A stretch of 64,000 bases of DNA from Rubricella aquisinus (GTDB lineage: Bacteria; Pseudomonadota; Alphaproteobacteria; Rhodobacterales; Rhodobacteraceae). The first letter of the stretch is position 1. Each line of letters opens with the position of its first letter. Location: the NCBI RefSeq assembly GCF_014199445.1, contig NZ_JACIJS010000005.1:62001-126000 (forward strand), in the 5' to 3' direction. Shown here piece after piece: positions 1 through 64,000 of the stretch. The notes under the pieces are model-generated. The model was given only the letters and a program-made list of their open reading frames with translations. It had not been told where the DNA came from and did not search any database. A program made the position numbers and the translations under genes.

Positions 1-641
1 GCGCGCACGAGGATGTTGTCAGCAGCCCCGCTCACTTTCGAGTTGATCAGGGAAATCGGTGCCCATTGGCTGTTGAAGAACACATTCGACGTGCTCGCGG
101 AGAGTGCCCCGTTCAACTCCGGCGCAAAGGAGAGGTTCACCCCATCAAAAGCAAACGATCCGCCACGCCCCCAAGCAATGCTGTACCATTGATTGAAGCC
201 CACCCCGTCATAGCACATGGAACGAAGCGTCGGTCGATCCACCGCAGCAAGGCCACCCGTGACGGCACGGAAATAAAAGCGGCGCGGGCCATAGATGTGA
301 CCATGATATTGCGACGTGATATCGAGCGTTTCGCCATCTGCCAGACGGCATTCGATATAGCTCAGTTCCGGAAGCGCGTTCACAAACGTCAGGAACTCAG
401 CCCATGTCCGAAACACTCCGCCATCCACCAAATCGGCGGCGGGTGCTGCGGGATCGAAGGTGATCGACACGGACATACGTGCAGTGACAACCGCTTCCAG
501 GTCCGAAGTGAGCGCCCCATAGCCCGCCTGCGCGGTGGCGATATCGGCCTGCAGGTCAGCGCGCTGCCCTTGAAAATACGCCAGCAGCTCTTCGGCAGCC
601 GCCGTTTGCCGCAAGAGCGCGTCGTGAGTTGTTTCCGCCAT
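1..641 (-). CDS. Phage tail fibre-like protein (partial, C-terminus outside window)
   Basis: An open frame starts at an ATG that overlaps the stop of the upstream collar-fibre gene (ATGA) and runs off the left edge, so only the first ~213 codons are visible. The start reads MAETTHDALLRQTAAAEELL and about 50 residues look helical or coiled coil. The rest is rich in aromatic, Gly, Ser and Asn residues, as in beta-rich fibre shafts. It is the last visible gene of the leftward baseplate and fibre run, after gpJ, gpI and the collar protein, the usual place for host-recognition fibres. No family was recognised, so the fibre call rests on position and composition. Confidence 0.6.
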   Translation of the reverse strand, partial: MAETTHDALLRQTAAAEELLAYFQGQRADLQADIATAQAGYGALTSDLEAVVTARMSVSITFDPAAPAADLVDGGVFRTWAEFLTFVNALPELSYIECRLADGETLDITSQYHGHIYGPRRFYFRAVTGGLAAVDRPTLRSMCYDGVGFNQWYSIAWGRGGSFAFDGVNLSFAPELNGALSASTSNVFFNSQWAPISLINSKVSGAADNILVR

Positions 642-1186
642 CAATACTCTCCCGTGATTGTGCGAATGCGGTCGGCAAGTCGCAGGTTTTCCAATGCGTT
701 GCGCATCGCGATTGCTGAGACGGTCGCGATCTCGCGCGTCATCAAAAGTGTGAGGTCCGGGCCCGCCGCGACGATCTGGATGGCACTCGAATTGACCGCC
801 TCAAACACCAGTTCCAAGGCGATGGCCGCGCGCGAGACGTCCGATTTCCACATCAGCGCCGTCACCGGATCCGAGGCCACGGCGAAGAGCGTACCATCGG
901 CGAGGAAGAAGCCGATTTCGCGGATGTAGTAACTGCCCGGCCCATCGATCACGAAGGAGATGTCGGTCTGCCCATTGCCAATGTCGCGCGCATCCTGAAT
1001 GGCGACCCGCTGTTCTTCGGCCACCAACCCGAGTTGCGTGGCGCGGCCCACCTGATTGGTGGCCACAGCATAGCCTGAACTGCCAACCGCCACATGGGTG
1101 ACATCGACGGAAAACCCTCCGGTTTCAGCGGCCAAGGCGGCGTTGAACCCAGCCTCGGTGACGACTGGGGTGAAGATGTCTGGCAT
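641..1186 (-). CDS. Phage tail-collar fibre protein (DUF3751, P2 gpH N-terminal type)
   Basis: This 181-residue protein resembles the N-terminal tail-collar domain of P2-type fibres. It opens with a T-x-A-G-x-x-A-type segment (FTPVVTEAGFNAALAAETGG), followed by the THVAVGSSGY region and IREIGFFLADGTLFAVAS, both typical of DUF3751. In P2-like phages this domain attaches the fibre to the baseplate. It is short for a full gpH because the distal fibre seems to be the next gene. It follows gpI by 13 bases and shares an ATGA with the next gene, so the genes are probably co-translated. Confidence 0.8.
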   Translation of the reverse strand: MPDIFTPVVTEAGFNAALAAETGGFSVDVTHVAVGSSGYAVATNQVGRATQLGLVAEEQRVAIQDARDIGNGQTDISFVIDGPGSYYIREIGFFLADGTLFAVASDPVTALMWKSDVSRAAIALELVFEAVNSSAIQIVAAGPDLTLLMTREIATVSAIAMRNALENLRLADRIRTITGEY

Positions 1187-1199
1187 AGCGCCCTCCGAA

Positions 1200-1847
1200 C
1201 TAGGTCAATCGCGTTGTGGTGATCGTCAGCGCCGATGCGCCAAGGCCGAGGCCCGTTGTGACCGGCAAGGTCGCATCCGCTTGCACGACCGACATGCGCG
1301 CCGTCCGCGATTGGATCGTGCTCGCATGCAGGCCCAAGCGCGTCGTGGATTTCAGCGCGGCCCCCACCGTCAGGTCAAAACCCCGCGACACAGGTGCGGA
1401 TCGCTCGATCACTGCGAGGATGGTGCGAACCATCAGGTCATCAATGAAGATCTCCTGCGCCCCCGACAGCGACCGGCCCACGTAGGCCGTCACGCGAAAC
1501 GTGCCGGGGGCCAGCGACGCCGGATCATCGAACCATTCAAGAAGCTCTGCCCGCACATCGAGCGCCGCGAGCGCACGCTTGATCGCGAAAGGCGTGCCCT
1601 TATGGCGGTGCAACTCGGCGGAGGCCGCGATCACGTTGCGCTTGATCTCCTCCGGCCAATTGGCATCCCACACATCAACCGAGTTCTCCCACGCCAGATG
1701 ATCCAGAAGTGCAACATCCGCCGTCTCCGGGTCTTTCGAGATCATCTCGACCGGCAGCGCAAAGAGCCGCTCTTCCAGAATATCCAGCGCCTTGGCCAAG
1801 GGGGGTGCGGTCACCGGGAGCAGTGATTTATGCGGATCAAATGTCAC
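1200..1847 (-). CDS. Phage tail protein I (P2 gpI-like baseplate protein)
   Basis: This 215-residue protein matches gpI of P2-like phages: a conserved N-terminal segment with LPVTAPPLAKALD, then a Leu/Ile-rich region with DLLAWENSVD-like wording (HLAWENSVDVWDANWP) and KRNVIAASAELHRHKGTPFAIKRAL, which is diagnostic of the family. gpI is part of the baseplate wedge with gpJ. The C-terminal ~50 residues are Thr/Ser-rich and repetitive and may be a phage-specific extension. Its start overlaps the end of gpJ by 11 bases, as expected in a tightly packed baseplate operon. Confidence 0.87.
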   Translation of the reverse strand: MTFDPHKSLLPVTAPPLAKALDILEERLFALPVEMISKDPETADVALLDHLAWENSVDVWDANWPEEIKRNVIAASAELHRHKGTPFAIKRALAALDVRAELLEWFDDPASLAPGTFRVTAYVGRSLSGAQEIFIDDLMVRTILAVIERSAPVSRGFDLTVGAALKSTTRLGLHASTIQSRTARMSVVQADATLPVTTGLGLGASALTITTTRLT

Positions 1848-2793
1848 GCCAGCCTCCGGTGATGGTCTGGATGGATAGGGTCATGTCCGTGCAATGGGCC
1901 GCTTCAAAAGGTCCGATGTCGAGATCGGCAGCGGGCGATATCAACTCGACATCGACAACACCCTGCACATTCAGCGCCGCCGCGATTGACGTGCGATAGA
2001 GCTTCCGCCCGATCCGGATGCGGCTGTTGATGAAGGCCGCAGCGGAGGCTTCTGCCGCCGCCAGCACTGCCGATGCGGCCTCGGGGGAGGTCACATGCAA
2101 AACCGCTTCGATGCTGTAGGCTACCGGGACCGCAGAGACGACAGACAGCTTGTCGGCCACCGGGCGGCGCGTGTCCGCCGCGCAATGCTGAAAGACCCGC
2201 GCGAGCAGGTATTCGCTGGCCGTCCCGTCGCCTTCGCGCGACAGGATCACCATCTTCGGCTCGGCAGGCGGGATCGGAGGGTCGATCCCGTGATTTGGAC
2301 CATAGACCGCCACATCGACCACAAGGTCATCCGCATCGAGCGCCCAATAGACATAGGAGCCTTCGGTCCCATGGGGCGACCACGCTTCGATCACCAGCTG
2401 GATCCGCGCGCGAAACGCGTCATCCGCCTCATAGACCGGCGCGTCGGGATCGCTGTGATCAAGCACCTTGCGCACCACCCCGCGCCCCGCCCCGATGTGA
2501 TCAAGCGCCGCGCCCCGCGCCATCGACAGGAAAACAGACCGGACCGCTTCGTTGATCCGGTTCTCCATGTATAGCTCGCGGGCGGCAGCCGCTTCAGAGA
2601 GATACCGCGTCGGGCTTGATGCGATGTTTCGGGCGAGCGCCATGATGGAGGCGGCCTTTTCCGGATTGAACACGTCCGACAGGTGGGCCTCAAGTTCCGC
2701 GAGCCGGGCTTCGAGCACCGCATCGAAATCCAACGGGCGGAGGACCGGCAAGTCGGGAAGCGCTGCCAAATCAAGAGCTGCAAATCGGGTCAT
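1837..2793 (-). CDS. Baseplate assembly protein J (P2 gpJ-like)
   Basis: This 318-residue protein has the gpJ features: an N-terminal helical part, then RYLSEAAAARELYMENRINEA-type text, a beta core with GTEGSYVYWALDADDLVVDV and MVILSREGDG, and a C-terminal part with VDVELISPAADL. gpJ forms the wedge ring of contractile-tail baseplates and corresponds to T4 gp6. The start was placed at the ATG that overlaps the upstream gpW/gp25 stop by four bases rather than at a start five codons earlier. The gene order gpW, gpJ, gpI is that of P2. Confidence 0.88.
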   Translation of the reverse strand: MTRFAALDLAALPDLPVLRPLDFDAVLEARLAELEAHLSDVFNPEKAASIMALARNIASSPTRYLSEAAAARELYMENRINEAVRSVFLSMARGAALDHIGAGRGVVRKVLDHSDPDAPVYEADDAFRARIQLVIEAWSPHGTEGSYVYWALDADDLVVDVAVYGPNHGIDPPIPPAEPKMVILSREGDGTASEYLLARVFQHCAADTRRPVADKLSVVSAVPVAYSIEAVLHVTSPEAASAVLAAAEASAAAFINSRIRIGRKLYRTSIAAALNVQGVVDVELISPAADLDIGPFEAAHCTDMTLSIQTITGGWRDI

Positions 2794-3179
2794 GCGGCGA
2801 GGCTCCAATTGTCGACCCGGTCACGCGTGACGCGGATGGTTTGGACGCTGTCCGAAACATGGGTCGTGTCGGTCAGATGGGCATCGGGGCGATAGCTGCC
2901 CTGAAGGGTCATAGTGATCGCGCCCGATGCCGAGCCCGAGATCCCGACATTGGTCACATCAAAGCGCGGCTCCCAGCGATCAATCGCCTCAGCCACTGCA
3001 ACATAGAGCGCGAGCAGGTTCTCATCATTCATCGGCGCATCGACCAAGGCTGGCACATCGGACCCGAACTCCCGCCGAAAGACGCGGGTGTTGATCCGTG
3101 TGCCCAAAATGGTCTGGAGGCTTTGCGCGACATGCGGCCAGCCCTCGATGGCCGCACCGGTTTCGGGATCGAGGTCCAT
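2790..3179 (-). CDS. Baseplate protein gpW / gp25-family lysozyme-like protein
   Basis: This 129-residue protein belongs to the GPW/gp25 family. Visible features are the QSLQTILGTRINTRVFRREFGSDVP segment, an Arg-Glu-rich motif typical of gp25-like wedge proteins, and AEAIDRWEPRFDVTNVGI, which forms the conserved beta strand. Members are structural baseplate wedge parts despite the historical lysozyme label. The C-terminus is extended and has a tryptophan shortly before the end. The ATGA overlap with gpJ suggests coupled translation. Confidence 0.87.
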   Translation of the reverse strand: MDLDPETGAAIEGWPHVAQSLQTILGTRINTRVFRREFGSDVPALVDAPMNDENLLALYVAVAEAIDRWEPRFDVTNVGISGSASGAITMTLQGSYRPDAHLTDTTHVSDSVQTIRVTRDRVDNWSLAA

Positions 3180-3185
3180 CGCGGA

Positions 3186-3395
3186 TCAGTCTTCTGCGGT
3201 GGTGTCGGAGGCAGGCACCTTCGCCGCCCGTTGGCCACCGGAAGGTTTCAACTTTAGGCCCGTCCCGTAGGGTGGCAGGTAGTATTTCGCCTGGGCCGGG
3301 GTCATCGCAAGGCACGCCCCCACGGGCCGCGACACCCCGCCGATTTCACGCGCGATGATGACTTCATAGTCCTGAGTTTCGGTCGATTTGCTCAT
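3186..3395 (-). CDS. Small phage protein of unknown function
   Basis: A 69-residue protein lies between the PAAR protein and gp25. The start was placed at MSKSTETQ, which has GGAG six bases upstream. The sequence shows EVIIAREIGGVSRPVGACLAMTP and then a Pro/Tyr/Lys-rich stretch, with an acidic end. No family was recognised. Baseplate operons of related phages often carry a similar small gene here, so a small structural or assembly role is possible, but this is inference from position. Confidence 0.6.
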   Translation of the reverse strand: MSKSTETQDYEVIIAREIGGVSRPVGACLAMTPAQAKYYLPPYGTGLKLKPSGGQRAAKVPASDTTAED

Positions 3396-3417
3396 CTCAT
3401 TCTCCATTCGATTTTGA

Positions 3418-3708
3418 TTATCCCCCGGCGAACACATCGCCGGACCCGCCTGCCACGCTGGATCCACAACTCACCGGGTCACCGACACGCCCAAGCGCGC
3501 GCCCGTTGACAAAGACGGTGGCCGAACCGCTGGCGAGCGCGCCCCCGTGGCAAATGGGTGTCGGATCGCAATGCACCGCCCAAGCATCGCCCAACCGGTG
3601 GGCAGGCATGGCGTTGACGAACACATCGCCGCTCCCCCCGGTGCTCGCCCGTGGCGGCCATGGCCCGTGGCCGGTGCAGGCATCGCCTGCGCGCGTGACG
3701 GCGGGCAT
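3418..3708 (-). CDS. PAAR-domain tail-spike tip protein
   Basis: This 96-residue protein is a nearly pure PAAR domain: repeated short beta units (GDVFVNAMPAHRLGD, ATVFVNGRALGRVGDPVSCG, GSGDVFAGG), with PAAR-type Pro-Ala-His and His/Cys residues that could bind the tip metal ion. PAAR proteins cap the gpV spike of contractile phages and type VI secretion systems and sharpen it. The gene directly follows gpV, fitting a spike and tip pair. Its composition is Gly- and Asp-rich like the family. Confidence 0.88.
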   Translation of the reverse strand: MPAVTRAGDACTGHGPWPPRASTGGSGDVFVNAMPAHRLGDAWAVHCDPTPICHGGALASGSATVFVNGRALGRVGDPVSCGSSVAGGSGDVFAGG

Positions 3709-4184
3709 CAGTTCAGGTCGATCCGGTCCGCCACGAGGTGCGCGTGATCCCCCCGCAGCGTGAGGGAGGTCGTGCCCACCCGAAACTCCATCTCATTCCC
3801 TCCATCCTTCACCGTCACCGAGGCAGGTCCAACAGAGGCGATCACATAGGCATCCGGCGCTTGCGACGGGCGGGCGTTCGCTGCCGAATTGAGGCTGCCG
3901 ATGATCACCGCGTCATGCAGATCCCCGGTCTCTGAGACGATCACGACCTGCTGTCCGACCGACAAAGGGATATGGGTCCGGTTGGCCCCTGCCGATTGCT
4001 CAACCCATGGGATCGGTCCGGTCAGGAACGCCGCCGCCCCCCCGGAGAGTTTCACCCGCGCCAAACCCCGGCTGGCATCGACCTCCCTAACGACCCCGAT
4101 CCGAATGCTTGCAGCAGCGCGCCGTTCCAACTCGGCGATCCGGTATTGCAGCGCGTCGATGATTTGCTCCAGCGACATGCTCAT
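3708..4184 (-). CDS. Baseplate assembly protein V (P2 gpV-like spike)
   Basis: This 158-residue protein has the gpV layout: a short N-terminal helix (LEQIIDALQYRIAELERR), an OB-fold-like beta domain (IGVVREVDASRGLARVKL, then GPIPWVEQSAGAN and LSVGQQVVIVSETGDLHDAVIIGSL), and a C-terminal beta segment that would form the trimeric spike. The PWV and GDL...A-V-I-G-S motifs are typical. It pierces the outer membrane, capped by the PAAR protein encoded next. It overlaps the upstream gene by four bases. Confidence 0.87.
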   Translation of the reverse strand: MSMSLEQIIDALQYRIAELERRAAASIRIGVVREVDASRGLARVKLSGGAAAFLTGPIPWVEQSAGANRTHIPLSVGQQVVIVSETGDLHDAVIIGSLNSAANARPSQAPDAYVIASVGPASVTVKDGGNEMEFRVGTTSLTLRGDHAHLVADRIDLN

Positions 4185-4951
4185 GCCCCGTCAAGCGTGA
4201 CGCCTGTCACCGACAGATCGAGCGGCAGGCCGTCAAAGGAATAGAGTTTCAGCGCCCGTGCGTCAGAGGAGGCCATGCCCATGAGACGCTCGAACGCGGG
4301 ATAAAGGCTCGCGCCGGGTTGCCCCAGAAGCGCGCTGAAACGCTCCGCCTTCGCCGCGTCCTGATCCGACAGCAACGCCAGAAAGCGCCGCCACGGACCG
4401 GTCTCACTCAAGGCCTGATCCTGAATGGGATCGGCGAACACATCCACGGTCAGCTTCGTTTGACCAGCGGCAAGGCGCACATTCTCCGCAGCACTGCTGG
4501 AGCGCACATGATCTTTTGACACATAGCCCTTGATGAACCCGGCAAAGACCTGAGACCACGCATTATCCGGGTCCGTGAGCGTGCGCCCGATCTGCACCTC
4601 CAGCACATCCAAGATCGCTTCAAAATTGGCATCGGTGGCCGGGAAGCCTTCGATGATCTCAGCAGCCCCAGTGTTTTTGTTCGTCTGCGCCATGGTGAGC
4701 GCCACACCGCAATTGAACACGATCTCCACCCGCCCATTGGTGCGCAGCCCGGTCTGGCTCAAATCCTGTGCCCGCGCCGCATCGGTATAGACCGCGATGA
4801 ACGGCTTTTGCTGATCGCTGCGCAGCTGGCCGTTCGTGGTCTGATCGATGGCGGAGATTTGGCTGTCGAGCACATTCTCCCCAACCAGCGTGCCACCAGC
4901 CTTCAGCGCCTGAACAGCCGCGATCCGCAATGCCATCATTGTCAGCGACAT
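4181..4951 (-). CDS. Phage structural protein of unknown function (neck/tail region)
   Basis: This 256-residue protein starts MSLTMMALRIAAVQAL and lies between the neck genes and gpV. It has a mid region TNGRVEIVFNCGVALTMAQT, and a helical C-terminal half. Similar-length proteins at this place in mosaic alphaproteobacterial myophages are annotated only as hypothetical phage proteins. Its overlaps with both neighbours show that it belongs to the structural operon. A tail-terminator or neck role is possible, but no diagnostic motif was seen. Confidence 0.6.
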   Translation of the reverse strand: MSLTMMALRIAAVQALKAGGTLVGENVLDSQISAIDQTTNGQLRSDQQKPFIAVYTDAARAQDLSQTGLRTNGRVEIVFNCGVALTMAQTNKNTGAAEIIEGFPATDANFEAILDVLEVQIGRTLTDPDNAWSQVFAGFIKGYVSKDHVRSSSAAENVRLAAGQTKLTVDVFADPIQDQALSETGPWRRFLALLSDQDAAKAERFSALLGQPGASLYPAFERLMGMASSDARALKLYSFDGLPLDLSVTGVTLDGA

Positions 4952-5322
4952 CAGTTTGCATCTCCCAGATCGCAGATCAGGCGCAGGTGAGAGCGATCAT
5001 CGACCTGCATGATTTCAAAAACCGGCGCGCCCTCGCGATCCAACGCAACAACCTTGTCGCCCTTTCGAAGCGCGAGGTCGGGATAGGCGGTGCGGTCCAA
5101 GCGCAGAAACCCGCCCGAGGACGCGAGGCCGGAGCGGGCGGCATTGGACCGCCCAAAGCTGACCTGCTCAATGTCCCGCACGCCGGTCCGGATCAGTGCC
5201 ACCAGTTCCAATGGCGCGCGCTCCGGGTCTGGTGCGGCCCCTCGCATCGGCAAATGGCGGACCTGCTCAGCCCAAATCTCATCCACCTCGCCGACCAGCT
5301 CGTCTCGCAACGCACGGTCCAT
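4951..5322 (-). CDS. Phage head-tail joining / neck protein (gpFII position)
   Basis: A 123-residue protein with a helical first half (RALRDELVGEVDEIWAEQVRHL) and a beta-rich second half (KGDKVVALDREGAPVFEIMQVDDRSHLRLICDL), the general shape of small beta-barrel head-tail joining proteins such as lambda gpFII. It occupies the place that gpFII has in lambda, two genes after the major capsid protein. No sequence motif proves the family, so the role is inferred from order and fold impression. It is coupled to both neighbours by short overlaps. Confidence 0.55.
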   Translation of the reverse strand: MDRALRDELVGEVDEIWAEQVRHLPMRGAAPDPERAPLELVALIRTGVRDIEQVSFGRSNAARSGLASSGGFLRLDRTAYPDLALRKGDKVVALDREGAPVFEIMQVDDRSHLRLICDLGDAN

Positions 5323-5654
5323 CAGGTGGCGGACGCGGCGGGCGGTGCGAGATCAAGTGCCGCTGTCGGCTCCTTATCCGCTGCATCGGTGCCGGGCGTT
5401 GTCGTCTGACCAGACGGCTCCTCCTGTGCGGGCGGCGTTATCTGCGGCTCTACCACCTTGTCCGCCACCTCGGCTTTCTTTGGCGCATCACAGGCGACCG
5501 CAAAGCCTTCATGGATCACATGATCCGCATATGTCTCGGGCAACAGGACGGGCTGTCCGGCTTGCATTTTTTCGTTGGATGTTTTGCCGATCACCTCCGC
5601 CGGGACGGTCGTGTTCGTGCGAAAGGCGACCCATTTCTTTTTCTTCTGTGCCAT
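5322..5654 (-). CDS. Small phage head protein (gpFI position)
   Basis: A 110-residue protein directly downstream of the major capsid gene. The start was set at MAQKKKKW, four codons into the longest frame. The first half has a beta-like segment (WVAFRTNTTVPAEVIGKT, then GQPVLLPETYADHVIHEGFA); the second half is Pro/Ala/Glu/Thr-rich low complexity. In lambda this place is held by gpFI, a packaging accessory protein with a flexible part. The similarity is positional only. Confidence 0.5.
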   Translation of the reverse strand: MAQKKKKWVAFRTNTTVPAEVIGKTSNEKMQAGQPVLLPETYADHVIHEGFAVACDAPKKAEVADKVVEPQITPPAQEEPSGQTTTPGTDAADKEPTAALDLAPPAASAT

Positions 5655-5759
5655 ATGCGGCTCCATGCTTGATTGAGCTCCAAGACGCCGATCCGGGCGC
5701 TTGGCGATGCCATTACCGGCCCGGCAGGCTGTGCCGGGCCGTCACGTCATTGCGCCGCC

Positions 5760-6764
5760 TTACGGGTTGGCGATGGTCAGACGCCGCAACGCCGCCGGGC
5801 GGGTCGCGAGGTTGATCCAGTTCGATTGCGAGTCGAGGTGCCGCCCCTTGCCATTGGCCATGGGATATTGCCTTGCATAGCGCGGCAGACCGATAGTGTT
5901 GACGGTCTCCTCATAATCGGCAGGGCCAAACCGCGTCAGATACATGCCCGGCACACCCACCGGGAAAAGCCGCGCCTCATCATCCGCGATATAAGCCGAG
6001 GCCCCGTTCGCAGCCTTTGCCCGGCGACCCGTCCGGTAGCGTTCAAACACCATGTCGCCAAATTCAAAGATACGCGGCACACCGCGCCGCAGCACCTCGG
6101 CAGCATTGGTATTGAGGAAGGTTTCCCGGACGACCTTTTGCATCCACATCTTTGAATGGAAGCTGCGCCCCGTCAGGACATGCAGATGGTCATAATCCAT
6201 GTCGAGATCGTCTTCGACGGAATGGGTCACGCCATCGAGCACCTCCCCCAGATTTGCCACATCCCCCGCGCCGATCCCGAGGTTCACCGGGGCGGGCACG
6301 GCGATGTCGAACCGGTCATAGAGGTTGTGCAGCACCCGCCCGGATTTCGAGATCACAAGCCCCTTGATCGCGCCGATCCGGGCATGCTCCAGCGTGTTGT
6401 CGATGGCGCGGGCATGTTGGGCAAGCTTTGCATCCACCCGCGCTTGCAAAGGTTCCAATTCATCTTCGCTGCCAAAGGCGCGCACGCCCTGCACTTCATC
6501 GGCGTTGACGCTGTCATTGATCTCAAAGTGATCGAGGTTGAACGGGATTTTGGTCCGCTTGCCATCGCCGACGGTGACACCCGGCGCGCCGCGCTCGGTC
6601 GGCTCAATGAGGTCCAGAACGCCGTTCTCTTCCTCGATATCGACCGTGGTGACGTTGACGCCATCCTCCTCGAAAATGCCAAGCTCGCCCAGCTGGCCGG
6701 GGACGAAAGGCTGATCGTTCAGCGCAGCGGTCAGCGCGATGACGGAAAATTCAGTTTCCCACAT
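5760..6764 (-). CDS. Phage major capsid protein E (lambda gpE family)
   Basis: This 334-residue protein is a lambda gpE-type HK97-fold capsid protein: N-terminal ALTAALNDQPFVPGQLGELG, the mid segment GVRAFGSEDELEPLQARV, and the C-terminal half with TGRSFHSKMW and YIADDEARLFPVGVPGMYLTRFGPADYEETVNTIG. It forms the procapsid shell. The start is MWETEFSV, preceded on its strand by an AAGGAGA ribosome site; a longer frame upstream is read in the decoration gene and is not used. The gene directly follows the gpD-like gene, as in lambda-type head modules. Confidence 0.92.
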   Translation of the reverse strand: MWETEFSVIALTAALNDQPFVPGQLGELGIFEEDGVNVTTVDIEEENGVLDLIEPTERGAPGVTVGDGKRTKIPFNLDHFEINDSVNADEVQGVRAFGSEDELEPLQARVDAKLAQHARAIDNTLEHARIGAIKGLVISKSGRVLHNLYDRFDIAVPAPVNLGIGAGDVANLGEVLDGVTHSVEDDLDMDYDHLHVLTGRSFHSKMWMQKVVRETFLNTNAAEVLRRGVPRIFEFGDMVFERYRTGRRAKAANGASAYIADDEARLFPVGVPGMYLTRFGPADYEETVNTIGLPRYARQYPMANGKGRHLDSQSNWINLATRPAALRRLTIANP

Positions 6765-6777
6765 GGGTTCGGTCTCC

Positions 6778-7158
6778 TTAGCGGACGCGGATGCCGACAG
6801 CGTCAAGCTGTGCGAGCTTCGCGTTGGTTTTGGCCTGATCATCAACCGAGGCATCGAAAGACAGCATCGGCAGCTTGGCTTCCGCATCGCGGTCAACCAC
6901 GGTGACTTCGACCGCCTGATCGGTCGCGTCCACGAAATAGCCAAGGATCGCGGTGGCGGTTTCGGCCCCTTCCTTGTCGATCACCTCGGCATGGGGTGCG
7001 GGCACAAATTCACCCGTCGCGGTGATCCGCCCGAGAACCGTTCCGGCGGCAAGCTTGCCCGCGCCACTCGCGATGGTGACCGTGCTGCGCGAGCGCCGAC
7101 CGGAGGCTTCGGACAGAAGAAACGAGAGGTTGCGGGTCGGCATGGTGGTGCGGTCCAT
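6778..7158 (-). CDS. Phage head decoration protein (lambda gpD family)
   Basis: This 126-residue protein matches head decoration protein D, which stabilises the expanded capsid as surface trimers. Typical features are the TLASGAGKLAAGTVLGRIT-like segment (VTIASGAGKLAAGTVLGRIT) near residue 27 and GAETATAILGYFVDATDQAVEVTVVDRDAEAK, which closely follows the family pattern. An internal start at MPTRNLSF is also possible. It lies between the protease/scaffold gene and the capsid gene, the lambda order C-Nu3-D-E. Confidence 0.9.
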   Translation of the reverse strand: MDRTTMPTRNLSFLLSEASGRRSRSTVTIASGAGKLAAGTVLGRITATGEFVPAPHAEVIDKEGAETATAILGYFVDATDQAVEVTVVDRDAEAKLPMLSFDASVDDQAKTNAKLAQLDAVGIRVR

Positions 7159-7161
7159 GTC

Positions 7162-7548
7162 TTAGCCCTCCTGCGATGTGCGGCGCGCGGCGTAGATGCC
7201 TGCCGTGTTGATGGATGCTTTGGGCTTCGCGGTGCCGCCCGTCGCGGGGTTCGCGAGATCCGCCGCTGCCGACCGGCTGGCCTGATACCCAGCGGGATCA
7301 GCGACATCGGTCTGGCCTGCGCCGGGCGCGTCTGCCGCTGCGGCCTTCAGCGCAGCGATGGCCTCTTCAGCAGGCATCTCGGTGTCAAAGGCGAAATGAT
7401 TTGCAAGGGTCTCAAACCCTTTCGCAGCCTCATCGCCTGTGATCGCCTTGATCCGCGCTTTCACGTCCGCAGCCGTGATCGCGGCCTCGGGTTGTTCGGG
7501 GGCGGCGGGGGATGTCGTGGCCCCCGTCGCTTTTGGGTTTTGAGCCAT
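7162..7548 (-). CDS. Nested capsid scaffold protein (lambda Nu3-like internal start)
   Basis: Inside the protease gene and in the same frame, an ATG (MAQNPKATG) is preceded by AAGGAG at good spacing, the best ribosome site in the region and stronger than needed by chance. Translation from here gives a 128-residue, Ala/Glu/Lys-rich helical protein lacking the protease domain. Lambda makes its scaffold Nu3 from an internal start of gene C in the same way. The coding signal is seen; production of the short form is inferred. Confidence 0.65.
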   Translation of the reverse strand: MAQNPKATGATTSPAAPEQPEAAITAADVKARIKAITGDEAAKGFETLANHFAFDTEMPAEEAIAALKAAAADAPGAGQTDVADPAGYQASRSAAADLANPATGGTAKPKASINTAGIYAARRTSQEG

Positions 7549-8250
7549 TTTGGGTGTCTCCTTCTGGATGGCTTGAGGGGGTGTCGGGGGTTTGGTCAGT
7601 GCCGCGACCGGCACCGGGGAGCGCCAGCCGCTGTTCTTGGCAAGTGCCACCAGTTCACCCGGTGCGCGCTCATATTGCTGGTAGGGGAAGGCGGAGACGG
7701 CGACAGCCTCGCCATCCAGCTCTTCATCGGCGAAGCCCGCCGCCACCGCCTCATCGGGCGTGAACCACGTCTCGGCGCGCATGATTGCGCGGCAGTCTTC
7801 ATCGGTCTTGCCGGACTTGCGCGCATAGACGCGGGCATAGGTGTTGCCGAGGCTGTTGAGGCCCTTGATCGTCTTTTCGTGATCCTCGACCGTGCCCCAG
7901 GTGAAGCCCGATGGGTCATGGATCATCAAAAGCGAGCCAAGCGACATGCTGACCGTGTCGCCCGCCATCGCAATCAGGGACGCTGCCGATGCCGCGATCC
8001 CGTCCACGACCACATCCGTGCGCCCGTCCCGATCCGCCAGCGCCGAGCGGATTGCCGTGCCCTCGGTTGCGATCCCGCCACCGCTGTTGATATGAACGGT
8101 CACATCGGCATCCGGTCCGATCTCGCCCAAGGCCGCAACAACCTCGGCATGGGTGAACCCGTCAAAGATGACCCAGCCGTCAATCTCCAGCGTGGACTCG
8201 CCAACATACCCGGTCAGCGTGAGCCGACCGTCCTCGACAATCACTGCCAT
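7162..8250 (-). CDS. Phage head maturation protease, ClpP/S49-type (lambda gpC-like), with C-terminal scaffold
   Basis: This 362-residue protein has an N-terminal ClpP-fold protease domain: VTVHINSGGGIATEGTAIRSAL holds the oxyanion strand, VDGIAASAASLIAMAGD holds the nucleophile Ser (ASAAS), and MIHDPSGFTWG holds the catalytic His. The start at MAVIVEDG has a clear AGGAGA site; the longer frame would run into gpW. The C-terminal ~130 residues are Ala-rich and helical and form a separate scaffold domain that can also be made alone (see the nested gene). The protease matures the procapsid. Confidence 0.9.
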   Translation of the reverse strand: MAVIVEDGRLTLTGYVGESTLEIDGWVIFDGFTHAEVVAALGEIGPDADVTVHINSGGGIATEGTAIRSALADRDGRTDVVVDGIAASAASLIAMAGDTVSMSLGSLLMIHDPSGFTWGTVEDHEKTIKGLNSLGNTYARVYARKSGKTDEDCRAIMRAETWFTPDEAVAAGFADEELDGEAVAVSAFPYQQYERAPGELVALAKNSGWRSPVPVAALTKPPTPPQAIQKETPKMAQNPKATGATTSPAAPEQPEAAITAADVKARIKAITGDEAAKGFETLANHFAFDTEMPAEEAIAALKAAAADAPGAGQTDVADPAGYQASRSAAADLANPATGGTAKPKASINTAGIYAARRTSQEG

Positions 8251-8272
8251 CGGTGTCTCCTGATTTTTGGAA

Positions 8273-8536
8273 TTATCCGGTGAAGCGGAACCGCTTCGCG
8301 TATCGTGTGCGGGACGCGCCGCCGGTTTTGCGGCGGCACTTCCCTTCGTATTCGGCAATCAGGGCCTTCAGGTCATCAAGCCGCGCCCGCTGGAAGGTCA
8401 CTTCTTCGCCGTCCATCCGCACGGTTTCCCGAAGCTGACCCGCGCTCAGACGAATGCGGACCTTTTGCAGCGCCGCCGCCATCGCAAAGGGATCATCCAT
8501 TTGGACGATGTCCTGCCCAACCTTCATCGTGGTCAT
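8273..8536 (-). CDS. Phage head-tail connector protein gpW-like
   Basis: This 87-residue protein sits between the portal and the protease. It has a helix (DPFAMAAALQKVRIRLSAGQ), a beta hairpin with charged turns (RETVRMDGEEVTFQRARLDDLKALIAEYEGK), and a basic tail, the layout of the lambda gpW head-tail joining fold. gpW seals the portal after packaging and prepares tail attachment. In lambda, gene W is also next to the portal gene B. The start shares an ATGA with the portal stop. Confidence 0.8.
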   Translation of the reverse strand: MTTMKVGQDIVQMDDPFAMAAALQKVRIRLSAGQLRETVRMDGEEVTFQRARLDDLKALIAEYEGKCRRKTGGASRTRYAKRFRFTG

Positions 8537-10119
8537 GGCGCTGGCTCCGTCTCAATCACCTGCGGCTCTGAACGTGGCGCGTAGGGCGATTGCATCCCAG
8601 CCTCCACATAGCGCTGGTGTTCGCGGTGGCGCTCTTCAAACAGCGCATCCGCATCCACGCCCAGATCGCCCGTCTCAATGGCAATCGAGCTGGTGCCGTT
8701 CTGCAGCCGCTCCGTCGAGGCGCGGGCGGACTTTTGGTCATCCGCCGTGGGCTTCGCTGGTCCCTGCCAATTGGCAAGGCACACGCTCGCCCGATTGGCC
8801 CGAAACGCGCGGTAGCCACCCTTGAAGGGGATGCGGCCCTCGCCGATCTCCTCATCGAGCCAATTGGCATAGATCATCTGGCACATCGGGGCCGCGATCC
8901 GCTCCCGACGGCGGGTGACCACGGGCCAAAGCGATGCGCCCTCCATCCGCACGCTGGCATAGGTGGCGTCCGTGTAGTCCATCGTCAGCCCCCCATAAGA
9001 ACATCCAATCGCCCGCGCCGTGTCCCGCGCCAGACTGTTGGAGAAAGGCACGAAATCCTTGCCCGGCACGTTGGCGGTTTCCAGCGTGAGCTTTTCGCCA
9101 GGGCCAAGATGGGACACTTGCGGATCTCCACCCACGGAAATCCGGGTCGCCGCCGCGCGATCCAGTTTCGCGCCCAGAAAATCGAGATACTCCTTTCCGT
9201 AACCGATGCCGTCCTCACCGCCGACATCGCGCAACACTTCCAGCGCCTCATAGGCATCCTGACTGGGCGCATCGCTGGTCAGGGTGATGGCAAAGACCGT
9301 TTGCAAGATCGCCATTTGCAGCGTCGCATCATCCAGCATCTCTGCCTGAATATGTTTGCGAAACGCAGGGGCCAATTGCGAAATCCCCCGCACATCCTCC
9401 GAGTCGATGGGATCGAAGATATGCATCACCAAGGGCCGCCCATCGGCATCAAAAGCTGCATAATCCCGCTTCTGCTTCAGCCCGCTGACCGCAGTTTCAA
9501 ACCGATAAGATACGGCGCGGCCATTCTCGTCATGCCGCACGCCTTGGAACAAACCTTCATGCTGGCTTGTATCCTGCACCAACCGGCTGGGCGGATAGAG
9601 CCGCAGTTTCGTGCCCGTGCCCAGCCCGTATTTTGCGCGCCGATCCGCAGCAAAAAAGTCAAAAACCCCCGTCACTTCCCCATAGGCGATGTACCACCGC
9701 AGCCCGATATCGACCATCTGCGGGATCGTGAGCTTGCCTCGCATGTCGCATTCGCGAGCGTTCCGGGAATAGGCCGTCCAGCGCCGTTTCACGATCCTGA
9801 TCCAGTCCGCCTTTTCCTTCTCATCATAGGATAGGCCCGTCAGGTCGGGATCGGGCGACAACGTCAATCCGACCCCGACCGTGTCCGCGACCACCTGATC
9901 CGTCGCCCCTTTCAGTCGCCCGGAATTCTGGATCAGGTCCATCGCCAGTCCCGCCGCCCGCCGCCACGAATAACGAATGTCATCCCGATGGCTGGTCAGC
10001 GGCGCGATCCGCGAGGCGACGACGCCGCTCGGCGTGTCCCGCAGATAGCGCGCCGTCATCCCGCGCGTGGGACTTGCAGCCCGCAAAGGCGTTCCGTCCG
10101 GTTTGATCAGCCCGCTCAT
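8533..10119 (-). CDS. Phage portal protein (lambda gpB family)
   Basis: This 528-residue protein is a lambda-type portal: N-terminal RYLRDTPSGVVASRIAPLTSHRDDIRYSWRRAAG, the mid motif EVTGVFDFFAADRRA, HIFDPIDSEDVRGISQLAPAFR, and the C-terminal FVPFSNSLARDTARAIGCSYGGLTMDYTDATYASVR, which is strongly conserved in this family. It forms the dodecameric ring through which DNA enters. The start was set at MSGLIKPDG, whose ATG overlaps the terminase stop by four bases; an in-frame GTG six codons earlier (10137) is the alternative. Confidence 0.92.
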   Translation of the reverse strand: MSGLIKPDGTPLRAASPTRGMTARYLRDTPSGVVASRIAPLTSHRDDIRYSWRRAAGLAMDLIQNSGRLKGATDQVVADTVGVGLTLSPDPDLTGLSYDEKEKADWIRIVKRRWTAYSRNARECDMRGKLTIPQMVDIGLRWYIAYGEVTGVFDFFAADRRAKYGLGTGTKLRLYPPSRLVQDTSQHEGLFQGVRHDENGRAVSYRFETAVSGLKQKRDYAAFDADGRPLVMHIFDPIDSEDVRGISQLAPAFRKHIQAEMLDDATLQMAILQTVFAITLTSDAPSQDAYEALEVLRDVGGEDGIGYGKEYLDFLGAKLDRAAATRISVGGDPQVSHLGPGEKLTLETANVPGKDFVPFSNSLARDTARAIGCSYGGLTMDYTDATYASVRMEGASLWPVVTRRRERIAAPMCQMIYANWLDEEIGEGRIPFKGGYRAFRANRASVCLANWQGPAKPTADDQKSARASTERLQNGTSSIAIETGDLGVDADALFEERHREHQRYVEAGMQSPYAPRSEPQVIETEPAP

Positions 10120-12086
10120 CGTGTTCTGTTTCTCCACTTTGACCGCGACGGTGACCGGGTCGAGGGTGCTGACGCGCCATTGCTTTGTTCCGCGTCGCCT
10201 GCGCTGGTTTCGGTTGGCCGCGTTGCCATCAGCAGGTCTTCAAAATCGGCCTGCACATCTTCGGGCGGACATTCGCGCTCCGCCATCAGGCGGTCCCACT
10301 CACTATCGGGCAGGTTCCTGACCCCAAGCCGAATGGCCGCGGCTTCCGCCTGAAGATGCGTGTCCAAGCCTTCGTTGTTCTGGTTGGGGTCTTTGACCCA
10401 CAGATACCGGGTGAAGCCGGATTTCGCTTTCTGCGCCTTGCGGCTTTCCGCTGTGAGCTGGCGATAGAACTCATCATCGAGCCCCTTTGGCAGCGCGATA
10501 AAGCCGCGCTCTTCGGGATCTGTTTTCTTCAGGTTCCGATAAAGGCCCATCTTCAACACCGATGAGGCGAAGTTGAAGAACCGCTTGGAGTAACGCACGA
10601 TCTTGCCGCGCCGGTTGCGCTCTTTCTTCACCTGCGCCAGCAGCGGTGCCCCTTCCGGATGCACCCCGCGCACCATGATCACTCGCGAGGACGGATGCTT
10701 GCGCGCCCAATCCCAGACGTCTTCGGTATACGCGTTGCCGTCGATGGCCAGCATGTCGATCTCGATCTTGCGGCCATAGGCGTTGCGAAAGCCCTGTTTC
10801 ATCAGGCCATTCAGCTTCGCCTGGCATTGCTCATCGGAGATATGTCCGTTGAACACGCCATATTCGACAATCGCCCGGCGCTTGTTCTGCCCCCATGCGA
10901 CCAGCTGCCATTCCACCCTATCCCCTTGGCAATCAACGCCGCAGGTCAGCATCGGAAAGCCTGCCGGGATCGTGCCATGGGCATAATCCGAGTCCGCTGC
11001 GCGATCCCGGATGTCCTCCCAAGGCGGCGCTTCGCCCAAGACGCGATAGGCTTTGCCGACCACGTCATTCCAGAAGGTCTGCTCTTTCGGCGGATCACCT
11101 TTCGCGGCCAGCCATGACCGGGCAATCCGCTCAAAGGATTGCAGTGGCGAATAGGCAGACCACAGATAGAAGGAGCGGTGATACCGCTTCTGTTTCGGGT
11201 TGGAGGCTCGCCATTCCACACGCGGAATGATCTCCATCCGGTGATGATCCTCAATCGCGCAGCCGCAGTCCGGACCTTGGCATATGAAATGCGCGCGCTC
11301 CGGATGCTCCTCATCCAGATTTTGCAGCATATTCTCCCAGTCCAGCACCTGCATGTATCCGCAATGCGGACAGGGGATGTAGGGGAACTCCTGCGATCCT
11401 GCCTCAAAGTTGTTGGTGATCCGGCACCCCGGAATGACCATGGGCGTCGATATCTTAAATATCTTGGCGAACTCGCGCCCTTGGCTGCGGCTATCCGCTT
11501 GGTTTTCCGGATCGCCCGCGCTGTTCATGTCCCATTTGGCAAGGTCATCCTGAACCTGCCGGGACATCGACACCTGACTGAGCGAGGCTGGCGAATTCGC
11601 GCCGGAGATCAGAATGGCCCCGCGCCCGTCCCGGCGCTCCTTGTAGAAAACCGAGTCCTGTCCATCCCGCGCCTTCATCGGGAAGATGCGGCGCAGTGCC
11701 GAGGTGCCTTTCAGCATCGGCTGCAGCTTCATCTTCGACCAGCGCCGGGCGTTCTCCTCTGTCGGGTGGACATAGAGGAAATCGCCGGGGTCCATGTCCA
11801 TCGACCCGCCGGTGAAGATATTGGCCAGCACCGTCCCGCCGAGCTGCGCCGACTTCGACAAGGTCACCACCCGACACTGATCATCGGGGGAGAGTGCGCG
11901 GAGGATTTCATCAAAATAGCGAAACCGCTGCCGGTTATACGGCCCGGAGAATTCGCTTTCCCGCTCGGAGAACTCGATATTCTCCTCCGCCCAGCTCAGA
12001 TAATCGACCGGCGGCGGCGGGTCGAACACCTCCGCCAGCACGTCGTGCAGCATCCATTCCGCATTTGTCACCGCGACATCCAACAT
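10116..12086 (-). CDS. Phage terminase large subunit (GpA family)
   Basis: This 656-residue protein is a GpA-type terminase. The N-terminal ATPase has a deviant Walker A (SKSAQLGGT near residue 78) and the conserved DDLAKWD segment. A zinc-ribbon-like module CPHC...C...CGC follows near residues 238-277. The C-terminal nuclease part begins at LTCGVDCQGDRVEWQLVAWG and includes AIDGNAYTEDVWDWARKH. It cuts concatemers and drives DNA into the head through the portal. The last ~25 residues are low complexity. It is coupled to the small subunit by ATGA. Confidence 0.93.
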   Translation of the reverse strand: MLDVAVTNAEWMLHDVLAEVFDPPPPVDYLSWAEENIEFSERESEFSGPYNRQRFRYFDEILRALSPDDQCRVVTLSKSAQLGGTVLANIFTGGSMDMDPGDFLYVHPTEENARRWSKMKLQPMLKGTSALRRIFPMKARDGQDSVFYKERRDGRGAILISGANSPASLSQVSMSRQVQDDLAKWDMNSAGDPENQADSRSQGREFAKIFKISTPMVIPGCRITNNFEAGSQEFPYIPCPHCGYMQVLDWENMLQNLDEEHPERAHFICQGPDCGCAIEDHHRMEIIPRVEWRASNPKQKRYHRSFYLWSAYSPLQSFERIARSWLAAKGDPPKEQTFWNDVVGKAYRVLGEAPPWEDIRDRAADSDYAHGTIPAGFPMLTCGVDCQGDRVEWQLVAWGQNKRRAIVEYGVFNGHISDEQCQAKLNGLMKQGFRNAYGRKIEIDMLAIDGNAYTEDVWDWARKHPSSRVIMVRGVHPEGAPLLAQVKKERNRRGKIVRYSKRFFNFASSVLKMGLYRNLKKTDPEERGFIALPKGLDDEFYRQLTAESRKAQKAKSGFTRYLWVKDPNQNNEGLDTHLQAEAAAIRLGVRNLPDSEWDRLMAERECPPEDVQADFEDLLMATRPTETSAGDAEQSNGASAPSTRSPSRSKWRNRTR

Positions 12087-12769
12087 CAGGCATCAAACTC
12101 CAGTTCTGTGGTCACCTCCGTCGGTGTTTGTTTGGCCAGCGCGCGCTGCTTCATCGTGGCCGTCTTGCGCACAGTGCGAAATTCGTTCTTCAGCATATGC
12201 AGGGCATCGCGCTGCGGGATATCGAATTGCGAGGCCAGCGCCGCCGCAAAATCCGTCAATGCGCCTTCAAAAATCTGCATCATCATGCCTGCCACGCGCG
12301 TCATCTGTTCGCGGGCGTCATCAGCGGACATCAGCTTGCCACCGCGCAACGCTTCTTCTGCCGCTTGCAACCTGTTGCGGCGCAGCTGCTCCTCGAGCTT
12401 GGCCCGCTTCAGCTGGTCCTCAATAGTATCAGCGAGCGGCAGCACCGGATTTACCGACGGCCTATCGGGATCCGCGTCGCCGCGTTCGGTCGAAACCGCG
12501 CTTCCCATTGGCTGCGTCGGCGCAGTCGTGTGTACCGGACTGACGGTGGTTCGCGTTGCGATCCCATTGCCAAGCGACTGCCCGATATCCCGGTTGCGCC
12601 GAACCTGTTCGCGCGCAGCCTCAAGGTTGATCTTCGCGTTCCGACCTTCCCCAACGATAGCGTCCGGCGAGATGATCCCCCGCTCAATCCAGTTGCTGAC
12701 CGCAGACTTTCCAACGCCAAGCGTCTCGGCAAACTTCGATTTGGTGACCAGCACCCCATCCATGTTCAC
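12086..12769 (-). CDS. Phage terminase small subunit (Nu1-like DNA-packaging protein)
   Basis: This 227-residue protein directly precedes the large terminase. Its N-terminus is a winged-helix DNA-binding segment (LVTKSKFAETLGVGKSAVSNWIERGIISPDAIVGEGRN), like lambda Nu1, which recognises cos. A charged helical middle (EDQLKRAKLEEQLRRNRLQAAEEALR) and a C-terminal part likely bind the large subunit. The frame opens with a GTG; an ATG two codons later is equally plausible. The overlap with the large subunit supports complex assembly during translation. Confidence 0.82.
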   Translation of the reverse strand: MNMDGVLVTKSKFAETLGVGKSAVSNWIERGIISPDAIVGEGRNAKINLEAAREQVRRNRDIGQSLGNGIATRTTVSPVHTTAPTQPMGSAVSTERGDADPDRPSVNPVLPLADTIEDQLKRAKLEEQLRRNRLQAAEEALRGGKLMSADDAREQMTRVAGMMMQIFEGALTDFAAALASQFDIPQRDALHMLKNEFRTVRKTATMKQRALAKQTPTEVTTELEFDA

Positions 12770-12914
12770 AGCCCTTCCCGGAGTTCACACACAAGTTCAC
12801 AAAGCCCCGCCGAGTTCACGCTTTCAAAAACCCGTCTGACTGGCGAACCCTCGGGCGCTATCCGCACCGCGTGCGCCCGATCCGGGGTACGGTCCCTAGT
12901 CATTTGCGGGCGAT

Positions 12915-13487
12915 CTAGAGGCCCAAAAGCCGTCCAATCTCGTGATCCAAGCGGCGTGGCAGATGCTCCGTCACCGTTTCTTCGAACACCGCAGCACTCG
13001 CGCCGTCCACCATCTCCGCTGGGATCACGACACCGGATTTGAGCTTTTCAATACCAAGCCGTTCCGGTCCGATCCGCTGGAACACATGCCCACCCATGTT
13101 CAGAGCAACGCGCCCACGGCTGAAACTGCCGCCCTTCATGAAGCTGTTCTCATAGAGCTGCCGCTGCCCCCGCACGAAAGCGGTCACGCCTTTCCGCGTC
13201 TCATGCGGCTTGAAGTATTTGAGCGATACATCCCCGCCCGATGCGGACAGGGAATACCGAAGATCGTCCCAACTGGATCGCTTGACCTTGATCGCCTTGC
13301 GGATGGTCTTTTGTGGCAGGCCAGTCTGTTTGGACAGGCTGCGAATGACCTGCGTGCGGGCCATACTGCCCGTGCGATTGATCGCGCTGTTCATTGCCTT
13401 GGGTGCGTCCGTTCCCAATGCTCCGAGCATGTTCTCAAACCGCGCCAAGTTCTTCACATCAACGTCGCCAATCTTGAGCATACCCAT
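12915..13487 (-). CDS. Prophage minor tail protein Z-like
   Basis: This 190-residue protein resembles the minor tail Z family (lambda gpZ group): AMNSAINRTGSMARTQVIRSLSKQTGLPQKTIRKAIKVKRSS is the hallmark segment, followed by a beta-rich middle and FMKGGSFSRGRVALNM. In lambda, gpZ acts in tail completion and joining. Here it lies before the terminase genes instead of after the head genes, so the late module is rearranged compared with lambda. It appears to be the first gene of the leftward late operon. Confidence 0.75.
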   Translation of the reverse strand: MGMLKIGDVDVKNLARFENMLGALGTDAPKAMNSAINRTGSMARTQVIRSLSKQTGLPQKTIRKAIKVKRSSWDDLRYSLSASGGDVSLKYFKPHETRKGVTAFVRGQRQLYENSFMKGGSFSRGRVALNMGGHVFQRIGPERLGIEKLKSGVVIPAEMVDGASAAVFEETVTEHLPRRLDHEIGRLLGL

Positions 13488-13629
13488 CCCCGAGTTCGGT
13501 TGAGCGCGGGCCGCTCGGTGGAGCCACGATGAACGGGCTCCAGCGCCGCACTGTACGGTGAATGTTGCCGCGCCCCCCTCACTGGATTTACAGTGCTCTG
13601 AGATTCAAAGGTTTTGACGGAAAGAATTG

Positions 13630-13950
13630 ATGCCAAATTCAAGCAAAAGAACCAACCAACAGAAACTCTTGGTGTTTTTTATGTTCTTGGCTATTGGGGC
13701 GGGAATTATCACGGCGATCATTGAGCATGTATGGTTGGGTGGCGTAATTGTTGGAGAGCGGATCGAGGATGGACGAAGTTTTGTTCAAATCCGGGAGAAC
13801 AGAGGCACCTGGGTGGAGGTTAGCAATTTCACTCTGGTAGTATTTCAATGGGCTAAGCGCATTAGTTTTGCCGGAATACTCGGTTTAGTCTCGATTTCTT
13901 TATGGTCATGGCTAAGGTACGGCCACTTGCCCACAGTCTCTGATGAGTAA
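13630..13950 (+). CDS. Small two-pass membrane protein, candidate prophage moron
   Basis: A 106-residue protein is encoded against the direction of the flanking late genes. It starts at an ATG with GGAAAG upstream; a TTG codon just before it could also serve. Two membrane segments are visible: KLLVFFMFLAIGAGIITAII near residue 13 and RISFAGILGLVSISLWSW near residue 78. Between them is a charged soluble part. The DNA is clearly more AT-rich than its neighbours. Position, strand and composition fit a lysogenic-conversion (moron) gene; no family was recognised. Confidence 0.6.
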   Translation: MPNSSKRTNQQKLLVFFMFLAIGAGIITAIIEHVWLGGVIVGERIEDGRSFVQIRENRGTWVEVSNFTLVVFQWAKRISFAGILGLVSISLWSWLRYGHLPTVSDE

Positions 13951-14000
13951 ACGCCAAACCTATAGGTTTGCGTGTCTGCTTTCCACGCCGCCGCACTCAC

Positions 14001-14034
14001 AAAAAAGGCCAGTCGCGGGTTGCCCGGACTGGCC
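14001..14034 (-). terminator. Intrinsic terminator after the secreted-protein gene
   Basis: On the minus strand GGCCAGTC and GACTGGCC form a perfect 8-bp stem with a 12-base loop, followed by a run of six T. It ends the transcript of the small secreted-protein gene and also stands before the late operon. Confidence 0.85.
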
Positions 14035-14057
14035 AAGTTTCAATCGAGTGTGGTGGA

Positions 14058-14408
14058 TCAATGCGTGATGTCAGGCGGGACGACGTCAGCGAATGCAATG
14101 CCATCGGGCTGCGCGATCTGCCAGTGCAAACCCGGCTCGCCACCGGGATGACTGACGCGCCAGACGGTCGCCGGAACGGTGTGGCCTTTATCGATCAAGC
14201 GCAGACTGGTGTCCGGCGTCGTGAGTTTGGGCGCGTGGATTGCTGCCACCGCGTGCTTGGCGTCCAATTCGATCATCAGATCGGCATCGACGCTCAGATC
14301 GAAGGCCGGGGTAGCTTCAAAAAACAGCGGGTCCGCGTGGTGGGCAGACGCGACGGATGCGATCATCGCACCGAGCGCCAGAATGCCGGTAAAGATCAGT
14401 GTCTTCAT
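14058..14408 (-). CDS. Small exported protein of unknown function
   Basis: A 116-residue protein with a classical signal peptide: MKTLIFTGILALGAMIASVA, then an ASA-H cleavage site near residue 22, giving a mature protein that starts HHADPLFFEA. AGGAG lies at good spacing before the ATG. The mature part contains ELDAKHAVAAIHAPKL and DKGHTVPATVWRV, so it is probably a small beta-rich periplasmic protein. It is bracketed by terminators on both sides, so it looks like an independently transcribed cassette within the prophage. No lysis or spanin feature was seen. Confidence 0.65.
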   Translation of the reverse strand: MKTLIFTGILALGAMIASVASAHHADPLFFEATPAFDLSVDADLMIELDAKHAVAAIHAPKLTTPDTSLRLIDKGHTVPATVWRVSHPGGEPGLHWQIAQPDGIAFADVVPPDITH

Positions 14409-14450
14409 ATCGTTCTCCTGTGTCCAAAAGTGGGTTTGTCCCTCTCTCGC

Positions 14451-14493
14451 AAAGAAAAAGGGCTGACCTTCGCAATCACGCGATGGCCAGCCC
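14451..14493 (-). terminator. Intrinsic terminator 2 upstream of the late operon
   Basis: Reading the minus strand, GGGCTGGCC and GGTCAGCCC pair over eight of nine positions, with an inner TCGC/GCGA stem, and are followed by TTTTTCTTT. It would stop transcripts coming from the NusG-like gene before they enter the secreted-protein gene. Confidence 0.75.
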
Positions 14494-14541
14494 AAGTCCA
14501 ACAGGGAGGATGTCTCTGCCCAATCAAGCCAGTGACAACAT

Positions 14542-14570
14542 AAAAAAGGCCCGCGCTTTGCAGCCGGGCC
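14542..14570 (-). terminator. Intrinsic terminator 1 after the NusG-like gene region
   Basis: On the minus strand GGCCCG and CGGGCC form a stem around a TGCAAAGCG-type loop, followed by six T. It is the first stop signal met by transcripts from the NusG-like gene. Confidence 0.8.
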
Positions 14571-14601
14571 AATTGACGGAGTAATCCTGTACGCGATCTA
14601 A

Positions 14602-14648
14602 TGGCATTCAATATGCCAAAATCACAATGCGCCATGCCAATCGGCATG
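14602..14648. promoter_or_regulatory. Two adjacent dyads with a shared TGCC half-site
   Basis: TGGCAT-N5-ATGCCA (14602-14618) and CATGCC-N4-GGCATG (14633-14648) are perfect six-base inverted repeats that use the same half-site in opposite arrangement, with centres about 30 bp apart. They lie upstream of the late operon and could bind a dimeric regulator. The repeats are seen; function is inferred. Confidence 0.4.
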
Positions 14649-14773
14649 TGCCCCACCTACTCGGTTTAACTGCATCGCACTTACTGTGCTTCCGTCAGGG
14701 ACTTGGTATTAGTGGTATTCCACCCTTAACTCGTTCTTAATTTACGCGTCAATCCCCTTAACAATTCGGCGGG

Positions 14774-15445
14774 TCATTTACCACCATCTGGCGTATCGGC
14801 GATCAGGAGGTCGCTTCGGATTTGTGCACAAATCTCTCCCCCCAAGATATCCAGCGCGGCCTTCACCGTTGGACCGCTGACATCAACAACCCGGAGGCGG
14901 ACACCATCAAGCGGTCCAGCGATAACGCGAACGAGGTCGTTGGGTTTGAACTCAACCCCAGACTTCAAGTAGCGTTCGCATTCCGGCGAAAGCATCCCGC
15001 CACCCCATTGCCGCATCAGCTGCATCACGCGGGCTGATGGTATTTCCACCGGGCGTCCACCTGTGCCCATCACACCAGTCACCACGTCCAAGTCCATCAG
15101 GTGATCCCAGCGGCTCCCCCCAATTGGCCATCCAACAAACAGCCAATCGACAAGCAGTGGCTGAGCTACCAATGCCTTCTCAGGGGTAAATCGGTTCTTG
15201 CGCCGAAGCACCTTCTTCACCGGCAAAAACACCTCGAACCCCGCCCGTCGCAACAGGTGCTCCGGGAGGAACACCGCTTTGCCCGTTCCGTCCACGCGCC
15301 GCTTTCGCATCCGGCCCTGACGATCCCGAAAGGTCTCGAATTCCCCGCCGATCCGTATCGTTTTGATGCCGCCAACCTGCTTGCGCTTCACCCGGCAGGC
15401 AAACCATTGCATGTCCTGTGCGGTTATCTCGCCCATCATGCTCAT
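14774..15445 (-). CDS. Phage NusG/RfaH-like transcription elongation (antitermination) protein
   Basis: This 223-residue protein has the NusG layout: an NGN domain starting QWFACRVKRKQVGGIKTIRIGG, with AGFEVFLPVKKVLRRK and VDWLFVGWP in the usual NusG order and VTGVMGTGGRPVEIPSARVMQLM closing it, then a KOW motif (FKPNDLVRVIAGPLDGVRLRVVDV). An insertion in the NGN part makes it longer than host NusG (~180). The start ATG overlaps the previous stop (ATGA); a longer frame lacks a ribosome site. Phage-specific NusG paralogues are expected to modify RNA polymerase. It precedes three terminators that guard the late operon. Confidence 0.8.
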   Translation of the reverse strand: MSMMGEITAQDMQWFACRVKRKQVGGIKTIRIGGEFETFRDRQGRMRKRRVDGTGKAVFLPEHLLRRAGFEVFLPVKKVLRRKNRFTPEKALVAQPLLVDWLFVGWPIGGSRWDHLMDLDVVTGVMGTGGRPVEIPSARVMQLMRQWGGGMLSPECERYLKSGVEFKPNDLVRVIAGPLDGVRLRVVDVSGPTVKAALDILGGEICAQIRSDLLIADTPDGGK

Positions 15446-16083
15446 GCCTCCACCTCGGCATCCACGCGCGCGGCCCGTTCGGCGGCCAGCGCGATGCGCG
15501 CCTGTTTTTCGGCATGGGCCAAGGCAGCATAGGTCTTGCACCGCTCGATTGTGGCGCGGCGCTCCTCATACCATTTGCGCTGGAGGTGATCCAAACTGCC
15601 ACCGCCCGCGAGATGATCCTCAAATCGCGCCATCCGATCCACATAGACCGCAGCTTCCTTCGCGATCTGGCCGAGGCCGAACTCATTCGGGAACCCTTCG
15701 CGCCGCAGGATGGAGGCAAGCAATTCCGGCGCAAATCCTTCGTCTATCGCCCGCTGTCCGAACCGATGGCCAAACACCGCACGAACAAGCGGCGATCCAT
15801 CATCGGGCGGCAGCTGGATTTGCCGCGCCCATTCCAAGATAGTCCGCGACGAGGGGAGAACGTTCTTCGCCTTGCCCTCGGCCCGCGCAGCCACATGCGC
15901 GCACAAAGCCGCAAGGTTGGTTTCGGTCATATAGGCCAACCGTTTGGTCAGCCCCTCGATCATCGCATCGAACTGCGCCTTCGTCACACCCGCCGGGCGC
16001 TTCAACGCGCGTTCGGTCATAAGCGGGTCGATCAGTACCGCCTTCACACGCTTTTCTCCGTCTGCCTGTTGCTGTCTGTCCAT
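15442..16083 (-). CDS. Phage protein of unknown function (middle block)
   Basis: A 213-residue mostly helical protein starting MDRQQQADGEKRVKAVLID. It contains RALKRPAGVTKAQFDAMIEGLTKRLAYMTETNLAALCAHV and PSSRTILEWARQIQLPPDD near the middle, and a long charged C-terminal helix (LQRKWYEERRATIERCKTYAALAHAEKQARIALAAERAAR) likely to form a coiled coil. It lies between the palindromic repeat element and the NusG-like gene and shares an ATGA with the latter. A replication-accessory or regulatory role is possible from position; no family was recognised. Confidence 0.6.
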   Translation of the reverse strand: MDRQQQADGEKRVKAVLIDPLMTERALKRPAGVTKAQFDAMIEGLTKRLAYMTETNLAALCAHVAARAEGKAKNVLPSSRTILEWARQIQLPPDDGSPLVRAVFGHRFGQRAIDEGFAPELLASILRREGFPNEFGLGQIAKEAAVYVDRMARFEDHLAGGGSLDHLQRKWYEERRATIERCKTYAALAHAEKQARIALAAERAARVDAEVEA

Positions 16084-16140
16084 GGCATGCCGCCTTCTTT
16101 TTTCAGTGTCTGCCCGGTCTCAAATGGCGTTGCGGTGGCT

Positions 16141-16200
16141 ATTGGGCGGAAGCGGTAATTTTCTTTATCTATCTAATTTCATTATCCTTATCGATGTGGA
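16141..16200. other. AT-rich segment next to the palindromic repeats
   Basis: This segment (TAATTTTCTTTATCTATCTAATTTC...) is the most AT-rich part of the early block. Next to the 10-bp repeats and just after the putative replication gene, it looks like a duplex-unwinding element of an origin. It may also be part of a promoter for the gene ending at 15442. Confidence 0.35.
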
Positions 16201-16227
16201 CACTAACGTACCGTCAGCGAATGTCCG

Positions 16228-16289
16228 TTAGTGTCCGCTAATGTCCATTAGTGTCTAACCAGACGTTAGCGGACATTAGCGGACACTAA
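16228..16289. repeat. Long palindrome of 10-bp phased repeats (candidate phage origin or operator)
   Basis: Two 29-base arms around an AACC loop pair at about 25 of 29 positions; the outer 19 bases (TTAGTGTCCGCTAATGTCC and its complement) pair exactly. Each arm is made of 10-base units of the form RTGTCC-N-NTA, so the motif recurs once per helical turn, three times per arm. A further inverted copy (GGACACTAAC) lies just upstream near 16198. The right arm overlaps the stop of the putative replication gene. Confidence 0.7.
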
Positions 16290-16990
16290 TCATCGTCCGT
16301 TTTTGGGAACCCCCCAGCCCGGTCATGTGCGATGCAAGCTTGTATGGCGAGGTGCAGGTCTTCGGACGTGCGCCGCTCCCCACCGCGCGCGGTAACACGC
16401 TCATCGATAGCCGCGTTCACGTAGCGAACCTTCCGGCTGTCCTTCGCCAAATGCGGCGCAAGGACGGCGATGTCTTCGGTCAACCGTTTGAGGCGGCGAG
16501 CAAGGGAAGCGGCTTCAACCCGTGCCGCGTGGTTGGCCCGCGACGCGAAGGCGGAGATGACGATCCGCGTCACAACAGGATGCTGCAGCCGGATTTCAGC
16601 ATCACCGACGCGGCAGTGGGTCCAACCATGCAATGGGCCATAAGGCAGACCACAAAGCGTATCGAAATGGTCGCGGTCCACATTGGGCTGGATCATCTTC
16701 GCCAGCCGTTTGGTGTCGGATGGCAACGTGCCAACCGGTGTTTCGGAATGCGCGATGTTGACCAGCTCAAACCACATCGATTTGCACTCATGGGTGCCGT
16801 TCCAGCGCATGTCAGACGACATCCAGCGACGGAACTCCCATTGCAAGAAGCCATGGGAGTCCAAGCGCTGATCCGGATCTATGGGATACTCCGGCAAATG
16901 ATCCCAATCGACCGGCCCGCTTATGGCGCGCAAGACCGTCACCGTGACCACCCGCTGCGCTGAACGCGGTCCATTCGGTCGCGATACCAT
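16286..16990 (-). CDS. DUF1376/YdaU-like phage replication protein
   Basis: This 234-residue protein resembles the YdaU/DUF1376 helical domain found in phage replication-initiation proteins: HGFLQWEFRRWMSSDMRWNGTHECKSMWFELVNIAHSETPVGTLPSDTKRLAKMIQPN corresponds to the part that starts with a short, mostly helical block and ends with GWTHCRVGDAEIR. The C-terminal part is Arg/Ala-rich and helical. It overlaps the previous gene by 52 bases if the first ATG is used; a later GTG (VVTVTVLRA) would shorten the overlap. It lies directly before a palindromic repeat that could be its origin. The family link is moderate. Confidence 0.55.
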   Translation of the reverse strand: MVSRPNGPRSAQRVVTVTVLRAISGPVDWDHLPEYPIDPDQRLDSHGFLQWEFRRWMSSDMRWNGTHECKSMWFELVNIAHSETPVGTLPSDTKRLAKMIQPNVDRDHFDTLCGLPYGPLHGWTHCRVGDAEIRLQHPVVTRIVISAFASRANHAARVEAASLARRLKRLTEDIAVLAPHLAKDSRKVRYVNAAIDERVTARGGERRTSEDLHLAIQACIAHDRAGGFPKTDDD

Positions 16991-17331
16991 TCGCCCTGGA
17001 GCCGCGCGACATAGTTCCGTCCAGCTCGCGACAATGCGCGCAGGGCCTCATCCTCTTTCTCATATTTTCCCATGCGCCATGCCAACAGTGCGGGCGCGGC
17101 CTTATGCCCGATCCGGCGCATCTCCGCATCACCGACTTTTCGGCAGGCGTCACTGCAATAAAGGGACCAATTCCGCGACATATCGAACGAGCAGGAACAA
17201 CTCGGGTTGAAACAAATCCCCGGCGTAGAAAGCGGGTATGCTTCTAGCTCGCGATGGGCAATTTTGCTAAATGGTTCCGGTCGGAAATGCACTGCCAGTG
17301 CATTGTCGAGTTGGGTCAGGCCTAGGGTCAT
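16939..17331 (-). CDS. Cys-rich phage protein of unknown function
   Basis: A 130-residue protein; the start MTLGLTQLD was chosen because the longer frame begins at TTG without a ribosome site. It has a possible zinc-binding cluster CFNPSCSCSF...YCSDACRK near residues 40-65 and a helical, basic C-terminal half ending RDRMDRVQRSGWSR. The SDACR wording is often seen in small zinc-ribbon proteins. No family was recognised. The overlap with the next gene implies co-transcription within the leftward early block. Confidence 0.6.
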   Translation of the reverse strand: MTLGLTQLDNALAVHFRPEPFSKIAHRELEAYPLSTPGICFNPSCSCSFDMSRNWSLYCSDACRKVGDAEMRRIGHKAAPALLAWRMGKYEKEDEALRALSRAGRNYVARLQGEWYRDRMDRVQRSGWSR

Positions 17332-17452
17332 GCCCCACCCGCCTCTCTCATCGCGCTCAGAGCGGCAAATTTGCCCGTCACGAATTCCGGCCAAATTTGC
17401 TCAAGACTGGGCACAGCGCGGTCGATTGAAGCTGAAAACACAGGGTGCATCC

Positions 17453-17977
17453 TCATGTCGGCACTTCCGCTCCTGCGGCGGGGTTTTCCTTGGCAACCAG
17501 ATAGACAGGCACATCATGCTGGAGCGCCCAACTGACCTCACGCCAAACACCGCGTGAAGCGGCCCAACCCTCCATCGGCGGCACGACGATCGCGCCACAG
17601 GCTTCCAGCATCGGCTGACACCAACGCGCCCAAAACGGATCATCCAGCGGATCAATGGCGTTTTCGGTGTCCGCATGACAGATTGAGCAAGCCGTCAGAA
17701 TCGGAGACGCAACCGTCACGCCCTGCAGCGCGAATGCCCGCGACCACCGCGCTGTGCGCAGTTCCACGTCCAAGGATTTGTAGCGATCAAATTGGCCGCG
17801 AACATCCACCACAAGGCGCGTGTAAGGCGTCGCCAGATAGGCCAATCGCGAGCCGATCTGCATCGCCGTCTCGGACAAAGACTGCTCAACATGCAACACC
17901 CCTTCGTCGACAAACGTAGCCGTCAACCACCCCCAATTTGGTTCGCGTGGGAAACGGCGAGTGGACGCGGCGGTCAT
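17453..17977 (-). CDS. DUF1937 / nucleoside-deoxyribosyltransferase-fold protein
   Basis: This 174-residue protein carries the features of DUF1937: AYLATPYTR early, SRAFALQGVTVASPIL, and DPFWARWCQPMLEACGAIVVPPMEGWAASRGVWREVSWALQHDVPVYLV, which matches the nucleoside 2-deoxyribosyltransferase-like fold (catalytic-type Glu in WREVS, substrate-type Trp/Gly in GWAAS). Family members are common in phages and are thought to act on nucleotides, but the substrate is unknown. It shares an ATGA with the CII-like gene. Confidence 0.75.
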   Translation of the reverse strand: MTAASTRRFPREPNWGWLTATFVDEGVLHVEQSLSETAMQIGSRLAYLATPYTRLVVDVRGQFDRYKSLDVELRTARWSRAFALQGVTVASPILTACSICHADTENAIDPLDDPFWARWCQPMLEACGAIVVPPMEGWAASRGVWREVSWALQHDVPVYLVAKENPAAGAEVPT

Positions 17978-18423
17978 GAATGCGCCTCCGCAGATCCGGT
18001 CGATTCAAGCCGGGTGCGGGCCTGACGGAGCGCATGCATGGCTTCGTCAATCTCCGTGATCGCCTGCGCCCGTTCGTGCGCGCCGCTGCTTTGTTCAGCG
18101 GCGAGGATGGCCGCGATGGCTTCTCCGCTTTCCTTGGCGATGCTGCTGCCGTCCATTAACAGGCTTCCGCCTTGAACGGCGGGCCGATCCTCAAGGCGGC
18201 GGGCCAGCAGCCGGGTCACGGGATAGCGGTTCGAGGCGTCCTCGAGCGCGATCACATCGGCCACGGTCCAATCCAGAATACCGGTGACTTTCTTGCTCAC
18301 GGTGCCCTTGCTGGCCCCGTCACCCCAGCGCGCGTTGATGGTTTCCGCCACCGCGTCATAGCAGCCAAACCAACCGACGAGGGACTTCATATTCGCACGG
18401 ACGATTTTGCGGAAATCAGGCAT
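17974..18423 (-). CDS. Phage regulatory protein CII-like
   Basis: This 149-residue protein starts MPDFRKIVRANMKSLVGWFG; GAGG lies eight bases upstream, which favours this ATG over a TTG two codons earlier. The segment YDAVAETINARWGDGASKGTVSKKVTGILDWTVADVIALEDASNRYPVTRLLARRL is that of the phage CII/CP76 regulatory family, with a helix-turn-helix in the GTVSKKV part. The C-terminal third is helical. It is the gene after cro in the leftward block, as CII is in many lambdoid and Rhodobacterales phages. Confidence 0.75.
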   Translation of the reverse strand: MPDFRKIVRANMKSLVGWFGCYDAVAETINARWGDGASKGTVSKKVTGILDWTVADVIALEDASNRYPVTRLLARRLEDRPAVQGGSLLMDGSSIAKESGEAIAAILAAEQSSGAHERAQAITEIDEAMHALRQARTRLESTGSAEAHS

Positions 18424-18501
18424 CTGCAACCTCGTTTCCTGTGCAAACCCCTATTTGGGTGACAGAACACCCGCATGTTATTGATTTCGGACTGCAAGAC
18501 A

Positions 18502-18702
18502 TCAGACGACTTCCCGCATCGGCTCATTCTCCGCCATGTAGCTACGCACACGATCTGCAACTGCCATTGTTGGGCTTGAACTGCCATCAACCCACGCGTC
18601 CCATGTCGACCATTTCGCATTAATTGCGGCGCGCAACACCGACTGGGGCGACCGCTCTGCCCGAGACGAGAAAGCTCTAATTTCTGAGATGAACTGTTCC
18701 AT
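18502..18702 (-). CDS. Cro-like repressor
   Basis: A 66-residue helix-turn-helix protein transcribed away from cI. ERSPQSVLRAAINAKWSTWDAWVDGSSSPTMAVADRVRSYM is a short XRE/Cro-type fold. The ATG lies at the expected RNA start of a promoter with -35 TTGCAT and -10 CATATT (17-bp spacer), so the mRNA may be leaderless, and no Shine-Dalgarno site is seen. Cro-like proteins compete with CI at shared operators and favour lytic growth. Three operator copies lie immediately upstream. Confidence 0.75.
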   Translation of the reverse strand: MEQFISEIRAFSSRAERSPQSVLRAAINAKWSTWDAWVDGSSSPTMAVADRVRSYMAENEPMREVV

Positions 18703-18709
18703 GCGACGC

Positions 18710-18787
18710 AATATGGGGAAACTACCCCACTTATGCAAGGGAAACTTCCCGATAGAACGGCTTACTTGGATGGGGCAAAATCCCCAT
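18710..18787. promoter_or_regulatory. cI/cro intergenic operators O1-O3 with divergent promoters
   Basis: Three 16-bp dyads of the form TGGGG-N6-CCCCA are present: 18714-18729 (perfect), 18737-18752 (AAGGG...CCCGA, weaker) and 18771-18786 (perfect). The cro promoter (TTGCAT at 18733-18738, AATATG complement at 18710-18715) overlaps O1. A cI promoter (-10 CAAAAT at 18776-18781, weak -35 TAGAAC) overlaps O3. Both start sites would fall at their ATG, so both genes may be leaderless. Confidence 0.75.
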
Positions 18788-19459
18788 ATGGAAAATGAAC
18801 AGCTCAATGAATTCGTGCGCGGTCTCAAAATGATCATGGAAACTGAGGGGCGAAAGATGAAGCCGACCTCTTTGGCCGCTGGCATGGGCGAGTCTGGAAT
18901 TCGGGATCTTATTCGAAATAATTCCGCACCAAAGGTTTCGAACGCCTACTCAATTGCACAAGCTATTGGCCGCTCTGTAGATGAAATAATTCGCATCGGT
19001 ATGAATGGGCATTATCATCGCAATGACGAACCGCTACCCAGCATCGCTGTTGCCGGAAAAGTTGGCGCTGGCGCAGAGGTCGAGCTTTGCGATGCTTACC
19101 CAAAAGGTGGCGGCCTCTACCGTATCGCGTGCCCACCCCAAATCTCACCAAATGGTGTCGTTGCAGTAGAGATTGAGGGTAATTCCATGGAACCCGCGTA
19201 CGAAGACGGGGATATACTATTCTATAGCCGTGATACCCTTGGTGTTCCAACAGAAGCGATAGGCAAACGATGCGTCACTGAAGACGCCAATGGCATGGTC
19301 TGGGTCAAACTCATCCGCCGCCGCAGCGGTCAGCCCGATGGGCTTTTCGACCTAATCTCATTTCACGCAGATACACCACCGATATACGACATGGCGCTTA
19401 AATGGGCCGCACCAATAAAGATGCATTTAGGACGTGAATTCGCAGTAACAGTAGGATGA
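18788..19459 (+). CDS. Phage repressor CI-like (XRE + S24 LexA/peptidase)
   Basis: This 223-residue protein has an N-terminal helix-turn-helix (SLAAGMGESGIRDLIRNNSAPKVSNAYSIAQAIGRSVDEI) and a C-terminal S24 peptidase domain with the catalytic Ser in GNSMEPAYEDGDILFYSR and downstream GKRCVTEDANGMVWVKLI, where Lys is the expected base. Cleavage would occur after RecA activation. The start MENEQLNEF was chosen because it matches the predicted RNA start; earlier in-frame ATGs lie inside the operators. It probably maintains lysogeny by binding the TGGGG-N6-CCCCA sites. It overlaps the next gene by four bases. Confidence 0.88.
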   Translation: MENEQLNEFVRGLKMIMETEGRKMKPTSLAAGMGESGIRDLIRNNSAPKVSNAYSIAQAIGRSVDEIIRIGMNGHYHRNDEPLPSIAVAGKVGAGAEVELCDAYPKGGGLYRIACPPQISPNGVVAVEIEGNSMEPAYEDGDILFYSRDTLGVPTEAIGKRCVTEDANGMVWVKLIRRRSGQPDGLFDLISFHADTPPIYDMALKWAAPIKMHLGREFAVTVG

Positions 19460-20079
19460 TTGATATGGATAGAGAGGATATGGCGCGGAACGGCAGGTTT
19501 TCGGGAAAAGCGATCTCAGATAGGCAAATGACTGAGCTTATCGGATTAGCGAGAGGACTAGTCGCCGACAATGAACTAAACGATATGGAGATTGAGTTTC
19601 TACACAAATGGCTCGTTGCAAGCGACGCAGCGCACGCAAACCCAATGATTGGCCAACTGCTCGAACGCATACGCGATATCTATGCAGATGGATTTGTTGA
19701 CGAAGAAGAACGTGGCGACCTGACAGATACGCTCATCACGCTGTCAGCCAACGATTTCGAGACTGGTGAGATATTCAAGTCAACAACGCTTCCTCTGTGT
19801 GACCCAGCGCCAAACTTGGATTTTGAAGGTCAACGGTATTGTTTTACAGGTACTTTCACCTTTGGAAAGCGATCCGAATGCGAGAGAGCGGTGCAGAAGT
19901 ACGGTGCCACTACAGGGAGCCTTGCACAGAAGACCAACGTCCTCGTAATTGGAGAATATGCCACTGCGTCATGGAAACAGTCTTCGTTCGGAAACAAGAT
20001 CATCCAGGCTGCGGAATGGCGAAGTCAGGGAATACCGATATCTATCGTCTCGGAGCATCACTGGAGAAATTATATCTGA
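19456..20079 (+). CDS. BRCT-domain protein with TerB-like N-terminus, coupled to the repressor
   Basis: This 207-residue protein has two parts. Residues ~20-95 (TELIGLARGLVADNELNDMEIEFLHKWLVAS, then DIYADGFVDEEERGDL) resemble a TerB-like helical domain with acidic turns. Residues ~125-205 form a BRCT domain (RYCFTGTFTFGKRSECERAVQKYGATTGSLAQKTNVLVIGE... and ISIVSEHHW), like that in NAD-dependent DNA ligase. Its start overlaps the cI stop (ATGA), so it is expressed in the lysogen. A role in DNA-end or replication-fork binding, or in excluding other phages, is possible; nothing in the sequence proves it. Confidence 0.75.
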   Translation: MIDMDREDMARNGRFSGKAISDRQMTELIGLARGLVADNELNDMEIEFLHKWLVASDAAHANPMIGQLLERIRDIYADGFVDEEERGDLTDTLITLSANDFETGEIFKSTTLPLCDPAPNLDFEGQRYCFTGTFTFGKRSECERAVQKYGATTGSLAQKTNVLVIGEYATASWKQSSFGNKIIQAAEWRSQGIPISIVSEHHWRNYI

Positions 20080-20096
20080 TCAAGGTCCGTGTTAAT

Positions 20097-20118
20097 CCCC
20101 ACCGAGTGTGGGGGTTTT
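20097..20118 (+). terminator. Intrinsic terminator of the repressor operon
   Basis: CCCCAC and GTGGGG pair across a five-base loop, followed by TTTT. The T-run is short, so efficiency is uncertain. It separates the cI-BRCT transcript from the rightward early operon. Confidence 0.6.
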
Positions 20119-20161
20119 GGCTTAGATTGAATACAGCATAAATCACACCACCCCCAATAAA

Positions 20162-20213
20162 TGGGGAAAAATCCCCCTTTTATGTTGACATGGGGATTTA
20201 CCCCCATCACATT
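20162..20213 (+). promoter_or_regulatory. CI-controlled rightward early promoter with operators O4 and O5
   Basis: Two further copies of the operator occur at 20162-20177 (TGGGGAAAAATCCCCC) and 20191-20206 (TGGGGATTTACCCCCA). O5 fills the spacer between a perfect -35 TTGACA at 20185-20190 and a weak -10 CACATT at 20208-20213, so repressor bound here would block polymerase. Confidence 0.7.
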
Positions 20214-20229
20214 TACCTCCATCAAACCG

Positions 20230-20619
20230 ATGGAGGCTGCCTTGACCGCGATTACCCCCAAACCCCTGATCAGCGACGAAATGCTGGCCAAGTGGGCGTC
20301 CCCTGACTTCGCCGCCCAATGTGGAAACTTTGACCCAGAGACGCTCTCGCTTTTGGGCACCGCTCTGCCGGAAATCAGCGCCGAGCTTCTGAAGTATCGT
20401 ATGCGGGACGCCGCGCGGGAGGAGCAAAGCCGTCGCTCACGCGCAAAGCATGTCGAAGACGTCCTGCGCCGCGCCAATCAGATCATCCGGTCGCGCCAAC
20501 CGGTCCGCGACGACACGCTCATTTCCGCATGCAGTGATATCCTGCGCCATTCCAAGAACCCCGGTGATCGCACCGCTGCAACCGAAATCCTGATTTCGAT
20601 GCGGGAGGTCGCGGCATGA
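20230..20619 (+). CDS. Phage protein of unknown function (first gene of the early operon)
   Basis: A 129-residue protein starting MEAALTAITPKPLISDEMLAKW. It is helical and charged, with RMRDAAREEQSRRSRAKHVEDVLRRANQIIRSRQPVRDDTLISACSDILRH. No family was recognised. The ATG has no ribosome site, while a TTG four codons later has a perfect GGAGG at five bases, so the real start may be that TTG. It is the first gene behind the repressor-controlled promoter and is coupled to the next gene by ATGA. Confidence 0.6.
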   Translation: MEAALTAITPKPLISDEMLAKWASPDFAAQCGNFDPETLSLLGTALPEISAELLKYRMRDAAREEQSRRSRAKHVEDVLRRANQIIRSRQPVRDDTLISACSDILRHSKNPGDRTAATEILISMREVAA

Positions 20620-20879
20620 ACGGAATGCACGAACGCTTGCCCGTCTTTCTGGCAAATCTGGATCACCTCAGCGCACCCGGCCAGTTCGATGCGATCTGCA
20701 ACGAGGTCATCGAAAGCTGTGGCACCTTCACACAGCCAAACGGCGAACACAGCCATTTGTGGGAATTGCACCTCCATGACGTGTCAGCGGTTGGCGGCAC
20801 GGAGGAAGAGGCCATCGGAAATTGGAAGCGTCTCGCCAAACGGGTGCTGGGACACGCAGCGCAGGCAGGTGCAGCATGA
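20616..20879 (+). CDS. Small phage protein of unknown function
   Basis: An 87-residue protein (MNGMHERLPVFLANLDHLSA...) with the conserved-looking segment HSHLWELHLHDVSAVGGTEEEAIGNWKRLAKRVL. The start overlaps the previous stop by four bases and its own stop overlaps the next start, so it is part of a tightly coupled early operon. No domain was recognised. Confidence 0.6.
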   Translation: MNGMHERLPVFLANLDHLSAPGQFDAICNEVIESCGTFTQPNGEHSHLWELHLHDVSAVGGTEEEAIGNWKRLAKRVLGHAAQAGAA

Positions 20880-21172
20880 TCCGGAAACCCTGTGCCCCGC
20901 GAAACCTCTTTCCCGACCAATCGTGGTTGATCACCTTCACAACATTGCACGGCGTCACGGAGACGAAAGTCGTCCTCTTAAACGGCGGTAATCTGCAAGC
21001 GGATATCCAGACGCTCGCACGCTGTGCGCTGGCCTCTCAGCATGATCTGCACAACGTGACTGTTCTGCGTATCCAGTTGGATCTTCGCCCCATCGGTGCA
21101 GACATCGAGCGATTGGATCGGATCAAGCGCGACTACGGCCTGCGCCGCCAGTTTGAAGCGGAGTGCGGTTGA
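20876..21172 (+). CDS. Small phage protein of unknown function
   Basis: A 98-residue protein starting MIRKPCAPRNLFPDQSW at the ATG of an ATGA overlap. It has a beta-rich first half (WLITFTTLHGVTETKVVLLNGG) and a helical, charged second half (GADIERLDRIKRDYGLRRQFEAE). No family was recognised; the position in the early operon suggests a phage takeover or recombination-related role only by association. Confidence 0.55.
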   Translation: MIRKPCAPRNLFPDQSWLITFTTLHGVTETKVVLLNGGNLQADIQTLARCALASQHDLHNVTVLRIQLDLRPIGADIERLDRIKRDYGLRRQFEAECG

Positions 21173-21477
21173 TGGGCATCTCCACCGTGAAAGTGAACAC
21201 TGCCACCGTGCGCAGCTTTGATAGCCTTCCAGCGTCTCAGCAGGCCGGGATGCTCCCCAATGACCGCCAGTTTCGTCGGTTTGTCGCCGTGCGGCTCGGG
21301 TTGACCCGCAGCCGCGACGTCGAGGTCTCTGCCACAGCAGCAGCCGAATACATCCGCCGGACCTGCGGCGTCGAAAGCCGACGCTCGCTCAACTCCAATC
21401 CAACCGCCGTCGCGACGTTCCAGGCCATGCGCACCGATTTCGACGCTTGGGCCGGGCGCATAGCGCAACCTCGATAG
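21172..21477 (+). CDS. Small phage protein of unknown function
   Basis: A 101-residue protein starting MGISTVKVNTATVRSF, one base into the previous stop (TGATG). The middle is Arg-rich (DRQFRRFVAVRLGLTRSRDVEV), and the C-terminal half is helical with TCGVESRRSLNSNPTAVATFQAMRTDFDAW. No family recognised; a nucleic-acid-binding role would fit the charge but is not shown. Confidence 0.55.
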   Translation: MGISTVKVNTATVRSFDSLPASQQAGMLPNDRQFRRFVAVRLGLTRSRDVEVSATAAAEYIRRTCGVESRRSLNSNPTAVATFQAMRTDFDAWAGRIAQPR

Positions 21478-21492
21478 AACTGGACCCCACCA

Positions 21493-22038
21493 ATGCTTCT
21501 TCCGAACGATCCTTTCGCGGTGTTTGTCGACGGCCCGAACTTTCACCACACCGCCCGCGCGCTTCATTTCGACGTCGACTATAAACGGCTGCTGGAAACC
21601 TTGCGCGCGAAGGGCCGCCTGCTACGCGCCTCCTATTTCACACAGATGGCCGAGGGCGACGACCATATCGCGATCCGTCCGCTGCTGGACTGGATGCAGT
21701 ACAATGGCTGGCACGTTGCGACGACGCCCGCGCGCGTTTTTGAGGATGACGACGGCAACCGGCGTCTCCGAGGGAGTGCCGACATTCAGCTTGCCGTGAG
21801 CGCCATGAAACTGGCCCCGGCGATCCGTCACGCTGTTTTGTGCACCGGAAATCGCGACTTTCTGCCCCTCCTTCACTACCTGCAGGATCTTGGGATCGGC
21901 ATCACGCTGATATCCAGCCTGCGGACGGCCACGCCGATGGTATCCGACGAATTGCGCCGTCAGGCGGATGCGTTCATCGAACTCGATACTCTGCGCGACA
22001 CCATCGCACGGACAGCCCGACAGGCGATGTCCGAATGA
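21493..22038 (+). CDS. NYN-domain protein (LabA/DUF88-like putative ribonuclease)
   Basis: This 181-residue protein is a single NYN (PIN-like) domain: [10 protein letters not shown] with the first Asp, a mid segment [12 protein letters not shown] with the second acidic pair, and [29 protein letters not shown] with the third Asp and the nucleophile-like Asn-Arg-Asp cluster. Such acidic residues coordinate Mg2+ in RNA-cleaving NYN proteins. It could act on RNA during early infection, but no substrate is known. There is no clear ribosome site before the ATG. It shares an ATGA with the GapR gene. Confidence 0.85.
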
Positions 22039-22421
22039 GCAGCAACACTGTGACCCTTCAGGCGGGCGAAACCTCCATCAATACGACGGTCGAAGCGATG
22101 AAAGCCGCAACGGACGAGCTGCGCCGAAAGCAGGGCAAGCCGCCGCTTAAGCCGGACCCCGACTTTGATGCTGCCGCCGACAGCTCATACCGCGTCACAG
22201 CGGGGGAGTTGCGCGCCTTTGTCGAGCGGATCGAGCGCCTGGACGCAGAAAAGAAGGACATCGCCGATCAGCAGAAAGAAGTCTTCGCCGAGGCCAAAGG
22301 GCGTGGCTACGACACCAAGGTGCTGCGCAAGCTGATCGCCCTTCGCAAGAAAGACCCGCAGGAGGTCGCCGAAGAAGAAGCCGTTCTGCAACTTTATAAA
22401 GAAGCGCTGGGGATGAACTAA
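22035..22421 (+). CDS. GapR-family DNA-binding protein (DUF2312)
   Basis: This 128-residue protein contains the DUF2312/GapR core: [78 protein letters not shown]. Host GapR binds overtwisted DNA ahead of forks and polymerases in alphaproteobacteria. The first ~45 residues ([23 protein letters not shown]...) are an extra leader compared with the ~90-residue host form. The phage copy may help phage DNA replication or compaction. Confidence 0.9.
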
Positions 22422-22600
22422 TGATCAGCTGGCGCGAACCCAAAACTTCTGATGATTGCGGTCACGAGCTCCTCGCGCGTGCGCCTCAACTTGTCGATGA
22501 AGGCAATTGCCCAGACTGCATCGGAATTGCCGTCGTGATCGAAGACGACGACGGCGGGATGTCCGTGATTTGCGCCAAATGGCGCAAGCGAGGTTGCTAG
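22421..22600 (+). CDS. Tiny CxxC protein of unknown function
   Basis: A 59-residue frame ([20 protein letters not shown]...) starts in the stop codon of the GapR gene (TAATG) and ends two bases before the next ATG. It has GNCPDC near residue 28, plus two more Cys near the ends, so a small zinc-binding fold is possible. Tight coupling to both neighbours is the main support. Confidence 0.55.
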   Translation: MISWREPKTSDDCGHELLARAPQLVDEGNCPDCIGIAVVIEDDDGGMSVICAKWRKRGC

Positions 22601-22602
22601 CT

Positions 22603-22869
22603 ATGCCCACGCAGTTTGCTGACCCTAAGCTCCGTGCAATCCAGAACCTTTTGGCACGAGACAAGGTGCGCCTCCGCAATATGCAGACGGGCGAGTTGCT
22701 ACATATGTCCGGGCGGGGCACGACCACGGATGTCAATTGGGCGTGGATCGGCTTTCTACATCAGGCTGAGACGCTTCGCATTCGCGCAAACCTAAGCGGC
22801 TCAGACTGGCCTTTTGTCGCTGTCCACCGCGACCTCTTGGAGTGGAAGGTGAAGCTTGCCCATGTATGA
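22603..22869 (+). CDS. Small phage protein of unknown function
   Basis: An 88-residue protein starting MPTQFADPKLRAIQNLLARDK, three bases after the preceding stop. It contains LRNMQTGELLHMSGRGTTTDVNWAWIGFLHQAETLRIR and ends DLLEWKVKLAHV. No family recognised. It overlaps the methyltransferase fragment that follows by a few bases. Confidence 0.55.
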   Translation: MPTQFADPKLRAIQNLLARDKVRLRNMQTGELLHMSGRGTTTDVNWAWIGFLHQAETLRIRANLSGSDWPFVAVHRDLLEWKVKLAHV

Positions 22870-23281
22870 CACCCACCCAACCAAAGGCTTCGCCTACTCG
22901 ACGGTGTGGAGCATAACGGTGTTAACCACGGCTCACTGCCAGATGATGGGTAATGCTGGCCTGCCTGCGTGTGGCGCGGACGCACCGATGCACAAGGTTA
23001 CGTCGCGGGATCGGTTTGGGCTGGTGACGGTCACGATCAACGGTCAGACCTTTGCCATCGTAAATATCGGAATGCGCATGTTGACACCGCGCGAACTGTT
23101 CCGCGCCCAAGGCTTCCCCGACAGCTACATCATCGAACGCGGCGCGGATGGTCGGTGCCTGACTAAAACCGAACAAATCCGCATGTGCGGCAACAGTGTA
23201 TGCCCACAATTGGCCGAGGCGCTGGTGCGGGAGAACTGCATGGAAATTGCTGCCACAACAGGAGAAGGAGCGCTCTCGTGA
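22862..23281 (+). CDS. C5-cytosine DNA methyltransferase, C-terminal fragment
   Basis: A 139-residue frame holds only the C-terminal end of a Dcm-type methyltransferase: PMHKVTSRDRFGLVTV, then IGMRMLTPRELFRAQGFPDSYII (motif IX-type), and IRMCGNSVCPQLAEALVREN (motif X). The catalytic PCQ motif, the SAM-binding FxGxG motif and most of the protein (normally more than 350 residues) are missing. It is probably a deletion remnant with a new in-frame start. It could still bind a partner or a full-length enzyme, but it cannot methylate DNA by itself. Confidence 0.7.
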   Translation: MYDTHPTKGFAYSTVWSITVLTTAHCQMMGNAGLPACGADAPMHKVTSRDRFGLVTVTINGQTFAIVNIGMRMLTPRELFRAQGFPDSYIIERGADGRCLTKTEQIRMCGNSVCPQLAEALVRENCMEIAATTGEGALS

Positions 23282-23574
23282 TGTCTGAAAACCTGCCATT
23301 TACACCAGATACCCTGGCGCGCCGCTGGCATTGCTCCTCTGAGACGATCCGGCAAATGGTGAAGCGCGGGGATTTACGGGGCTTCCGAGTCGGGCGCATG
23401 TTTCGGATCCCGTACATCGAAGTCATGGAGCATGAACGATGCAAATCAACATTGGACGACTGCGCGGTGGATTCTGCGTCTATTGGACAGATCCATCAGG
23501 AAGACGACGGCGTTATCAGCTTGAGGCACGCACCAGAGCGGAAGCAGAACCAGAAGCCCGTGCGCGCTACCTGA
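23281..23574 (+). CDS. Excisionase-like helix-turn-helix protein
   Basis: This 97-residue protein has an N-terminal MerR-like winged helix: FTPDTLARRWHCSSETIRQMVKRGDLRGFRVGRMFRIPYIEVMEHERC. Such short proteins next to an integrase usually act as excisionases or directionality factors. The start is the ATG overlapping the previous stop (TGATG). Its 3' end overlaps the integrase start by 136 bases in another frame, an unusually long overlap; the true end may be functional only up to about residue 55. Confidence 0.75.
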   Translation: MSENLPFTPDTLARRWHCSSETIRQMVKRGDLRGFRVGRMFRIPYIEVMEHERCKSTLDDCAVDSASIGQIHQEDDGVISLRHAPERKQNQKPVRAT

Positions 23575-24470
23575 AAGAAACAGGCGGGCCGAAAGGTCTC
23601 ACTGTTGCGGCAATTTGGTGGGCCTATGTCGAGCACTTGGGCGACAAGCCCACCGCCCGAACAATGCGCCAAACGGGTAAGCCGGTTCTGGCGACATTTG
23701 GACTATTCCACCCAGAACAAATCACAACCGACGACTGCCGAGGATATCGGCATGAAAGGGTTTCATCGGGCCGAAAGCTCGGGACCGTCCATACCGAACT
23801 CGGGCATCTTCGGAGTGCCCTGCGGTGGGCTGTGAAAACACGGCTGATCCCATTCGCACCTCACATAGAAATGCCCCCGAAACCGGACAGCGATGTTAGG
23901 CCCATGACCGATGCGCAGATGCGTGCTCTGATCGAGGGATGTAATTCGCCTCACATCAAACTGGCCGTGATTCTGCTTTTGGCGACCGGCGCACGGGTCA
24001 GCGCGATTCTAGATCTGACTTGGGACAGGGTTGATATGGAGCGCGGCGTGATTGATCTGCGGCTCCCAGACGGCGTCACCCGAAAAGGCCGAGCCGTGGT
24101 TCCCATGAACCAAATGGCCCGCGCAGCCCTGCAGACGGCCTATCCCGCGCGCCTCACCAGCCACGTCGTGGAATGGTCCGGCAAGCGGGTCCATTCGATC
24201 AAAACCGGATATCGCAGCGCCCTGAAGCGAGCGAAACTGGACGCAGTAAACATCCACCAGATCAGGCACACGGTTGCTGTTCGCCTACTCTCTGCAGGAC
24301 ACCCGATTGAGATGGTGTCGCAGTTCCTCGGACACTCCAACACGGCCATCACGTACAAGACCTATGCCAGGTTCATGCCGAGCCATTTACAGGGCGCGGC
24401 AGACATCTTGAACTTCGATAGGTTCAGTGAACCAGAAACCAATTCGTACATGCGTTTGGCTTCAAAATAA
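23439..24470 (+). CDS. Phage tyrosine recombinase / integrase
   Basis: This 343-residue tyrosine recombinase has the full catalytic set: Arg in LATGARVSAILDL near residue 188, HQIRHT (His and second Arg) near 270, FLGHSN (His) near 294, and the nucleophile Tyr in AITYKTYARF near 303. The N-terminal ~90 residues are the arm-binding and core-binding parts. It ends 25 bases before the tRNA-Val 3' end, the usual place for an integrase gene relative to its att site. It inserts and, with the excisionase, removes the prophage. Confidence 0.92.
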   Translation: MQINIGRLRGGFCVYWTDPSGRRRRYQLEARTRAEAEPEARARYLKETGGPKGLTVAAIWWAYVEHLGDKPTARTMRQTGKPVLATFGLFHPEQITTDDCRGYRHERVSSGRKLGTVHTELGHLRSALRWAVKTRLIPFAPHIEMPPKPDSDVRPMTDAQMRALIEGCNSPHIKLAVILLLATGARVSAILDLTWDRVDMERGVIDLRLPDGVTRKGRAVVPMNQMARAALQTAYPARLTSHVVEWSGKRVHSIKTGYRSALKRAKLDAVNIHQIRHTVAVRLLSAGHPIEMVSQFLGHSNTAITYKTYARFMPSHLQGAADILNFDRFSEPETNSYMRLASK

Positions 24471-24495
24471 AACGCCTATTTTTCAGTGCGTTAAA

Positions 24496-24530
24496 TGGTG
24501 GGCGGTGAGGGGCTCGAACCCCCGACCCAT
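24496..24530. other. Candidate prophage attachment site within the tRNA 3' end
   Basis: The prophage ends 25 bases from the tRNA 3' end with its integrase outermost, so the att core is probably the T-arm and acceptor part (TGGTGGGCGGTGAGGGGCTC...). The second copy should lie beyond the left edge and cannot be checked here. Confidence 0.4.
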
Positions 24531-24571
24531 TCGGTGTAAACGAATTGCTCTACCAGCTGAGCTAACCGCCC
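24496..24571 (-). tRNA. tRNA-Val (TAC)
   Basis: A complete cloverleaf is read on the minus strand: acceptor GGGCGGT/ACCGCCC, D arm with AGCTCAGCTGGTAGAGC, anticodon stem ATTCG/CGAAT with loop TTTACAC (anticodon TAC), T arm GGGGGTTCGAGCCCC, discriminator A and an encoded CCA. It is intact, so phage integration restored the 3' end. It supplies the attachment site next to the integrase. Confidence 0.95.
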
Positions 24572-24584
24572 CTGAGCGGGACGT

Positions 24585-24926
24585 TTACGCGTCCTTTTCA
24601 GCGGGATCAAGCGCCGTTTCGCCATCATCCTCATGAACGGTGTTTTTGTTCAGAGCCACGCGGTAAACCATTTTGGGGTTCTCGCTATCGGCGCGCTGAA
24701 CCTGCACCTTGATCTTGCCCAAGGTGGGATAGGCAATCTCTTTCCCATCCAACAGGCTGCTGTGGAGATACCCAAACGCGGCATCAAGCGCCTCACGCAC
24801 GTCGCGCTTTTTCAGGCCCGTGGCCTGCGACACATGATCGACGATATCCTTCTTGCGACGGACAGAAGACTCCTCCCCCGCGTCGGCTTCGATATCTGCA
24901 ACGATGTCCTGTTCTGCTTCGGTCAC
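24585..24926 (-). CDS. HU-family DNA-binding protein
   Basis: This 113-residue HU/IHF-type protein has VRRKKDIVDHVSQATGLKKRDVREALDAAFGYLHSSLLDGKEIAYPTLGKIKVQVQ, the helical dimer body and the start of the beta arms, and VYRVALN. It starts with GTG, with GAGG six bases upstream. It has an acidic N-terminal tail (EAEQDIVADIEADAGEE) and an acidic C-terminal tail, unlike standard HU (~90 residues). The reduced basic character suggests a specialised nucleoid protein. It lies downstream of lon on the same strand. Confidence 0.85.
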   Translation of the reverse strand: MTEAEQDIVADIEADAGEESSVRRKKDIVDHVSQATGLKKRDVREALDAAFGYLHSSLLDGKEIAYPTLGKIKVQVQRADSENPKMVYRVALNKNTVHEDDGETALDPAEKDA

Positions 24927-24951
24927 ACTCTGCCTCTTGCAAATGAAATCA

Positions 24952-24980
24952 CGCCCCCAGTGGGTTTTACACCGGGGGCG
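24952..24980 (-). terminator. Probable terminator after lon
   Basis: On the minus strand CGCCCCCGGTG and CACTGGGGGCG pair with one mismatch across a TAAAAC-type loop, followed by GTGATTTCATT. The T-run is broken, so termination may be partial. Confidence 0.5.
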
Positions 24981-25010
24981 CGTGAGATGCGAGTCTTCGT
25001 GACGGTCACG

Positions 25011-27407
25011 TTAGTGTGCAATTTGCCCTGACGGGGCGCCCGGCTCGGATTGGGCGGCAGCCAGCGCCATTTCCTCGGTCCAGTCTACGGGTTCCGGTGC
25101 GCGGGTCAGCGCGACCTTCAGCACCTCCGTGACCGACGCGACCGGGATCAGGTCCAGCCCGTCCTTCACATTGTCGGGGATATCCGCCAGATCCTTGACG
25201 TTATCCTTAGGGATCAACACCGTCTTGATCCCGCCGCGCAAGGCCGCAAGCAGCTTTTCCTTCAACCCGCCTATGGGCAGCACGTTGCCGCGCAGCGTGA
25301 CCTCACCGGTCATAGCCACATCGCGGCGCACCGGAATTTGGGTCAGCACCGACACGATAGAGGTGACCATCGCGATCCCGGCACTCGGGCCATCCTTTGG
25401 CGTCGCCCCTTCGGGGACGTGGACGTGGATATCCACCTTCTCGAATGTGGGCGGTGTCACGCCCAATTCCGGGGCCTTGGAGCGGACATAGGAGCTTGCC
25501 GCGTCGATGGATTCCTTCATCACATCGCCGAGCTTTCCTGTGGTTTTCATCCGGCCCTTGCCCGGCAGGCGCAGCGCTTCGATGGACAACAGATCGCCGC
25601 CCACTTCCGTCCATGCCAAGCCGGTCGTCACGCCGACCTGATCCTCGTCCTCCGCGAGACCGTATTTGAACCGCTTGACGCCGAGCATATCGGGCAGGCT
25701 GTCCTCGGTCACCGTCACGGCTGTCGCCTCTTTCTTGACGATCTTGGTGACCGCCTTGCGCGCGAGTTTTGCGATTTCGCGCTCAAGGTTCCGCACGCCC
25801 GCCTCACGGGTATAGAAACGGACCACCGCGGTCAGCGCCTCATCGGTGATGGAAAATTCCTTTTCCTTCAGGCCGTGGTTTTTGCGCTGTTTGCCGATCA
25901 GATGCTGTTTGGCGATCTCCGCCTTTTCATCCTCGGTGTAGCCCGCGAGCGAAATGATCTCCATCCGGTCCAGAAGCGGGCCGGGCATGTTGTAGGAATT
26001 CGCCGTGGTCAGGAACATCACGTTCGACAGGTCATATTCGACCTCCAAATAGTGGTCAGAGAACGTGGCGTTCTGTTCCGGGTCGAGCACTTCCAACATC
26101 GCGGATGCCGGATCACCCCGAAAATCCTGCCCCATCTTGTCAATCTCATCGAGCAGGATCAGCGGATTGGTCGTTTTCGCCTTTTTCAGCGCCTGAATGA
26201 TCTTACCCGGCATGGAGCCGATATAGGTGCGCCGGTGACCCCGAATTTCGGCTTCATCGCGCACACCGCCAAGGGAGATGCGGATAAATTCGCGCCCCGT
26301 CGCTTTCGCCACGGATTTGCCAAGGCTGGTCTTACCCACACCCGGCGGACCGACAAGGCACATGATCGGGCCTTTCAGCTTGGTGGAACGCTGCTGCACG
26401 GCAAGGTATTCGACGATGCGTTCCTTCACCTTTTCAAGGCCATAGTGATCGGCATCGAGCACCGCCTGCGCCTTGTTGAGGTCTTTCTTCACGCGCGATT
26501 TCGTGCCCCACGGGATCGCCAGCATCCAATCGAGATAGTTGCGCACCACGGTGGCCTCAGCCGACATGGGCGACATGTTTTTGAGCTTTTTCAGCTCGGC
26601 CTCGGCCTTTTCGCGGGCTTCCTTGGAGAATTTCGTCTCCGCAATCTTGGCCTCGTATTCGGCGGCGACATCCTCCCCGCCTTCCCCATCGCCAAGCTCC
26701 TTCTGAATGGCCTTCATCTGCTCATTCAGGTAATATTCGCGCTGGGTGCGCTCCATCTGGTTCTTGACGCGGGATTTGATCTTTTTCTCCACCCGCAGGA
26801 CGGAGATTTCGCCCTGCATCAGGCCATAGATTTTCTCCAGCCGCTCCGCGAGGTCGGCTTCTTCAAGGATCTGCTGCTTTTCCGCGATCTTGGCATTGAG
26901 GTGGCCTGCGATCGTATCGGCGAGCTTGGCCGCGTCCTCAATCTCCGCCACCGCAGAGATGACTTCATCGGGGATGCTGCTGTTCAGCTTTGCATAGGGT
27001 TCAAAATCGGTGCGCACGGCGCGCGCCAAAGCCTCCACCGTCGCGGGATCGACGGGCGCTTCTTCGATCAGGGTCGCGTGGGCCTCGAAATAGGCGTCAT
27101 TCTCGACAAAATCGGTGATCTGCGCGCGCTGTTTGCCCTCCACCAGCACTTTCACGGTGCCATCGGGCAATTTCAGCAGTTGCAGCACATTGGCCAGCAC
27201 GCCGAAATGGTAAATCTCATCAACCTTGGGATCATCCGCGCCCGGATCGCGTTGGGAGGCAAGCAGGATCTGCTTGTCCGCGCGCATCACTTCCTCCAGC
27301 GCCTTCACAGATTTCTCGCGCCCGACAAACAGCGGCACGACCATCTGGGGAAACACGACAATGTCGCGCAATGGCAGCACGGGGAAGGTTTGACTGCTCT
27401 CACTCAT
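25011..27407 (-). CDS. lon: ATP-dependent Lon protease
   Basis: This 798-residue protein is a full-length Lon: N-terminal substrate domain ([26 protein letters not shown]), central AAA+ module with Walker [10 protein letters not shown] near residue 352 and Walker [10 protein letters not shown], and C-terminal protease domain with catalytic Ser in [12 protein letters not shown] and Lys in [14 protein letters not shown]. It degrades misfolded and regulatory proteins, including CcrM and SciP-type factors in alphaproteobacteria. The start [12 protein letters not shown] has AAGGA eight bases upstream. It is followed by an HU-like gene and preceded by tgt. Confidence 0.97.
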
Positions 27408-27565
27408 GTATTTGGTCCTTATCCTAGCAGGATGCCCGGCCCCGCAATCGGCAGCCCCGCATCCCCTCATCATGGAGGTATCAGGTGGGGTCGCCCGTCC
27501 GGGGTGTCAAGCGACGTCACCTCGCATGGTGGCGAAGGATCAAGAGGCCTGCAAGCAGATAGGCC

Positions 27566-28696
27566 CTAAACCGGCTCGAAATCCCCCGCCGCCCGCTGCG
27601 CGTGGAACTCCGCGACGAAGGCATCCAGCGCGCCCGCCGCAATCGCGCCCCGCAGACCAGCCATCAATTCCTGATAATAGTGCAGATTGTGCCATGTCAG
27701 CAGCATGGAGGAGATGATCTCCTGCGCTTTGAACACATGGTGCAGATAGGCGCGGGAATAATTCGTGCAGGCCGGGCAGGTGCAATCGGGATCAAGCGGG
27801 CGCGGATCCTCCGCGTGGCGCGCGTTCTTGATGTTGATCGCACCCCGCCGGGTCAGCGCCTGCCCGGTCCGGCCGGACCGGCTGGGCAGAACGCAGTCAA
27901 ACATATCGACCCCGCGTTGCACCGCGCCCACGATGTCATCCGGTTTGCCCACACCCATCAGATAGCGCGGCTTGTCTTGGGGCAGTTGGCCGGGCGCATA
28001 ATCCAGCACGCCGAACATCGCCTCTTGCCCCTCCCCCACAGCAAGCCCGCCAATCGCGTAACCGTCAAAGCCGATCTTTTGCAGGGTCGCTGCACTTTCA
28101 CCGCGCAAATCCTGCTCCAGCCCGCCCTGCTGGATCCCAAAAAGCGCATGCCCGGGCCGATCTCCGAACGCCTCTTTCGACCGTTCGGCCCAGCGCATGG
28201 AAAGCTGCATGCTCTCCTCGATCCGGGTGCGATCCGCGGGCAGGGCCGGACATTCGTCAAAACACATCACGATGTCAGAGCCCAAAAGCCGCTGTATCTC
28301 CATCGACCGTTCCGGGCTAAGCATATGTTTCGAGCCATCCACATGGGAGCGAAACTCGACCCCTTTTTCGGTGAGCTTGCGCAAGGATGTCAGGCTCATC
28401 ACCTGAAAGCCGCCGGAATCGGTGAGGATCGGGCGGTCCCAGTTCATGAAGGCGTGCAATCCGCCCAACCGCGCCATCCGCTCCGCCCCGGGGCGCAACA
28501 TCAGATGATAGGTGTTGCCCAAGAGGATATCGGCCCCGGTCGCGCGCACGCTTTCGGGCATCATCGCCTTGACGGTTGCCGCCGTGCCCACGGGCATGAA
28601 AGCGGGTGTGCGGATATCGCCCCGCGCTGTGTGCACCACGCCGGTGCGCGCCGCGCCATCTTTGCCGTGAATGCTGAATGAAAACCGTTTTATCAT
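27566..28696 (-). CDS. tgt: Queuine tRNA-ribosyltransferase
   Basis: This 376-residue enzyme swaps guanine 34 of GUN-anticodon tRNAs for preQ1, the key step in queuosine formation. Visible features are [31 protein letters not shown] with the catalytic Asp, MCFDECPAL, and the zinc site [19 protein letters not shown] near the C-terminus (three Cys and one His). Length is normal. It is encoded upstream of lon on the same strand, separated by 158 bases, and diverges from the SufT-like gene. Confidence 0.96.
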
Positions 28697-28904
28697 TCCA
28701 TGCCCTCGCTGATCTCAACCGGGGCATATCCGCTCGTCCGATCTGTCACAAGGTGCAGCCCCGTGCAGTCTTCTTTCTATAAATACCTCGCCCGTGCGGC
28801 AGCACGCATCTCTCAACACGGATGAGAGGATTGCCCAGCCTCTCTTTACGGCTGGCGACATAAAACCTATATGTTCACTCAGGAATACGAGCCGGAGCAA
28901 AGCC

Positions 28905-29264
28905 ATGACCGCAGACAGCCCGATGGAGGGCGCGCCCCTCATCCAACCATCCAGCACCGATCATCCGCTTTATGAGGATGTGGTTGCGGCCTGTCGGACG
29001 GTGCATGACCCCGAAATTCCTGTAAACATCTATGACCTTGGGCTGGTCTATACCATTGATATTGATGCCGAAAGCAATGTCGGCGTGATCATGACACTGA
29101 CTGCACCCGGCTGCCCTGTGGCAGGGGAAATGCCCGGCTGGGTCGCTGACGCGATCGAGCCGCTTCCCGGCGTCAAAACCGTGAACGTAGAACTCGTTTG
29201 GGAGCCGCCCTGGGGCATGGAAATGCTCAGCGATGAGGCCCGTCTCGAACTCGGCTTCATGTGA
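28905..29264 (+). CDS. MIP18/DUF59-family Fe-S assembly protein (SufT-like)
   Basis: This 119-residue protein is of the MIP18/PaaD-like family: VVAACRTVHDPEIPVNIYDLGLVYTIDID, then VIMTLTAPGCPVAGEMPGWVADAIEPLPGVKTVNVELVWEPPW, with the conserved Cys in PGCP. Relatives such as SufT help mature Fe-S proteins. The start MTADSPMEG is internal to a longer frame with no ribosome site. It is coupled to the acetyltransferase gene and lies near an A-type carrier gene, which supports an Fe-S role. Confidence 0.88.
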   Translation: MTADSPMEGAPLIQPSSTDHPLYEDVVAACRTVHDPEIPVNIYDLGLVYTIDIDAESNVGVIMTLTAPGCPVAGEMPGWVADAIEPLPGVKTVNVELVWEPPWGMEMLSDEARLELGFM

Positions 29265-29275
29265 GCCAACCCGCC

Positions 29276-29827
29276 ATGACCGAAAAAGAGAAGATGATCG
29301 CGGGCGCGCTGTATCGCCCCGGCGATCCTGAACTCGTCGCGGATCGGGCGCGTGCGCAATCTTTGATGCGGGACTATAACGCTACGATTGTCAGCGACGG
29401 CGCTCTGCGCGCACCCATCCTCGACGCGCTTTTGGGCAGTCGCGGGCCAGATTGCGCGATCCGCGCGCCGTTCTTTGTGGATTATGGCTATAATATACAC
29501 CTCGGGACTGAGGTGTTTTTCAACTATGGCTGTGTGCTTTTGGATGTGTGTCCGATCACGATTGGCGACAAAACACAGATCGGGCCGCAGGTGCAGATCT
29601 ATGCCGCCGACCACCCGCGCGATGCGGACAGCCGCGACAAGGGGTTGGAGAATGGCAAACCGGTCACCATTGGCTGCAATGTCTGGATCGGGGGCGGCGC
29701 GATCCTCCTGCCCGGTGTGACCATTGGCGATGATGCGGTGATCGGTGCCGGGGCCGTGGTCACGCGCGACGTGCCCGCAGGGGCCACGGCGGTGGGCAAT
29801 CCCGCGCGGGTGATCGCTAAAGCGTGA
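29276..29827 (+). CDS. Maltose O-acetyltransferase-like hexapeptide transferase
   Basis: This 183-residue protein is a left-handed beta-helix acetyltransferase of the Maa/NodL/LacA group. MTEKEKMIAGALYRPGDPEL is the conserved start, and PFFVDYGYNIHLGTEVFFNYGCVLLD and IGPQVQIYAADHPRDADSRD carry the hexapeptide turns and the catalytic His. GGGAILLPGVTIGDDAVIGAGAVVTRDVPAGATAVGNPARV closes the helix. It likely acetylates a sugar hydroxyl with acetyl-CoA. A GTG five codons earlier overlaps the preceding stop and is an alternative start. It converges on the LuxR gene with an 11-base overlap. Confidence 0.87.
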   Translation: MTEKEKMIAGALYRPGDPELVADRARAQSLMRDYNATIVSDGALRAPILDALLGSRGPDCAIRAPFFVDYGYNIHLGTEVFFNYGCVLLDVCPITIGDKTQIGPQVQIYAADHPRDADSRDKGLENGKPVTIGCNVWIGGGAILLPGVTIGDDAVIGAGAVVTRDVPAGATAVGNPARVIAKA

Positions 29828-30590
29828 TCAGCCCCCGCGCCATCGCGATGGCCAAAGCCTGCTCCCGTGTGGCAGCACCCAGTTTGCGCCGCGCGGATTT
29901 CAGATGCGCCCGGACGGTCACCTCCGCAATCTGCAAAAGGTCAGCAATCCGCGCATTCATGTGACCCAGCGCCAGCAGGCGCAGCACATCACGCTCCCGA
30001 TCCGACAACCGCTCCACTTTCGCCAAACCGTCCTGCGTGGCGTAAAGCAGCGTATCGGCCGCACCCGCGTCCCCCAGATGCCCAGGGCCAAACTTTCCGG
30101 CAAGAAGCGCCATTGCCGTGCGCAAAATCACGTCCTGATCGCCCGCAAGGAAGTCATCGCGCGACAGGTCCGAGGTCAGGTTCACCAGCCGCCCGACGCC
30201 CTCTTTCGGGCCGGCAAATGGTTGGCAAAAGATCGTGGCATATCCAGCGGCCCGCATCCCGTGATCCAATTCCCAAGCGCGCCGATCCTCCGCCGTGTCC
30301 CGCGCCATCTGACCGAGCGCCATCTCCATCGAGGATGCACCCTCCCGCAGGCCGGCCACGACCGGGTCCACCTCGTAAAAGCCCTCTCCCACATAATCGG
30401 AAAGCCACTGGTCCTGCATTGAACTGCGCATCCAAAGGATTTCACCGGTTTGTGTGACCGCATCCCCCAGATTGACCGCCGTCACGCCATAGCGCGCGAG
30501 AACCTCCATCGCCTGCGCCCAGCCATCTGGCGTGGGCGGGATCGGAGCAAGCGCGTCGATCAGGTCAGCGATTTGATTGGCCAATGTCAT
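29817..30590 (-). CDS. LuxR-family autoinducer-domain regulator (solo)
   Basis: This 257-residue regulator has an N-terminal autoinducer-binding-type domain (residues ~10-170, with YVGEGFYEVDPVVAGLRE and GYATIFCQPFAGPKEGVGRLVNLTSDL) and a C-terminal LuxR/GerE helix-turn-helix (LSDRERDVLRLLALGHMNARIADLLQIAEVTVRAHLKSARRKLGA). No luxI homologue is in the window, so it is a LuxR solo here. The start MTLANQIAD was chosen over an upstream frame lacking a ribosome site. It diverges from the Fe-S carrier gene over ~100 bases. Confidence 0.9.
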   Translation of the reverse strand: MTLANQIADLIDALAPIPPTPDGWAQAMEVLARYGVTAVNLGDAVTQTGEILWMRSSMQDQWLSDYVGEGFYEVDPVVAGLREGASSMEMALGQMARDTAEDRRAWELDHGMRAAGYATIFCQPFAGPKEGVGRLVNLTSDLSRDDFLAGDQDVILRTAMALLAGKFGPGHLGDAGAADTLLYATQDGLAKVERLSDRERDVLRLLALGHMNARIADLLQIAEVTVRAHLKSARRKLGAATREQALAIAMARGLITL

Positions 30591-30698
30591 TCTGCGCCCA
30601 ATGATGCCGCAGTGTTTCGTTCCGCGCAACGGAGCTTCTCTTGTCCTTTCGGGGTAAAAGCCTTATCTTTTTGTCAGGAAATAGGAATGAGGCGAGAC

Positions 30699-31055
30699 AT
30701 GTTCTCCATCCCCGGCAAACAGGCCGTCACCATGACGGACAAGGCGGCGACGCAGATTCGCAAGCTCATGGAGCATGGCGGCAAATCCGGCCTGCGCATC
30801 GGCGTGAAAAAGGGCGGCTGCGCGGGCATGGAATACACCATGGATTATGTGGACAGCATCGACCCGCTGGATGAGGTGGTGGAGCAGGATGGCGCGCGCG
30901 TCATGATCGCCCCCATGGCGCAGATGTTCCTGTTCGGAACAGAGATCGACTATAAAACCACGCTTCTGGAAAGCGGGTTCGAGTTCCGCAATCCCAATGT
31001 CGTCGATGCCTGCGGCTGCGGCGAATCGATCAAGTTTGCCGATCAGGATGCATGA
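30699..31055 (+). CDS. A-type iron-sulfur carrier (HesB/IscA family)
   Basis: This 118-residue protein is an A-type carrier: VTMTDKAATQIRKLM, KGGCAGMEYTMDYV with the first conserved Cys, and VVDACGCGES with the CxC pair. It receives or hands on Fe-S clusters. The start MFSIPGKQAV has GAGG six bases upstream; an ATG four codons earlier is possible. It is followed closely by a YbjQ gene and preceded by a LuxR gene on the other strand. SufA, IscA and ErpA cannot be told apart from sequence alone. Confidence 0.92.
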   Translation: MFSIPGKQAVTMTDKAATQIRKLMEHGGKSGLRIGVKKGGCAGMEYTMDYVDSIDPLDEVVEQDGARVMIAPMAQMFLFGTEIDYKTTLLESGFEFRNPNVVDACGCGESIKFADQDA

Positions 31056-31380
31056 CATCATTCTGACCACCACGCCCACCATCCCCGGGCGTGAGATTGA
31101 GCGGGTGATTGACATCGTCACTGCCGAAAGCGTGCAGGGGATGAACATCATCCGCGACACCTTTGCCTCCATCACCGATATTTTTGGCGGGCGGTCGACC
31201 ACGACCGAGAATGTGTTGATCGAGGCGCGGCAGGATTGCCTGCGCGAATTGCGCCAACGGGCCGCCGCGATGGGCGCGGATGCGGTGGTCGGTGTTGATC
31301 TTGATTATTCGGAGTTTCAGGGCGGTGGCGGGATGCTCTTCCTCGTGGCCTCCGGCACAGCGGTCAAGCTGCGACCCTGA
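31048..31380 (+). CDS. YbjQ/UPF0145-family protein
   Basis: This 110-residue protein belongs to UPF0145 (YbjQ): ILTTTPTIPGREIERVIDIVTAESVQGMNIIRD, then ALRELRQRAAAMGADAVVGVDLDYSEF-like text (CLRELRQRAAAMGADAVVGV) and GGMLFLVASGTAVKL. The fold is a pentameric beta-alpha assembly with unknown function. The start MHDIILTT overlaps the end of the Fe-S carrier gene by eight bases, so the pair is likely co-transcribed. Confidence 0.9.
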   Translation: MHDIILTTTPTIPGREIERVIDIVTAESVQGMNIIRDTFASITDIFGGRSTTTENVLIEARQDCLRELRQRAAAMGADAVVGVDLDYSEFQGGGGMLFLVASGTAVKLRP

Positions 31381-31446
31381 CGGGCTTGCGCTTATCCGCG
31401 GCACTCGGTTTAACAGGGCAAACCCACCCTACCGAAAGGACGCATC

Positions 31447-32178
31447 ATGGCCGCGCCCCGCACGCTGATCGCTGGAAACTGGAAAATGAACGGGCTGAAC
31501 GCGGCCCTTGCCGAGGTGACGGCCCTGCGTGACGGTTTGTCCGCACCAAATTGCGACATCCTTTTGTGCCCGCCCGCAACCCTGATCGCCGCCATGGCGG
31601 AGGTCGCGGGGCCCATTATGGTCGGTGGGCAGGATTGCCATGCTGCTGCCTCGGGCGCGCATACTGGTGATATCGCTGCTGAAATGATCGCGGATGCCGG
31701 GGGTGCTGCTGTCATCGTCGGCCATTCCGAGCGGCGCACCGATCACGCTGAAACCGACGCTCAGGTCAAGGCAAAGGCGGAAGCCGCCCACCGCGCGGGC
31801 CTCATCGCAATCGTCTGCGTGGGAGAGACAGAGGCGGAGCGTGACGCGGGCCGCGCACTTGACGTCGTGTTGGGCCAGACCGCAGCGTCCATGCCCGACG
31901 GGGCCACGGCGGAGAACACCGTTATCGCCTATGAGCCTGTTTGGGCCATCGGCACCGGCCGCACCCCAACGCTCGACGATATTGCGGAGATGCACGACGC
32001 CCTACGCGCCAAAACGGCAGAACTGACCGGGTCGGACGCGATGCGCCTGCTGTATGGCGGGTCGATGAAGCCGGGCAATGCGGCGGAGATTCTCGCCATT
32101 GAGACCGTAAATGGCGGTTTGGTCGGCGGCGCATCACTGAAGGCCGCCGATTTCGGGGCGATCATCGCCGCAGCGTGA
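31447..32178 (+). CDS. tpiA: Triosephosphate isomerase
   Basis: This 243-residue enzyme interconverts dihydroxyacetone phosphate and glyceraldehyde-3-phosphate. Catalytic residues are visible: Lys in AGNWKMNGL, His in VGHSERR near residue 90, and Glu in [11 protein letters not shown] near residue 160. [14 protein letters not shown] and [10 protein letters not shown] bind phosphate. Length is usual. It has GAAAGGA before its ATG and ends at a terminator shared with the convergent regulator gene. Confidence 0.97.
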
Positions 32179-32187
32179 TCGCGTGTC

Positions 32188-32216
32188 GCCCGAAGCGGAG
32201 CACTGCTTCGGGCCTT
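32188..32216. terminator. Bidirectional terminator between tpiA and the DUF6456 gene
   Basis: GCCCGAAGC and GCTTCGGGC form a perfect nine-bp stem around an eight-base loop, followed by CTTTAG. T-runs are short on both sides. Confidence 0.6.
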
Positions 32217-32220
32217 TAGA

Positions 32221-32736
32221 TCAGCCAATCAGCTCTTTTGCCTGCGCAACCCATGCGTCACGAAGGGGGCGATCCTTGAAGGAGGTCATCCCTTCGCTCA
32301 GCGCCGCGATCTGTGCGTCCGTATATTCGGCAAGCTGGGCGACGGTGAACAGGCCAAGCGTGTTCAATTCCGCCTGAAGCTTCGCCCCGATCCCCTTGAT
32401 CCGGGTCAGGTCGCTGTCAGCGGCGGTTGGTGCGGGCGCTGCTTCTGGCGCAGCGTCGGGGGCGGGTGCGGGTGCGGCGACGGTTTCCGCGACGGCTTCA
32501 GCCGTCTCCTTCGCCACGACTTCGGCTTCTTCCACCGGGTCTTTCACCCGCGTGGTGGCTGCTGGCATCGGGGCGCTCACGGCGGGCGCGTCGGACTGGA
32601 GCGACCAGAGTTTCGCCGGGCGATAGGCCACACCCATCAGCGGGGCCACTGGCGCAAAGCTCAGCCAGTATTCCAGCAGGGTTTCGTCCTTTTGCGGCAA
32701 CAGGGCGGCCGCGTCGAAAGTCATCATGTGCATCAT
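32221..32736 (-). other. Candidate separate gene: protein with C-terminal helix-hairpin-helix
   Basis: If the upstream gene ends at 32819, this would be its own gene of 171 residues starting MMHMMTFDAAALLPQ. It has a short hydrophobic N-terminal part (LLEYWLSFAPVAPLMGVAYRP), an Ala/Pro/Glu-rich linker of ~70 residues, and a C-terminal helix-hairpin-helix (DLTRIKGIGAKLQAELNTLGLFTVAQLAEYTDAQIAALSEG), as in C-terminal extensions of alphaproteobacterial NuoE. Confidence 0.5.
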
Positions 32737-33906
32737 GGGTCCGTCCAATCGGAAATGTTGCGATGCACCAATATAACGCGCAAAGTTGTGCGCCGCAACA
32801 TTTCCCTTTGTCGCAGGCCTAGCCCGGCATACGGTTGCCGTAATGGGTGGCCAAACGGCCGAGCGCGATTTCAGCACCACTTTGCCGGACCGGGCGGACC
32901 AACCGAGGCGCTTTTCAGCTGTCTCCATCCCTTCCAGAAAGCAGCAGCAGCGCAGCGCAATATCCGACAGCCCCGGCCCAAGCGCGGACAGGGCGTTGCC
33001 CACAGCCTCCCGCGCGGCGACGGGGCCAGAGAGCGTGTTGCCGCCCTGCGCCGCACTGCCCGGCGTGGCGACGGTTAGGAACCGTTCCCAATTCTGCGCC
33101 ACACGCGGACCCATCTGCGCCCGCTCGAAGTCATCACGCAGCATCTCCCCGGCGGCGACCTCCTCCATGCTGAGGAACGGATCACCTGCTTTACCCACCC
33201 GGCGAGCAAGCGCGCCAAGGGGGCTTTCGGTCAGATTGATGCGGTGTTTCTGATCATGGCCCGCCGCGTCCTTCATCACCACATCCGACAGGGTGCTGTG
33301 TTGCGCGGTGAAGGCATCATCCTTGCGCGCCACACGGGCGCGGTCATCCTCTGCCAACATCCGCTTGAGCGCCGCGCGCCCGACCGAGGTGATCTTGTAT
33401 TGCAGAACGCGACCCTTGCTGGTGCAGGAAATCCATTCATTGAGCGCGAAAGCCTCCGCGATGCGGGTCTCCAGCACCCCGATCCGCAACGGGCGCGCCT
33501 GCCCCGCGGCCTTCAGCACCACGGCATTTTCCATACCCGGTGAGACCGCTAGAAAGGCGCCTGTTTCCGACAGACGCCGCAGGATCCGCTTGGCTTCCTT
33601 ACGGACCAGCGTTTCGTCGGGGGTCGATTTCGTCCGGGTCTTGGTCACCATGTCACAGATCTCCTGATGGGAAAGGTCGGTCTTGTTGAGAGGGGTTTGC
33701 GCGCCATAGCGGCTGAGGCCGCCATCAATGAGATGATCATCACGCTCTGCTTCGATCCGCTGGATTCGGCGGGAGATCGTGGAGGCATGCACGCCAATCG
33801 CGCGCGCCAGCCCCCGGATCGGAATGCCCAATAAAACATGGGCGATATAGCACTCGGTTGCTTGCGCAAGGGAGGACGGAAGGTGGGGGGAAGCAGGGGT
33901 CGTCAC
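32221..33906 (-). CDS. DUF6456 helix-turn-helix regulator, apparently frameshifted into a helix-hairpin-helix protein
   Basis: The open frame codes 561 residues but looks like two genes joined. The first ~345 residues are a DUF6456 regulator: N-terminal helix-turn-helix (IRGLARAIGVHASTISRRIQRIEAERD), EWISCTSKGRVLQYKITSVGRAALKRML, and ALRCCCFLEGMETAEKRLGWSARSGKVVLK. The usual family ending is lost. Adding one A to the AAA run at 32869-32871 (minus strand) would give IALGRLATHYGNRMPG and a stop at 32819. After the shift, the frame reads ~45 unlikely residues and then a second protein. It may be a real fusion, a mutation or a sequencing error. Confidence 0.75.
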   Translation of the reverse strand: MTTPASPHLPSSLAQATECYIAHVLLGIPIRGLARAIGVHASTISRRIQRIEAERDDHLIDGGLSRYGAQTPLNKTDLSHQEICDMVTKTRTKSTPDETLVRKEAKRILRRLSETGAFLAVSPGMENAVVLKAAGQARPLRIGVLETRIAEAFALNEWISCTSKGRVLQYKITSVGRAALKRMLAEDDRARVARKDDAFTAQHSTLSDVVMKDAAGHDQKHRINLTESPLGALARRVGKAGDPFLSMEEVAAGEMLRDDFERAQMGPRVAQNWERFLTVATPGSAAQGGNTLSGPVAAREAVGNALSALGPGLSDIALRCCCFLEGMETAEKRLGWSARSGKVVLKSRSAVWPPITATVCRARPATKGNVAAHNFARYIGASQHFRLDGPMMHMMTFDAAALLPQKDETLLEYWLSFAPVAPLMGVAYRPAKLWSLQSDAPAVSAPMPAATTRVKDPVEEAEVVAKETAEAVAETVAAPAPAPDAAPEAAPAPTAADSDLTRIKGIGAKLQAELNTLGLFTVAQLAEYTDAQIAALSEGMTSFKDRPLRDAWVAQAKELIG

Positions 33907-33980
33907 ACGTCAGGCTTTCACAAAAACAAATTTAGTAAAATTGTTTTAGTAGCCAATCGTTACGAATAACTTAAGCAAAG

Positions 33981-34006
33981 TTGACACCTGTCAAATCGAA
34001 TTGACA
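33981..34006. promoter_or_regulatory. TTGACA/TGTCAA inverted repeat in the divergent intergenic region
   Basis: TTGACA-CC-TGTCAA (33981-33994) is followed by another TTGACA at 34001. It lies between the DUF6456 regulator and the DUF6477 gene. It may be an operator, or the TTGACA copies may be -35 boxes, although no good -10 was seen at the right spacing. Confidence 0.35.
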
Positions 34007-34094
34007 CCGCGCGCAGCAGACCGAAATCACGCAACACCCCCAGCGCGCGGGGCACACTCGGACCCGTTCACCCTGACCCGAGGAGCCATTGTTC

Positions 34095-34361
34095 ATGAAG
34101 CACTACATCCCCGCCCTTCCCCAAACCGAGCAGTCCCCCGCCGCCCTGCGCCGCCCCCGTCTGTTGGTGATGGCGGCCCGCAGCCTTGTTCAGGCGCAAC
34201 GGCCCGCCGCGCAAAAACACTCGCTTGCGCGGATCGTGGCAAATGAGGCTGATTTGGAACAGGCCCGCCAGCGCAAGAATGCAGGGTATCGCGCAGAGAC
34301 GCATATCCGCGCCCTTGCCGCCCTGATCCTCGCGATCAAAGGGGCCAATGCCCCCGGTTGA
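34095..34361 (+). CDS. DUF6477 family small protein
   Basis: This 88-residue protein has the small Rhodobacterales DUF6477 pattern: LRRPRLLVMAARSLVQAQ and RIVANEADLEQARQRKNAGYRAETHIRALAALILAI. The start MKHYIPALP has AGGAG nine bases upstream. It is basic and helical, of unknown function, and converges directly on the MttB-family gene with no gap. Confidence 0.75.
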   Translation: MKHYIPALPQTEQSPAALRRPRLLVMAARSLVQAQRPAAQKHSLARIVANEADLEQARQRKNAGYRAETHIRALAALILAIKGANAPG

Positions 34362-35912
34362 TCAACCGAACGCGTCGGGTTCCTCGCCCTTGCGCCGCGC
34401 CACATATTCAGCGAGCGCCCCGGCAATGGCCGGGTCGAGGGTTGGTTCGATATATTGCTCCAGCAGATGCTGGACCCGCGCCGCCGCCAGATCGGCGGAG
34501 GACCGTGATCCCTCATCGGCCCATGTCTCGAACGGTTTGTAATCAAGCACTTCGGTGCGCCAGAACGCATCCTTGAAATTCGCTTGGGTATGGGCGCAGC
34601 CAAGGTAATGGCCCCCCGGGCCAACCTCGCGGATCGCGTCCATCGCCTGACCGTTTTCAGAGATATCGACGCCAGCTGCAATCGAATGCAGCACGCCCAA
34701 CTGATCGGCATCCATCACGAATTTCTCGAAGGAGGCGACAAGCCCCCCTTCCAGCCAGCCGCAGGCATGGAGCATGAAATTCACGCCCCCCAGCAATGCC
34801 GCGTTCAGCGTGTTGGAGGTTTCATAGGCCGCCTGCGCATCCAGCAATTTGGAGCCGCACAACCCGCCACCGGACCGGAACGGCAGGTTCATCCGCCGCG
34901 CAAGCTGCCCCGCGCCATAAAGGATTTTGGACGCTTCGGGCGTACCGAATGTCGGCGCGCCAGAGTTCATGTCGATGGAGGTCACGAAAGCCCCGAACAC
35001 AACCGGCGCGCCCGGCTTGACCAATTGAGAATAGGCGATACCCGCCATCGCCTCTGCCAGCACTTGTGTCAGCGTGCCGGTGACGGACACCGGCGCCATC
35101 GCGCCGCCCACGATAAAGGGCGACACGATGCAGGCCTGCCCGGCCTCTGCATAGACCTCAAGCGCACCCATCATCACGGAATCGAACGTCAACGGAGAGT
35201 TCACGTTGATCAGCGAGATCATATAGGGGCGGCTCAACTCCTCTTCCTGAAAGAGGATCTTGCACATCTCGACCGAATCCCGCGCGCGCACCGGATCGGT
35301 GACAGAGCCCATGAACGGCTTGTCCGACAGGGTCATATGCGCCTCAAGCATGTCGAGGTGCCGTTTGTTCACCGCCACATCCGTCGGCTCGCAGACGGTG
35401 CCGCCTGAATGGTGCAGCCATTTCGACATATAGCCGAGCTTCACGAATTTGCGGAAATCTTCCATCGTGGCATAGCGGCGGCCCCCATCAAGGTCGCGCA
35501 CGAAAGGCGGGCCATAGACCGGGGCGAGCACGAGCGACTTGCCGCCAATCTCCACGTTCCGGTCCGGGTTGCGCGCATATTGGGTAAAGGACGCGGGCGC
35601 GGTTTCACATAGTTTGCGCGCCAGACCGCGCGGGATATGCACCCGCTCCCCCAGCACGGTGGCACCCGCCGCGCGCCAGCGATCCAGCGCCTCGGGATTG
35701 TCGACAAAGGCAACGCCCACCTCCTCCAACACCGTTTCGGCGTTGGCCTCGATGATCTCCAGCGCTGCGTCGGAGAGCATGTCGTAATTGGGAATGTTCC
35801 GTTGGATCACCGGTGCACAATCAATGCGGTGCGTCGTGCGCTCCGCGCGCCGCGCAGCCCCACCCCCGCTGCGCCGACCGCGCCGTTCTGCCCTTGGTTC
35901 CATCGCATCCAT
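34362..35912 (-). CDS. Trimethylamine methyltransferase (MttB) family protein, non-pyrrolysine
   Basis: This 516-residue protein belongs to the MttB superfamily: DMLSDAALEIIEANAETVLEEVGV near the start, YMSKWLHHSGGTVCEPTDV, CIVSPFIVGGAMAPVSVTGTLTQ, SGAPTFGTPEASKILYGAGQLARRMNLPFRSGGGLCGSKLLDAQAAYE, and GCAHTQANFKDAFWRTEVLDYKPFETW. No internal amber codon is present, so it is not a pyrrolysine TMA methyltransferase; such relatives demethylate betaines and similar amines with a corrinoid partner. No corrinoid gene lies nearby. The first ~30 residues are Arg/Gly-rich. The start has GGAG nine bases upstream. Confidence 0.88.
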   Translation of the reverse strand: MDAMEPRAERRGRRSGGGAARRAERTTHRIDCAPVIQRNIPNYDMLSDAALEIIEANAETVLEEVGVAFVDNPEALDRWRAAGATVLGERVHIPRGLARKLCETAPASFTQYARNPDRNVEIGGKSLVLAPVYGPPFVRDLDGGRRYATMEDFRKFVKLGYMSKWLHHSGGTVCEPTDVAVNKRHLDMLEAHMTLSDKPFMGSVTDPVRARDSVEMCKILFQEEELSRPYMISLINVNSPLTFDSVMMGALEVYAEAGQACIVSPFIVGGAMAPVSVTGTLTQVLAEAMAGIAYSQLVKPGAPVVFGAFVTSIDMNSGAPTFGTPEASKILYGAGQLARRMNLPFRSGGGLCGSKLLDAQAAYETSNTLNAALLGGVNFMLHACGWLEGGLVASFEKFVMDADQLGVLHSIAAGVDISENGQAMDAIREVGPGGHYLGCAHTQANFKDAFWRTEVLDYKPFETWADEGSRSSADLAAARVQHLLEQYIEPTLDPAIAGALAEYVARRKGEEPDAFG

Positions 35913-36070
35913 TGCCGCCACTCCGTGCAGTATTCTTGTTGGCGCCGACAATAGCGCCGGGCGGCGCGAAACCGGAGAGGATTGCGACTATTGCCAGCGA
36001 AATACGACATGCGGGGGACAACGCTGCCTCGGCCATTGCACGAATCCACCAGTGGGGGTAAAGCCCGGCC

Positions 36071-37627
36071 ATGCAGATACATGACCATGACCGCCTCCTC
36101 ATCGTTGATTTCGGCTCCCAGGTGACGCAGTTGATCGCGCGCCGTTTGCGGGAGGCCAATATCTACTGCGAAATCCACCCGTTTCAGAACGTCACCGCGG
36201 CTTTCCTGACCGAATTCGGCCCCAAGGCCGTGATCCTGTCGGGCGGCCCTGCCAGCGTGACCGACCCGGACAGCCCGCGCGCCCCGCAAGAGGTGTTTAC
36301 GCTCGGCGTGCCGGTGCTTGGCATCTGCTATGGCCAGCAGGTGATGATGGAGCAGTTGGGCGGTAAGGTTGAGGCAGGCCACCACGCCGAATTTGGCCGC
36401 GCCTTTGTCACCCAGTCAAATGATCTCGACCTTCTGGATGGCTGGTTTGCCACCGGGCCGGAGCAGGTCTGGATGTCCCACGGCGACCGCGTGACAGCCC
36501 TTGCCCCCGGTTTTGAGGTCTATGGCACCTCGCCCAACGCGCCCTTTGCCATTGTGGCGGATCCGTCGCGGCATTTTTATGCGGTGCAGTTCCACCCTGA
36601 AGTGCATCACACCCCAAACGGCGCGGGCCTGTTCCGCAAATTCACCCAGCTTGCCGGGTTCACTGGCGACTGGACCATGGCCGCCTATAAGGAAGAGGCG
36701 ATCCGCCTGATCCGCGAACAGGTTGGCGATGAGCAGGTGATCTGTGGCTTGTCGGGCGGCGTGGACAGTTCTGTTGCTGCCGTTCTGATTCATGAGGCCA
36801 TTGGCGATCAGCTTACTTGCGTGTTTGTGGACCACGGCCTGATGCGCGCGAATGAGGCGGATGAGGTCGTGACGCTGTTCCGCGATCACTACAACATCCC
36901 GCTCATTCACGCGGATGAGGCCGATCTGTTCATAGACGCGCTTGAGGGGCAGGACGATCCAGAGAAAAAGCGCAAAATTATTGGGCGTCTTTTTATCGAA
37001 GTGTTTGAGAAACATGCCAAATCCATCGGCGGGGCCAAGTTCCTCGCACAAGGCACCCTCTATCCTGATGTGATCGAAAGCGTCAGCTTTTCCGGCGGGC
37101 CATCCGTCACGATCAAGAGCCACCATAATGTCGGCGGCCTGCCCGAGCGGATGGACATGAAACTCGTGGAGCCGCTGCGCGAATTGTTCAAGGATGAGGT
37201 CCGCGCGCTTGGCCGCGAATTGGGCCTGCCTGAGGCGTTTGTCGGGCGGCACCCCTTCCCCGGACCGGGCCTTGCCATCCGTTGCCCCGGTGGGATCACC
37301 CGTGAAAAGCTCGATATCCTGCGCAAGGCGGATGCGGTCTACCTCGATCAGATCCGCAAGCATGGGCTTTATGACGAGATTTGGCAGGCCTTTGCCGTTC
37401 TGTTGCCGGTGCGCACCGTGGGTGTAATGGGCGATGGGCGGACCTATGATTTCGTCTGTGCGCTGCGGGCCGTAACGTCCGTGGATGGGATGACAGCGGA
37501 TTACTATCCGTTCTCCCATGAATTCCTTGGCGAAACGGCGAGCCGGATCATCAATGAGGTGCGCGGGATCAATCGCGTGACCTATGACATCACGTCCAAA
37601 CCGCCCGGCACCATCGAGTGGGAGTAA
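36071..37627 (+). CDS. guaA: GMP synthase (glutamine-hydrolysing)
   Basis: This 518-residue enzyme converts XMP to GMP. The N-terminal amidotransferase has the Cys in [11 protein letters not shown] near residue 80 and the His-Glu pair in QFHPEVHHT. The ATP pyrophosphatase domain has the P-loop [10 protein letters not shown] near residue 228, and the C-terminal domain ends [13 protein letters not shown] as in the family. Length is usual. It stands alone between the MttB-like gene and the lipoprotein gene. Confidence 0.97.
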
Positions 37628-37818
37628 CCCATCCCGAATACACGTCATGCGGGAACGTTGCGCCAAATCCAGCATAACGACACGAAACCCATTGGATTCG
37701 GGACGCATTTTGTTGATACGCGCCCCGCGTTGACGTATAGACGTGAAAAAGCCTTATCAGGGCTTGGGCAGGTATGCGCATGTCAGTCGACGGGCGGCGC
37801 GGGTAACGGGCAGAACTG

Positions 37819-39438
37819 ATGCAGATAAAAACGATTCTGATGGCGAGTGTTTGTGCCGGTGTCCTTGTGGGATGCGGTGACTATGTGTTGCCGGAGCGGG
37901 ACAACCTCAACCAATCGGAATTGGTGCGCGCCCAGCCGCACCCGGATGCGTCCCGCCCCATCGACGATCTCAATGCCCTGATCGAGCAGCAGAATGCCGC
38001 GCGTCAGGAACGCGGGCTTGATCCGCTGACGACCGATCAGGCGGTCTCCGTGATTGTGAGCGCCCAGCGCACCTCCAGCCGTGCGGCGGAGCGGCCCGGC
38101 TTCTTCTCTACGCTTTTGGCGAATGTGCAGGCGGATCAGACCGTCGGTGCCGTTAACCAGCAGGATATCGCGGCAGCGGCCGCAGCACTTGCAGCAGCGC
38201 AGGGCACGCTGAACGCGGATGGCACGATCACCCGTCCCACGGCCGCTGTGGCAACCGGCCCGAATGCGGCGCTTGCTGCCGTAACCGGCACGCCCCAGAA
38301 TGAAGCGGCGACCGCAGCGGCAGCGGCAGCAGCCGCGTCCACCCCCGCCAGTGCTCCGGCGGCACCGATCAATGTTGGCGGTGGGGATGCGTCCATCGCG
38401 GCAGCAGCAGCAGCGGCCGCCAGCGCCCTCGCCAATACGCGCGCGGCAGCAGCAGCCCCGACTGGCACCGGCTTTGCCGTTGGCGTGACGCCACAAACAC
38501 CAGAATTGGATGTGCGGGTGGCCGTGACCGATGACACGATCGGCCCGCCCGATCCGGTGCCCGGCCAATGCTATGCGCAAGTCACCGAACCACCGCAATT
38601 CGAGACCGTGCAGGAGCGCGTCGTGGACGTGCCGCCCACCCAGACCTTTGAGGTGATCCCGGCCACCACCCGGACCGAGGAAATCCCGGTCGTCGTCGAA
38701 GAAGCCTATACCGAATTCCGCGTCATCCCGCCGGTCTATGAAACCATCATGGAAACGGTGATTGTGGAGCCCGCGCGCGAGCGGACCGTGACCGTCCCGG
38801 CGGAGTTCCGCACAGTGGTTGAGCGCCGCCCTGTCCGCCCTGCGTTCCGCAGTTGGCGCGATTGTAACCGGGTGTTCCCGGTCGGGTCAGAGGCACTTGG
38901 CGGGACATTCCTTGGCAATCGGGTGACGGCGGATGGCGGGCTTCAATGCTTGATCGAATTCCCAGCGGAATTCGAAACGATCACCCGCGAGGAGCTGGTC
39001 GCGCCAGAAACCACCCGTGTTGAGACCATTCCCGCCGTGACCAAGCAGGTGCCGCGCCGCGTGGTCGTACAGCCCGCCCGGACCGAAGAAGTCGTCGTGC
39101 CCGCACGGATCGAAACCGTGGAGCGCGAGGTGATCGACACGCCCGAGCGGATCGAGGCCACCACCCTGCCCGCCCGCTTCCGCACGGTTGAGCGGCGCGT
39201 CGAAGTGCGGCCCGAGCGTGTGGTCTGGAGCAATGTCGTCTGCGACACCGACCAAACCGGCACGCTCATCGCGAATGTGCAGCGGTCGCTGCGGGAGCGT
39301 GGGCTCTATACGGGCGAAATCGACGGGATCAACGGCCCCGGCACCCGTGCCGCGATCCGGGCGTATCAGCTTGAAAATGGTCTGGATTCGAGCATCCTGA
39401 CGATCGAGACGGCGCGCATCCTCGGCGCGCGCAGCTAA
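37819..39438 (+). CDS. Repetitive lipoprotein with C-terminal peptidoglycan-binding domain
   Basis: This 539-residue protein begins with a lipoprotein signal (MQIKTILMASVCAGVLVGC, lipobox LVGC). Residues ~100-220 are Ala-rich low complexity. Residues ~245-470 hold many short units built on V-P-A/P-x-x-E/R-T-V, such as ETVQERVVDVP, ERTVTVPAEFRTVVERRP, EEVVVPARIETVEREVI and EATTLPARFRTVERRVEV. Residues ~480-530 are a PG_binding_1 domain (LIANVQRSLRERGLYTGEIDGINGPGTRAAIRAYQLENGL). It probably spans the periplasm between outer membrane and peptidoglycan. No known named family was recognised. Confidence 0.8.
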   Translation: MQIKTILMASVCAGVLVGCGDYVLPERDNLNQSELVRAQPHPDASRPIDDLNALIEQQNAARQERGLDPLTTDQAVSVIVSAQRTSSRAAERPGFFSTLLANVQADQTVGAVNQQDIAAAAAALAAAQGTLNADGTITRPTAAVATGPNAALAAVTGTPQNEAATAAAAAAAASTPASAPAAPINVGGGDASIAAAAAAAASALANTRAAAAAPTGTGFAVGVTPQTPELDVRVAVTDDTIGPPDPVPGQCYAQVTEPPQFETVQERVVDVPPTQTFEVIPATTRTEEIPVVVEEAYTEFRVIPPVYETIMETVIVEPARERTVTVPAEFRTVVERRPVRPAFRSWRDCNRVFPVGSEALGGTFLGNRVTADGGLQCLIEFPAEFETITREELVAPETTRVETIPAVTKQVPRRVVVQPARTEEVVVPARIETVEREVIDTPERIEATTLPARFRTVERRVEVRPERVVWSNVVCDTDQTGTLIANVQRSLRERGLYTGEIDGINGPGTRAAIRAYQLENGLDSSILTIETARILGARS

Positions 39439-39475
39439 GTCGTGATCCGGGCACAGCCCGAAAGGGAAGTGCCCG

Positions 39476-40357
39476 ATGCCCAAAACCGCCCCCTTGCGTG
39501 CTGCCCTGTGGATGATCGGGGCCACGCTGTCTTTCAGTTCCATGGCGTTGGCCGGGCGGGCGATTGCCGTCGAGCTTGATACGTTTGAATTGATGCTGTT
39601 CCGTTCCCTTATCGGGGTGGTCATCATCACGACGATTGCGGTCGCTATGAAACGCACGGCGGAGATTGAACGCCGGGACATGCCGCTGCATCTGTTCCGC
39701 AATATCGGGCATTTTACCGGACAGAACCTATGGTTTTTCGCCGTCGCCGTGATCCCCTTGGCGCAATTGTTTGCGCTTGAGTTCACGACGCCGCTCTGGA
39801 TCGCCCTGCTGGCCCCGATCTTTCTGGGCGAAAAGTATACTCGCGCGCGACTCCTCGCCGTGGCCATTGGTTTTCTGGGCATCCTTTTGGTGGCGCAACC
39901 CGGCCAGATCGAGATCAGTGGCGGCGTGATCGCAGCGGCAGGTTCCGCGATTGGGTTCGCGGTCAGCCTGATGGTGACCAAGCGGCTGACACAGCGCGGC
40001 CATTCTGTGCTCAATATCCTGTTTTGGCTGACGGTCACGCAGTCCATCTTTGCGTTGGTCTGCGCGGGCTATGATGGGGATATCGCGCTGCCCTCGCTCA
40101 ATGGATTGCCCTTTGTCGTTATCGTGTCGGTTGCGGGGCTTTCGGCGCATTTCTGTATCACGACCGCGCTGTCGCTGGCCCCCGCGACGTTCGTGGCCCC
40201 GCTTGATTTTATCCGCCTGCCGCTGATCGGGTTGGTTGGCTATCTCTTTTACAATGAGACGATCAATCTGGTGATGGTGATTGGTGCTGTTCTGATCCTG
40301 AGCGCCAATCTGGTGAACCTGCGCGCCGAGCAACGGCGACAGAATGTCCGCGCGTAA
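39476..40357 (+). CDS. EamA/DMT-superfamily transporter
   Basis: This 293-residue protein has about ten membrane segments in two EamA halves. Examples are LWMIGATLSFSSMALAGRAIA near the start, IPLAQLFALEFTTPLWIALLAPIFLGEK in the first half, and FVAPLDFIRLPLIGLVGYLFYNETINLVMVIGAVLILSA at the end, each close to the family's conserved E-x-x-P/W patterns. It probably exports a metabolite, but the substrate cannot be read from sequence. It is 37 bases after the lipoprotein gene on the same strand. Confidence 0.88.
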   Translation: MPKTAPLRAALWMIGATLSFSSMALAGRAIAVELDTFELMLFRSLIGVVIITTIAVAMKRTAEIERRDMPLHLFRNIGHFTGQNLWFFAVAVIPLAQLFALEFTTPLWIALLAPIFLGEKYTRARLLAVAIGFLGILLVAQPGQIEISGGVIAAAGSAIGFAVSLMVTKRLTQRGHSVLNILFWLTVTQSIFALVCAGYDGDIALPSLNGLPFVVIVSVAGLSAHFCITTALSLAPATFVAPLDFIRLPLIGLVGYLFYNETINLVMVIGAVLILSANLVNLRAEQRRQNVRA

Positions 40358-40420
40358 TACCTTCCCCCGCTGAAACCTGCATGCTATTGCCCCTCCAACG
40401 CTCAATGATTGGAGAGACCC

Positions 40421-40957
40421 ATGAATATCGACGCAATCCCGGCTGGCAAAAATCCGCCCCATGACATTAATGTGGTGATCGAAATCACCGGCGGTGCCTC
40501 TGGCGGCGCGCCGGTGAAATACGAGATCGACAAGGACAGCGGCGCGGTTTTCGTGGACCGGGTGGTCAACACGCCCATGTTCTATCCCTGCAACTACGGC
40601 TTTGTGCCGAACACGCTGCACGCGGATGGCGATCCGACCGATGTGCTGGTGATCGTCGATTTCCCGCTTCAGCCCGGTGTCGTGATCCGCTGCCGCCCCG
40701 TTGGTGTGCTCAAGATGGAAGATGACGGCGGCATGGATGACAAGCTCATCGCCGTGCCGGTGGTGAAGGTTGATCCGTTCCAGGCCCATATCCAGGATCT
40801 GACGGACATCCCGCAGAAAACCCGTGACCGGATCAAGCATTTCTTCGAGCACTACAAGGATCTGGAAGACGGCAAATGGGTCAAGGTCATCGGATGGGGT
40901 GATAAGGCCGAAGCGGAAAGCATTCTGCAAACCTCCATCGACGCTGTCGCGAAATAA
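40421..40957 (+). CDS. ppa: Inorganic pyrophosphatase
   Basis: This 178-residue family I pyrophosphatase hydrolyses PPi. It has the active-site wording EIDKDSGAVFVDRVV, FYPCNYGFVPNTLHADGDPTDVLVI (with the D-x-D-P-x-D signature) and KVIGWGDKAEAESIL near the end. The start MNIDAIPAGKNPP has GGAGAGACCC just upstream. It is followed by a strong terminator. Length is usual for the bacterial soluble enzyme. Confidence 0.96.
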   Translation: MNIDAIPAGKNPPHDINVVIEITGGASGGAPVKYEIDKDSGAVFVDRVVNTPMFYPCNYGFVPNTLHADGDPTDVLVIVDFPLQPGVVIRCRPVGVLKMEDDGGMDDKLIAVPVVKVDPFQAHIQDLTDIPQKTRDRIKHFFEHYKDLEDGKWVKVIGWGDKAEAESILQTSIDAVAK

Positions 40958-40985
40958 AATTAGCGATCTGATCCGACTGATTTTC

Positions 40986-41021
40986 GCGCGCCCCGCCCAT
41001 ATCGGCGGGGCGCGCTTTTTT
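40986..41021 (+). terminator. Terminator after ppa
   Basis: GCGCGCCCCGCC and GGCGGGGCGCGC form a perfect 12-bp stem with a six-base loop, followed by six T. Confidence 0.92.
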
Positions 41022-41212
41022 CTACCTGAAGTTGTTCAAAGACATTGATTAGCAAGTGCAAATCGCATTTTCGCGGTTGCACGCAACGTAACGGCGCAGT
41101 TCAAGTGCCAATAACGCTACGTCAATCGTTGACCGGTGACCCTCCCCCGAAATAGCGTGAGAAACGGAAACAGGCGCAATAATAATGCGCGCATCTTACA
41201 TAGGGGGAGGTC

Positions 41213-42382
41213 ATGGGACCCAACTTGATGAAGCGGACAACCGCAATGGTTGCGGCCCTTGCGGTCACGACAACAGCAGCAATCGCAGGCGGGCAGGATC
41301 GCTCCGGGCAGCCGATCAGCATCATCTTTGAAGAAGGTCGGTATCTGCAGTTCAGCGGCAGCTTTACCAACCCGGATGTGACGGGGATCGACCCGACCAA
41401 TCAGGCAACCGGAAGTGCGGCTGACAGCTATATCGCAATCGGCGCGGGCTATAAGGCAGATTTCAACGAGAACCTGTCCTATGCCGTGATCCTTGACGAG
41501 CCTTATGGCGCGAACCCGCTTTATGGTCCGTCCGGCTCCATCTATTCCGGCACGCAGGCCAATATCGACAGCTTCGCCCTGACCGGCCTTCTGCGCTATA
41601 AGATGGACGGCGGCTTCTCCGTTCATGGCGGCGTTTCGCTTCAGCAAATCAGTGCGGATGCCACGATCTCCCGCAACGCGCTGAACGCGGCGGCTGTTGG
41701 TGCGGGTGTGGCGACACGCTATGCGAGCAACTACACGATTGACACGGATACCAGCCAAGGCGCCGGCTATGTTCTGGGTGCGGCGTTCGAGAAGCCGGAA
41801 ATCGCCCTGCGCGTGTCTCTTACCTATCACAGCTCCGTTGACCACGAGGTCGACGCAACCGAAGCCGTGACTGTCCTGCCCGCCGGTGCTGGTGGTGCGG
41901 TCGTCAACCTTGCCGGGACCAACAAAGCCAAGGCCAAATATCCCGAGGCCGTGAACCTTGAGTTCCAGACCGGGATCATGGCTGACACGCTCCTGTTCGG
42001 TTCCGTTCGCTGGGCCAACTGGTCGGAATACGAACTGCGCCCGACGATCTATAACCAAGCGACCCGCAACCCGATCGTCAGCTATGCCAATGACGGTCTG
42101 GATTATGCAATCGGCGTTGGCCGCCGGTTCAATGATAACTGGGCAGGCTCTTTCCGCGTGAGTTGGCAGCCGGAAGAAAACGGGGCAACCGGCGGCAGCG
42201 TCTTTGCACCGGCGAACGGGCGGACCGGGTATGCAATCGGTGTGGAATACTCCAAGGACAACCTCGAGATCGGCACTGGCATTCAATACACCGATCTGGG
42301 CGACGCGAACCGTGCGGGCCTCGGGAACTTCAGCGGCAACAGCGCGCTGTCCGTGGGCGTCCGGGTTGGGATCAAACTCTGA
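41213..42382 (+). CDS. FadL/OmpP1-family outer membrane protein
   Basis: This 389-residue protein has a signal peptide (MKRTTAMVAALAVTTTAAIAGG, possibly from an ATG five codons downstream) and a beta-barrel body with alternating hydrophobic strands. ALTGLLRYKMDGGFSVHGGVSLQQ, PEAVNLEFQTGIMADTLLFGSVRWANWSEYE and SVGVRVGIKL at the end are typical of OmpP1/FadL/TodX proteins. The family imports hydrophobic molecules such as fatty acids. AGGGGG is five bases before the first ATG. It is a single-gene unit flanked by terminators. Confidence 0.85.
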   Translation: MGPNLMKRTTAMVAALAVTTTAAIAGGQDRSGQPISIIFEEGRYLQFSGSFTNPDVTGIDPTNQATGSAADSYIAIGAGYKADFNENLSYAVILDEPYGANPLYGPSGSIYSGTQANIDSFALTGLLRYKMDGGFSVHGGVSLQQISADATISRNALNAAAVGAGVATRYASNYTIDTDTSQGAGYVLGAAFEKPEIALRVSLTYHSSVDHEVDATEAVTVLPAGAGGAVVNLAGTNKAKAKYPEAVNLEFQTGIMADTLLFGSVRWANWSEYELRPTIYNQATRNPIVSYANDGLDYAIGVGRRFNDNWAGSFRVSWQPEENGATGGSVFAPANGRTGYAIGVEYSKDNLEIGTGIQYTDLGDANRAGLGNFSGNSALSVGVRVGIKL

Positions 42383-42407
42383 TCCGCGTCTCATTTGAAC
42401 TGGAGAA

Positions 42408-42434
42408 AGCCCGCCCATCCCGGCGGGCTTTTTT
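42408..42434 (+). terminator. Terminator after the FadL-like gene
   Basis: AGCCCGCC and GGCGGGCT pair over eight bases across a six-base loop, followed by a run of T. Confidence 0.9.
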
Positions 42435-42491
42435 CATTGCGGCGCAGGATTCGGGTGGTGAGCGGACAGCAATCGCCGCTAGGGTCCGCCA

Positions 42492-43409
42492 ATGAACGCT
42501 TCATCCCGCATCCCCACCATCGCATGGCTTGAACTCAGCCTTCTGGCGCTGATCTGGGGGGCAGTGTTTCTGGCCGTCCGGGTCGCGCTCGACGAGGTGC
42601 CATTCGTCACCTCGGTGGCGCACCGGGTCGGCTGGGCGACCCTTGCTTTGTGGATCATCGTCCTCATTCGGGGCGAGGCCGTGCCGCGCGGCTGGCGTAT
42701 CTGGGCTGCGTTGCTGGTCATGGGTTTATTGAACAATGTGATTCCCTTCTCCCTCATGGCCTGGGGTCAGCTTCATATCGAAAGCGGCCTGACCTCGATC
42801 CTGAATGCGACCACCGCCCTGTTCGGCGTGACCGTGGCTGCGATGCTGTTGCCCGACGAGCGCCTGACCCTGCGCCGAGGTGCGGGCGTCGTGATCGGTT
42901 TTGGCGGGGTTGTCATCGTGATCGGGCCGGAAGCCCTGTCTGGCTTCGATCTTACGTCGCTGGGGCAGATTGCCGTGCTGCTTGGGACATTGTCCTATGC
43001 TTTTGCCGGGGTTTGGGCGCGCAAACGGCTGGGCGGCCTGCCCCCCATCGTGGCGGCCGCTGGGATGCTGACCGGCTCAAGCCTGATTGCCCTGCCTGCG
43101 GCCTTCATCCTCGACGGGACGCCCTCCTTTGATCTGATGCCGCAGACATGGGGCGCGATCCTCTATTATGCGCTTGCGGCCACGGCGGGGGCGTATCTGC
43201 TCTATTACCGGATCATCGCGCGGGTCGGATCGGGCAATCTGATGCTTGTCACGCTGATAATGCCGCCGATTGCGATCACCCTTGGGGCGCTGGTGCTGGG
43301 TGAGGCGCTGACAGCCAACGCGTTTCTCGGCTTTGGCGTGATCGCGCTGGGGCTTTTGGTGTTGAACGGGCGCGTGCTGTCCCTTTTCAAACGCGGCCAC
43401 GCGCGCTAA
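42492..43409 (+). CDS. EamA/DMT-superfamily transporter
   Basis: This 305-residue, ten-segment permease has two EamA domains: TIAWLELSLLALIWGAVFLAVRVAL at the start, AWGQLHIESGLTSILNATTALFGVTVAAMLLPDERLT in the first half, and LMLVTLIMPPIAITLGALVLGEALTANAFLGFGVIALGLLVL at the end. It differs clearly from the first DMT protein in this window. The substrate is unknown. It lies before the P-loop protein gene on the same strand. Confidence 0.88.
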   Translation: MNASSRIPTIAWLELSLLALIWGAVFLAVRVALDEVPFVTSVAHRVGWATLALWIIVLIRGEAVPRGWRIWAALLVMGLLNNVIPFSLMAWGQLHIESGLTSILNATTALFGVTVAAMLLPDERLTLRRGAGVVIGFGGVVIVIGPEALSGFDLTSLGQIAVLLGTLSYAFAGVWARKRLGGLPPIVAAAGMLTGSSLIALPAAFILDGTPSFDLMPQTWGAILYYALAATAGAYLLYYRIIARVGSGNLMLVTLIMPPIAITLGALVLGEALTANAFLGFGVIALGLLVLNGRVLSLFKRGHAR

Positions 43410-43442
43410 CCCTTGGGGCGCTGATCTGGTCCGAGGTGACAC

Positions 43443-44300
43443 ATGCTCTATCCAACCGCAGACGCGTGGCACGCCGCGCCCCACCGGCGCGTGGCGCTGT
43501 TTGGCATGTCCGGCTTGGGCAAGACGTTCCTGTCGCAGATGCTGCGCGACACGGGCGGCTGGTTCCATTACTCCGTCGATTACCGCATCGGCACCCGTTA
43601 TATGGGCGAACATATCGTCGATAATTTCAAGCGGGAGGCGATGAAAAGCCCGTTCCTGCGGGAACTTCTGATGACGGACTCGATCTATATCGCGTCCAAC
43701 ATCACGTTCGACAATCTTGCACCGCTGTCGACCTATCTGGGCAAGCCCGGTGATCCGGCGCGAGGCGGCATTCCGTTTGAAGAATATTGCCACCGTCAGG
43801 ATCAGCACCGCGAGGCTGAGATCGCGGCCCTTCTCGATACCGTCAGATTCATCGACAAGGCGCAAACGATCTATGGCTATCAGCATTTCGTCTGTGACAC
43901 GGGCGGCTCGATCTGTGAGGTGGTGGACCCGGACAATCCTGATGATCCGGTGCTCAGCGCGCTGTCCACACACCTTTTGCCAGTGTGGATCAAGGGAAGC
44001 GCGGCGCATGCCGACGAACTTGCCCGCCGTTTCGATCGCGCGCCCAAGCCGATGTATTACCAACCGCAAGAGTTGCTGGCCAATTGGCAGGCCTATCAGG
44101 ATGAGACAGGCGCGACCGAGCTTGAGGTGGACCCGGATGAGTTCATCCGCTGGTCGTACAGGCGGCTGTTGACCTCCCGTCAGGCGCGCTATGCCGCCAT
44201 GGCCCGCCATGGCATCACGCTTGAGGCCGATGAAGTGCGCAGCGTGCGCACCGAGCAGGATTTCGTCGCCCTGATCGGGGAGGCCATCGCGCGCGCGTGA
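43443..44300 (+). CDS. P-loop ATPase of unknown function
   Basis: This 285-residue soluble protein has a clear Walker A ([14 protein letters not shown] near residue 20) and a candidate Walker B-like [11 protein letters not shown] near residue 155. The middle is Tyr/His-rich ([28 protein letters not shown]), and the C-terminal half has [32 protein letters not shown]. It looks like a conserved alphaproteobacterial kinase- or ATPase-like protein without an assigned role. It precedes metA by 58 bases on the same strand. Confidence 0.7.
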
Positions 44301-44358
44301 CTTGCACGCTTGCCCCGTTCGCCCTATTTCTTGCGTCCCGCAAATAAGGATCAGACGT

Positions 44359-45267
44359 ATGCCCATCACCATCCCCGAACAGCTTCCCGCTTATTCCGTT
44401 TTGCAAACGGAAGGCGTGATGGTGATGGGGCAGAGCCGTGCTCAGGTGCAGGATATCCGGCCCTTGCGCATCGGGCTTTTGAACCTGATGCCGATGAAGA
44501 TCCAGACGGAGACACAGTTTGCCCGCCTGATCGGGGCAACGCCCTTGCAGATCGAATTCCAACTGATCCGCATGAGCGAACATGAAAGCCGCCACACCCC
44601 CCCCGAGCATATGGAGGCGTTCTATAAGCCGTGGCGCGACGTGCGGGAGCAGAAATTTGACGGGCTGATCATCACCGGTGCACCCATCGAATTGCTGCCC
44701 TTCACCGAGGTCAGCTATTGGGACGAGTTGCGCCAGATCTTTGACTGGACCCAGACCCATGTGCATTCGACATTCGCGGTATGTTGGGGCGCGCAGGCGA
44801 TGCTGCATCACTTCCACGGTGTTCCGAAACACGAATTGCCGGAAAAGAAATTCGGTTGCTTCCGCCATGAGGTGAACGTCCCCGCAAGCCCCTATCTGCG
44901 CGGCTTTTCGGACAATTTCGTGGTGCCCGTCAGCCGCTGGACGGAAACCCGTGCCGAAGACCTCGCCACACGACCCCTCGACATTCTGGTCTCGAGTGAG
45001 GACGCAGGCCCCTGCCTTGTCGAGGATCAGGCGCACCGGGCGCTCTATATGTTCAACCATCTGGAATATGACAGCGACACCCTGAAGGGCGAATATGACC
45101 GTGACGTGCGCGATGGCACTGCCATCGCCCTGCCGCGCAATTACTACCCCGGCGACGATCCAGCACAGACGCCGGAAAACCGCTGGCGGAGCCATGCGCA
45201 TCTTCTTTATGGCAACTGGATCAACCAGATTTACCAGACCACAGATTTCCATTGGCTCGACACATGA
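44359..45267 (+). CDS. metA: Homoserine O-acyltransferase MetA
   Basis: This 302-residue enzyme activates homoserine for methionine synthesis. The start [16 protein letters not shown] is typical. It contains [39 protein letters not shown], the nucleophile Cys in [28 protein letters not shown], and the His/Glu region [12 protein letters not shown]-like ([13 protein letters not shown]). Whether it uses succinyl- or acetyl-CoA cannot be settled by reading alone. No riboswitch was seen in its short leader. Its stop overlaps the hydrolase start. Confidence 0.95.
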
Positions 45268-46121
45268 CACGAGCGGAGGCCATCTGGCCGCCGCAAGGGC
45301 AATTTGTGACCATTGGCGGGCGGCGTGTGCATTACTGGCGGCAAGGGGCCGGGCAACCCGTGGTGTTGATCCACGGGGCGAATGGGAACCTGCGGGACTG
45401 GACCTTTCACCTTGCCGGCGCTTTGGCGCAGCATCATGACGTCATCGCCTTTGACCGCCCCTCCCATGGCTATACCGATGGCATCGCGAAGCGGGGCGAT
45501 CCCCATGGGCAGGCTGCGCTGCTGCGGGCGGCACTGGCGGCACTCGGTGTGTCGCGCCCCCTGATCGCGGGGCACAGCTATGGCGGCGCGGTTGCGCTGG
45601 CATGGGCGGTCGATGCGCCCAAGGATGTGGCGGGGCTTTGCCTGATCGCGGCCCCCAGCCACGAATGGGAGGGATCGGCGGGCCGCCTTTACGAAATCCT
45701 CGACACACCGATCATCGGCGCCGCGCTGGCCGCGACCCTGCCGCCGCTGATCGGCCCGCGCATCGTGCGCACGCGCCTGCCTTGCATCTTCACCCCGCAA
45801 GCGATGCCCGACGGATACCCAGCCCACCTTGGCGCACCGCTGGCCCTGCGTCGGGAGACCGTGCGCGCGACCGCCGCCGATATCTCCCGCCTGAAAGACG
45901 TGATCCGCCGCATGATCCCGCGCTATGCCGAGCTGCCGATGCCGATCGAGATGATCCATGGCACCGCGGACACCATCGTGCCCTGTGACATCCACGCCGA
46001 CCATCTGATCCGCGCGGTGCCACACGGCACTCTCACGCGGCTGGACGGGGTGGGACACATGCCGCATCACACCCATCCTGAAACCGTGCTCGACGCTTTT
46101 GCCCGATTGCGCGCCGCTTGA
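45264..46121 (+). CDS. Alpha/beta hydrolase
   Basis: This 285-residue alpha/beta hydrolase has the oxyanion motif HGANGN near residue 40, nucleophile Ser in [11 protein letters not shown] near residue 112, Asp in HGTADTIVP near residue 235 and His in [12 protein letters not shown] near residue 260. The substrate is unknown. It is coupled to metA by an ATGA overlap, which may mean co-regulation. A longer frame four codons upstream is not favoured. Confidence 0.9.
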
Positions 46122-46178
46122 ACGCTTGCGCCTGTCCGGCTGCCGCGCCACTCTATGACAAAAGCTTGGGAGGAACCC

Positions 46179-47054
46179 GTGACCAAACCGCTTGACGGGG
46201 CCATCAGCGCCTATTTCACCAATGACGCCCCCAAGGATATCCGCGACCAGATCGACGAGGGCGGCAAGAAAGACGTGCTCGACCCCGGCTATCCCTATGA
46301 CAAGCGGATGGATGGGGATGATTACGACGCGGCCTATGACGCGCTGCAACGTGAGTTGGTCAAGATGCAGGCTTGGGTGCGCGACAGCGGATCGCGCGTT
46401 GTCGTGGTGTTTGAGGGCCGGGACGCGGCGGGTAAGGGCGGCACCATCAAACGCTTCCGCGAAAACCTGAACCCGCGTGTTGTCAAAACCGTGGCGCTTG
46501 CCAAACCGACCGAGACCGAGCAGGGCCAATGGTATTTCCAGCGCTATATCGAGCATCTGCCGACCGCCGGTCAGATCACGCTTTTTGACCGCTCGTGGTA
46601 TAATCGCGGCGTGGTGGAGGATGTGTTCGGCTTTTGCACCCCCACACAGCGCGCGCATTTCTTTCGCCAAGTGCCGGAATTTGAGGACATGATCGCGGAT
46701 GAAGGCATCCATTTCTTCAAGATTTGGCTCAATGTCGGGCGGGCGGAGCAATTGCGCCGGTTCCTCGCGCGGGAGGCCGATCCGCTCAAACAGTGGAAAC
46801 TGAGTTGGATTGACGCGAAGGGCCTTGGCAAATGGGACGACTACACCCGCGCGATCAGCGAAACCTTCGCCGCGTCGCATCGTGACACGGCCCCATGGAC
46901 CGTGATCCGCTCTGACGACAAACGCCGTGCGCGGCTCGATGCGATCCGCACGATCCTATTGGGGCTGCCCTATGACGGGAAAGACGAAAAAGCGCTTGGC
47001 CAGATTGACCCCAAGATCACCGGCGGGCCGGAGATCATGGGCATTTCGCTCTAG
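46179..47054 (+). CDS. ppk2: Polyphosphate kinase 2
   Basis: This 291-residue PPK2 family protein transfers phosphate between polyphosphate and nucleotides. VVVFEGRDAAGKGGTIKRFRENLNPRVV holds Walker A, and ITLFDRSWYNRGVVEDVFGFC holds the Walker B-type Asp-Arg pair. KIWLNVGRAEQLRRFLAREADPLKQWKLSWIDAKGLGKWDDY is the lid region of class I enzymes. The GTG at MTKPLDGAIS has GGGAGG five bases upstream; an ATG eight codons earlier (46155) lacks one. It lies 18 bases before a TetR gene. Confidence 0.93.
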   Translation: MTKPLDGAISAYFTNDAPKDIRDQIDEGGKKDVLDPGYPYDKRMDGDDYDAAYDALQRELVKMQAWVRDSGSRVVVVFEGRDAAGKGGTIKRFRENLNPRVVKTVALAKPTETEQGQWYFQRYIEHLPTAGQITLFDRSWYNRGVVEDVFGFCTPTQRAHFFRQVPEFEDMIADEGIHFFKIWLNVGRAEQLRRFLAREADPLKQWKLSWIDAKGLGKWDDYTRAISETFAASHRDTAPWTVIRSDDKRRARLDAIRTILLGLPYDGKDEKALGQIDPKITGGPEIMGISL

Positions 47055-47072
47055 ACCGCTTATATCACCCCT

Positions 47073-47705
47073 ATGGGACAGGACACCAAGAAACCTCGCA
47101 AGGGGTATCATCACGGAAATCTTCGACAGGCGCTGGTGGATGCAACCCTCAGCCTGATCGAGGAGAAGGGTCCGCAGGGTTTCACCCTTGCGGAAGCCGC
47201 CCGGATTGCCGGTGTCAGCCCCGCCGCACCCTATCGCCATTTCAAAGGCCGCGAGGACTTGATCGAGGAGGTTGCCCGGCAGGGCTTTGACATGTTCGCG
47301 GACGTGATGGAGGCCGCGCATGACGCGGGCAACCCCTCCCCCCTGTCGGCATTCGAGGCGGTGGGCCGCGCCTATCTCGCCTTTGCCCGTCAGCATCCAG
47401 GACATTACATCGCCATGTTTGAGAGTGGCGTCGCGATCTCCCGCAATGCGGACCTGTCAATGGCGGCAGATCGCGCAATGAGCGTTCTGACCGGCGCGGC
47501 AGAGGCTCTGAGCGCGCATCTGCCCCTCGACCGCCGCCCGCCAAGCTCGATGATTTCCCATCATATCTGGGCGCTGTCTCACGGGATTGTGGAGCTGTTC
47601 GCGCGTGGGGAGCCGGGCCAGCGCGCGCCCTTCTCCCCCGAGGAATTGCTGGAGACGGGAACGTTGGTCTATCTGCGCGGGCTTGGCCTGATCTCGCCGG
47701 ATTAA
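47073..47705 (+). CDS. TetR-family transcriptional regulator
   Basis: This 210-residue regulator has an N-terminal helix-turn-helix (YHHGNLRQALVDATLSLIEEKGPQGFTLAEAARIAGVSPAAPYRHFKGREDLIEEVA) and a C-terminal helical ligand domain of the TetR_C_33-like group (HPGHYIAMFESGVAI). It may control the MFS pump gene that follows, or the ppk2 gene; neither is shown by sequence. Confidence 0.92.
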   Translation: MGQDTKKPRKGYHHGNLRQALVDATLSLIEEKGPQGFTLAEAARIAGVSPAAPYRHFKGREDLIEEVARQGFDMFADVMEAAHDAGNPSPLSAFEAVGRAYLAFARQHPGHYIAMFESGVAISRNADLSMAADRAMSVLTGAAEALSAHLPLDRRPPSSMISHHIWALSHGIVELFARGEPGQRAPFSPEELLETGTLVYLRGLGLISPD

Positions 47706-47794
47706 CAGCGCCCCGGGTCGCGACAGCGCATTATTCACGCTCCTCTCACAGCAAGATTATGGTCGGCGTCGTTTTTGCCTGATACCGCTAGGGC

Positions 47795-49033
47795 ATGGCC
47801 GAACACACGACTTCACCGAAACACGCTCCGTTGAGCTTTACTGCCTTTGTTGCCGTTATTGCGTCTCTCATGGGGCTGAATGCGCTGGCGATTGACATCA
47901 TGCTGCCGGGGCTGCCGCAACTTGGCGCGTGGTTCATGCTTGATGATCCAAACCGGGCACAGGTGGTGATCACGGCCTATCTGATCGGCTTTGGAGTGGG
48001 TCAGTTTTTCATGGGGTTGTTGGCGGACCGGTTCGGGCGGCGCCCGGTGCTGCTGTCTGGTGTGGCGGTCTATATGATCTGCACCGTGATCTGCATCGTC
48101 GCGCCGAGCTTCGAGTTGTTGCTGGCCGCGCGTCTGGCGCAAGGATTGGCGTCTGCCGCACCTCGCGTGGTCGCGACCGCCACGGTCAGAGACTGCTATG
48201 ACGGGCGGCAGATGGCGCGGGTCATGTCCCTGACGCTTATGGTGTTCATGGCCGTGCCAGTGGTGGCCCCGCTCTTGGGTCAGGTGATCCTGTTTGTGGC
48301 CCCATGGCAGGCGGTTTTTGCGTTCCTCACGATCTATAGCGGCACGGTGCTGGTGATCTGTGCCCGCCGGATGCCCGAAACCCTTGATCCAGCGATGCGC
48401 CGCCCGATTGAGCGGACCGTGATCCTGTCTGCCTTGCGTTCGATCCTGCGGTCGCGGCAGACGGTGGGCTATACGCTCGCGGCTGGTGTGTTTTTCGGGG
48501 CGCTTTTTGGCTTTATCAATTCCGCGCAACAGGTGTTGGGGGATGTGTTTGGGCTTGGCACATTCTTTCCGGTGGTATTCGCGGCTGTGGCCCTTGCGAT
48601 TGCCGCGTCCTCTTACGCCAATTCGCGACTGGTGGAGCGGCTGGGGATGCGGCTGTTGAGCCACGGGGCGGTGATCCTGTTCCTCATACTGTCCACACTC
48701 ATGCTGCTGCTGGAATGGCATCAGGCATTGTCGCTGATGATCTTTCTGCCGCTCTTTGTGGTGATGATGCTGCTTGTCGGTATGGTGTTCTCGAATTTCA
48801 ATGCCATGGCGATGGAGCCGCAGGGGCATGTCGCGGGGCTGGCCTCCTCTTTCGTGGGGGCGATGGGGGTGCTGATCGGTGCGGGGATCGGTTTTGTCAT
48901 CGGGCAAGCCTTTGACGGATCGGTCATGCCGCTTGCCATTGGCTATGTCGGATCGGGGTTAGGAACGCTCATCCTGATCCTGCTGACCGAGCGTGGGCGG
49001 CTGTTTCACACCCCTGCCGCCGACCCAATGTAA
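47795..49033 (+). CDS. Bcr/CflA-family multidrug MFS exporter
   Basis: This 412-residue MFS protein has about 12 membrane segments and the family motif FMGLLADRFGRRPVLLSGVAVYM between segments 2 and 3. PLSFTAFVAVIASLMGLNALAIDIMLPGLPQLG opens the protein as in Bcr/CflA drug pumps. RLAQGLASAAPRVVATATVRDCYDGRQMARVMSL is also typical. It probably exports a toxic compound by proton antiport. It follows a TetR gene by 89 bases, which may regulate it. Confidence 0.92.
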   Translation: MAEHTTSPKHAPLSFTAFVAVIASLMGLNALAIDIMLPGLPQLGAWFMLDDPNRAQVVITAYLIGFGVGQFFMGLLADRFGRRPVLLSGVAVYMICTVICIVAPSFELLLAARLAQGLASAAPRVVATATVRDCYDGRQMARVMSLTLMVFMAVPVVAPLLGQVILFVAPWQAVFAFLTIYSGTVLVICARRMPETLDPAMRRPIERTVILSALRSILRSRQTVGYTLAAGVFFGALFGFINSAQQVLGDVFGLGTFFPVVFAAVALAIAASSYANSRLVERLGMRLLSHGAVILFLILSTLMLLLEWHQALSLMIFLPLFVVMMLLVGMVFSNFNAMAMEPQGHVAGLASSFVGAMGVLIGAGIGFVIGQAFDGSVMPLAIGYVGSGLGTLILILLTERGRLFHTPAADPM

Positions 49034-49130
49034 ATAGGCTTAACTTTTTTGATCACGCCCTCTTGATCTGCGCGGACCTGTCCCCCATCTTTGTAAATGT
49101 GATTAACATTAACATTGAAAGGACCCCTCG

Positions 49131-49523
49131 ATGCAAAGCCCCGCGCATTACCTGAAATCCGCCGAAAGCTGGCTCGACAGCAAGGGGAAAGGCGCGTGGA
49201 TCGCGACCATGATCCTTGCATTCATCTTCATCTGGCCGATTGGCCTTGCCATTCTTTTCTACATGATCTGGAGCAACCGCATGTCCTGCAACAAATCCCG
49301 TTCCCATCGCGGCTGGGGCCGTGATCGTTTCGCACCCACCGGCAATCACGCGTTCGACGCCTATCGCGAAGAGACGCTGAAGCGGCTGGAAGAAGAGCAG
49401 GAAGCGTTCCAAGGCTTTCTTGACCGTCTGCGTCAGGCCAAGGACAAGACCGAGTTTGACCAGTTCATGGATCAGCGCCGGTCCCGCCCTGCCGATAACG
49501 GGCCGGAGCCGCAGGCTGGCTAA
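49131..49523 (+). CDS. DUF2852 membrane-anchored protein
   Basis: This 130-residue protein has one membrane segment (WIATMILAFIFIWPIGLAILFYMIWSN) and a charged cytoplasmic tail with NHAFDAYREETLKRLEEEQEAFQGFLDRLRQAKDKTEFDQFMDQR, a likely coiled coil. The pattern is that of DUF2852, common in Rhodobacterales and of unknown function. It precedes an RDD-type membrane gene. Confidence 0.87.
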   Translation: MQSPAHYLKSAESWLDSKGKGAWIATMILAFIFIWPIGLAILFYMIWSNRMSCNKSRSHRGWGRDRFAPTGNHAFDAYREETLKRLEEEQEAFQGFLDRLRQAKDKTEFDQFMDQRRSRPADNGPEPQAG

Positions 49524-49598
49524 CCCCTACTCCCTGCCCCTCCGCCATCCGAATGGCGGGCGGGCATCCTCCCCCACCCTGTCGTTTCTTATAGTTTG

Positions 49599-50069
49599 AT
49601 GGACCTGTCGCCGATGTATTCCGACCCTTCCGCCCCGTTTGACGCCCTGCCCGACCCGGATCAGCATCCGTGGTTTTATGCCGGTGTCCCGTTCAAGCGC
49701 CTGATCGCCTGGCTGATTGATGGCGTGTTTATCGGTGTCCTTACCTTCCTTGCCGGTATTCTGACGCTCACGCTGGCATGGTGGCTCTGGCCGCTCGCCT
49801 TCGCCGTGATCGGTTTTGTCTACCGGGTGCTGACCCTGTCCGGCCAGTCGGCCACATGGGGGATGCGGGTGATGGGCATCGAATTGCGCACCGCCCATGG
49901 GGATCGGTTCAACGGGTCGGACGCAGTCATGCACACGCTGGCCTATACGCTGAGCCTTTTGTTCATGATCGTACAGGCGATATCCATCGTGCTGATGCTG
50001 GCCACGCCGCGCGGTCAGGGCCTGCATGACCTTCTGCTCGGGACGGTCGCGATCAACCGAACAGCCTGA
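49599..50069 (+). CDS. RDD-family membrane protein
   Basis: This 156-residue protein has the RDD pattern: FYAGVPFKRLIAWLIDGVFIGVLTFL with the Arg-Asp pair, then GQSATWGMRVMGIELRTAHG, and RGQGLHDLLLGTVAI near the end. Three membrane segments are visible. RDD proteins may exchange ions, but this role is not proven. The start was set at the ATG after a TTG. It ends at a strong terminator. Confidence 0.88.
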   Translation: MDLSPMYSDPSAPFDALPDPDQHPWFYAGVPFKRLIAWLIDGVFIGVLTFLAGILTLTLAWWLWPLAFAVIGFVYRVLTLSGQSATWGMRVMGIELRTAHGDRFNGSDAVMHTLAYTLSLLFMIVQAISIVLMLATPRGQGLHDLLLGTVAINRTA

Positions 50070-50092
50070 CCCAACTCTCCCCCTGACTTGAC

Positions 50093-50123
50093 GAGCCCGC
50101 ACCCCGGTGCGGGCTCTTTTTTT
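50093..50123 (+). terminator. Terminator after the RDD gene
   Basis: GAGCCCGCACC and GGTGCGGGCTC pair perfectly over 11 bases with a two-base separation, followed by seven T. Confidence 0.9.
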
Positions 50124-50210
50124 GCTATTTCGCGTCCACATTGGCGCATTGACAGCCACCAGCGCTTGCGCTCAGGATAAGGGCACGCTCCCCAAGGCAA
50201 GGTTTGCGCT

Positions 50211-51032
50211 ATGCGCCATTTGCAAACACATATGCCGCAATTCTATGTGACGGCCCCGCAGCCCTGCCCGTATCTTGAGGGGCGGGTGGAGCGTAAGCTG
50301 TTCACCTCGCTGGCCAACCGGTCGGCGCAGGCGCTCAATGATACGCTGTCACAGCAGGGATTTCGCCGCTCGCAGAATGTGCTCTATCGCCCGTCCTGTG
50401 CCGATTGCTCTGCTTGCCTGTCCGCGCGCATTCGGGTGGCCGATTTCAAACCGAGCCGCAATCAGCGCCGGGTCGTGAAGCGCAACGAGATGCTTGAGCG
50501 CAACGTGATGAACGCATGGGCGACGGAGGAGCAATATGACCTGTTCCGCCGCTACCTCGATGCGCGCCACGCCGATGGTGGCATGGCGGATATGGACATG
50601 TTTGAATACGCCGCCATGGTGGAGGAAAGCCCGGTCGTGAGCCGGGTGATCGAATACAATGACCCCACGGAACCGGGCCACCCGCTCAAGGCCGTTTGCC
50701 TCACGGATGTGCTGCAGGACGGGGTGTCGATGGTCTACAGCTTTTTCGAGCCGAGCCTCGCGCCGCGCAGTGTCGGCACGCATCTGATCGTTGATCATGT
50801 CGCTTTGGCCGCAGAGATGGGCCTACCATACGTCTATTTGGGCTATTGGGTGCCCGGCAGCCCCAAGATGCAATATAAATCGCGGTTCCGCCCGTTGGAG
50901 ATTTTCTATCAGGGCGAATGGACCGATCTGAGCCAGATCGCGCGGGTCGATACAGAAAAGCATCCGCTGACCGCTGATCCGATTCAGGATCAGGTGGCAG
51001 CGATCCAATTGCCGCGCGTCACCGATATCTGA
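50211..51032 (+). CDS. bpt: Aspartate/glutamate leucyltransferase
   Basis: This 273-residue protein is of the Bpt type. It adds Leu from Leu-tRNA to N-terminal Asp or Glu of proteins, marking them for ClpAP via ClpS. Conserved parts are [49 protein letters not shown] with the Cys cluster, and [23 protein letters not shown]. It is close to the family's usual length. It ends at a terminator facing the TRAP operon. Confidence 0.95.
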
Positions 51033-51057
51033 CGGCCTCACGCCACACGAAACGAAG

Positions 51058-51090
51058 AAGGCCCGCACCCTTTTCAGGATGCGGGCCTTT
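51058..51090. terminator. Bidirectional terminator between bpt and the TRAP operon
   Basis: AAGGCCCGCA and TGCGGGCCTT pair perfectly over ten bases with a 12-base loop. The T-run on the plus strand is short; the convergent TRAP operon also ends here. Confidence 0.65.
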
Positions 51091-51112
51091 GTCGCTGCTC
51101 AGTCTGTCCCGA

Positions 51113-53473
51113 TTATTTCAGCAGATCAGGCACAATCGTCACGATATCCGGGAAGGCCCACAGCAGGCCAAGGCCAAGCACCTGGATCAACACGAACGGG
51201 ATCACACCACGATAGATATGGCCCGTGGTGACCTCCGGCGGGGCGACCCCACGCAGGTAGAACAACGCAAACCCGAAAGGCGGTGTCAGGAACGAGGTCT
51301 GCAAGTTGACCGCGATCATTATCGTGACCCATTTCGGATCGAGCGTCCCGCCATAGATCACCGGCCCCACAATCGGCACCACGATGTAGATGATCTCAAG
51401 AAAATCGAGCACGAAGCCGAGGATGAACAGAACCAGCATCACCACAAGGAACACCAGCCATTCCTCATCAAAGGATTTGAGGAATTCCTGAATGTAATGC
51501 TCCCCGCCATAGGAGATGACGACGAGGTTCAACAATTGCGACCCGATCAGGATCGCGAACACCATCGACGTCACCTTGGCGGTTTCGCGCACCACCGGGG
51601 TCAGCACCCGCTTGCGGAACAGGATCCAGCAGGAATAGAGGATGCCACCGATCGCGATGTGATAGCAGATCATCGCGACGATGAAGGCGATCCAGTTTTC
51701 GAAGCTGACTTCCTCAATGTTCACGCGCAGATCGAAATTCACGCCCGCAAGCAGCATGATGACAATGGCGAAGGCGGTGATGATCACCGGCTTACCGCGC
51801 CCCGGACCATCCTCCGCCATGCGGCGATAGCCCGCCAACAGGATCGCACCGGCAGCCCCAAGCGCCGCGGCGGGCGTCGGGTTCGTGATCCCGCCAAGGA
51901 TCGAGCCAAGCACGGCCACGATCAGGACCAGGGGTGGGAAGACCACGCGCAACAGCTCATTCTCGCCCAGCCATTTGACAGCCGCTTTCGCGCCATACCC
52001 CATCATGACAAGCGGCACGACGAGGATCAGCAGCGCCGTACCGGGTGAGGTCAGCGGCCCGATAAAGGCCGCATCAAACACCATGCCGAGCAGAATACCC
52101 CCCGCCCCGATCAGAAGCGGCGTACGGTCCTGCTGCGGTGCCACGCCGAAGGAGGTAGCGAACATCAGGCCCGCAATCACCCACAGCGCCATCAGGGAGG
52201 AGGAAAGCGGTGCCGCATTGGCAACTGCCGCCGCACGGTTGGCCGCGATTTCCTCGTCAGTAAGGTCACGCTGCAATTCCGTGCCGCCTGCCGCGTCAAT
52301 CGCGGCCTGCTGGGCAACGGCGAGATCCCACATCTCCTGCCCGTGGCGATTGATCATCGCCTCCTGACAGGTGGGCGGCACATTCGTGCGCAAGACCGCC
52401 TGATCGCCCTGCTCGGACACCGACGACACGCGCACATCCTGCGAACCGGACAGGCCAACCATGTTGGAGCCGATGGCAAAAAGCACGATGGACACCGGCA
52501 CGGCGAGATACCAGATCAGGCCATGGTTCGGGCCGCGCGCGGCGGAATAAGTGGATCCGCCGCCAAGGTCGACAGGCGGGGCCTTCTCCGGGTTTAGGAT
52601 CGCGAAACCAAACGCATAGGCACCATAAAGGACCGCAAGGAAAATACCCGGCAGGATCGCCGCCTGAAACAGCGTGCCGACAGACAGAACCGCCGCTTCG
52701 CCCAGATAGGTCAGCGCGTCCGGGCATTGCAGGTTTTGCGCCCGTGCTTCCTGCGCGGTGGAATAGATGTCACCCGCGAGTGTTCCCAACAGAACGATCA
52801 CGATGGAGGGTGGAATGATCTGCCCAAGCGTCCCTGACGCGGCAATCACACCCGTGGACAATTCCGGCGAATAGCCATTGCGCAGCATTGTCGGCAGCGC
52901 AAGCAAGCCCATGGTCACCACGGTCGCGCCCACAATCCCGGTGGAGGCCGCAAGGAACGCACCCACCACAACGATGGACACCGCCAGACCACCCGGCAAC
53001 GGGCCAAACACCCGCGCCATCGTCGTCAGCAGATCCTGCGCGATGCGGGAGCGCTCAAGCGTGATGCCCATCAGGACGAACATGGCAACGGCCAGCAACG
53101 TCTCAATCGACGGGCCGGCAAAGACCCGCTCGTTCATCCGGTTGACGAAAAAGCCCAGGTTCCGCGTCACCGCATCCTGCCAGCCATTCGCGAACAGCGC
53201 GCTCTCATAGACCGGCAATTCGGGGTATCTGAAATGACTGATCGCATCCCGCCTGACCCCCTCATCCAACAGGGCGAGGTATTCCGCGGACCGCGTGTCG
53301 ATCTTTTCCGTAATCAGGATGCCCGACGCGTCGAGCGAGGCGATGATGACAAAGGCGACAAGCCCCGCCCCGCCGATGGCAAACGCCACCGGATAGCCGG
53401 ACATGATCGCCCCGAACAGACAGGCGAAGGTGATGATGAGGCCAATTTCAATGCCGTCGAGACCAAAAAGCAT
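51113..53473 (-). CDS. TRAP transporter large permease DctM, extended form
   Basis: This 786-residue DctM-type permease is nearly twice the usual ~430 residues. Familiar parts are GLIITFACLFGAIMSGYPVAFAIGGAGLVAF at the start, AVSIVVVGAFLAASTGIVGATVVTMGLLALPTMLRNGYSPELSTGVIAASGTLGQIIPPSIVIVLLG near residue 165, and FLEIIYIVVPIVGPVIYGGTLDPKWVTIMIAVNLQTSFLTPPFGFALFYLRGVAPPEV near the end. Between them are an Asp/Gln/Arg-rich soluble insert around residues 350-430 and extra membrane segments. Long forms of this type occur in alphaproteobacterial TRAP systems. It is the last gene of the dctPQM operon. Confidence 0.92.
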   Translation of the reverse strand: MLFGLDGIEIGLIITFACLFGAIMSGYPVAFAIGGAGLVAFVIIASLDASGILITEKIDTRSAEYLALLDEGVRRDAISHFRYPELPVYESALFANGWQDAVTRNLGFFVNRMNERVFAGPSIETLLAVAMFVLMGITLERSRIAQDLLTTMARVFGPLPGGLAVSIVVVGAFLAASTGIVGATVVTMGLLALPTMLRNGYSPELSTGVIAASGTLGQIIPPSIVIVLLGTLAGDIYSTAQEARAQNLQCPDALTYLGEAAVLSVGTLFQAAILPGIFLAVLYGAYAFGFAILNPEKAPPVDLGGGSTYSAARGPNHGLIWYLAVPVSIVLFAIGSNMVGLSGSQDVRVSSVSEQGDQAVLRTNVPPTCQEAMINRHGQEMWDLAVAQQAAIDAAGGTELQRDLTDEEIAANRAAAVANAAPLSSSLMALWVIAGLMFATSFGVAPQQDRTPLLIGAGGILLGMVFDAAFIGPLTSPGTALLILVVPLVMMGYGAKAAVKWLGENELLRVVFPPLVLIVAVLGSILGGITNPTPAAALGAAGAILLAGYRRMAEDGPGRGKPVIITAFAIVIMLLAGVNFDLRVNIEEVSFENWIAFIVAMICYHIAIGGILYSCWILFRKRVLTPVVRETAKVTSMVFAILIGSQLLNLVVISYGGEHYIQEFLKSFDEEWLVFLVVMLVLFILGFVLDFLEIIYIVVPIVGPVIYGGTLDPKWVTIMIAVNLQTSFLTPPFGFALFYLRGVAPPEVTTGHIYRGVIPFVLIQVLGLGLLWAFPDIVTIVPDLLK

Positions 53474-53494
53474 GGGGTTTTCCTGCCCTTATTC

Positions 53495-54391
53495 TTAGTG
53501 AATGTCCGCGACTTTGGCCGCGATTTCGTCTTCAAGCTCATCAAGGTCGAGATGCTTGCCCGCACTTTCCGGCCCTTCGATGAACTCCAGCAGCGAGCGC
53601 CAGAAGAAGCACCACGCCTGAATGAACATCAGCCCGGCAAAGGCCACGATCAGCATCTTGAACAGGAAATAGGCGTCAAAACCGTTCGGGCTGAACCCGA
53701 TGGTTTCCACATTCCATTTCAAGAGCCGCGCCTTGCGCTCCAGCGATTCAAGGCTATCGGTCGTGTTGATCTTTGGCGTCACCAGATGGCGCCACATGAA
53801 GAACCAGCCAAAGAACCACACAAGGGTCATGGTCGGCATCAACAACAGCGCGGAGCCAAGCATATCCACCATCTTCTTGGCGCGATGGCGCATCCCGGCA
53901 TAAAACAGGTCAACCCGCACATGGCCGCCCTGCACGAAGGTATAGGCGCAACACAGCGCCACGATCATGGCGTTATAGAGCTTCAATTCTTCGGCATACC
54001 AGCTCAGATCACGGGTAAAGACAGAGCCAAACGGCCCGACCGAAATCTCAGACACGCGGAACACGCGCTGCAAGAACACGATCATCACCTGTTGCAGCAC
54101 CATCAAAAGGCCCGCCCAAGCGAAGAAACGACCCAGCGCGTTCTGCATGAACTCCACCCCGACCACCATTTTCCACAGGAAGCCGCGGAAATAGACGCCG
54201 ACAAGGGTGATGATGGTCAGAACGCTGAACACGGCGAAGAAGAACTCCGTCGAGCCACCGTAATAGATGAACCGCATCTTCGCGGTGCTGTCTGACCAGT
54301 CGAGCCATGCCGATGGATTGGCCAATGCTTTGAAGATGCCGGAAAATCCGGCCCAAAACTCGCTGAAAAACAGAAGGATAAGGTCCATCAC
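53495..54391 (-). CDS. TRAP transporter small permease DctQ
   Basis: This 298-residue protein has about four to six membrane segments. Examples are FYYGGSTEFFFAVFSVLTIITLVGVYFRGFLW, WAGLLMVLQQVMIVFLQRVFRVSE, VALCCAYTFVQGGHVRVDLFYAGMRHRAKKMVDMLG (the conserved DctQ H-V-R-V-D motif) and LVWFFGWFFMWRH. It is longer than the typical ~170-residue DctQ, matching the extended DctM. It couples the binding protein to transport. A short acidic tail (LDLDELEDEIAAKVADI) ends it. Confidence 0.9.
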   Translation of the reverse strand: MMDLILLFFSEFWAGFSGIFKALANPSAWLDWSDSTAKMRFIYYGGSTEFFFAVFSVLTIITLVGVYFRGFLWKMVVGVEFMQNALGRFFAWAGLLMVLQQVMIVFLQRVFRVSEISVGPFGSVFTRDLSWYAEELKLYNAMIVALCCAYTFVQGGHVRVDLFYAGMRHRAKKMVDMLGSALLLMPTMTLVWFFGWFFMWRHLVTPKINTTDSLESLERKARLLKWNVETIGFSPNGFDAYFLFKMLIVAFAGLMFIQAWCFFWRSLLEFIEGPESAGKHLDLDELEDEIAAKVADIH

Positions 54392-54480
54392 ATACGCCTG
54401 TTAGATTGGGTGGGTGTGCATTATGTATCCGCACCAAATCCGTGTCCGCGTTGACACAGATCAGGGCCGGATACGGGAAT

Positions 54481-54509
54481 GTCCCGCCCCGGATATACCG
54501 GAGCGGGAC
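54481..54509 (-). promoter_or_regulatory. Hairpin between dctP and dctQ
   Basis: GTCCCGC...GCGGGAC with an inner CCGG/CCGG forms a strong stem in the transcript, without a T-run. Such hairpins often protect the upstream mRNA and lower expression of downstream permease genes. Confidence 0.5.
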
Positions 54510-54532
54510 ATGTCTGGTTGGGACCCCGTCTT

Positions 54533-55621
54533 TTAGCCGCCCATCACGCGATCGCGCTGCGCGGTGTAGACACCGGAGGATTTCGCGATCCAGCCGGAAG
54601 ACTTGCGCATGCTGTCCATCGCGGAATTGGCGATATCTGCAAACAGCTCGTCGCCCATGTTCTCGTCGATGATTTCCTGGCTGGCTGCACCGAATGCATC
54701 CCAAACGCTGTCCGGGAACTCCAGAACACGCACACCAGCGGACTGCAGACGCTCAAGAGCCGCACCGTTTTCCGCCATGAACTGAGCGAGGTTGATGGAG
54801 TGTGCCGCTGCGGACACGTTCTCGATCACTGCCTGATGGCTCGGCGACAGGGAGTTCCAAACGTCGAGGTTGGTGCCGAGAGACAGCGCCGCGCCCGGCT
54901 CGTGGAAGCCTGCGGTGTAGTAAATCTTGGTGATTTCCTGGAAGCCTGCCTTCTCGTCCGCCCACGGGCCGATCCACTCGGTGCCGTCAATGGCACCAGA
55001 GGCCAGTGCCTGATACACTTCCGCGCCGGGAAGGTTCTGCACGGATGCGCCAAGGCGACCCAGCGCCTGACCGCCAAGGCCCGGCATACGGAACTTGAGG
55101 CCGTTGAAATCCTCAGGACCAGTGATTTCCTGACGATACCAGCCACCCGCCTGCGCGCCGGTGTTGCCCGCGAGGAACGGCTTGATGTTGAAAATCTCGC
55201 CAAGCTCGTGGTGCTTCTGCTTGCCGTCCATCCAGTAGTACCAGTTCTGGATTTCCTGAGCGGTCATGCCGAAGGGCACAGCGGTGAAGAACGCCCATGC
55301 CGGGTGCTGGTTGACCCAGTAGTAGTCCGCACCGTGATACATGTCCGCCTGACCGGAGGCCACAGCGTCAAAGCTCTCGAACGCGCCAACAAGCTCGCCC
55401 GCGGCCTTCAGATCAACGGTCAGCTGACCATCGGTCGCTGCGGTGATCATGTCTGCGCAATACTGCGCGCTGTCGTGCACACCCGCGAGGCCACGGCCCC
55501 AGGTGGTGACGAGCGTCAGCGTGCGGCGGCCCTGCGCGTAGGCAGGTGCTGCAAGGGTTGCACCGGCAGCGGTTGCTGCGCCACCAAGTGCGGAATTCTT
55601 AAGAAATGAACGACGGTCCAT
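54533..55621 (-). CDS. TRAP transporter substrate-binding protein DctP
   Basis: This 362-residue protein has a twin-arginine signal (MDRRSFLKNSALGGAATAAG, cut after AYA), then a DctP-type solute-binding fold. RTLTLVTTWGRGLAGVHDSA, YHGADYYWVNQHPAWAFFTAVPFGMTAQE and GWYRQEITGPEDFNGLKFRMPGLGGQALGRLGASVQNLPGAEVYQALASGAIDGTEWIGPW carry the conserved ligand region, including the Arg that binds the carboxylate. The ligand is probably a hydroxy or oxo acid, or an aromatic acid as in related systems. It is the first gene of the dctPQM operon. Confidence 0.93.
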   Translation of the reverse strand: MDRRSFLKNSALGGAATAAGATLAAPAYAQGRRTLTLVTTWGRGLAGVHDSAQYCADMITAATDGQLTVDLKAAGELVGAFESFDAVASGQADMYHGADYYWVNQHPAWAFFTAVPFGMTAQEIQNWYYWMDGKQKHHELGEIFNIKPFLAGNTGAQAGGWYRQEITGPEDFNGLKFRMPGLGGQALGRLGASVQNLPGAEVYQALASGAIDGTEWIGPWADEKAGFQEITKIYYTAGFHEPGAALSLGTNLDVWNSLSPSHQAVIENVSAAAHSINLAQFMAENGAALERLQSAGVRVLEFPDSVWDAFGAASQEIIDENMGDELFADIANSAMDSMRKSSGWIAKSSGVYTAQRDRVMGG

Positions 55622-55811
55622 GTCATCCTCCCATTGTGCCGGTGTCTCAGGGCTCGTCCTGCAAGAGACTCACCACCCGGCGTTACAAAGCATCGTGACG
55701 TTAGCCGTGCGAATGTGTCCTGCAAATACCCAATGCCCCGTAGTGCTGAACGCTTTCTTGCAAAAACAGGGCACTAGGATGGATTGGTCGCAAACAGAAA
55801 CGAATGGACCG

Positions 55812-56444
55812 TCAGGCCAGTGCTGCCCTGACCTCTGCTTCGACCGCCAGCGCCCGGCGCACAGTCGCCCGCTGCGCCATTTGGTTGCGATGGGCCGTGA
55901 TGCGCGGGAATTGCGCGGGATCGACGCCATCGCCTTCCATCCAATTGGCAAGCGTAAACAGATAGGGATCACAGATCGAATACCGCTCCCCCAGCACAAA
56001 TGGCCCGCGCAGGGCGTGCTCCTCGATATAGGTGAAGGCATGGGCGACGGATTGCGGCACCTTGCGCCGCAATGCCTCCAGATGCGCCTCCCCGTCCACC
56101 CAGCGGCTGCCGCGCATCCGGTGCGCATGGGCAACATGAACGGTGGAGCACAGATAGGCGTTAAACGACTGTGCCTGCGCAAATTCCATCGGGTCAGACG
56201 GGGCCAATGCTGCCTCCGGCGCAATTTGCGCGAGATAGGCGAGGATCGCGGGCGTCTCTGTCAGGATATCAGGCCCGAAGCGCAGGGCGGGCACCCGCGC
56301 CTTGGGATTAACGGCAAGATATGCCTCATCCTTCTGCGCGCCCTTGGCGAAGGAAATCGGGGTGAGCGTGATATCCAGCCCCGCGTCATAACACACGATC
56401 AGTGAGGCCAGCGCACAGGTATCCGGCGTGAAGAAAAGGTCCAT
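55812..56444 (-). CDS. Glutathione S-transferase
   Basis: This 210-residue protein has a thioredoxin-like N-terminal domain (MDLFFTPDTCALASLIVCYDAGL, then NPKARVPALRFGPDILTETPAILAYLA, with cis-Pro and the Glu-Ser-type glutathione site) and a helical C-terminal domain. It may detoxify electrophiles or act in a catabolic path. A start seven codons earlier is possible. It is encoded on the same strand as the TRAP operon, 190 bases upstream of dctP. Confidence 0.92.
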   Translation of the reverse strand: MDLFFTPDTCALASLIVCYDAGLDITLTPISFAKGAQKDEAYLAVNPKARVPALRFGPDILTETPAILAYLAQIAPEAALAPSDPMEFAQAQSFNAYLCSTVHVAHAHRMRGSRWVDGEAHLEALRRKVPQSVAHAFTYIEEHALRGPFVLGERYSICDPYLFTLANWMEGDGVDPAQFPRITAHRNQMAQRATVRRALAVEAEVRAALA

Positions 56445-56618
56445 CCCATCGCCTGCGTGGTCCATCTGACGCGCCCTCTCGTGATTTTGCCCCTCACGCT
56501 ACCCGGCGCCCCGTGGGCCCGCAATCTGCCGTTTGGTTTTTGCCCTTTTCATTAAGCGCCACACAGGCTCAAATAGGGCAGCGCCGGGACAGAAGGGCGC
56601 AATTTGGGGAGGAAACAG

Positions 56619-58046
56619 ATGCACGGCCGAACCGGGCTGCGTGGCTGGCGACCGAATTACGGGCAGAAGATCTTTCTTCTGGCGACCCTTCCCCTAATGC
56701 TGGCCGTTGCCGCGATCACGGTGCTTGTGGGCTATCAGTACCGGCAATTGTCCGAGCGGGAGATCGCGTTTCTTGAAGAAACGCTGCTGGAGGCCAAACA
56801 ATCCGAGCTTGGCAATTACATGAGCCTCGCGCGGAACGCGATCTACCATATCTACGGCCCCGCAGGCCCTGACGATCAGGAGGCCAAGACGCGCGCGGCA
56901 CAGATCCTTGCCGCGATGACCTATGGCAAGGAGGGCTTCTTCTTCGTCTATGATTATGACGGGACGAACCTTGTCTCCTCCCGCCAGACCTATCTGATCG
57001 AGCGCAACTGGTTTGACCTGACGGACAGTCAGGGCACGCCCGTGGTGCAACCCCTGATCGCGCTGGCGCGCTCGGGCGGCGGGTATCATCGCTATGTCTG
57101 GCCCAAACCCAGCACTGGCGAAGAGGCAGAGATGTATTCCTACGTCATCGGCTTGCAGGATTGGCAATGGGCGATGGGGACCGGCATTTTCATTGACGAC
57201 GTGATCGCGGAGGTCGATGCCGCGCGCGCAGAGATGGAAGCGCGCATCCGCTCCACCTTCATCTGGATCGCGTCGATCACCGTGGCTGTGCTGATCGGGG
57301 TGTTCGGGTCGGGCCTTCTTATCAACCTGCGCGAAAGACGGCTTGCCGATCAGAAGCTCGCTGTGCTGACCCAACGGATCGTGGACACCCAAGAAGAAGA
57401 GCGCGCCCGCGTCGCGCGCGAACTGCATGACGGGATCAGCCAACTTCTTGTCGGGGTGCGCTATGGGCTGGAGCTTGCGCAACGCAAGATCAGCCAAGGG
57501 GCCGAAGATACCGGCACGATCATCAAGAAATCGACCGATGGGATCACCACGGCGATCCATGAGGTCCGCCGGATCAGCCGTGACCTGCGCCCCGGCGCGC
57601 TCGATGATCTGGGCCTGTCACCCGCGCTCAAGACGCTGGCGGAGGAGTTCTCGGCCCGCACCGGGATCAAGACGACGCTCACCACCGTGGCCCTGCGCAA
57701 CAGCCTGTCGGGAGAGGGCAAAACCGCGCTCTACCGCGTGGCGCAAGAGGCGCTCACCAACATCGAGCGCCATTCGGAGGCCCGCATCGCCCGCATCACC
57801 GTGCGCCCCCACCGCAAGGGCGTCACACTGACCATTCAGGACAACGGCCATGGCTTCAAACCGGGGCGCAACAGCGGGCCGGGCATCGGCCTGCGCAACA
57901 TGCAGGAACGGATTGAACATCTGGGCGGGACATTTACGATCCAGTCGAGCCGTAAGGGAACCATCATCGAAGCCGATCTGCCCGAGCGTCACATCGTGAC
58001 GGGCGAAGATCACTCCGACCAACCATCAGAGAGCCTATCCGCATGA
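56619..58046 (+). CDS. Sensor histidine kinase with Cache domain (NarL-type)
   Basis: This 475-residue kinase has two membrane segments (IFLLATLPLMLAVAAITVLVGYQY and FIWIASITVAVLIGVFGSGLLINL) around a periplasmic sCache domain containing AAMTYGKEGFFFVYDYDGTNLVSS and YHRYVWPKPSTGEEAEMYSYVIGLQDWQWAMGTGIFIDDV. The HisKA_3 part has the phospho-His in ARVARELHDGISQLLVGVRYGLE, and the ATPase part has DNGHGF and GIGLRNMQERIEHLGG. The start has GGGGAGG upstream. Close relatives sense small carboxylic acids. It is coupled to its response regulator. Confidence 0.93.
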   Translation: MHGRTGLRGWRPNYGQKIFLLATLPLMLAVAAITVLVGYQYRQLSEREIAFLEETLLEAKQSELGNYMSLARNAIYHIYGPAGPDDQEAKTRAAQILAAMTYGKEGFFFVYDYDGTNLVSSRQTYLIERNWFDLTDSQGTPVVQPLIALARSGGGYHRYVWPKPSTGEEAEMYSYVIGLQDWQWAMGTGIFIDDVIAEVDAARAEMEARIRSTFIWIASITVAVLIGVFGSGLLINLRERRLADQKLAVLTQRIVDTQEEERARVARELHDGISQLLVGVRYGLELAQRKISQGAEDTGTIIKKSTDGITTAIHEVRRISRDLRPGALDDLGLSPALKTLAEEFSARTGIKTTLTTVALRNSLSGEGKTALYRVAQEALTNIERHSEARIARITVRPHRKGVTLTIQDNGHGFKPGRNSGPGIGLRNMQERIEHLGGTFTIQSSRKGTIIEADLPERHIVTGEDHSDQPSESLSA

Positions 58047-58684
58047 CCCCGATCCGTGTCATCCTCGCTGACGATCATCCGCTGGTGACCGAAGGCGTGC
58101 GCGCCTATCTTGAAACCTTCGATCAGATCGACGTTGTGGCCACCGTGACCAACGGGCCGGATGCGCTTGCCGCGATTGAACGCCTGAAACCGGATGTCAC
58201 GCTGATGGACCTCAACATGCCCGGCATGAACGGCCTCACCGCCACCGAGCGCGCGCTGGAAACAAGCCCACAGGCCCGCATCGTCATCCTGTCGATGCAT
58301 GACAACCCCGAATACATCACCACCGCGCTGCGTCACGGCGCGCGGGGATATCTGCTCAAGGACATTCCCACCGATGAGATCGTGGAGGCCATTGAAAAGG
58401 TCCACGCGGGGGAGGTCTACCTCTGCACTGGCACGGAAAAGATGATCACCGGCTCCAGCGATGATGGCGAGGACGGGCGGGAGCCGCTGACATCGCGCGA
58501 GCAGATGGTGCTGCTGCGCCTCGCCAAGGGCGACAGCAACAAACAGGTCGCGGGGGAGCTCAACATCTCCGTCCGCACGGTCGAGACGCACCGTAAAAAC
58601 ATCAAGCGTAAGCTCGGTATTGCAACCACGGCGGGCCTCACCAGATATGTGCTCGAAAGCGGCCTTTTGGGGCTGGAGCGGTAG
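58043..58684 (+). CDS. NarL/FixJ-family response regulator
   Basis: This 213-residue regulator has a receiver domain (VILADDHPLVTEGVRAYLE, phospho-Asp in KPDVTLMDLNMPGMNG near residue 56, Lys in GARGYLLKDIP) and a LuxR/GerE DNA-binding domain (REPLTSREQMVLLRLAKGDSNKQVAGELNISVRTVETHRKNIKRKLGI). The ATGA overlap with the kinase shows a two-component pair. The nearby TRAP operon is a natural candidate target, as in MctSR-like systems, but this is inference. Confidence 0.95.
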   Translation: MTPIRVILADDHPLVTEGVRAYLETFDQIDVVATVTNGPDALAAIERLKPDVTLMDLNMPGMNGLTATERALETSPQARIVILSMHDNPEYITTALRHGARGYLLKDIPTDEIVEAIEKVHAGEVYLCTGTEKMITGSSDDGEDGREPLTSREQMVLLRLAKGDSNKQVAGELNISVRTVETHRKNIKRKLGIATTAGLTRYVLESGLLGLER

Positions 58685-58711
58685 CAGATACCGGGTTTTG
58701 GATTTTCGGGA

Positions 58712-59620
58712 ATGACCTTTGTTCTGATTGCGGTGGGCCTTGCGGCGCTGATCGCGGGCGGTGCTTTGTTAGTGTCTAGTGCCGTGTCGCTGGCCGCGCG
58801 GTGGGGGCTGCCTCCGGCGGTGATCGGGGCGACGGTCGTGGGCATTGGCACTTCCCTGCCCGAATTGCTGGTATCGGTGCAGGCGGCCCTTGCCGGATCA
58901 CCCGATATCGCCCTTGGCAATGTCGTCGGCTCAAACACCGCGAACATCCTCCTGATCCTTGGCGTATCGCTGGTCATCGGTGGCGCATTCCGGGTGCAAG
59001 CGGATGCGCGCGCTGATCTGATGTGGATGGGCGCGGCGGCGTTGGCGTTGCTGCCGGTGTTCTGGCTTGGCACCGTGGACCGGATCGCAGGGATGATCGG
59101 GTTGGCTGCGGCGGCGGGTTTTGTCCTGATGGCAATACGCCGCGCACCGGATCAGGTGCCTGCGGTTCCCACGCAGGGACCATGGCGCATCGCGGGCGGG
59201 CTCTTGGCCGGGATCGTGGCATTGGTGCTTGGCGCGGATTGGCTGATCACCGGGGCCACTGTGCTGGCCCGTGAGGTTGGCCTGTCAGAAGCCGTGATCG
59301 GCCTGACGGTGATCGCCATTGGCACCTCCCTGCCCGAGCTTGCCACCAGCATCACTGCCGCGATCAAACGGCAGGCGGGAATCGCCTTTGGCAATGTGAT
59401 CGGCTCCAACATTTTCAACGTGTTCGGTATCCTTGGTGCCACGGCGCTGATCTCTCCGATCCCGGTCGCGCCGCGCTTTTTGACCGTTGATCTGCCAGTG
59501 ATGCTGGCGGCCACGGCCCTGATTGCCGTGCCGGCCCTGCTGGGCTGGCGGATCGGGCGCCTGTTTGGCCTGGGGCTGCTGGTGAGTTATGCCGCTTATA
59601 TCGGGGTGGGGCTGGCGTGA
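58712..59620 (+). CDS. Calcium/sodium antiporter (YrbG-like)
   Basis: This 302-residue CaCA-family exchanger has two inverted alpha repeats: VIGATVVGIGTSLPELLVSVQAALAGSPDIALGNVVGSNTANILLILG in the first half and VIGLTVIAIGTSLPELATSITAAIKRQAGIAFGNVIGSNIFNVFGILGATALISPI in the second. About ten membrane segments are visible. The GTSLPEL and VGSN motifs bind cations. It stands alone between the response regulator and the ilv leader. Confidence 0.94.
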   Translation: MTFVLIAVGLAALIAGGALLVSSAVSLAARWGLPPAVIGATVVGIGTSLPELLVSVQAALAGSPDIALGNVVGSNTANILLILGVSLVIGGAFRVQADARADLMWMGAAALALLPVFWLGTVDRIAGMIGLAAAAGFVLMAIRRAPDQVPAVPTQGPWRIAGGLLAGIVALVLGADWLITGATVLAREVGLSEAVIGLTVIAIGTSLPELATSITAAIKRQAGIAFGNVIGSNIFNVFGILGATALISPIPVAPRFLTVDLPVMLAATALIAVPALLGWRIGRLFGLGLLVSYAAYIGVGLA

Positions 59621-59688
59621 GCTGCCCCACGACCAACGAAATTAAATTTCAAAATGCCCTCAATCCGCGTTCTTTCCTACAAATGCCC

Positions 59689-59716
59689 TTGACCCCCGGG
59701 AATCAGCCGTTAAAAC
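59689..59716 (+). promoter_or_regulatory. Promoter of the acetolactate synthase operon
   Basis: TTGACC at 59689-59694 and TAAAAC at 59711-59716, 16 bp apart, lie about 20 bases before the leader peptide. Confidence 0.5.
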
Positions 59717-59736
59717 AGCCTCACGACAAAGGACAC

Positions 59737-59778
59737 ATGATGACCAACACTGTAGTACTTATTGGACGAGCGCGCTGA
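59737..59778 (+). CDS. ilv leader peptide
   Basis: A 13-codon frame, [13 protein letters not shown], is preceded by AAAGGA. Four consecutive codons, Val-Val-Leu-Ile, sense exactly the three end products of the pathway. It lies between a promoter and a terminator upstream of the acetolactate synthase gene, as in classic ilv/leu attenuators. Ribosome stalling at these codons would favour the antiterminator. Confidence 0.8.
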
Positions 59779-59838
59779 CCCCGGAGGATACCCCTCACGG
59801 ACTGATGCGCGCATGACCCCCACCTCGGGGGTTTTTTT
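59778..59838 (+). promoter_or_regulatory. Attenuator: antiterminator and terminator of the ilv operon
   Basis: The terminator is CCCCC/GGGGG (59817-59821 and 59827-59831) with seven T. The segment ACCCCGGAGG at 59778-59787 can instead pair with CCTCGGGGGT at 59823-59832 (nine of ten), which removes the terminator. A second alternative pairing is GCGCGC at 59770-59775 with 59807-59812. Confidence 0.75.
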
Positions 59839-59893
59839 GTGTCTGAAACGGATTGACGAAATGGGGCAGGCCCCCACCACACGGGAGACGACG

Positions 59894-61651
59894 ATGGGCA
59901 AGAAGATGACCGGTGCTCAGATGGTTGTAAAAGCGCTGATGGATCAGGGCGTCGATACGGTATTCGGCTATCCCGGTGGGGCGGTGCTCCCGATCTATGA
60001 CGAGATTTTCAAGGAGCAGGGGATCAAGCATATCCTTGTGCGCCATGAACAGGGGGCGACCCACGCCGCCGAAGGCTACGCCCGCTCCACCGGAAAGCCC
60101 GGTGTTGTTCTGGTGACCTCTGGCCCTGGTGCCACCAATGCCGTCACCGGCATGACCGACGCGCTGATGGACAGCATCCCGATGATCGTTCTGACCGGGC
60201 AGGTTCCCACGTTCATGATCGGCAATGACGCCTTTCAGGAGGCCGACACCGTTGGCATCACCCGACCCTGCACCAAGCATAACTGGCTGGTGAAGGAGAC
60301 CGACAAACTGTCGGAGACGATCCATCAGGCGTTCCACGTCGCCACACATGGCCGCCCCGGCCCGGTTCTGGTCGATATTCCCAAAGACGTGCAATTCGCC
60401 GAAGGCACCTACACGCCACCCGCGAAAGCCAAGACCGATCATTACCGCCCGCGCGTGAAGGGCGATATCGAGGCGATCAAGGAGCTTGTCGCGCTGATGG
60501 AGAAGGCCAAGAAGCCGCTCTTCTACACCGGCGGCGGCGTCATCAATTCCGGCCCTGCCGCGACGCAATTGCTGCGCGAATTGGTGGATGCGACGGGCAT
60601 TCCGATCACTTCCACCCTGATGGGGCTGGGCTGCTATCCGGCATCGGGCAAGAACTGGATCGGGATGCTCGGGATGCATGGCCTTTATGAGGCGAATATG
60701 GCGATGCATGATTGCGATCTGATGATCAATATCGGTGCGCGCTTCGACGACCGTATCACTGGCCGCGTCGATGCGTTCTCTCCCCATTCCAAGAAGGCCC
60801 ATATCGACATCGACCCGTCGTCGATCAATAAGAATATCCATGTGGATATCCCGATCATCGGGGACGTGGCGCATGTGCTTGAGGACCTGCTCGCGGTCTG
60901 GAAATCCAACGGGCGCAAGGTCAACAAAGATGGTATCGAAAAGTGGTGGGCCAAGATCGACGAGTGGAAAGCGATCAAATGCCTCAGCTACAAAAACTCC
61001 GAGACGGTCATTAAACCGCAATACGCGCTTGAGCGCTTGGAGGCGCTGACCAAACACCGCAAGGACCGCTACATCGCGACTGAAGTGGGCCAGCACCAGA
61101 TGTGGGCCGCGCAATATCTGGGCTTTGACGAGCCGAACCGGTGGATGACCTCCGGCGGGCTGGGCACCATGGGCTACGGCCTGCCTGCGACTGTGGGCAT
61201 TCAGGTTGCCCATCCCGATGCGCTGGTCATCAACGTGGCGGGCGAAGCGTCCTGGTTGATGAACATGCAGGAGATGGGCACCGCGATCCAATACCGCCTG
61301 CCGATCAAGCAGTTCATCCTCAACAATGAACGCCTCGGTATGGTGCGCCAATGGCAGGAATTGCTGCATGGTGAGCGGTATTCCCATAGCTGGTCCGAAG
61401 CCCTGCCCGATTTTGTGAAACTGGCAGAGGCATTCGGCGGCAAAGGCATTCGGTGCACGGACCCGGCGGATCTGGATGATGCGATCATGGAGATGCTGGA
61501 CTATGACGGTCCGGTGATTTTCGATTGCCTCGTTGAGAAGCACGAAAACTGCTTCCCGATGATCCCCTCGGGCAAGGCGCATAACGAAATGCTGCTTGGC
61601 GACGCGTCCACCGAGGGCGCGATCGAGGCTGGCGGCGCCGTGCTCGTCTGA
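59894..61651 (+). CDS. ilvI: Acetolactate synthase large subunit
   Basis: This 585-residue thiamine-diphosphate enzyme makes acetolactate or acetohydroxybutyrate for branched-chain amino acids. [16 protein letters not shown] and [33 protein letters not shown] hold the catalytic Glu, and the C-terminal part has [43 protein letters not shown] with the Mg2+/ThDP motif. The start [10 protein letters not shown] has GGGAG upstream, and a longer frame would run through the leader. Expression is controlled by the attenuator. The small subunit gene is unusually far away, at 63805. Confidence 0.96.
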
Positions 61652-61672
61652 TACCGGAAGCGGGGTCGCATC

Positions 61673-62389
61673 ATGGTACAGGCTTGCCTTAATGGTGCGC
61701 GCAGCAGGGCCGAACATCTGGCCCTGCCCCTCAGCCCGGCGGAACTCGTGCGCGATGCAATCGCCGCGCGCGAGGCCGGGGCCACAAGCCTGCATATCCA
61801 CCCGCGTGACGCGAACGGTTTAGAAAGCCTGTTGCCAGACGTGATCGGCGCAGCCCTTGAGGCCGTGCGCGATGCCTGCCCGGACCTACCCATCGGGGTG
61901 AGCACGGGCGCATGGATTGCCCCCACTGGCGACAGGCGCCTTGACGCCATCGCGGGATGGCAGGCGCTGCCCGATTTCGCCTCCGTCAATCTCGGCGAGG
62001 CTGACGCGCCCACCGTGATGGATGCGCTTCTCGACAAAGGCATTGGAATCGAGGCAGGCATCTGGACCCATGCAGACGCGCAGCGCTTTTGCACTCTGCG
62101 ATCGGCGGACGCGGCGTTGCGCATTCTTGTTGAGATACCGGATTGCCCCGGCCCGGTCGCAAAAGCTGATGCGGCCCGGATCATCGCCTATCTCGAAGAC
62201 CACGGTCCAAACGTGCCCATTCTGCTTCATGGCGCAGGGCACAGCGCGTGGCCGATGGTGATGGAGGCAGTTACGCGCGGCCTTGCGACCCGCGTGGGGC
62301 TAGAGGATATGCTCACCCTGCCGGGGGGTGACATGGCGCAGGACAACGCAGCGCTGATCCGCTGCGCTCTTGATCTGGGTGCGTCGTGA
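61673..62389 (+). CDS. BKACE-family beta-keto acid cleavage enzyme
   Basis: This 238-residue protein is of the 3-keto-5-aminohexanoate cleavage (BKACE/DUF849) family, but shorter than usual (~300). SPAELVRDAIAAREAGATSLHIHPRD carries the conserved zinc-binding His pair, PIGVSTGAWIAP the substrate site, ASVNLGEADAPTVMDALLDKGIGIEAGIWT the middle, and ATRVGLEDMLTLPGG the end. BKACE enzymes split beta-keto acids with acetyl-CoA. The substrate here is unknown. It follows ilvI by 21 bases and overlaps the next gene (GTGA). Confidence 0.88.
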   Translation: MVQACLNGARSRAEHLALPLSPAELVRDAIAAREAGATSLHIHPRDANGLESLLPDVIGAALEAVRDACPDLPIGVSTGAWIAPTGDRRLDAIAGWQALPDFASVNLGEADAPTVMDALLDKGIGIEAGIWTHADAQRFCTLRSADAALRILVEIPDCPGPVAKADAARIIAYLEDHGPNVPILLHGAGHSAWPMVMEAVTRGLATRVGLEDMLTLPGGDMAQDNAALIRCALDLGAS

Positions 62390-63087
62390 CACCCCGCCTC
62401 TATATCTCCTACGGGATGACCAAAACGGGATCGACGCTCGCTTATCATATCGCGCGCACCGTGTTGGAGGAGGCGGGGTTCGCGCAGCCGCAATTGTCAG
62501 AGCGGGCGCTGGGGGCGGTGCGGCGGATCAACTATGTGGATGACCTGACCGAGGGTCTGGTGGCAGCCATTCTGAATGAGGCCCCCGGCCCCATCGTGAT
62601 CAAGACACACCAGCGCCCCACTCCCACCGTCGCGGATATGTTGGCCGAAGGGACCGCCATGGGCCATGCCTGCCTGCGCGATCCGCGCGATATGGCCCTG
62701 TCGATGCTCGATCACGGGGCGCGGGCGCGCGCCAAAGGGCACCTGCCCTTTGCCGAATTTGCCCAAATTGATGACACGCTGCCGAGCCTTAGGGATCAGG
62801 CCGAAACCTTGCGCCAATGGCGCGCCCTGCCCGGCATCCTGACGCTCAGCTATGACCAGATCGCGTTTGGTGAGGACGCAGCCCCGATCCTGATCGCCGC
62901 GCAGATGGGCCTGCCCGTCGCACCCGGCGCGGCCCGCCGCGCGAAAGACGGGCACTTCACCCAGTTCAACAAGGGCATCCCGGATCGCCACCGCAGCGAG
63001 ATGGCCGCAGCGGATGCAGAGCGGATTGCGACGCTATTCCCCGAATTGGTGGCGCTGGCGGCTCAGCCCAATGTGGCGCGGCAATAG
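62386..63087 (+). CDS. Sulfotransferase-like protein
   Basis: This 233-residue protein has a P-loop-like PAPS-binding start (YISYGMTKTGSTLAYHIARTVL), the typical phosphate-binding region IVIKTHQRPTP and CLRDPRDMALSMLDHGARAR, which fits the sulfotransferase fold. The start is a GTG overlapping the previous stop. The acceptor is unknown; it may modify a surface molecule. It converges with a paralogue, sharing a 25-base overlap. Confidence 0.75.
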   Translation: MTPRLYISYGMTKTGSTLAYHIARTVLEEAGFAQPQLSERALGAVRRINYVDDLTEGLVAAILNEAPGPIVIKTHQRPTPTVADMLAEGTAMGHACLRDPRDMALSMLDHGARARAKGHLPFAEFAQIDDTLPSLRDQAETLRQWRALPGILTLSYDQIAFGEDAAPILIAAQMGLPVAPGAARRAKDGHFTQFNKGIPDRHRSEMAAADAERIATLFPELVALAAQPNVARQ

Positions 63088-63761
63088 GTTTGGATGAAAT
63101 GCTCGAATTCCCGACCGTAATGGCGCACCGCTTCTTCCGACATGTCCCGCAGATGCCGCGGCTCCTGCGCGGGCAGCGACGTCTCCCCACCCAAAACGGC
63201 CTCCGCCGCGGCGACCGCGTCGCATCTCAGGCCAAGGTCAACCGCGATATGCCGCGCGGCGCGCACGGTGTGCTGGGTCAGATCCGTATGGCTGAGGGTG
63301 ATCACATGGTCCTGCTCCGCCCAGCTAAGGAATTTGGCCACATGGTTGCGCACGATGGACATCGCACCTTCGATGTCATGCACCGGCTCACCGCCCGGCA
63401 GGGACCACGCGCCACCGTGACGGGCCGATTCGAGAATGGCACAGGCAATGTCGCGCGGATCACGCGCCACCGCGACCGCGCCGATTTCATCATCCGCGAC
63501 CATCTCGGCCACTTTCGGGCGCAATCCGGTATGGGTCTTGACCGCGAGGGTCGCGCGCCGCTCCGATCCGGCGACCGCCAGTGCGGCGCGCATCGTCTCC
63601 ACCTTGGTGTCGCGCAGGAAATTCTCACGCCGGTCCCCGACCAGCATGCGCGGCAGCAGCGCCTGATCGTGCCCGCTTTGCATCAATATCTCTTGGGTCA
63701 GCCGGAACGCGAGCGCGCTTCCGCTCTTGGCCATTCCGTAAACCACATATACAAGCGGCAT
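63063..63761 (-). CDS. Sulfotransferase-like protein, paralogue on the opposite strand
   Basis: This 232-residue protein is similar to its convergent neighbour: VYVVYGMAKSGSALAFRLTQEIL, LAVKTHTGLRPKVAEMVADDEIGAVAVARDPRDIACAILESARHGGAW. The P-loop and R-D-P-R-D motif match. The start MPLVYVVYG lies inside a longer frame without a ribosome site. It points away from the small acetolactate synthase gene and splits the ilv locus. Confidence 0.75.
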   Translation of the reverse strand: MPLVYVVYGMAKSGSALAFRLTQEILMQSGHDQALLPRMLVGDRRENFLRDTKVETMRAALAVAGSERRATLAVKTHTGLRPKVAEMVADDEIGAVAVARDPRDIACAILESARHGGAWSLPGGEPVHDIEGAMSIVRNHVAKFLSWAEQDHVITLSHTDLTQHTVRAARHIAVDLGLRCDAVAAAEAVLGGETSLPAQEPRHLRDMSEEAVRHYGREFEHFIQTYCRATLG

Positions 63762-63804
63762 GCGTATGCCCGCCTTGTTTTGCTGTATTGATAAGGATCC
63801 GACC

Positions 63805-64000
63805 ATGAATGCTTTGTCCATCAAGAAGGGCACTTCGCGCAAGTCCGCCTATGACCTGAAAAACCCCCTCGGGGATGAGCAGGAACGTCACACGCTGGCC
63901 GTTCTGGTCGATAACGTGGACGGAGTGCTGGCGCGCGTGATCGGCCTGTTCTCGGGCCGGGGATATAATATCGAAAGTCTGACCGTTGCGGAAGTGGATC
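63805..64000 (+). CDS. ilvH: Acetolactate synthase small subunit (partial, 3' end outside window)
   Basis: The first 65 codons of a small regulatory subunit: MNALSIKKGTSRKSAYDLKN, then ERHTLAVLVDNVDGVLARVIGLFSGRGYNIESLTVAEVD, the start of the ACT domain that binds valine. The start has AAGGA nine bases upstream. It runs off the right edge. It probably joins the ilvI product, even though other genes lie between. Confidence 0.9.
   Translation, partial: MNALSIKKGTSRKSAYDLKNPLGDEQERHTLAVLVDNVDGVLARVIGLFSGRGYNIESLTVAEVD

Follow-up and report, generated by a model that had tools for sequence, protein, structure and literature searches.

A NusG-family protein in a prophage and a candidate late-gene switch laid out like that of lambda Q

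To our knowledge NusG/Spt5 is the sole transcription factor family common to all life, and specialised NusG copies are known mainly from surface, toxin, antibiotic and conjugation operons. The early-to-late switch of phage lambda uses Q, a protein unrelated to NusG, and the late genes follow in the order Q, promoter pR', leader (194 nt), terminator, late genes. Q binds DNA by a helix-turn-helix between the -35 and -10 elements and narrows the RNA exit channel. In lambdoid phages the promoter is constitutive and the factor lets polymerase pass the terminator, as extracts of PMC6606751 and PMC7171158 describe. The prophage locus presented here resembles those of lambda Q and 21Q in the order of regulator, late promoter, leader, terminator and late genes, with the promoter recognised from sequence only, and differs from lambda Q in that the phage protein has the NusG fold and the leader RNA is folded and carries a near-invariant terminator hairpin, T1.

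LoaP, a NusG paralogue of Bacillus velezensis, reads through the intrinsic terminator of a leader and requires an RNA hairpin to do so (PMC12691694, available extract). Common to that system and our locus are a NusG paralogue, a hairpin-bearing leader and a long operon headed by an intrinsic terminator; LoaP, however, serves antibiotic gene clusters and uses a hairpin with a UNCG loop, whereas the operon here consists of phage late genes, the folded leader is larger and the terminator loops are mostly GNRA. Our locus has the layout of lambda Q; in protein chemistry LoaP comes closest and, by analogy, favours the switch proposed below. RfaH and the NusG paralogues of plasmid tra operons are likewise specialised paralogues, each with one long operon, and rfaH-like genes have been reported on plasmids and prophages (PMC7593976, in excerpt). 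RfaH is recruited by the ops DNA element and has a fold-switching C-terminal domain, whereas the phage protein is modelled with a beta KOW, and the excerpted part of PMC7593976 describes no promoter-leader-terminator unit for the tra paralogues. GafZ, an antiterminator from Alphaproteobacteria, opens the phage-like structural gene cluster of the Caulobacter gene transfer agent, but it has a sigma-like helix-turn-helix and a putative site between -10 and -35, works with the host NusG and is not itself a NusG protein (PMC11150451, partial text). Among the titles and abstracts surveyed, in which subscription papers and preprints are mostly not represented, none has a phage NusG that acts on late genes.

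Against this background a late switch operated by a phage NusG appears well supported by comparison of sequences. We propose that the prophage carries a late-gene switch arranged as Q - pR' - tR' is in lambda, a protein of the NusG family standing in for Q, and we consider this the probable reading of the locus. If it is true, phages have built an early-to-late switch from the NusG fold and an RNA partner, as lambda has with Q, and the promoter, leader, terminator and one protein would make a compact test system for how NusG paralogues beat intrinsic terminators.

The prophage and its NusG-like protein

The window, by which we mean the whole 64-kb stretch of DNA analysed, is part of a 3.24-Mb genome and holds much of a prophage (Table 1). 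Its leftward early operon includes a CII-like gene and ends with the gene of the NusG-like protein. The packaging, head and tail genes lie beyond the three terminators T1-T3, where the sequence-only reading of this DNA had placed them: TerL is followed on the same strand by portal, protease and major head protein genes and, further left, by baseplate, tail fibre, sheath, tape measure and endolysin genes. As far as the endolysin gene the late operon spans about 23 kb. The interval from T2 to the neck gene holds two small ORFs, neither with a PHROG match, and the one on the minus strand has no Pfam match; ORFs resembling the latter by eye follow T1 in L009 and L211. It is probably inserted cargo, and the plus-strand ORF also looks like inserted cargo.

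Table 1. Coordinates of the prophage features in the window
Feature	Positions	Strand	Remarks
Integrase	23439-24470	+	
CI-type repressor	18689-19459	+	
NusG-like protein	14774-15445	-	223 aa; NGN with basic insertion, then KOW
TTGTTAAG element	14757-14764	-	just upstream of the -35
-35 hexamer TTGACG of putative promoter	14747-14752	-	
-10-like hexamer TTAAGG	14724-14729	-	17 bases past the -35
Leader RNA, type A	14543-14717	-	ends in T1; inferred start site, about 170-175 nt
T1	14542-14570	-	bulged hairpin 14548-14570, GCAA loop, T-tract; strict scan
T2	14455-14493	-	intrinsic terminator, hairpin 14460-14493; strict scan
Small ORF	14058-14408	-	between T2 and T3; signal-peptide-like start
T3	14001-14034	-	intrinsic terminator, hairpin 14007-14034, 3' of the small ORF; strict scan
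Small ORF, opposite strand	13627-13950	+	between T2 and the neck gene
Neck / tail completion protein	12915-13487	-	first conserved late gene; phrog_27, 4.3e-33
Terminase small subunit (TerS)	12086-12769	-	phrog_57, 3.5e-18
Terminase large subunit (TerL)	10116-12086	-	survey query; phrog_15, 3.7e-165

Two observations may be recorded in passing. The gap between the neck and TerS genes (12770-12914, minus strand) contains four GTGAAC repeats, and L004 and L006 have CTTAAC repeats in the corresponding position; the stretch has the look of a cos site whose repeats would bind terminase. Directly 3' of the CI-type repressor gene lies a BRCT-domain gene (19456-20079, plus strand; PF00533, 24.2 bits against a cut-off of 21.3), which also matches phrog_3989, a family of unknown function, at 2.4e-50.

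Judged by sequence profiles and a structure model, the last protein of the early operon is a member of the NusG/Spt5 family with both NGN and KOW domains, as the sequence-only reading had it when calling it NusG/RfaH-like. It matches the NusG family PF02357 with 28.1 bits against a cut-off of 22.2, the Pfam scan (E 0.01) returning NusG alone and no helix-turn-helix family, and the PHROG search returned NusG-type antiterminator families only, among them PHROG 6386 'transcription antiterminator' (1.1e-10), and no Q family. Among 50,697 phage records none was matched by the protein at E 1e-3. A second NusG of the same genome, on another contig (G000:C1), gives a stronger match (6.2e-28) and is the housekeeping copy, from which the window protein is divergent, with 35 of 174 aligned residues identical. 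A PDB search with a profile of the phage family matched NusG chains (best 3.3e-12), including NusG KOW chains such as 1nz9 (6.5e-8).

Modelling of the structure, proposed together with the original assignment, bore it out. With a pLDDT of 71.7 and a pTM of 0.57 the AF2 model is moderately confident; its residues 11-150 align in VIA-align with the NGN of RfaH, the best partner of this domain (Z 11.1, rmsd 2.4 Å, 101 residues), and residues 164-217 with the KOW of NusG (Z 10.0, rmsd 1.0 Å, 54 residues). A fold missing from the VIA-align list is no evidence against that fold. NusG and RfaH are also the top Foldseek entries, with query whole-chain TM-scores below 0.5 because the NGN and KOW domains are positioned differently. 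The C-terminal domain is predicted as a beta KOW, in a single model of moderate confidence that leaves room for a second fold state. Several NusG-like proteins of related loci have an extra cysteine-rich C-terminal tail (L007:6001-6867, L038:2628-3524, L039:7401-8276, L068:3844-4740 and L095:6727-7554), and in two of them the tail shows a weak resemblance, below cut-off, to the restriction alleviation protein Lar (L007, E 0.0074; L039, E 0.059).

Promoter-like element, leader RNA and terminators in related loci

A search of viral contigs with an alignment of NusG-like proteins gave 31 loci, including the prophage of the window and two near-identical pairs, and a search with TerL only gave 72; the two sets are not independent, since many of the loci lie on the same contigs. 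In the relatives a conserved stretch runs from the stop codon of the NusG-like gene to T1, usually opening with TTGTTAAGGGG, then TTGAC, 17 bases and TTAACA. Promoter and T1 are found in this order in 29 of the 31 protein-found loci (28 by script and L206 by eye, the T1 of L206 being recovered independently of the eye reading by our shape finder in L230, on the same contig), and L205 and L207 have the NusG-like protein without T1. TTGAC is present in the expected 120-nt interval in all 28 T1-bearing loci, as against 9.25% of 5,600 random intervals of this kind, and TTAA follows at 17-nt spacing in 23 of the 28. The sequence of the spacer between -35 and -10 varies among leader types. The TTAAGG of the window is a poor match to the sigma-70 -10 consensus. 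We infer a sigma-70-type late promoter just 3' of the NusG-like gene; the TTGAC-N17-TTAA element and the leader, both between the gene and T1, had been missed in the sequence-only reading.

The TTGTTAAG element has one exact copy in the window, and most relatives have it in the corresponding position; a scan of nine relatives showed that several of them carry it at the late promoter and also, in inverted orientation, downstream of the neck gene. That it is an operator was considered and rejected, the exact copy being single in the window and the CI/cro region having none.

The leaders are of type A (8 loci), type B (12) or type C (11), with L203 of its own type. Type A, to which the window belongs, folds with 52 pairs and 95.3% of cells paired (7 of 8 loci aligned), and 13 pairs are changed on both sides, compared with 4.4 in shuffled alignments (reached in 0 of 500) and 1-3 in slid controls. 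For type B the fold has 54 pairs with 96.9% of cells paired (11 of 12 loci), and 20 pairs are changed on both sides, compared with 5.6 after shuffling (again 0 of 500) and 2-6 in slid controls. Covariation therefore supports the leader fold of both types, with the shuffle test inflated by the relatedness of the sequences and the slid control favouring the structures, since these were derived from the same alignments. Type C gave a poor common fold in RNAalifold (10 of 11 loci used; 26 pairs, 7 changed on both sides, without a shuffled control). The loci left out of the three alignments were L005 (A), L192 (B) and L207 (C), and the row of L194 in the type B alignment starts 12 nt late and overruns the end. 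Used as patterns on viral contigs, the type A core found 9 loci of which 8 belong (the exception is L291), and the type B core 16, of which 11 belong and five, L293-L297, match no phage protein used.

Leader type does not follow the protein, as near-identical NGN domains pair with types A and B. The idea that the KOW domain reads the leader was not supported: L046 keeps a type C leader although its KOW shares only 37-41% identity with those of L042, L052 and L060. Among pairs with NGN identity of at least 0.9, mean KOW identity is 0.83 in 15 pairs with the same leader type and 0.69 in 7 with different types, a correlation that is not telling because adjoining DNA is swapped together anyway.

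Terminators were sought with a strict scan (hairpin of at most 36 nt, dG of -16 or below, stem at least 65% GC, TTTT). For the whole window it gave T1, T2 and T3 on the minus strand, no others there, and five terminators on the plus strand, compared with a mean of 1.85 on both strands together in 20 first-order Markov shuffles. A looser scan (dG of -12 or below, both strands) gave 104 candidates, so that only the strict terminators form an informative set, and the output of a consensus promoter/terminator scanner lacked T1, T2 and T3, the fold-based scans being used instead. The strict scan found no terminator on the minus strand over positions 1-6000 of the window and 20 kb leftward. The three minus-strand terminators that the sequence-only reading had placed after the NusG-like gene are thus exactly the strict ones of this strand, but its notion of a triple barrier held only in part: T1 is the conserved terminator, while T3 stands outside the conserved core and probably belongs to the inserted gene 14058-14408. 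In 21 of 26 related loci T1 is followed, before the neck gene begins, by at least one further terminator of variable sequence. T1 itself keeps its shape despite sequence change, with U-A or G-C as the loop-closing pair, a mostly GNRA loop (L202 excepted) and, in L206, a compensated stem pair. As a separate observation, a weak match to the SorY/SorX-like small RNAs of Rhodobacter covers 14453-14535 (minus strand) and ends in T2 (30.5 bits, far short of the gathering score of 111; E 0.0008), and another, below gathering, covers L038:3790-3871 (plus strand; E 0.31); both lie between T1 and the neck gene and have in common a CUCCCUGUUG stretch and the terminator.

The association of T1 with the protein was read from the TerL-found loci by means of the shape finder (5-6 bp, 2-3 bp, a loop of four bases, a single base bulging out on the 3' side and a T-rich tail), whose background is 12 matches in 292.7 kb of strand. 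A T1-type hairpin stands between gene and late genes in all 26 loci with a close NusG-like gene, and in none of the 8 long loci (those in which over 5 kb precede the neck gene) without one (Fisher P 5.5e-8, uncorrected for relatedness); among these eight, a distant match to NusG-like proteins is present in L238 and L254. The 46 TerL loci without a close copy are made up of these 8, 4 with the neck gene 2-5 kb in, 5 with it less than 2 kb in and 29 in which no neck gene was detected. Of these 46 loci, 17 have a neck gene, and a bulged hairpin occurs near it in 4: L218 and L237, which are cut off upstream, and L235 and L242, where the slot is taken by other proteins. Among 28 more distant NusG-like loci (L010-L037) the finder marks only L017, by its look a chance hit, and L018, a relative that has a real T1 and whose match falls into two frames; the unit is therefore not general to NusG paralogues. 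The T1 core alone was rejected as a marker, being a common terminator shape: genome contigs hold at least 119 such stretches, 6 of them with a NusG-like gene (L081, L090, L095, L131, L138 and L180), and viral contigs 32 loci, 20 with a NusG-like gene, 3 more with the neck gene only and 9 with neither.

Proposed mechanism and alternatives

The association of hairpin and close gene, together with the conserved promoter-leader-T1 stretch, supports a NusG-based counterpart of lambda Q, which was the core of the sequence-only reading. That reading pictured a single early transcript meeting a triple barrier; a separate late promoter (-35 at 14752-14747) fits the data better. In the switch that we propose, the early operon would make the NusG-like protein and the sigma-70-type promoter just 3' of its gene would separately drive the leader RNA. 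Without the factor the leader would fold and the transcript would end at T1 (and T2). The protein would board RNA polymerase during leader synthesis, guided by the leader RNA, by the T1 hairpin or by promoter-proximal DNA, and would then ride the polymerase past T1, T2 and T3 into the late operon, read-through thus depending on the protein. Points against this switch are the poor -10 match, the leader types that do not follow the protein, the bulged hairpins beside the neck gene in four loci that lack a close NusG-like gene, the absence of T1 from L205 and L207, and the distant NusG-like matches in two of the eight hairpin-free long loci.

Could the protein instead act in the manner of RfaH, boarding on the early transcript and crossing the terminators, with the promoter after its gene minor or absent? 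The NusG-like gene does end the early operon, from which transcription would run on into the terminators, the NGN of the model is best matched by RfaH, and RfaH and the plasmid NusG paralogues are thought to serve their own long operons (PMC7593976, in its excerpted part). We nevertheless regard this mode as unlikely, given that every one of the T1-bearing loci has the TTGAC-N17 promoter and that the promoter-leader-T1 unit adjoins the late genes even where the NusG-like gene is 1.8 kb (L197), 2.5 kb (L201) or 3.9 kb (L209) away. Since the unit stays with the late genes in these three loci, it is most likely a cis-acting element of the late operon, whereas the protein would be trans-acting. 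A different reading takes the leader for a free-standing small RNA of the phage with T1 as its terminator, the late genes having another promoter and the protein countering Rho, replacing host NusG or the like. The leader is indeed conserved and folded with a terminator at its end, and small-RNA terminators often look like T1; a late promoter inside the neck gene or before TerS would be in keeping with this reading. The stretch scanned, from T1 to the neck gene, has no TTGAC in 25 of 26 loci (the exception is L208), and it measures only 36 nt in L190, 48 nt in L196 and 38 nt in L197, too little for a promoter. Taken with the company that the T1-type hairpin keeps with a close NusG-like gene, this makes a free small RNA highly unlikely in our view.

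A structured leader with a terminator at its end would also suit a riboswitch-like attenuator sensing a signal of its own, the NusG-like gene being nearby by linkage only. However, no family of Rfam 15 covers the window leader at E up to 5 or the leaders of L038, L039, L042, L049 and L095 at E up to 2, the association survives kilobases of inserted genes, and the hairpin is missing from all 8 of the long TerL relatives that have no NusG-like gene close by, so we give this explanation very little credence.

As for the NusG-based switch that we favour, we suggest tentatively that it may represent a new class of processive antitermination, in which a NusG paralogue is paired with a structured leader not described before, the last helix of which is both terminator and recognition hairpin, for the control of a whole late programme. 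Such a class would have arisen apart from lambda Q in phages of Rhodobacteraceae and rhizobia, its slot being exchanged with other regulators, for example phrog_9306.

Rhizobial phages and other occupants of the slot

Rhizobial phages appear, from their gene order and terminators, to have a similar layout, and the proposed switch would explain why 'transcription antitermination protein' is annotated just ahead of the terminase genes in several phages. Sinorhizobium phage phi2LM21, reached via TerL, has a 'transcription antitermination protein NusG' followed by a minor-tail/neck-type gene, TerS and TerL, phi3LM21, also a Sinorhizobium phage, has the same gene order, and in Rhizobium phage PPF1 a 'putative minor tail protein' comes after NusG and a pair of small ORFs. 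Neither NusG nor antitermination is mentioned in the main text of the paper on phi2LM21 (PMC5537653) or in that of a paper on temperate phage of Rhizobium (PMC8631192). In all three phages a terminator with a GAAA or GAGA cap lies 175-190 nt after the NusG gene, and L249 and Labrenzia phage vB_LagS-V1 have one with a GCGA cap; the one-base bulge is absent from the terminators of all five. In Bradyrhizobium phage ppBjS10J-1 there is a gene of PHROG 6386 and a terminator of another shape, then a phrog_2 terminase, which is of a different family, and a portal gene.

Other proteins occupy the slot in some TerL relatives. In L241, L242, L248, L251, L255 and L266 the gene just upstream of the neck gene belongs to phrog_9306 (unknown function, about 260-310 aa), a family that matched none of 14 control genomes, a negative that is uninformative as to its function, and the slot proteins of L279 and L235 are without a match. 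Terminators follow the phrog_9306 gene in several of its six loci, and from their position both this family and the slot proteins of L279 and L235 are candidate late regulators.
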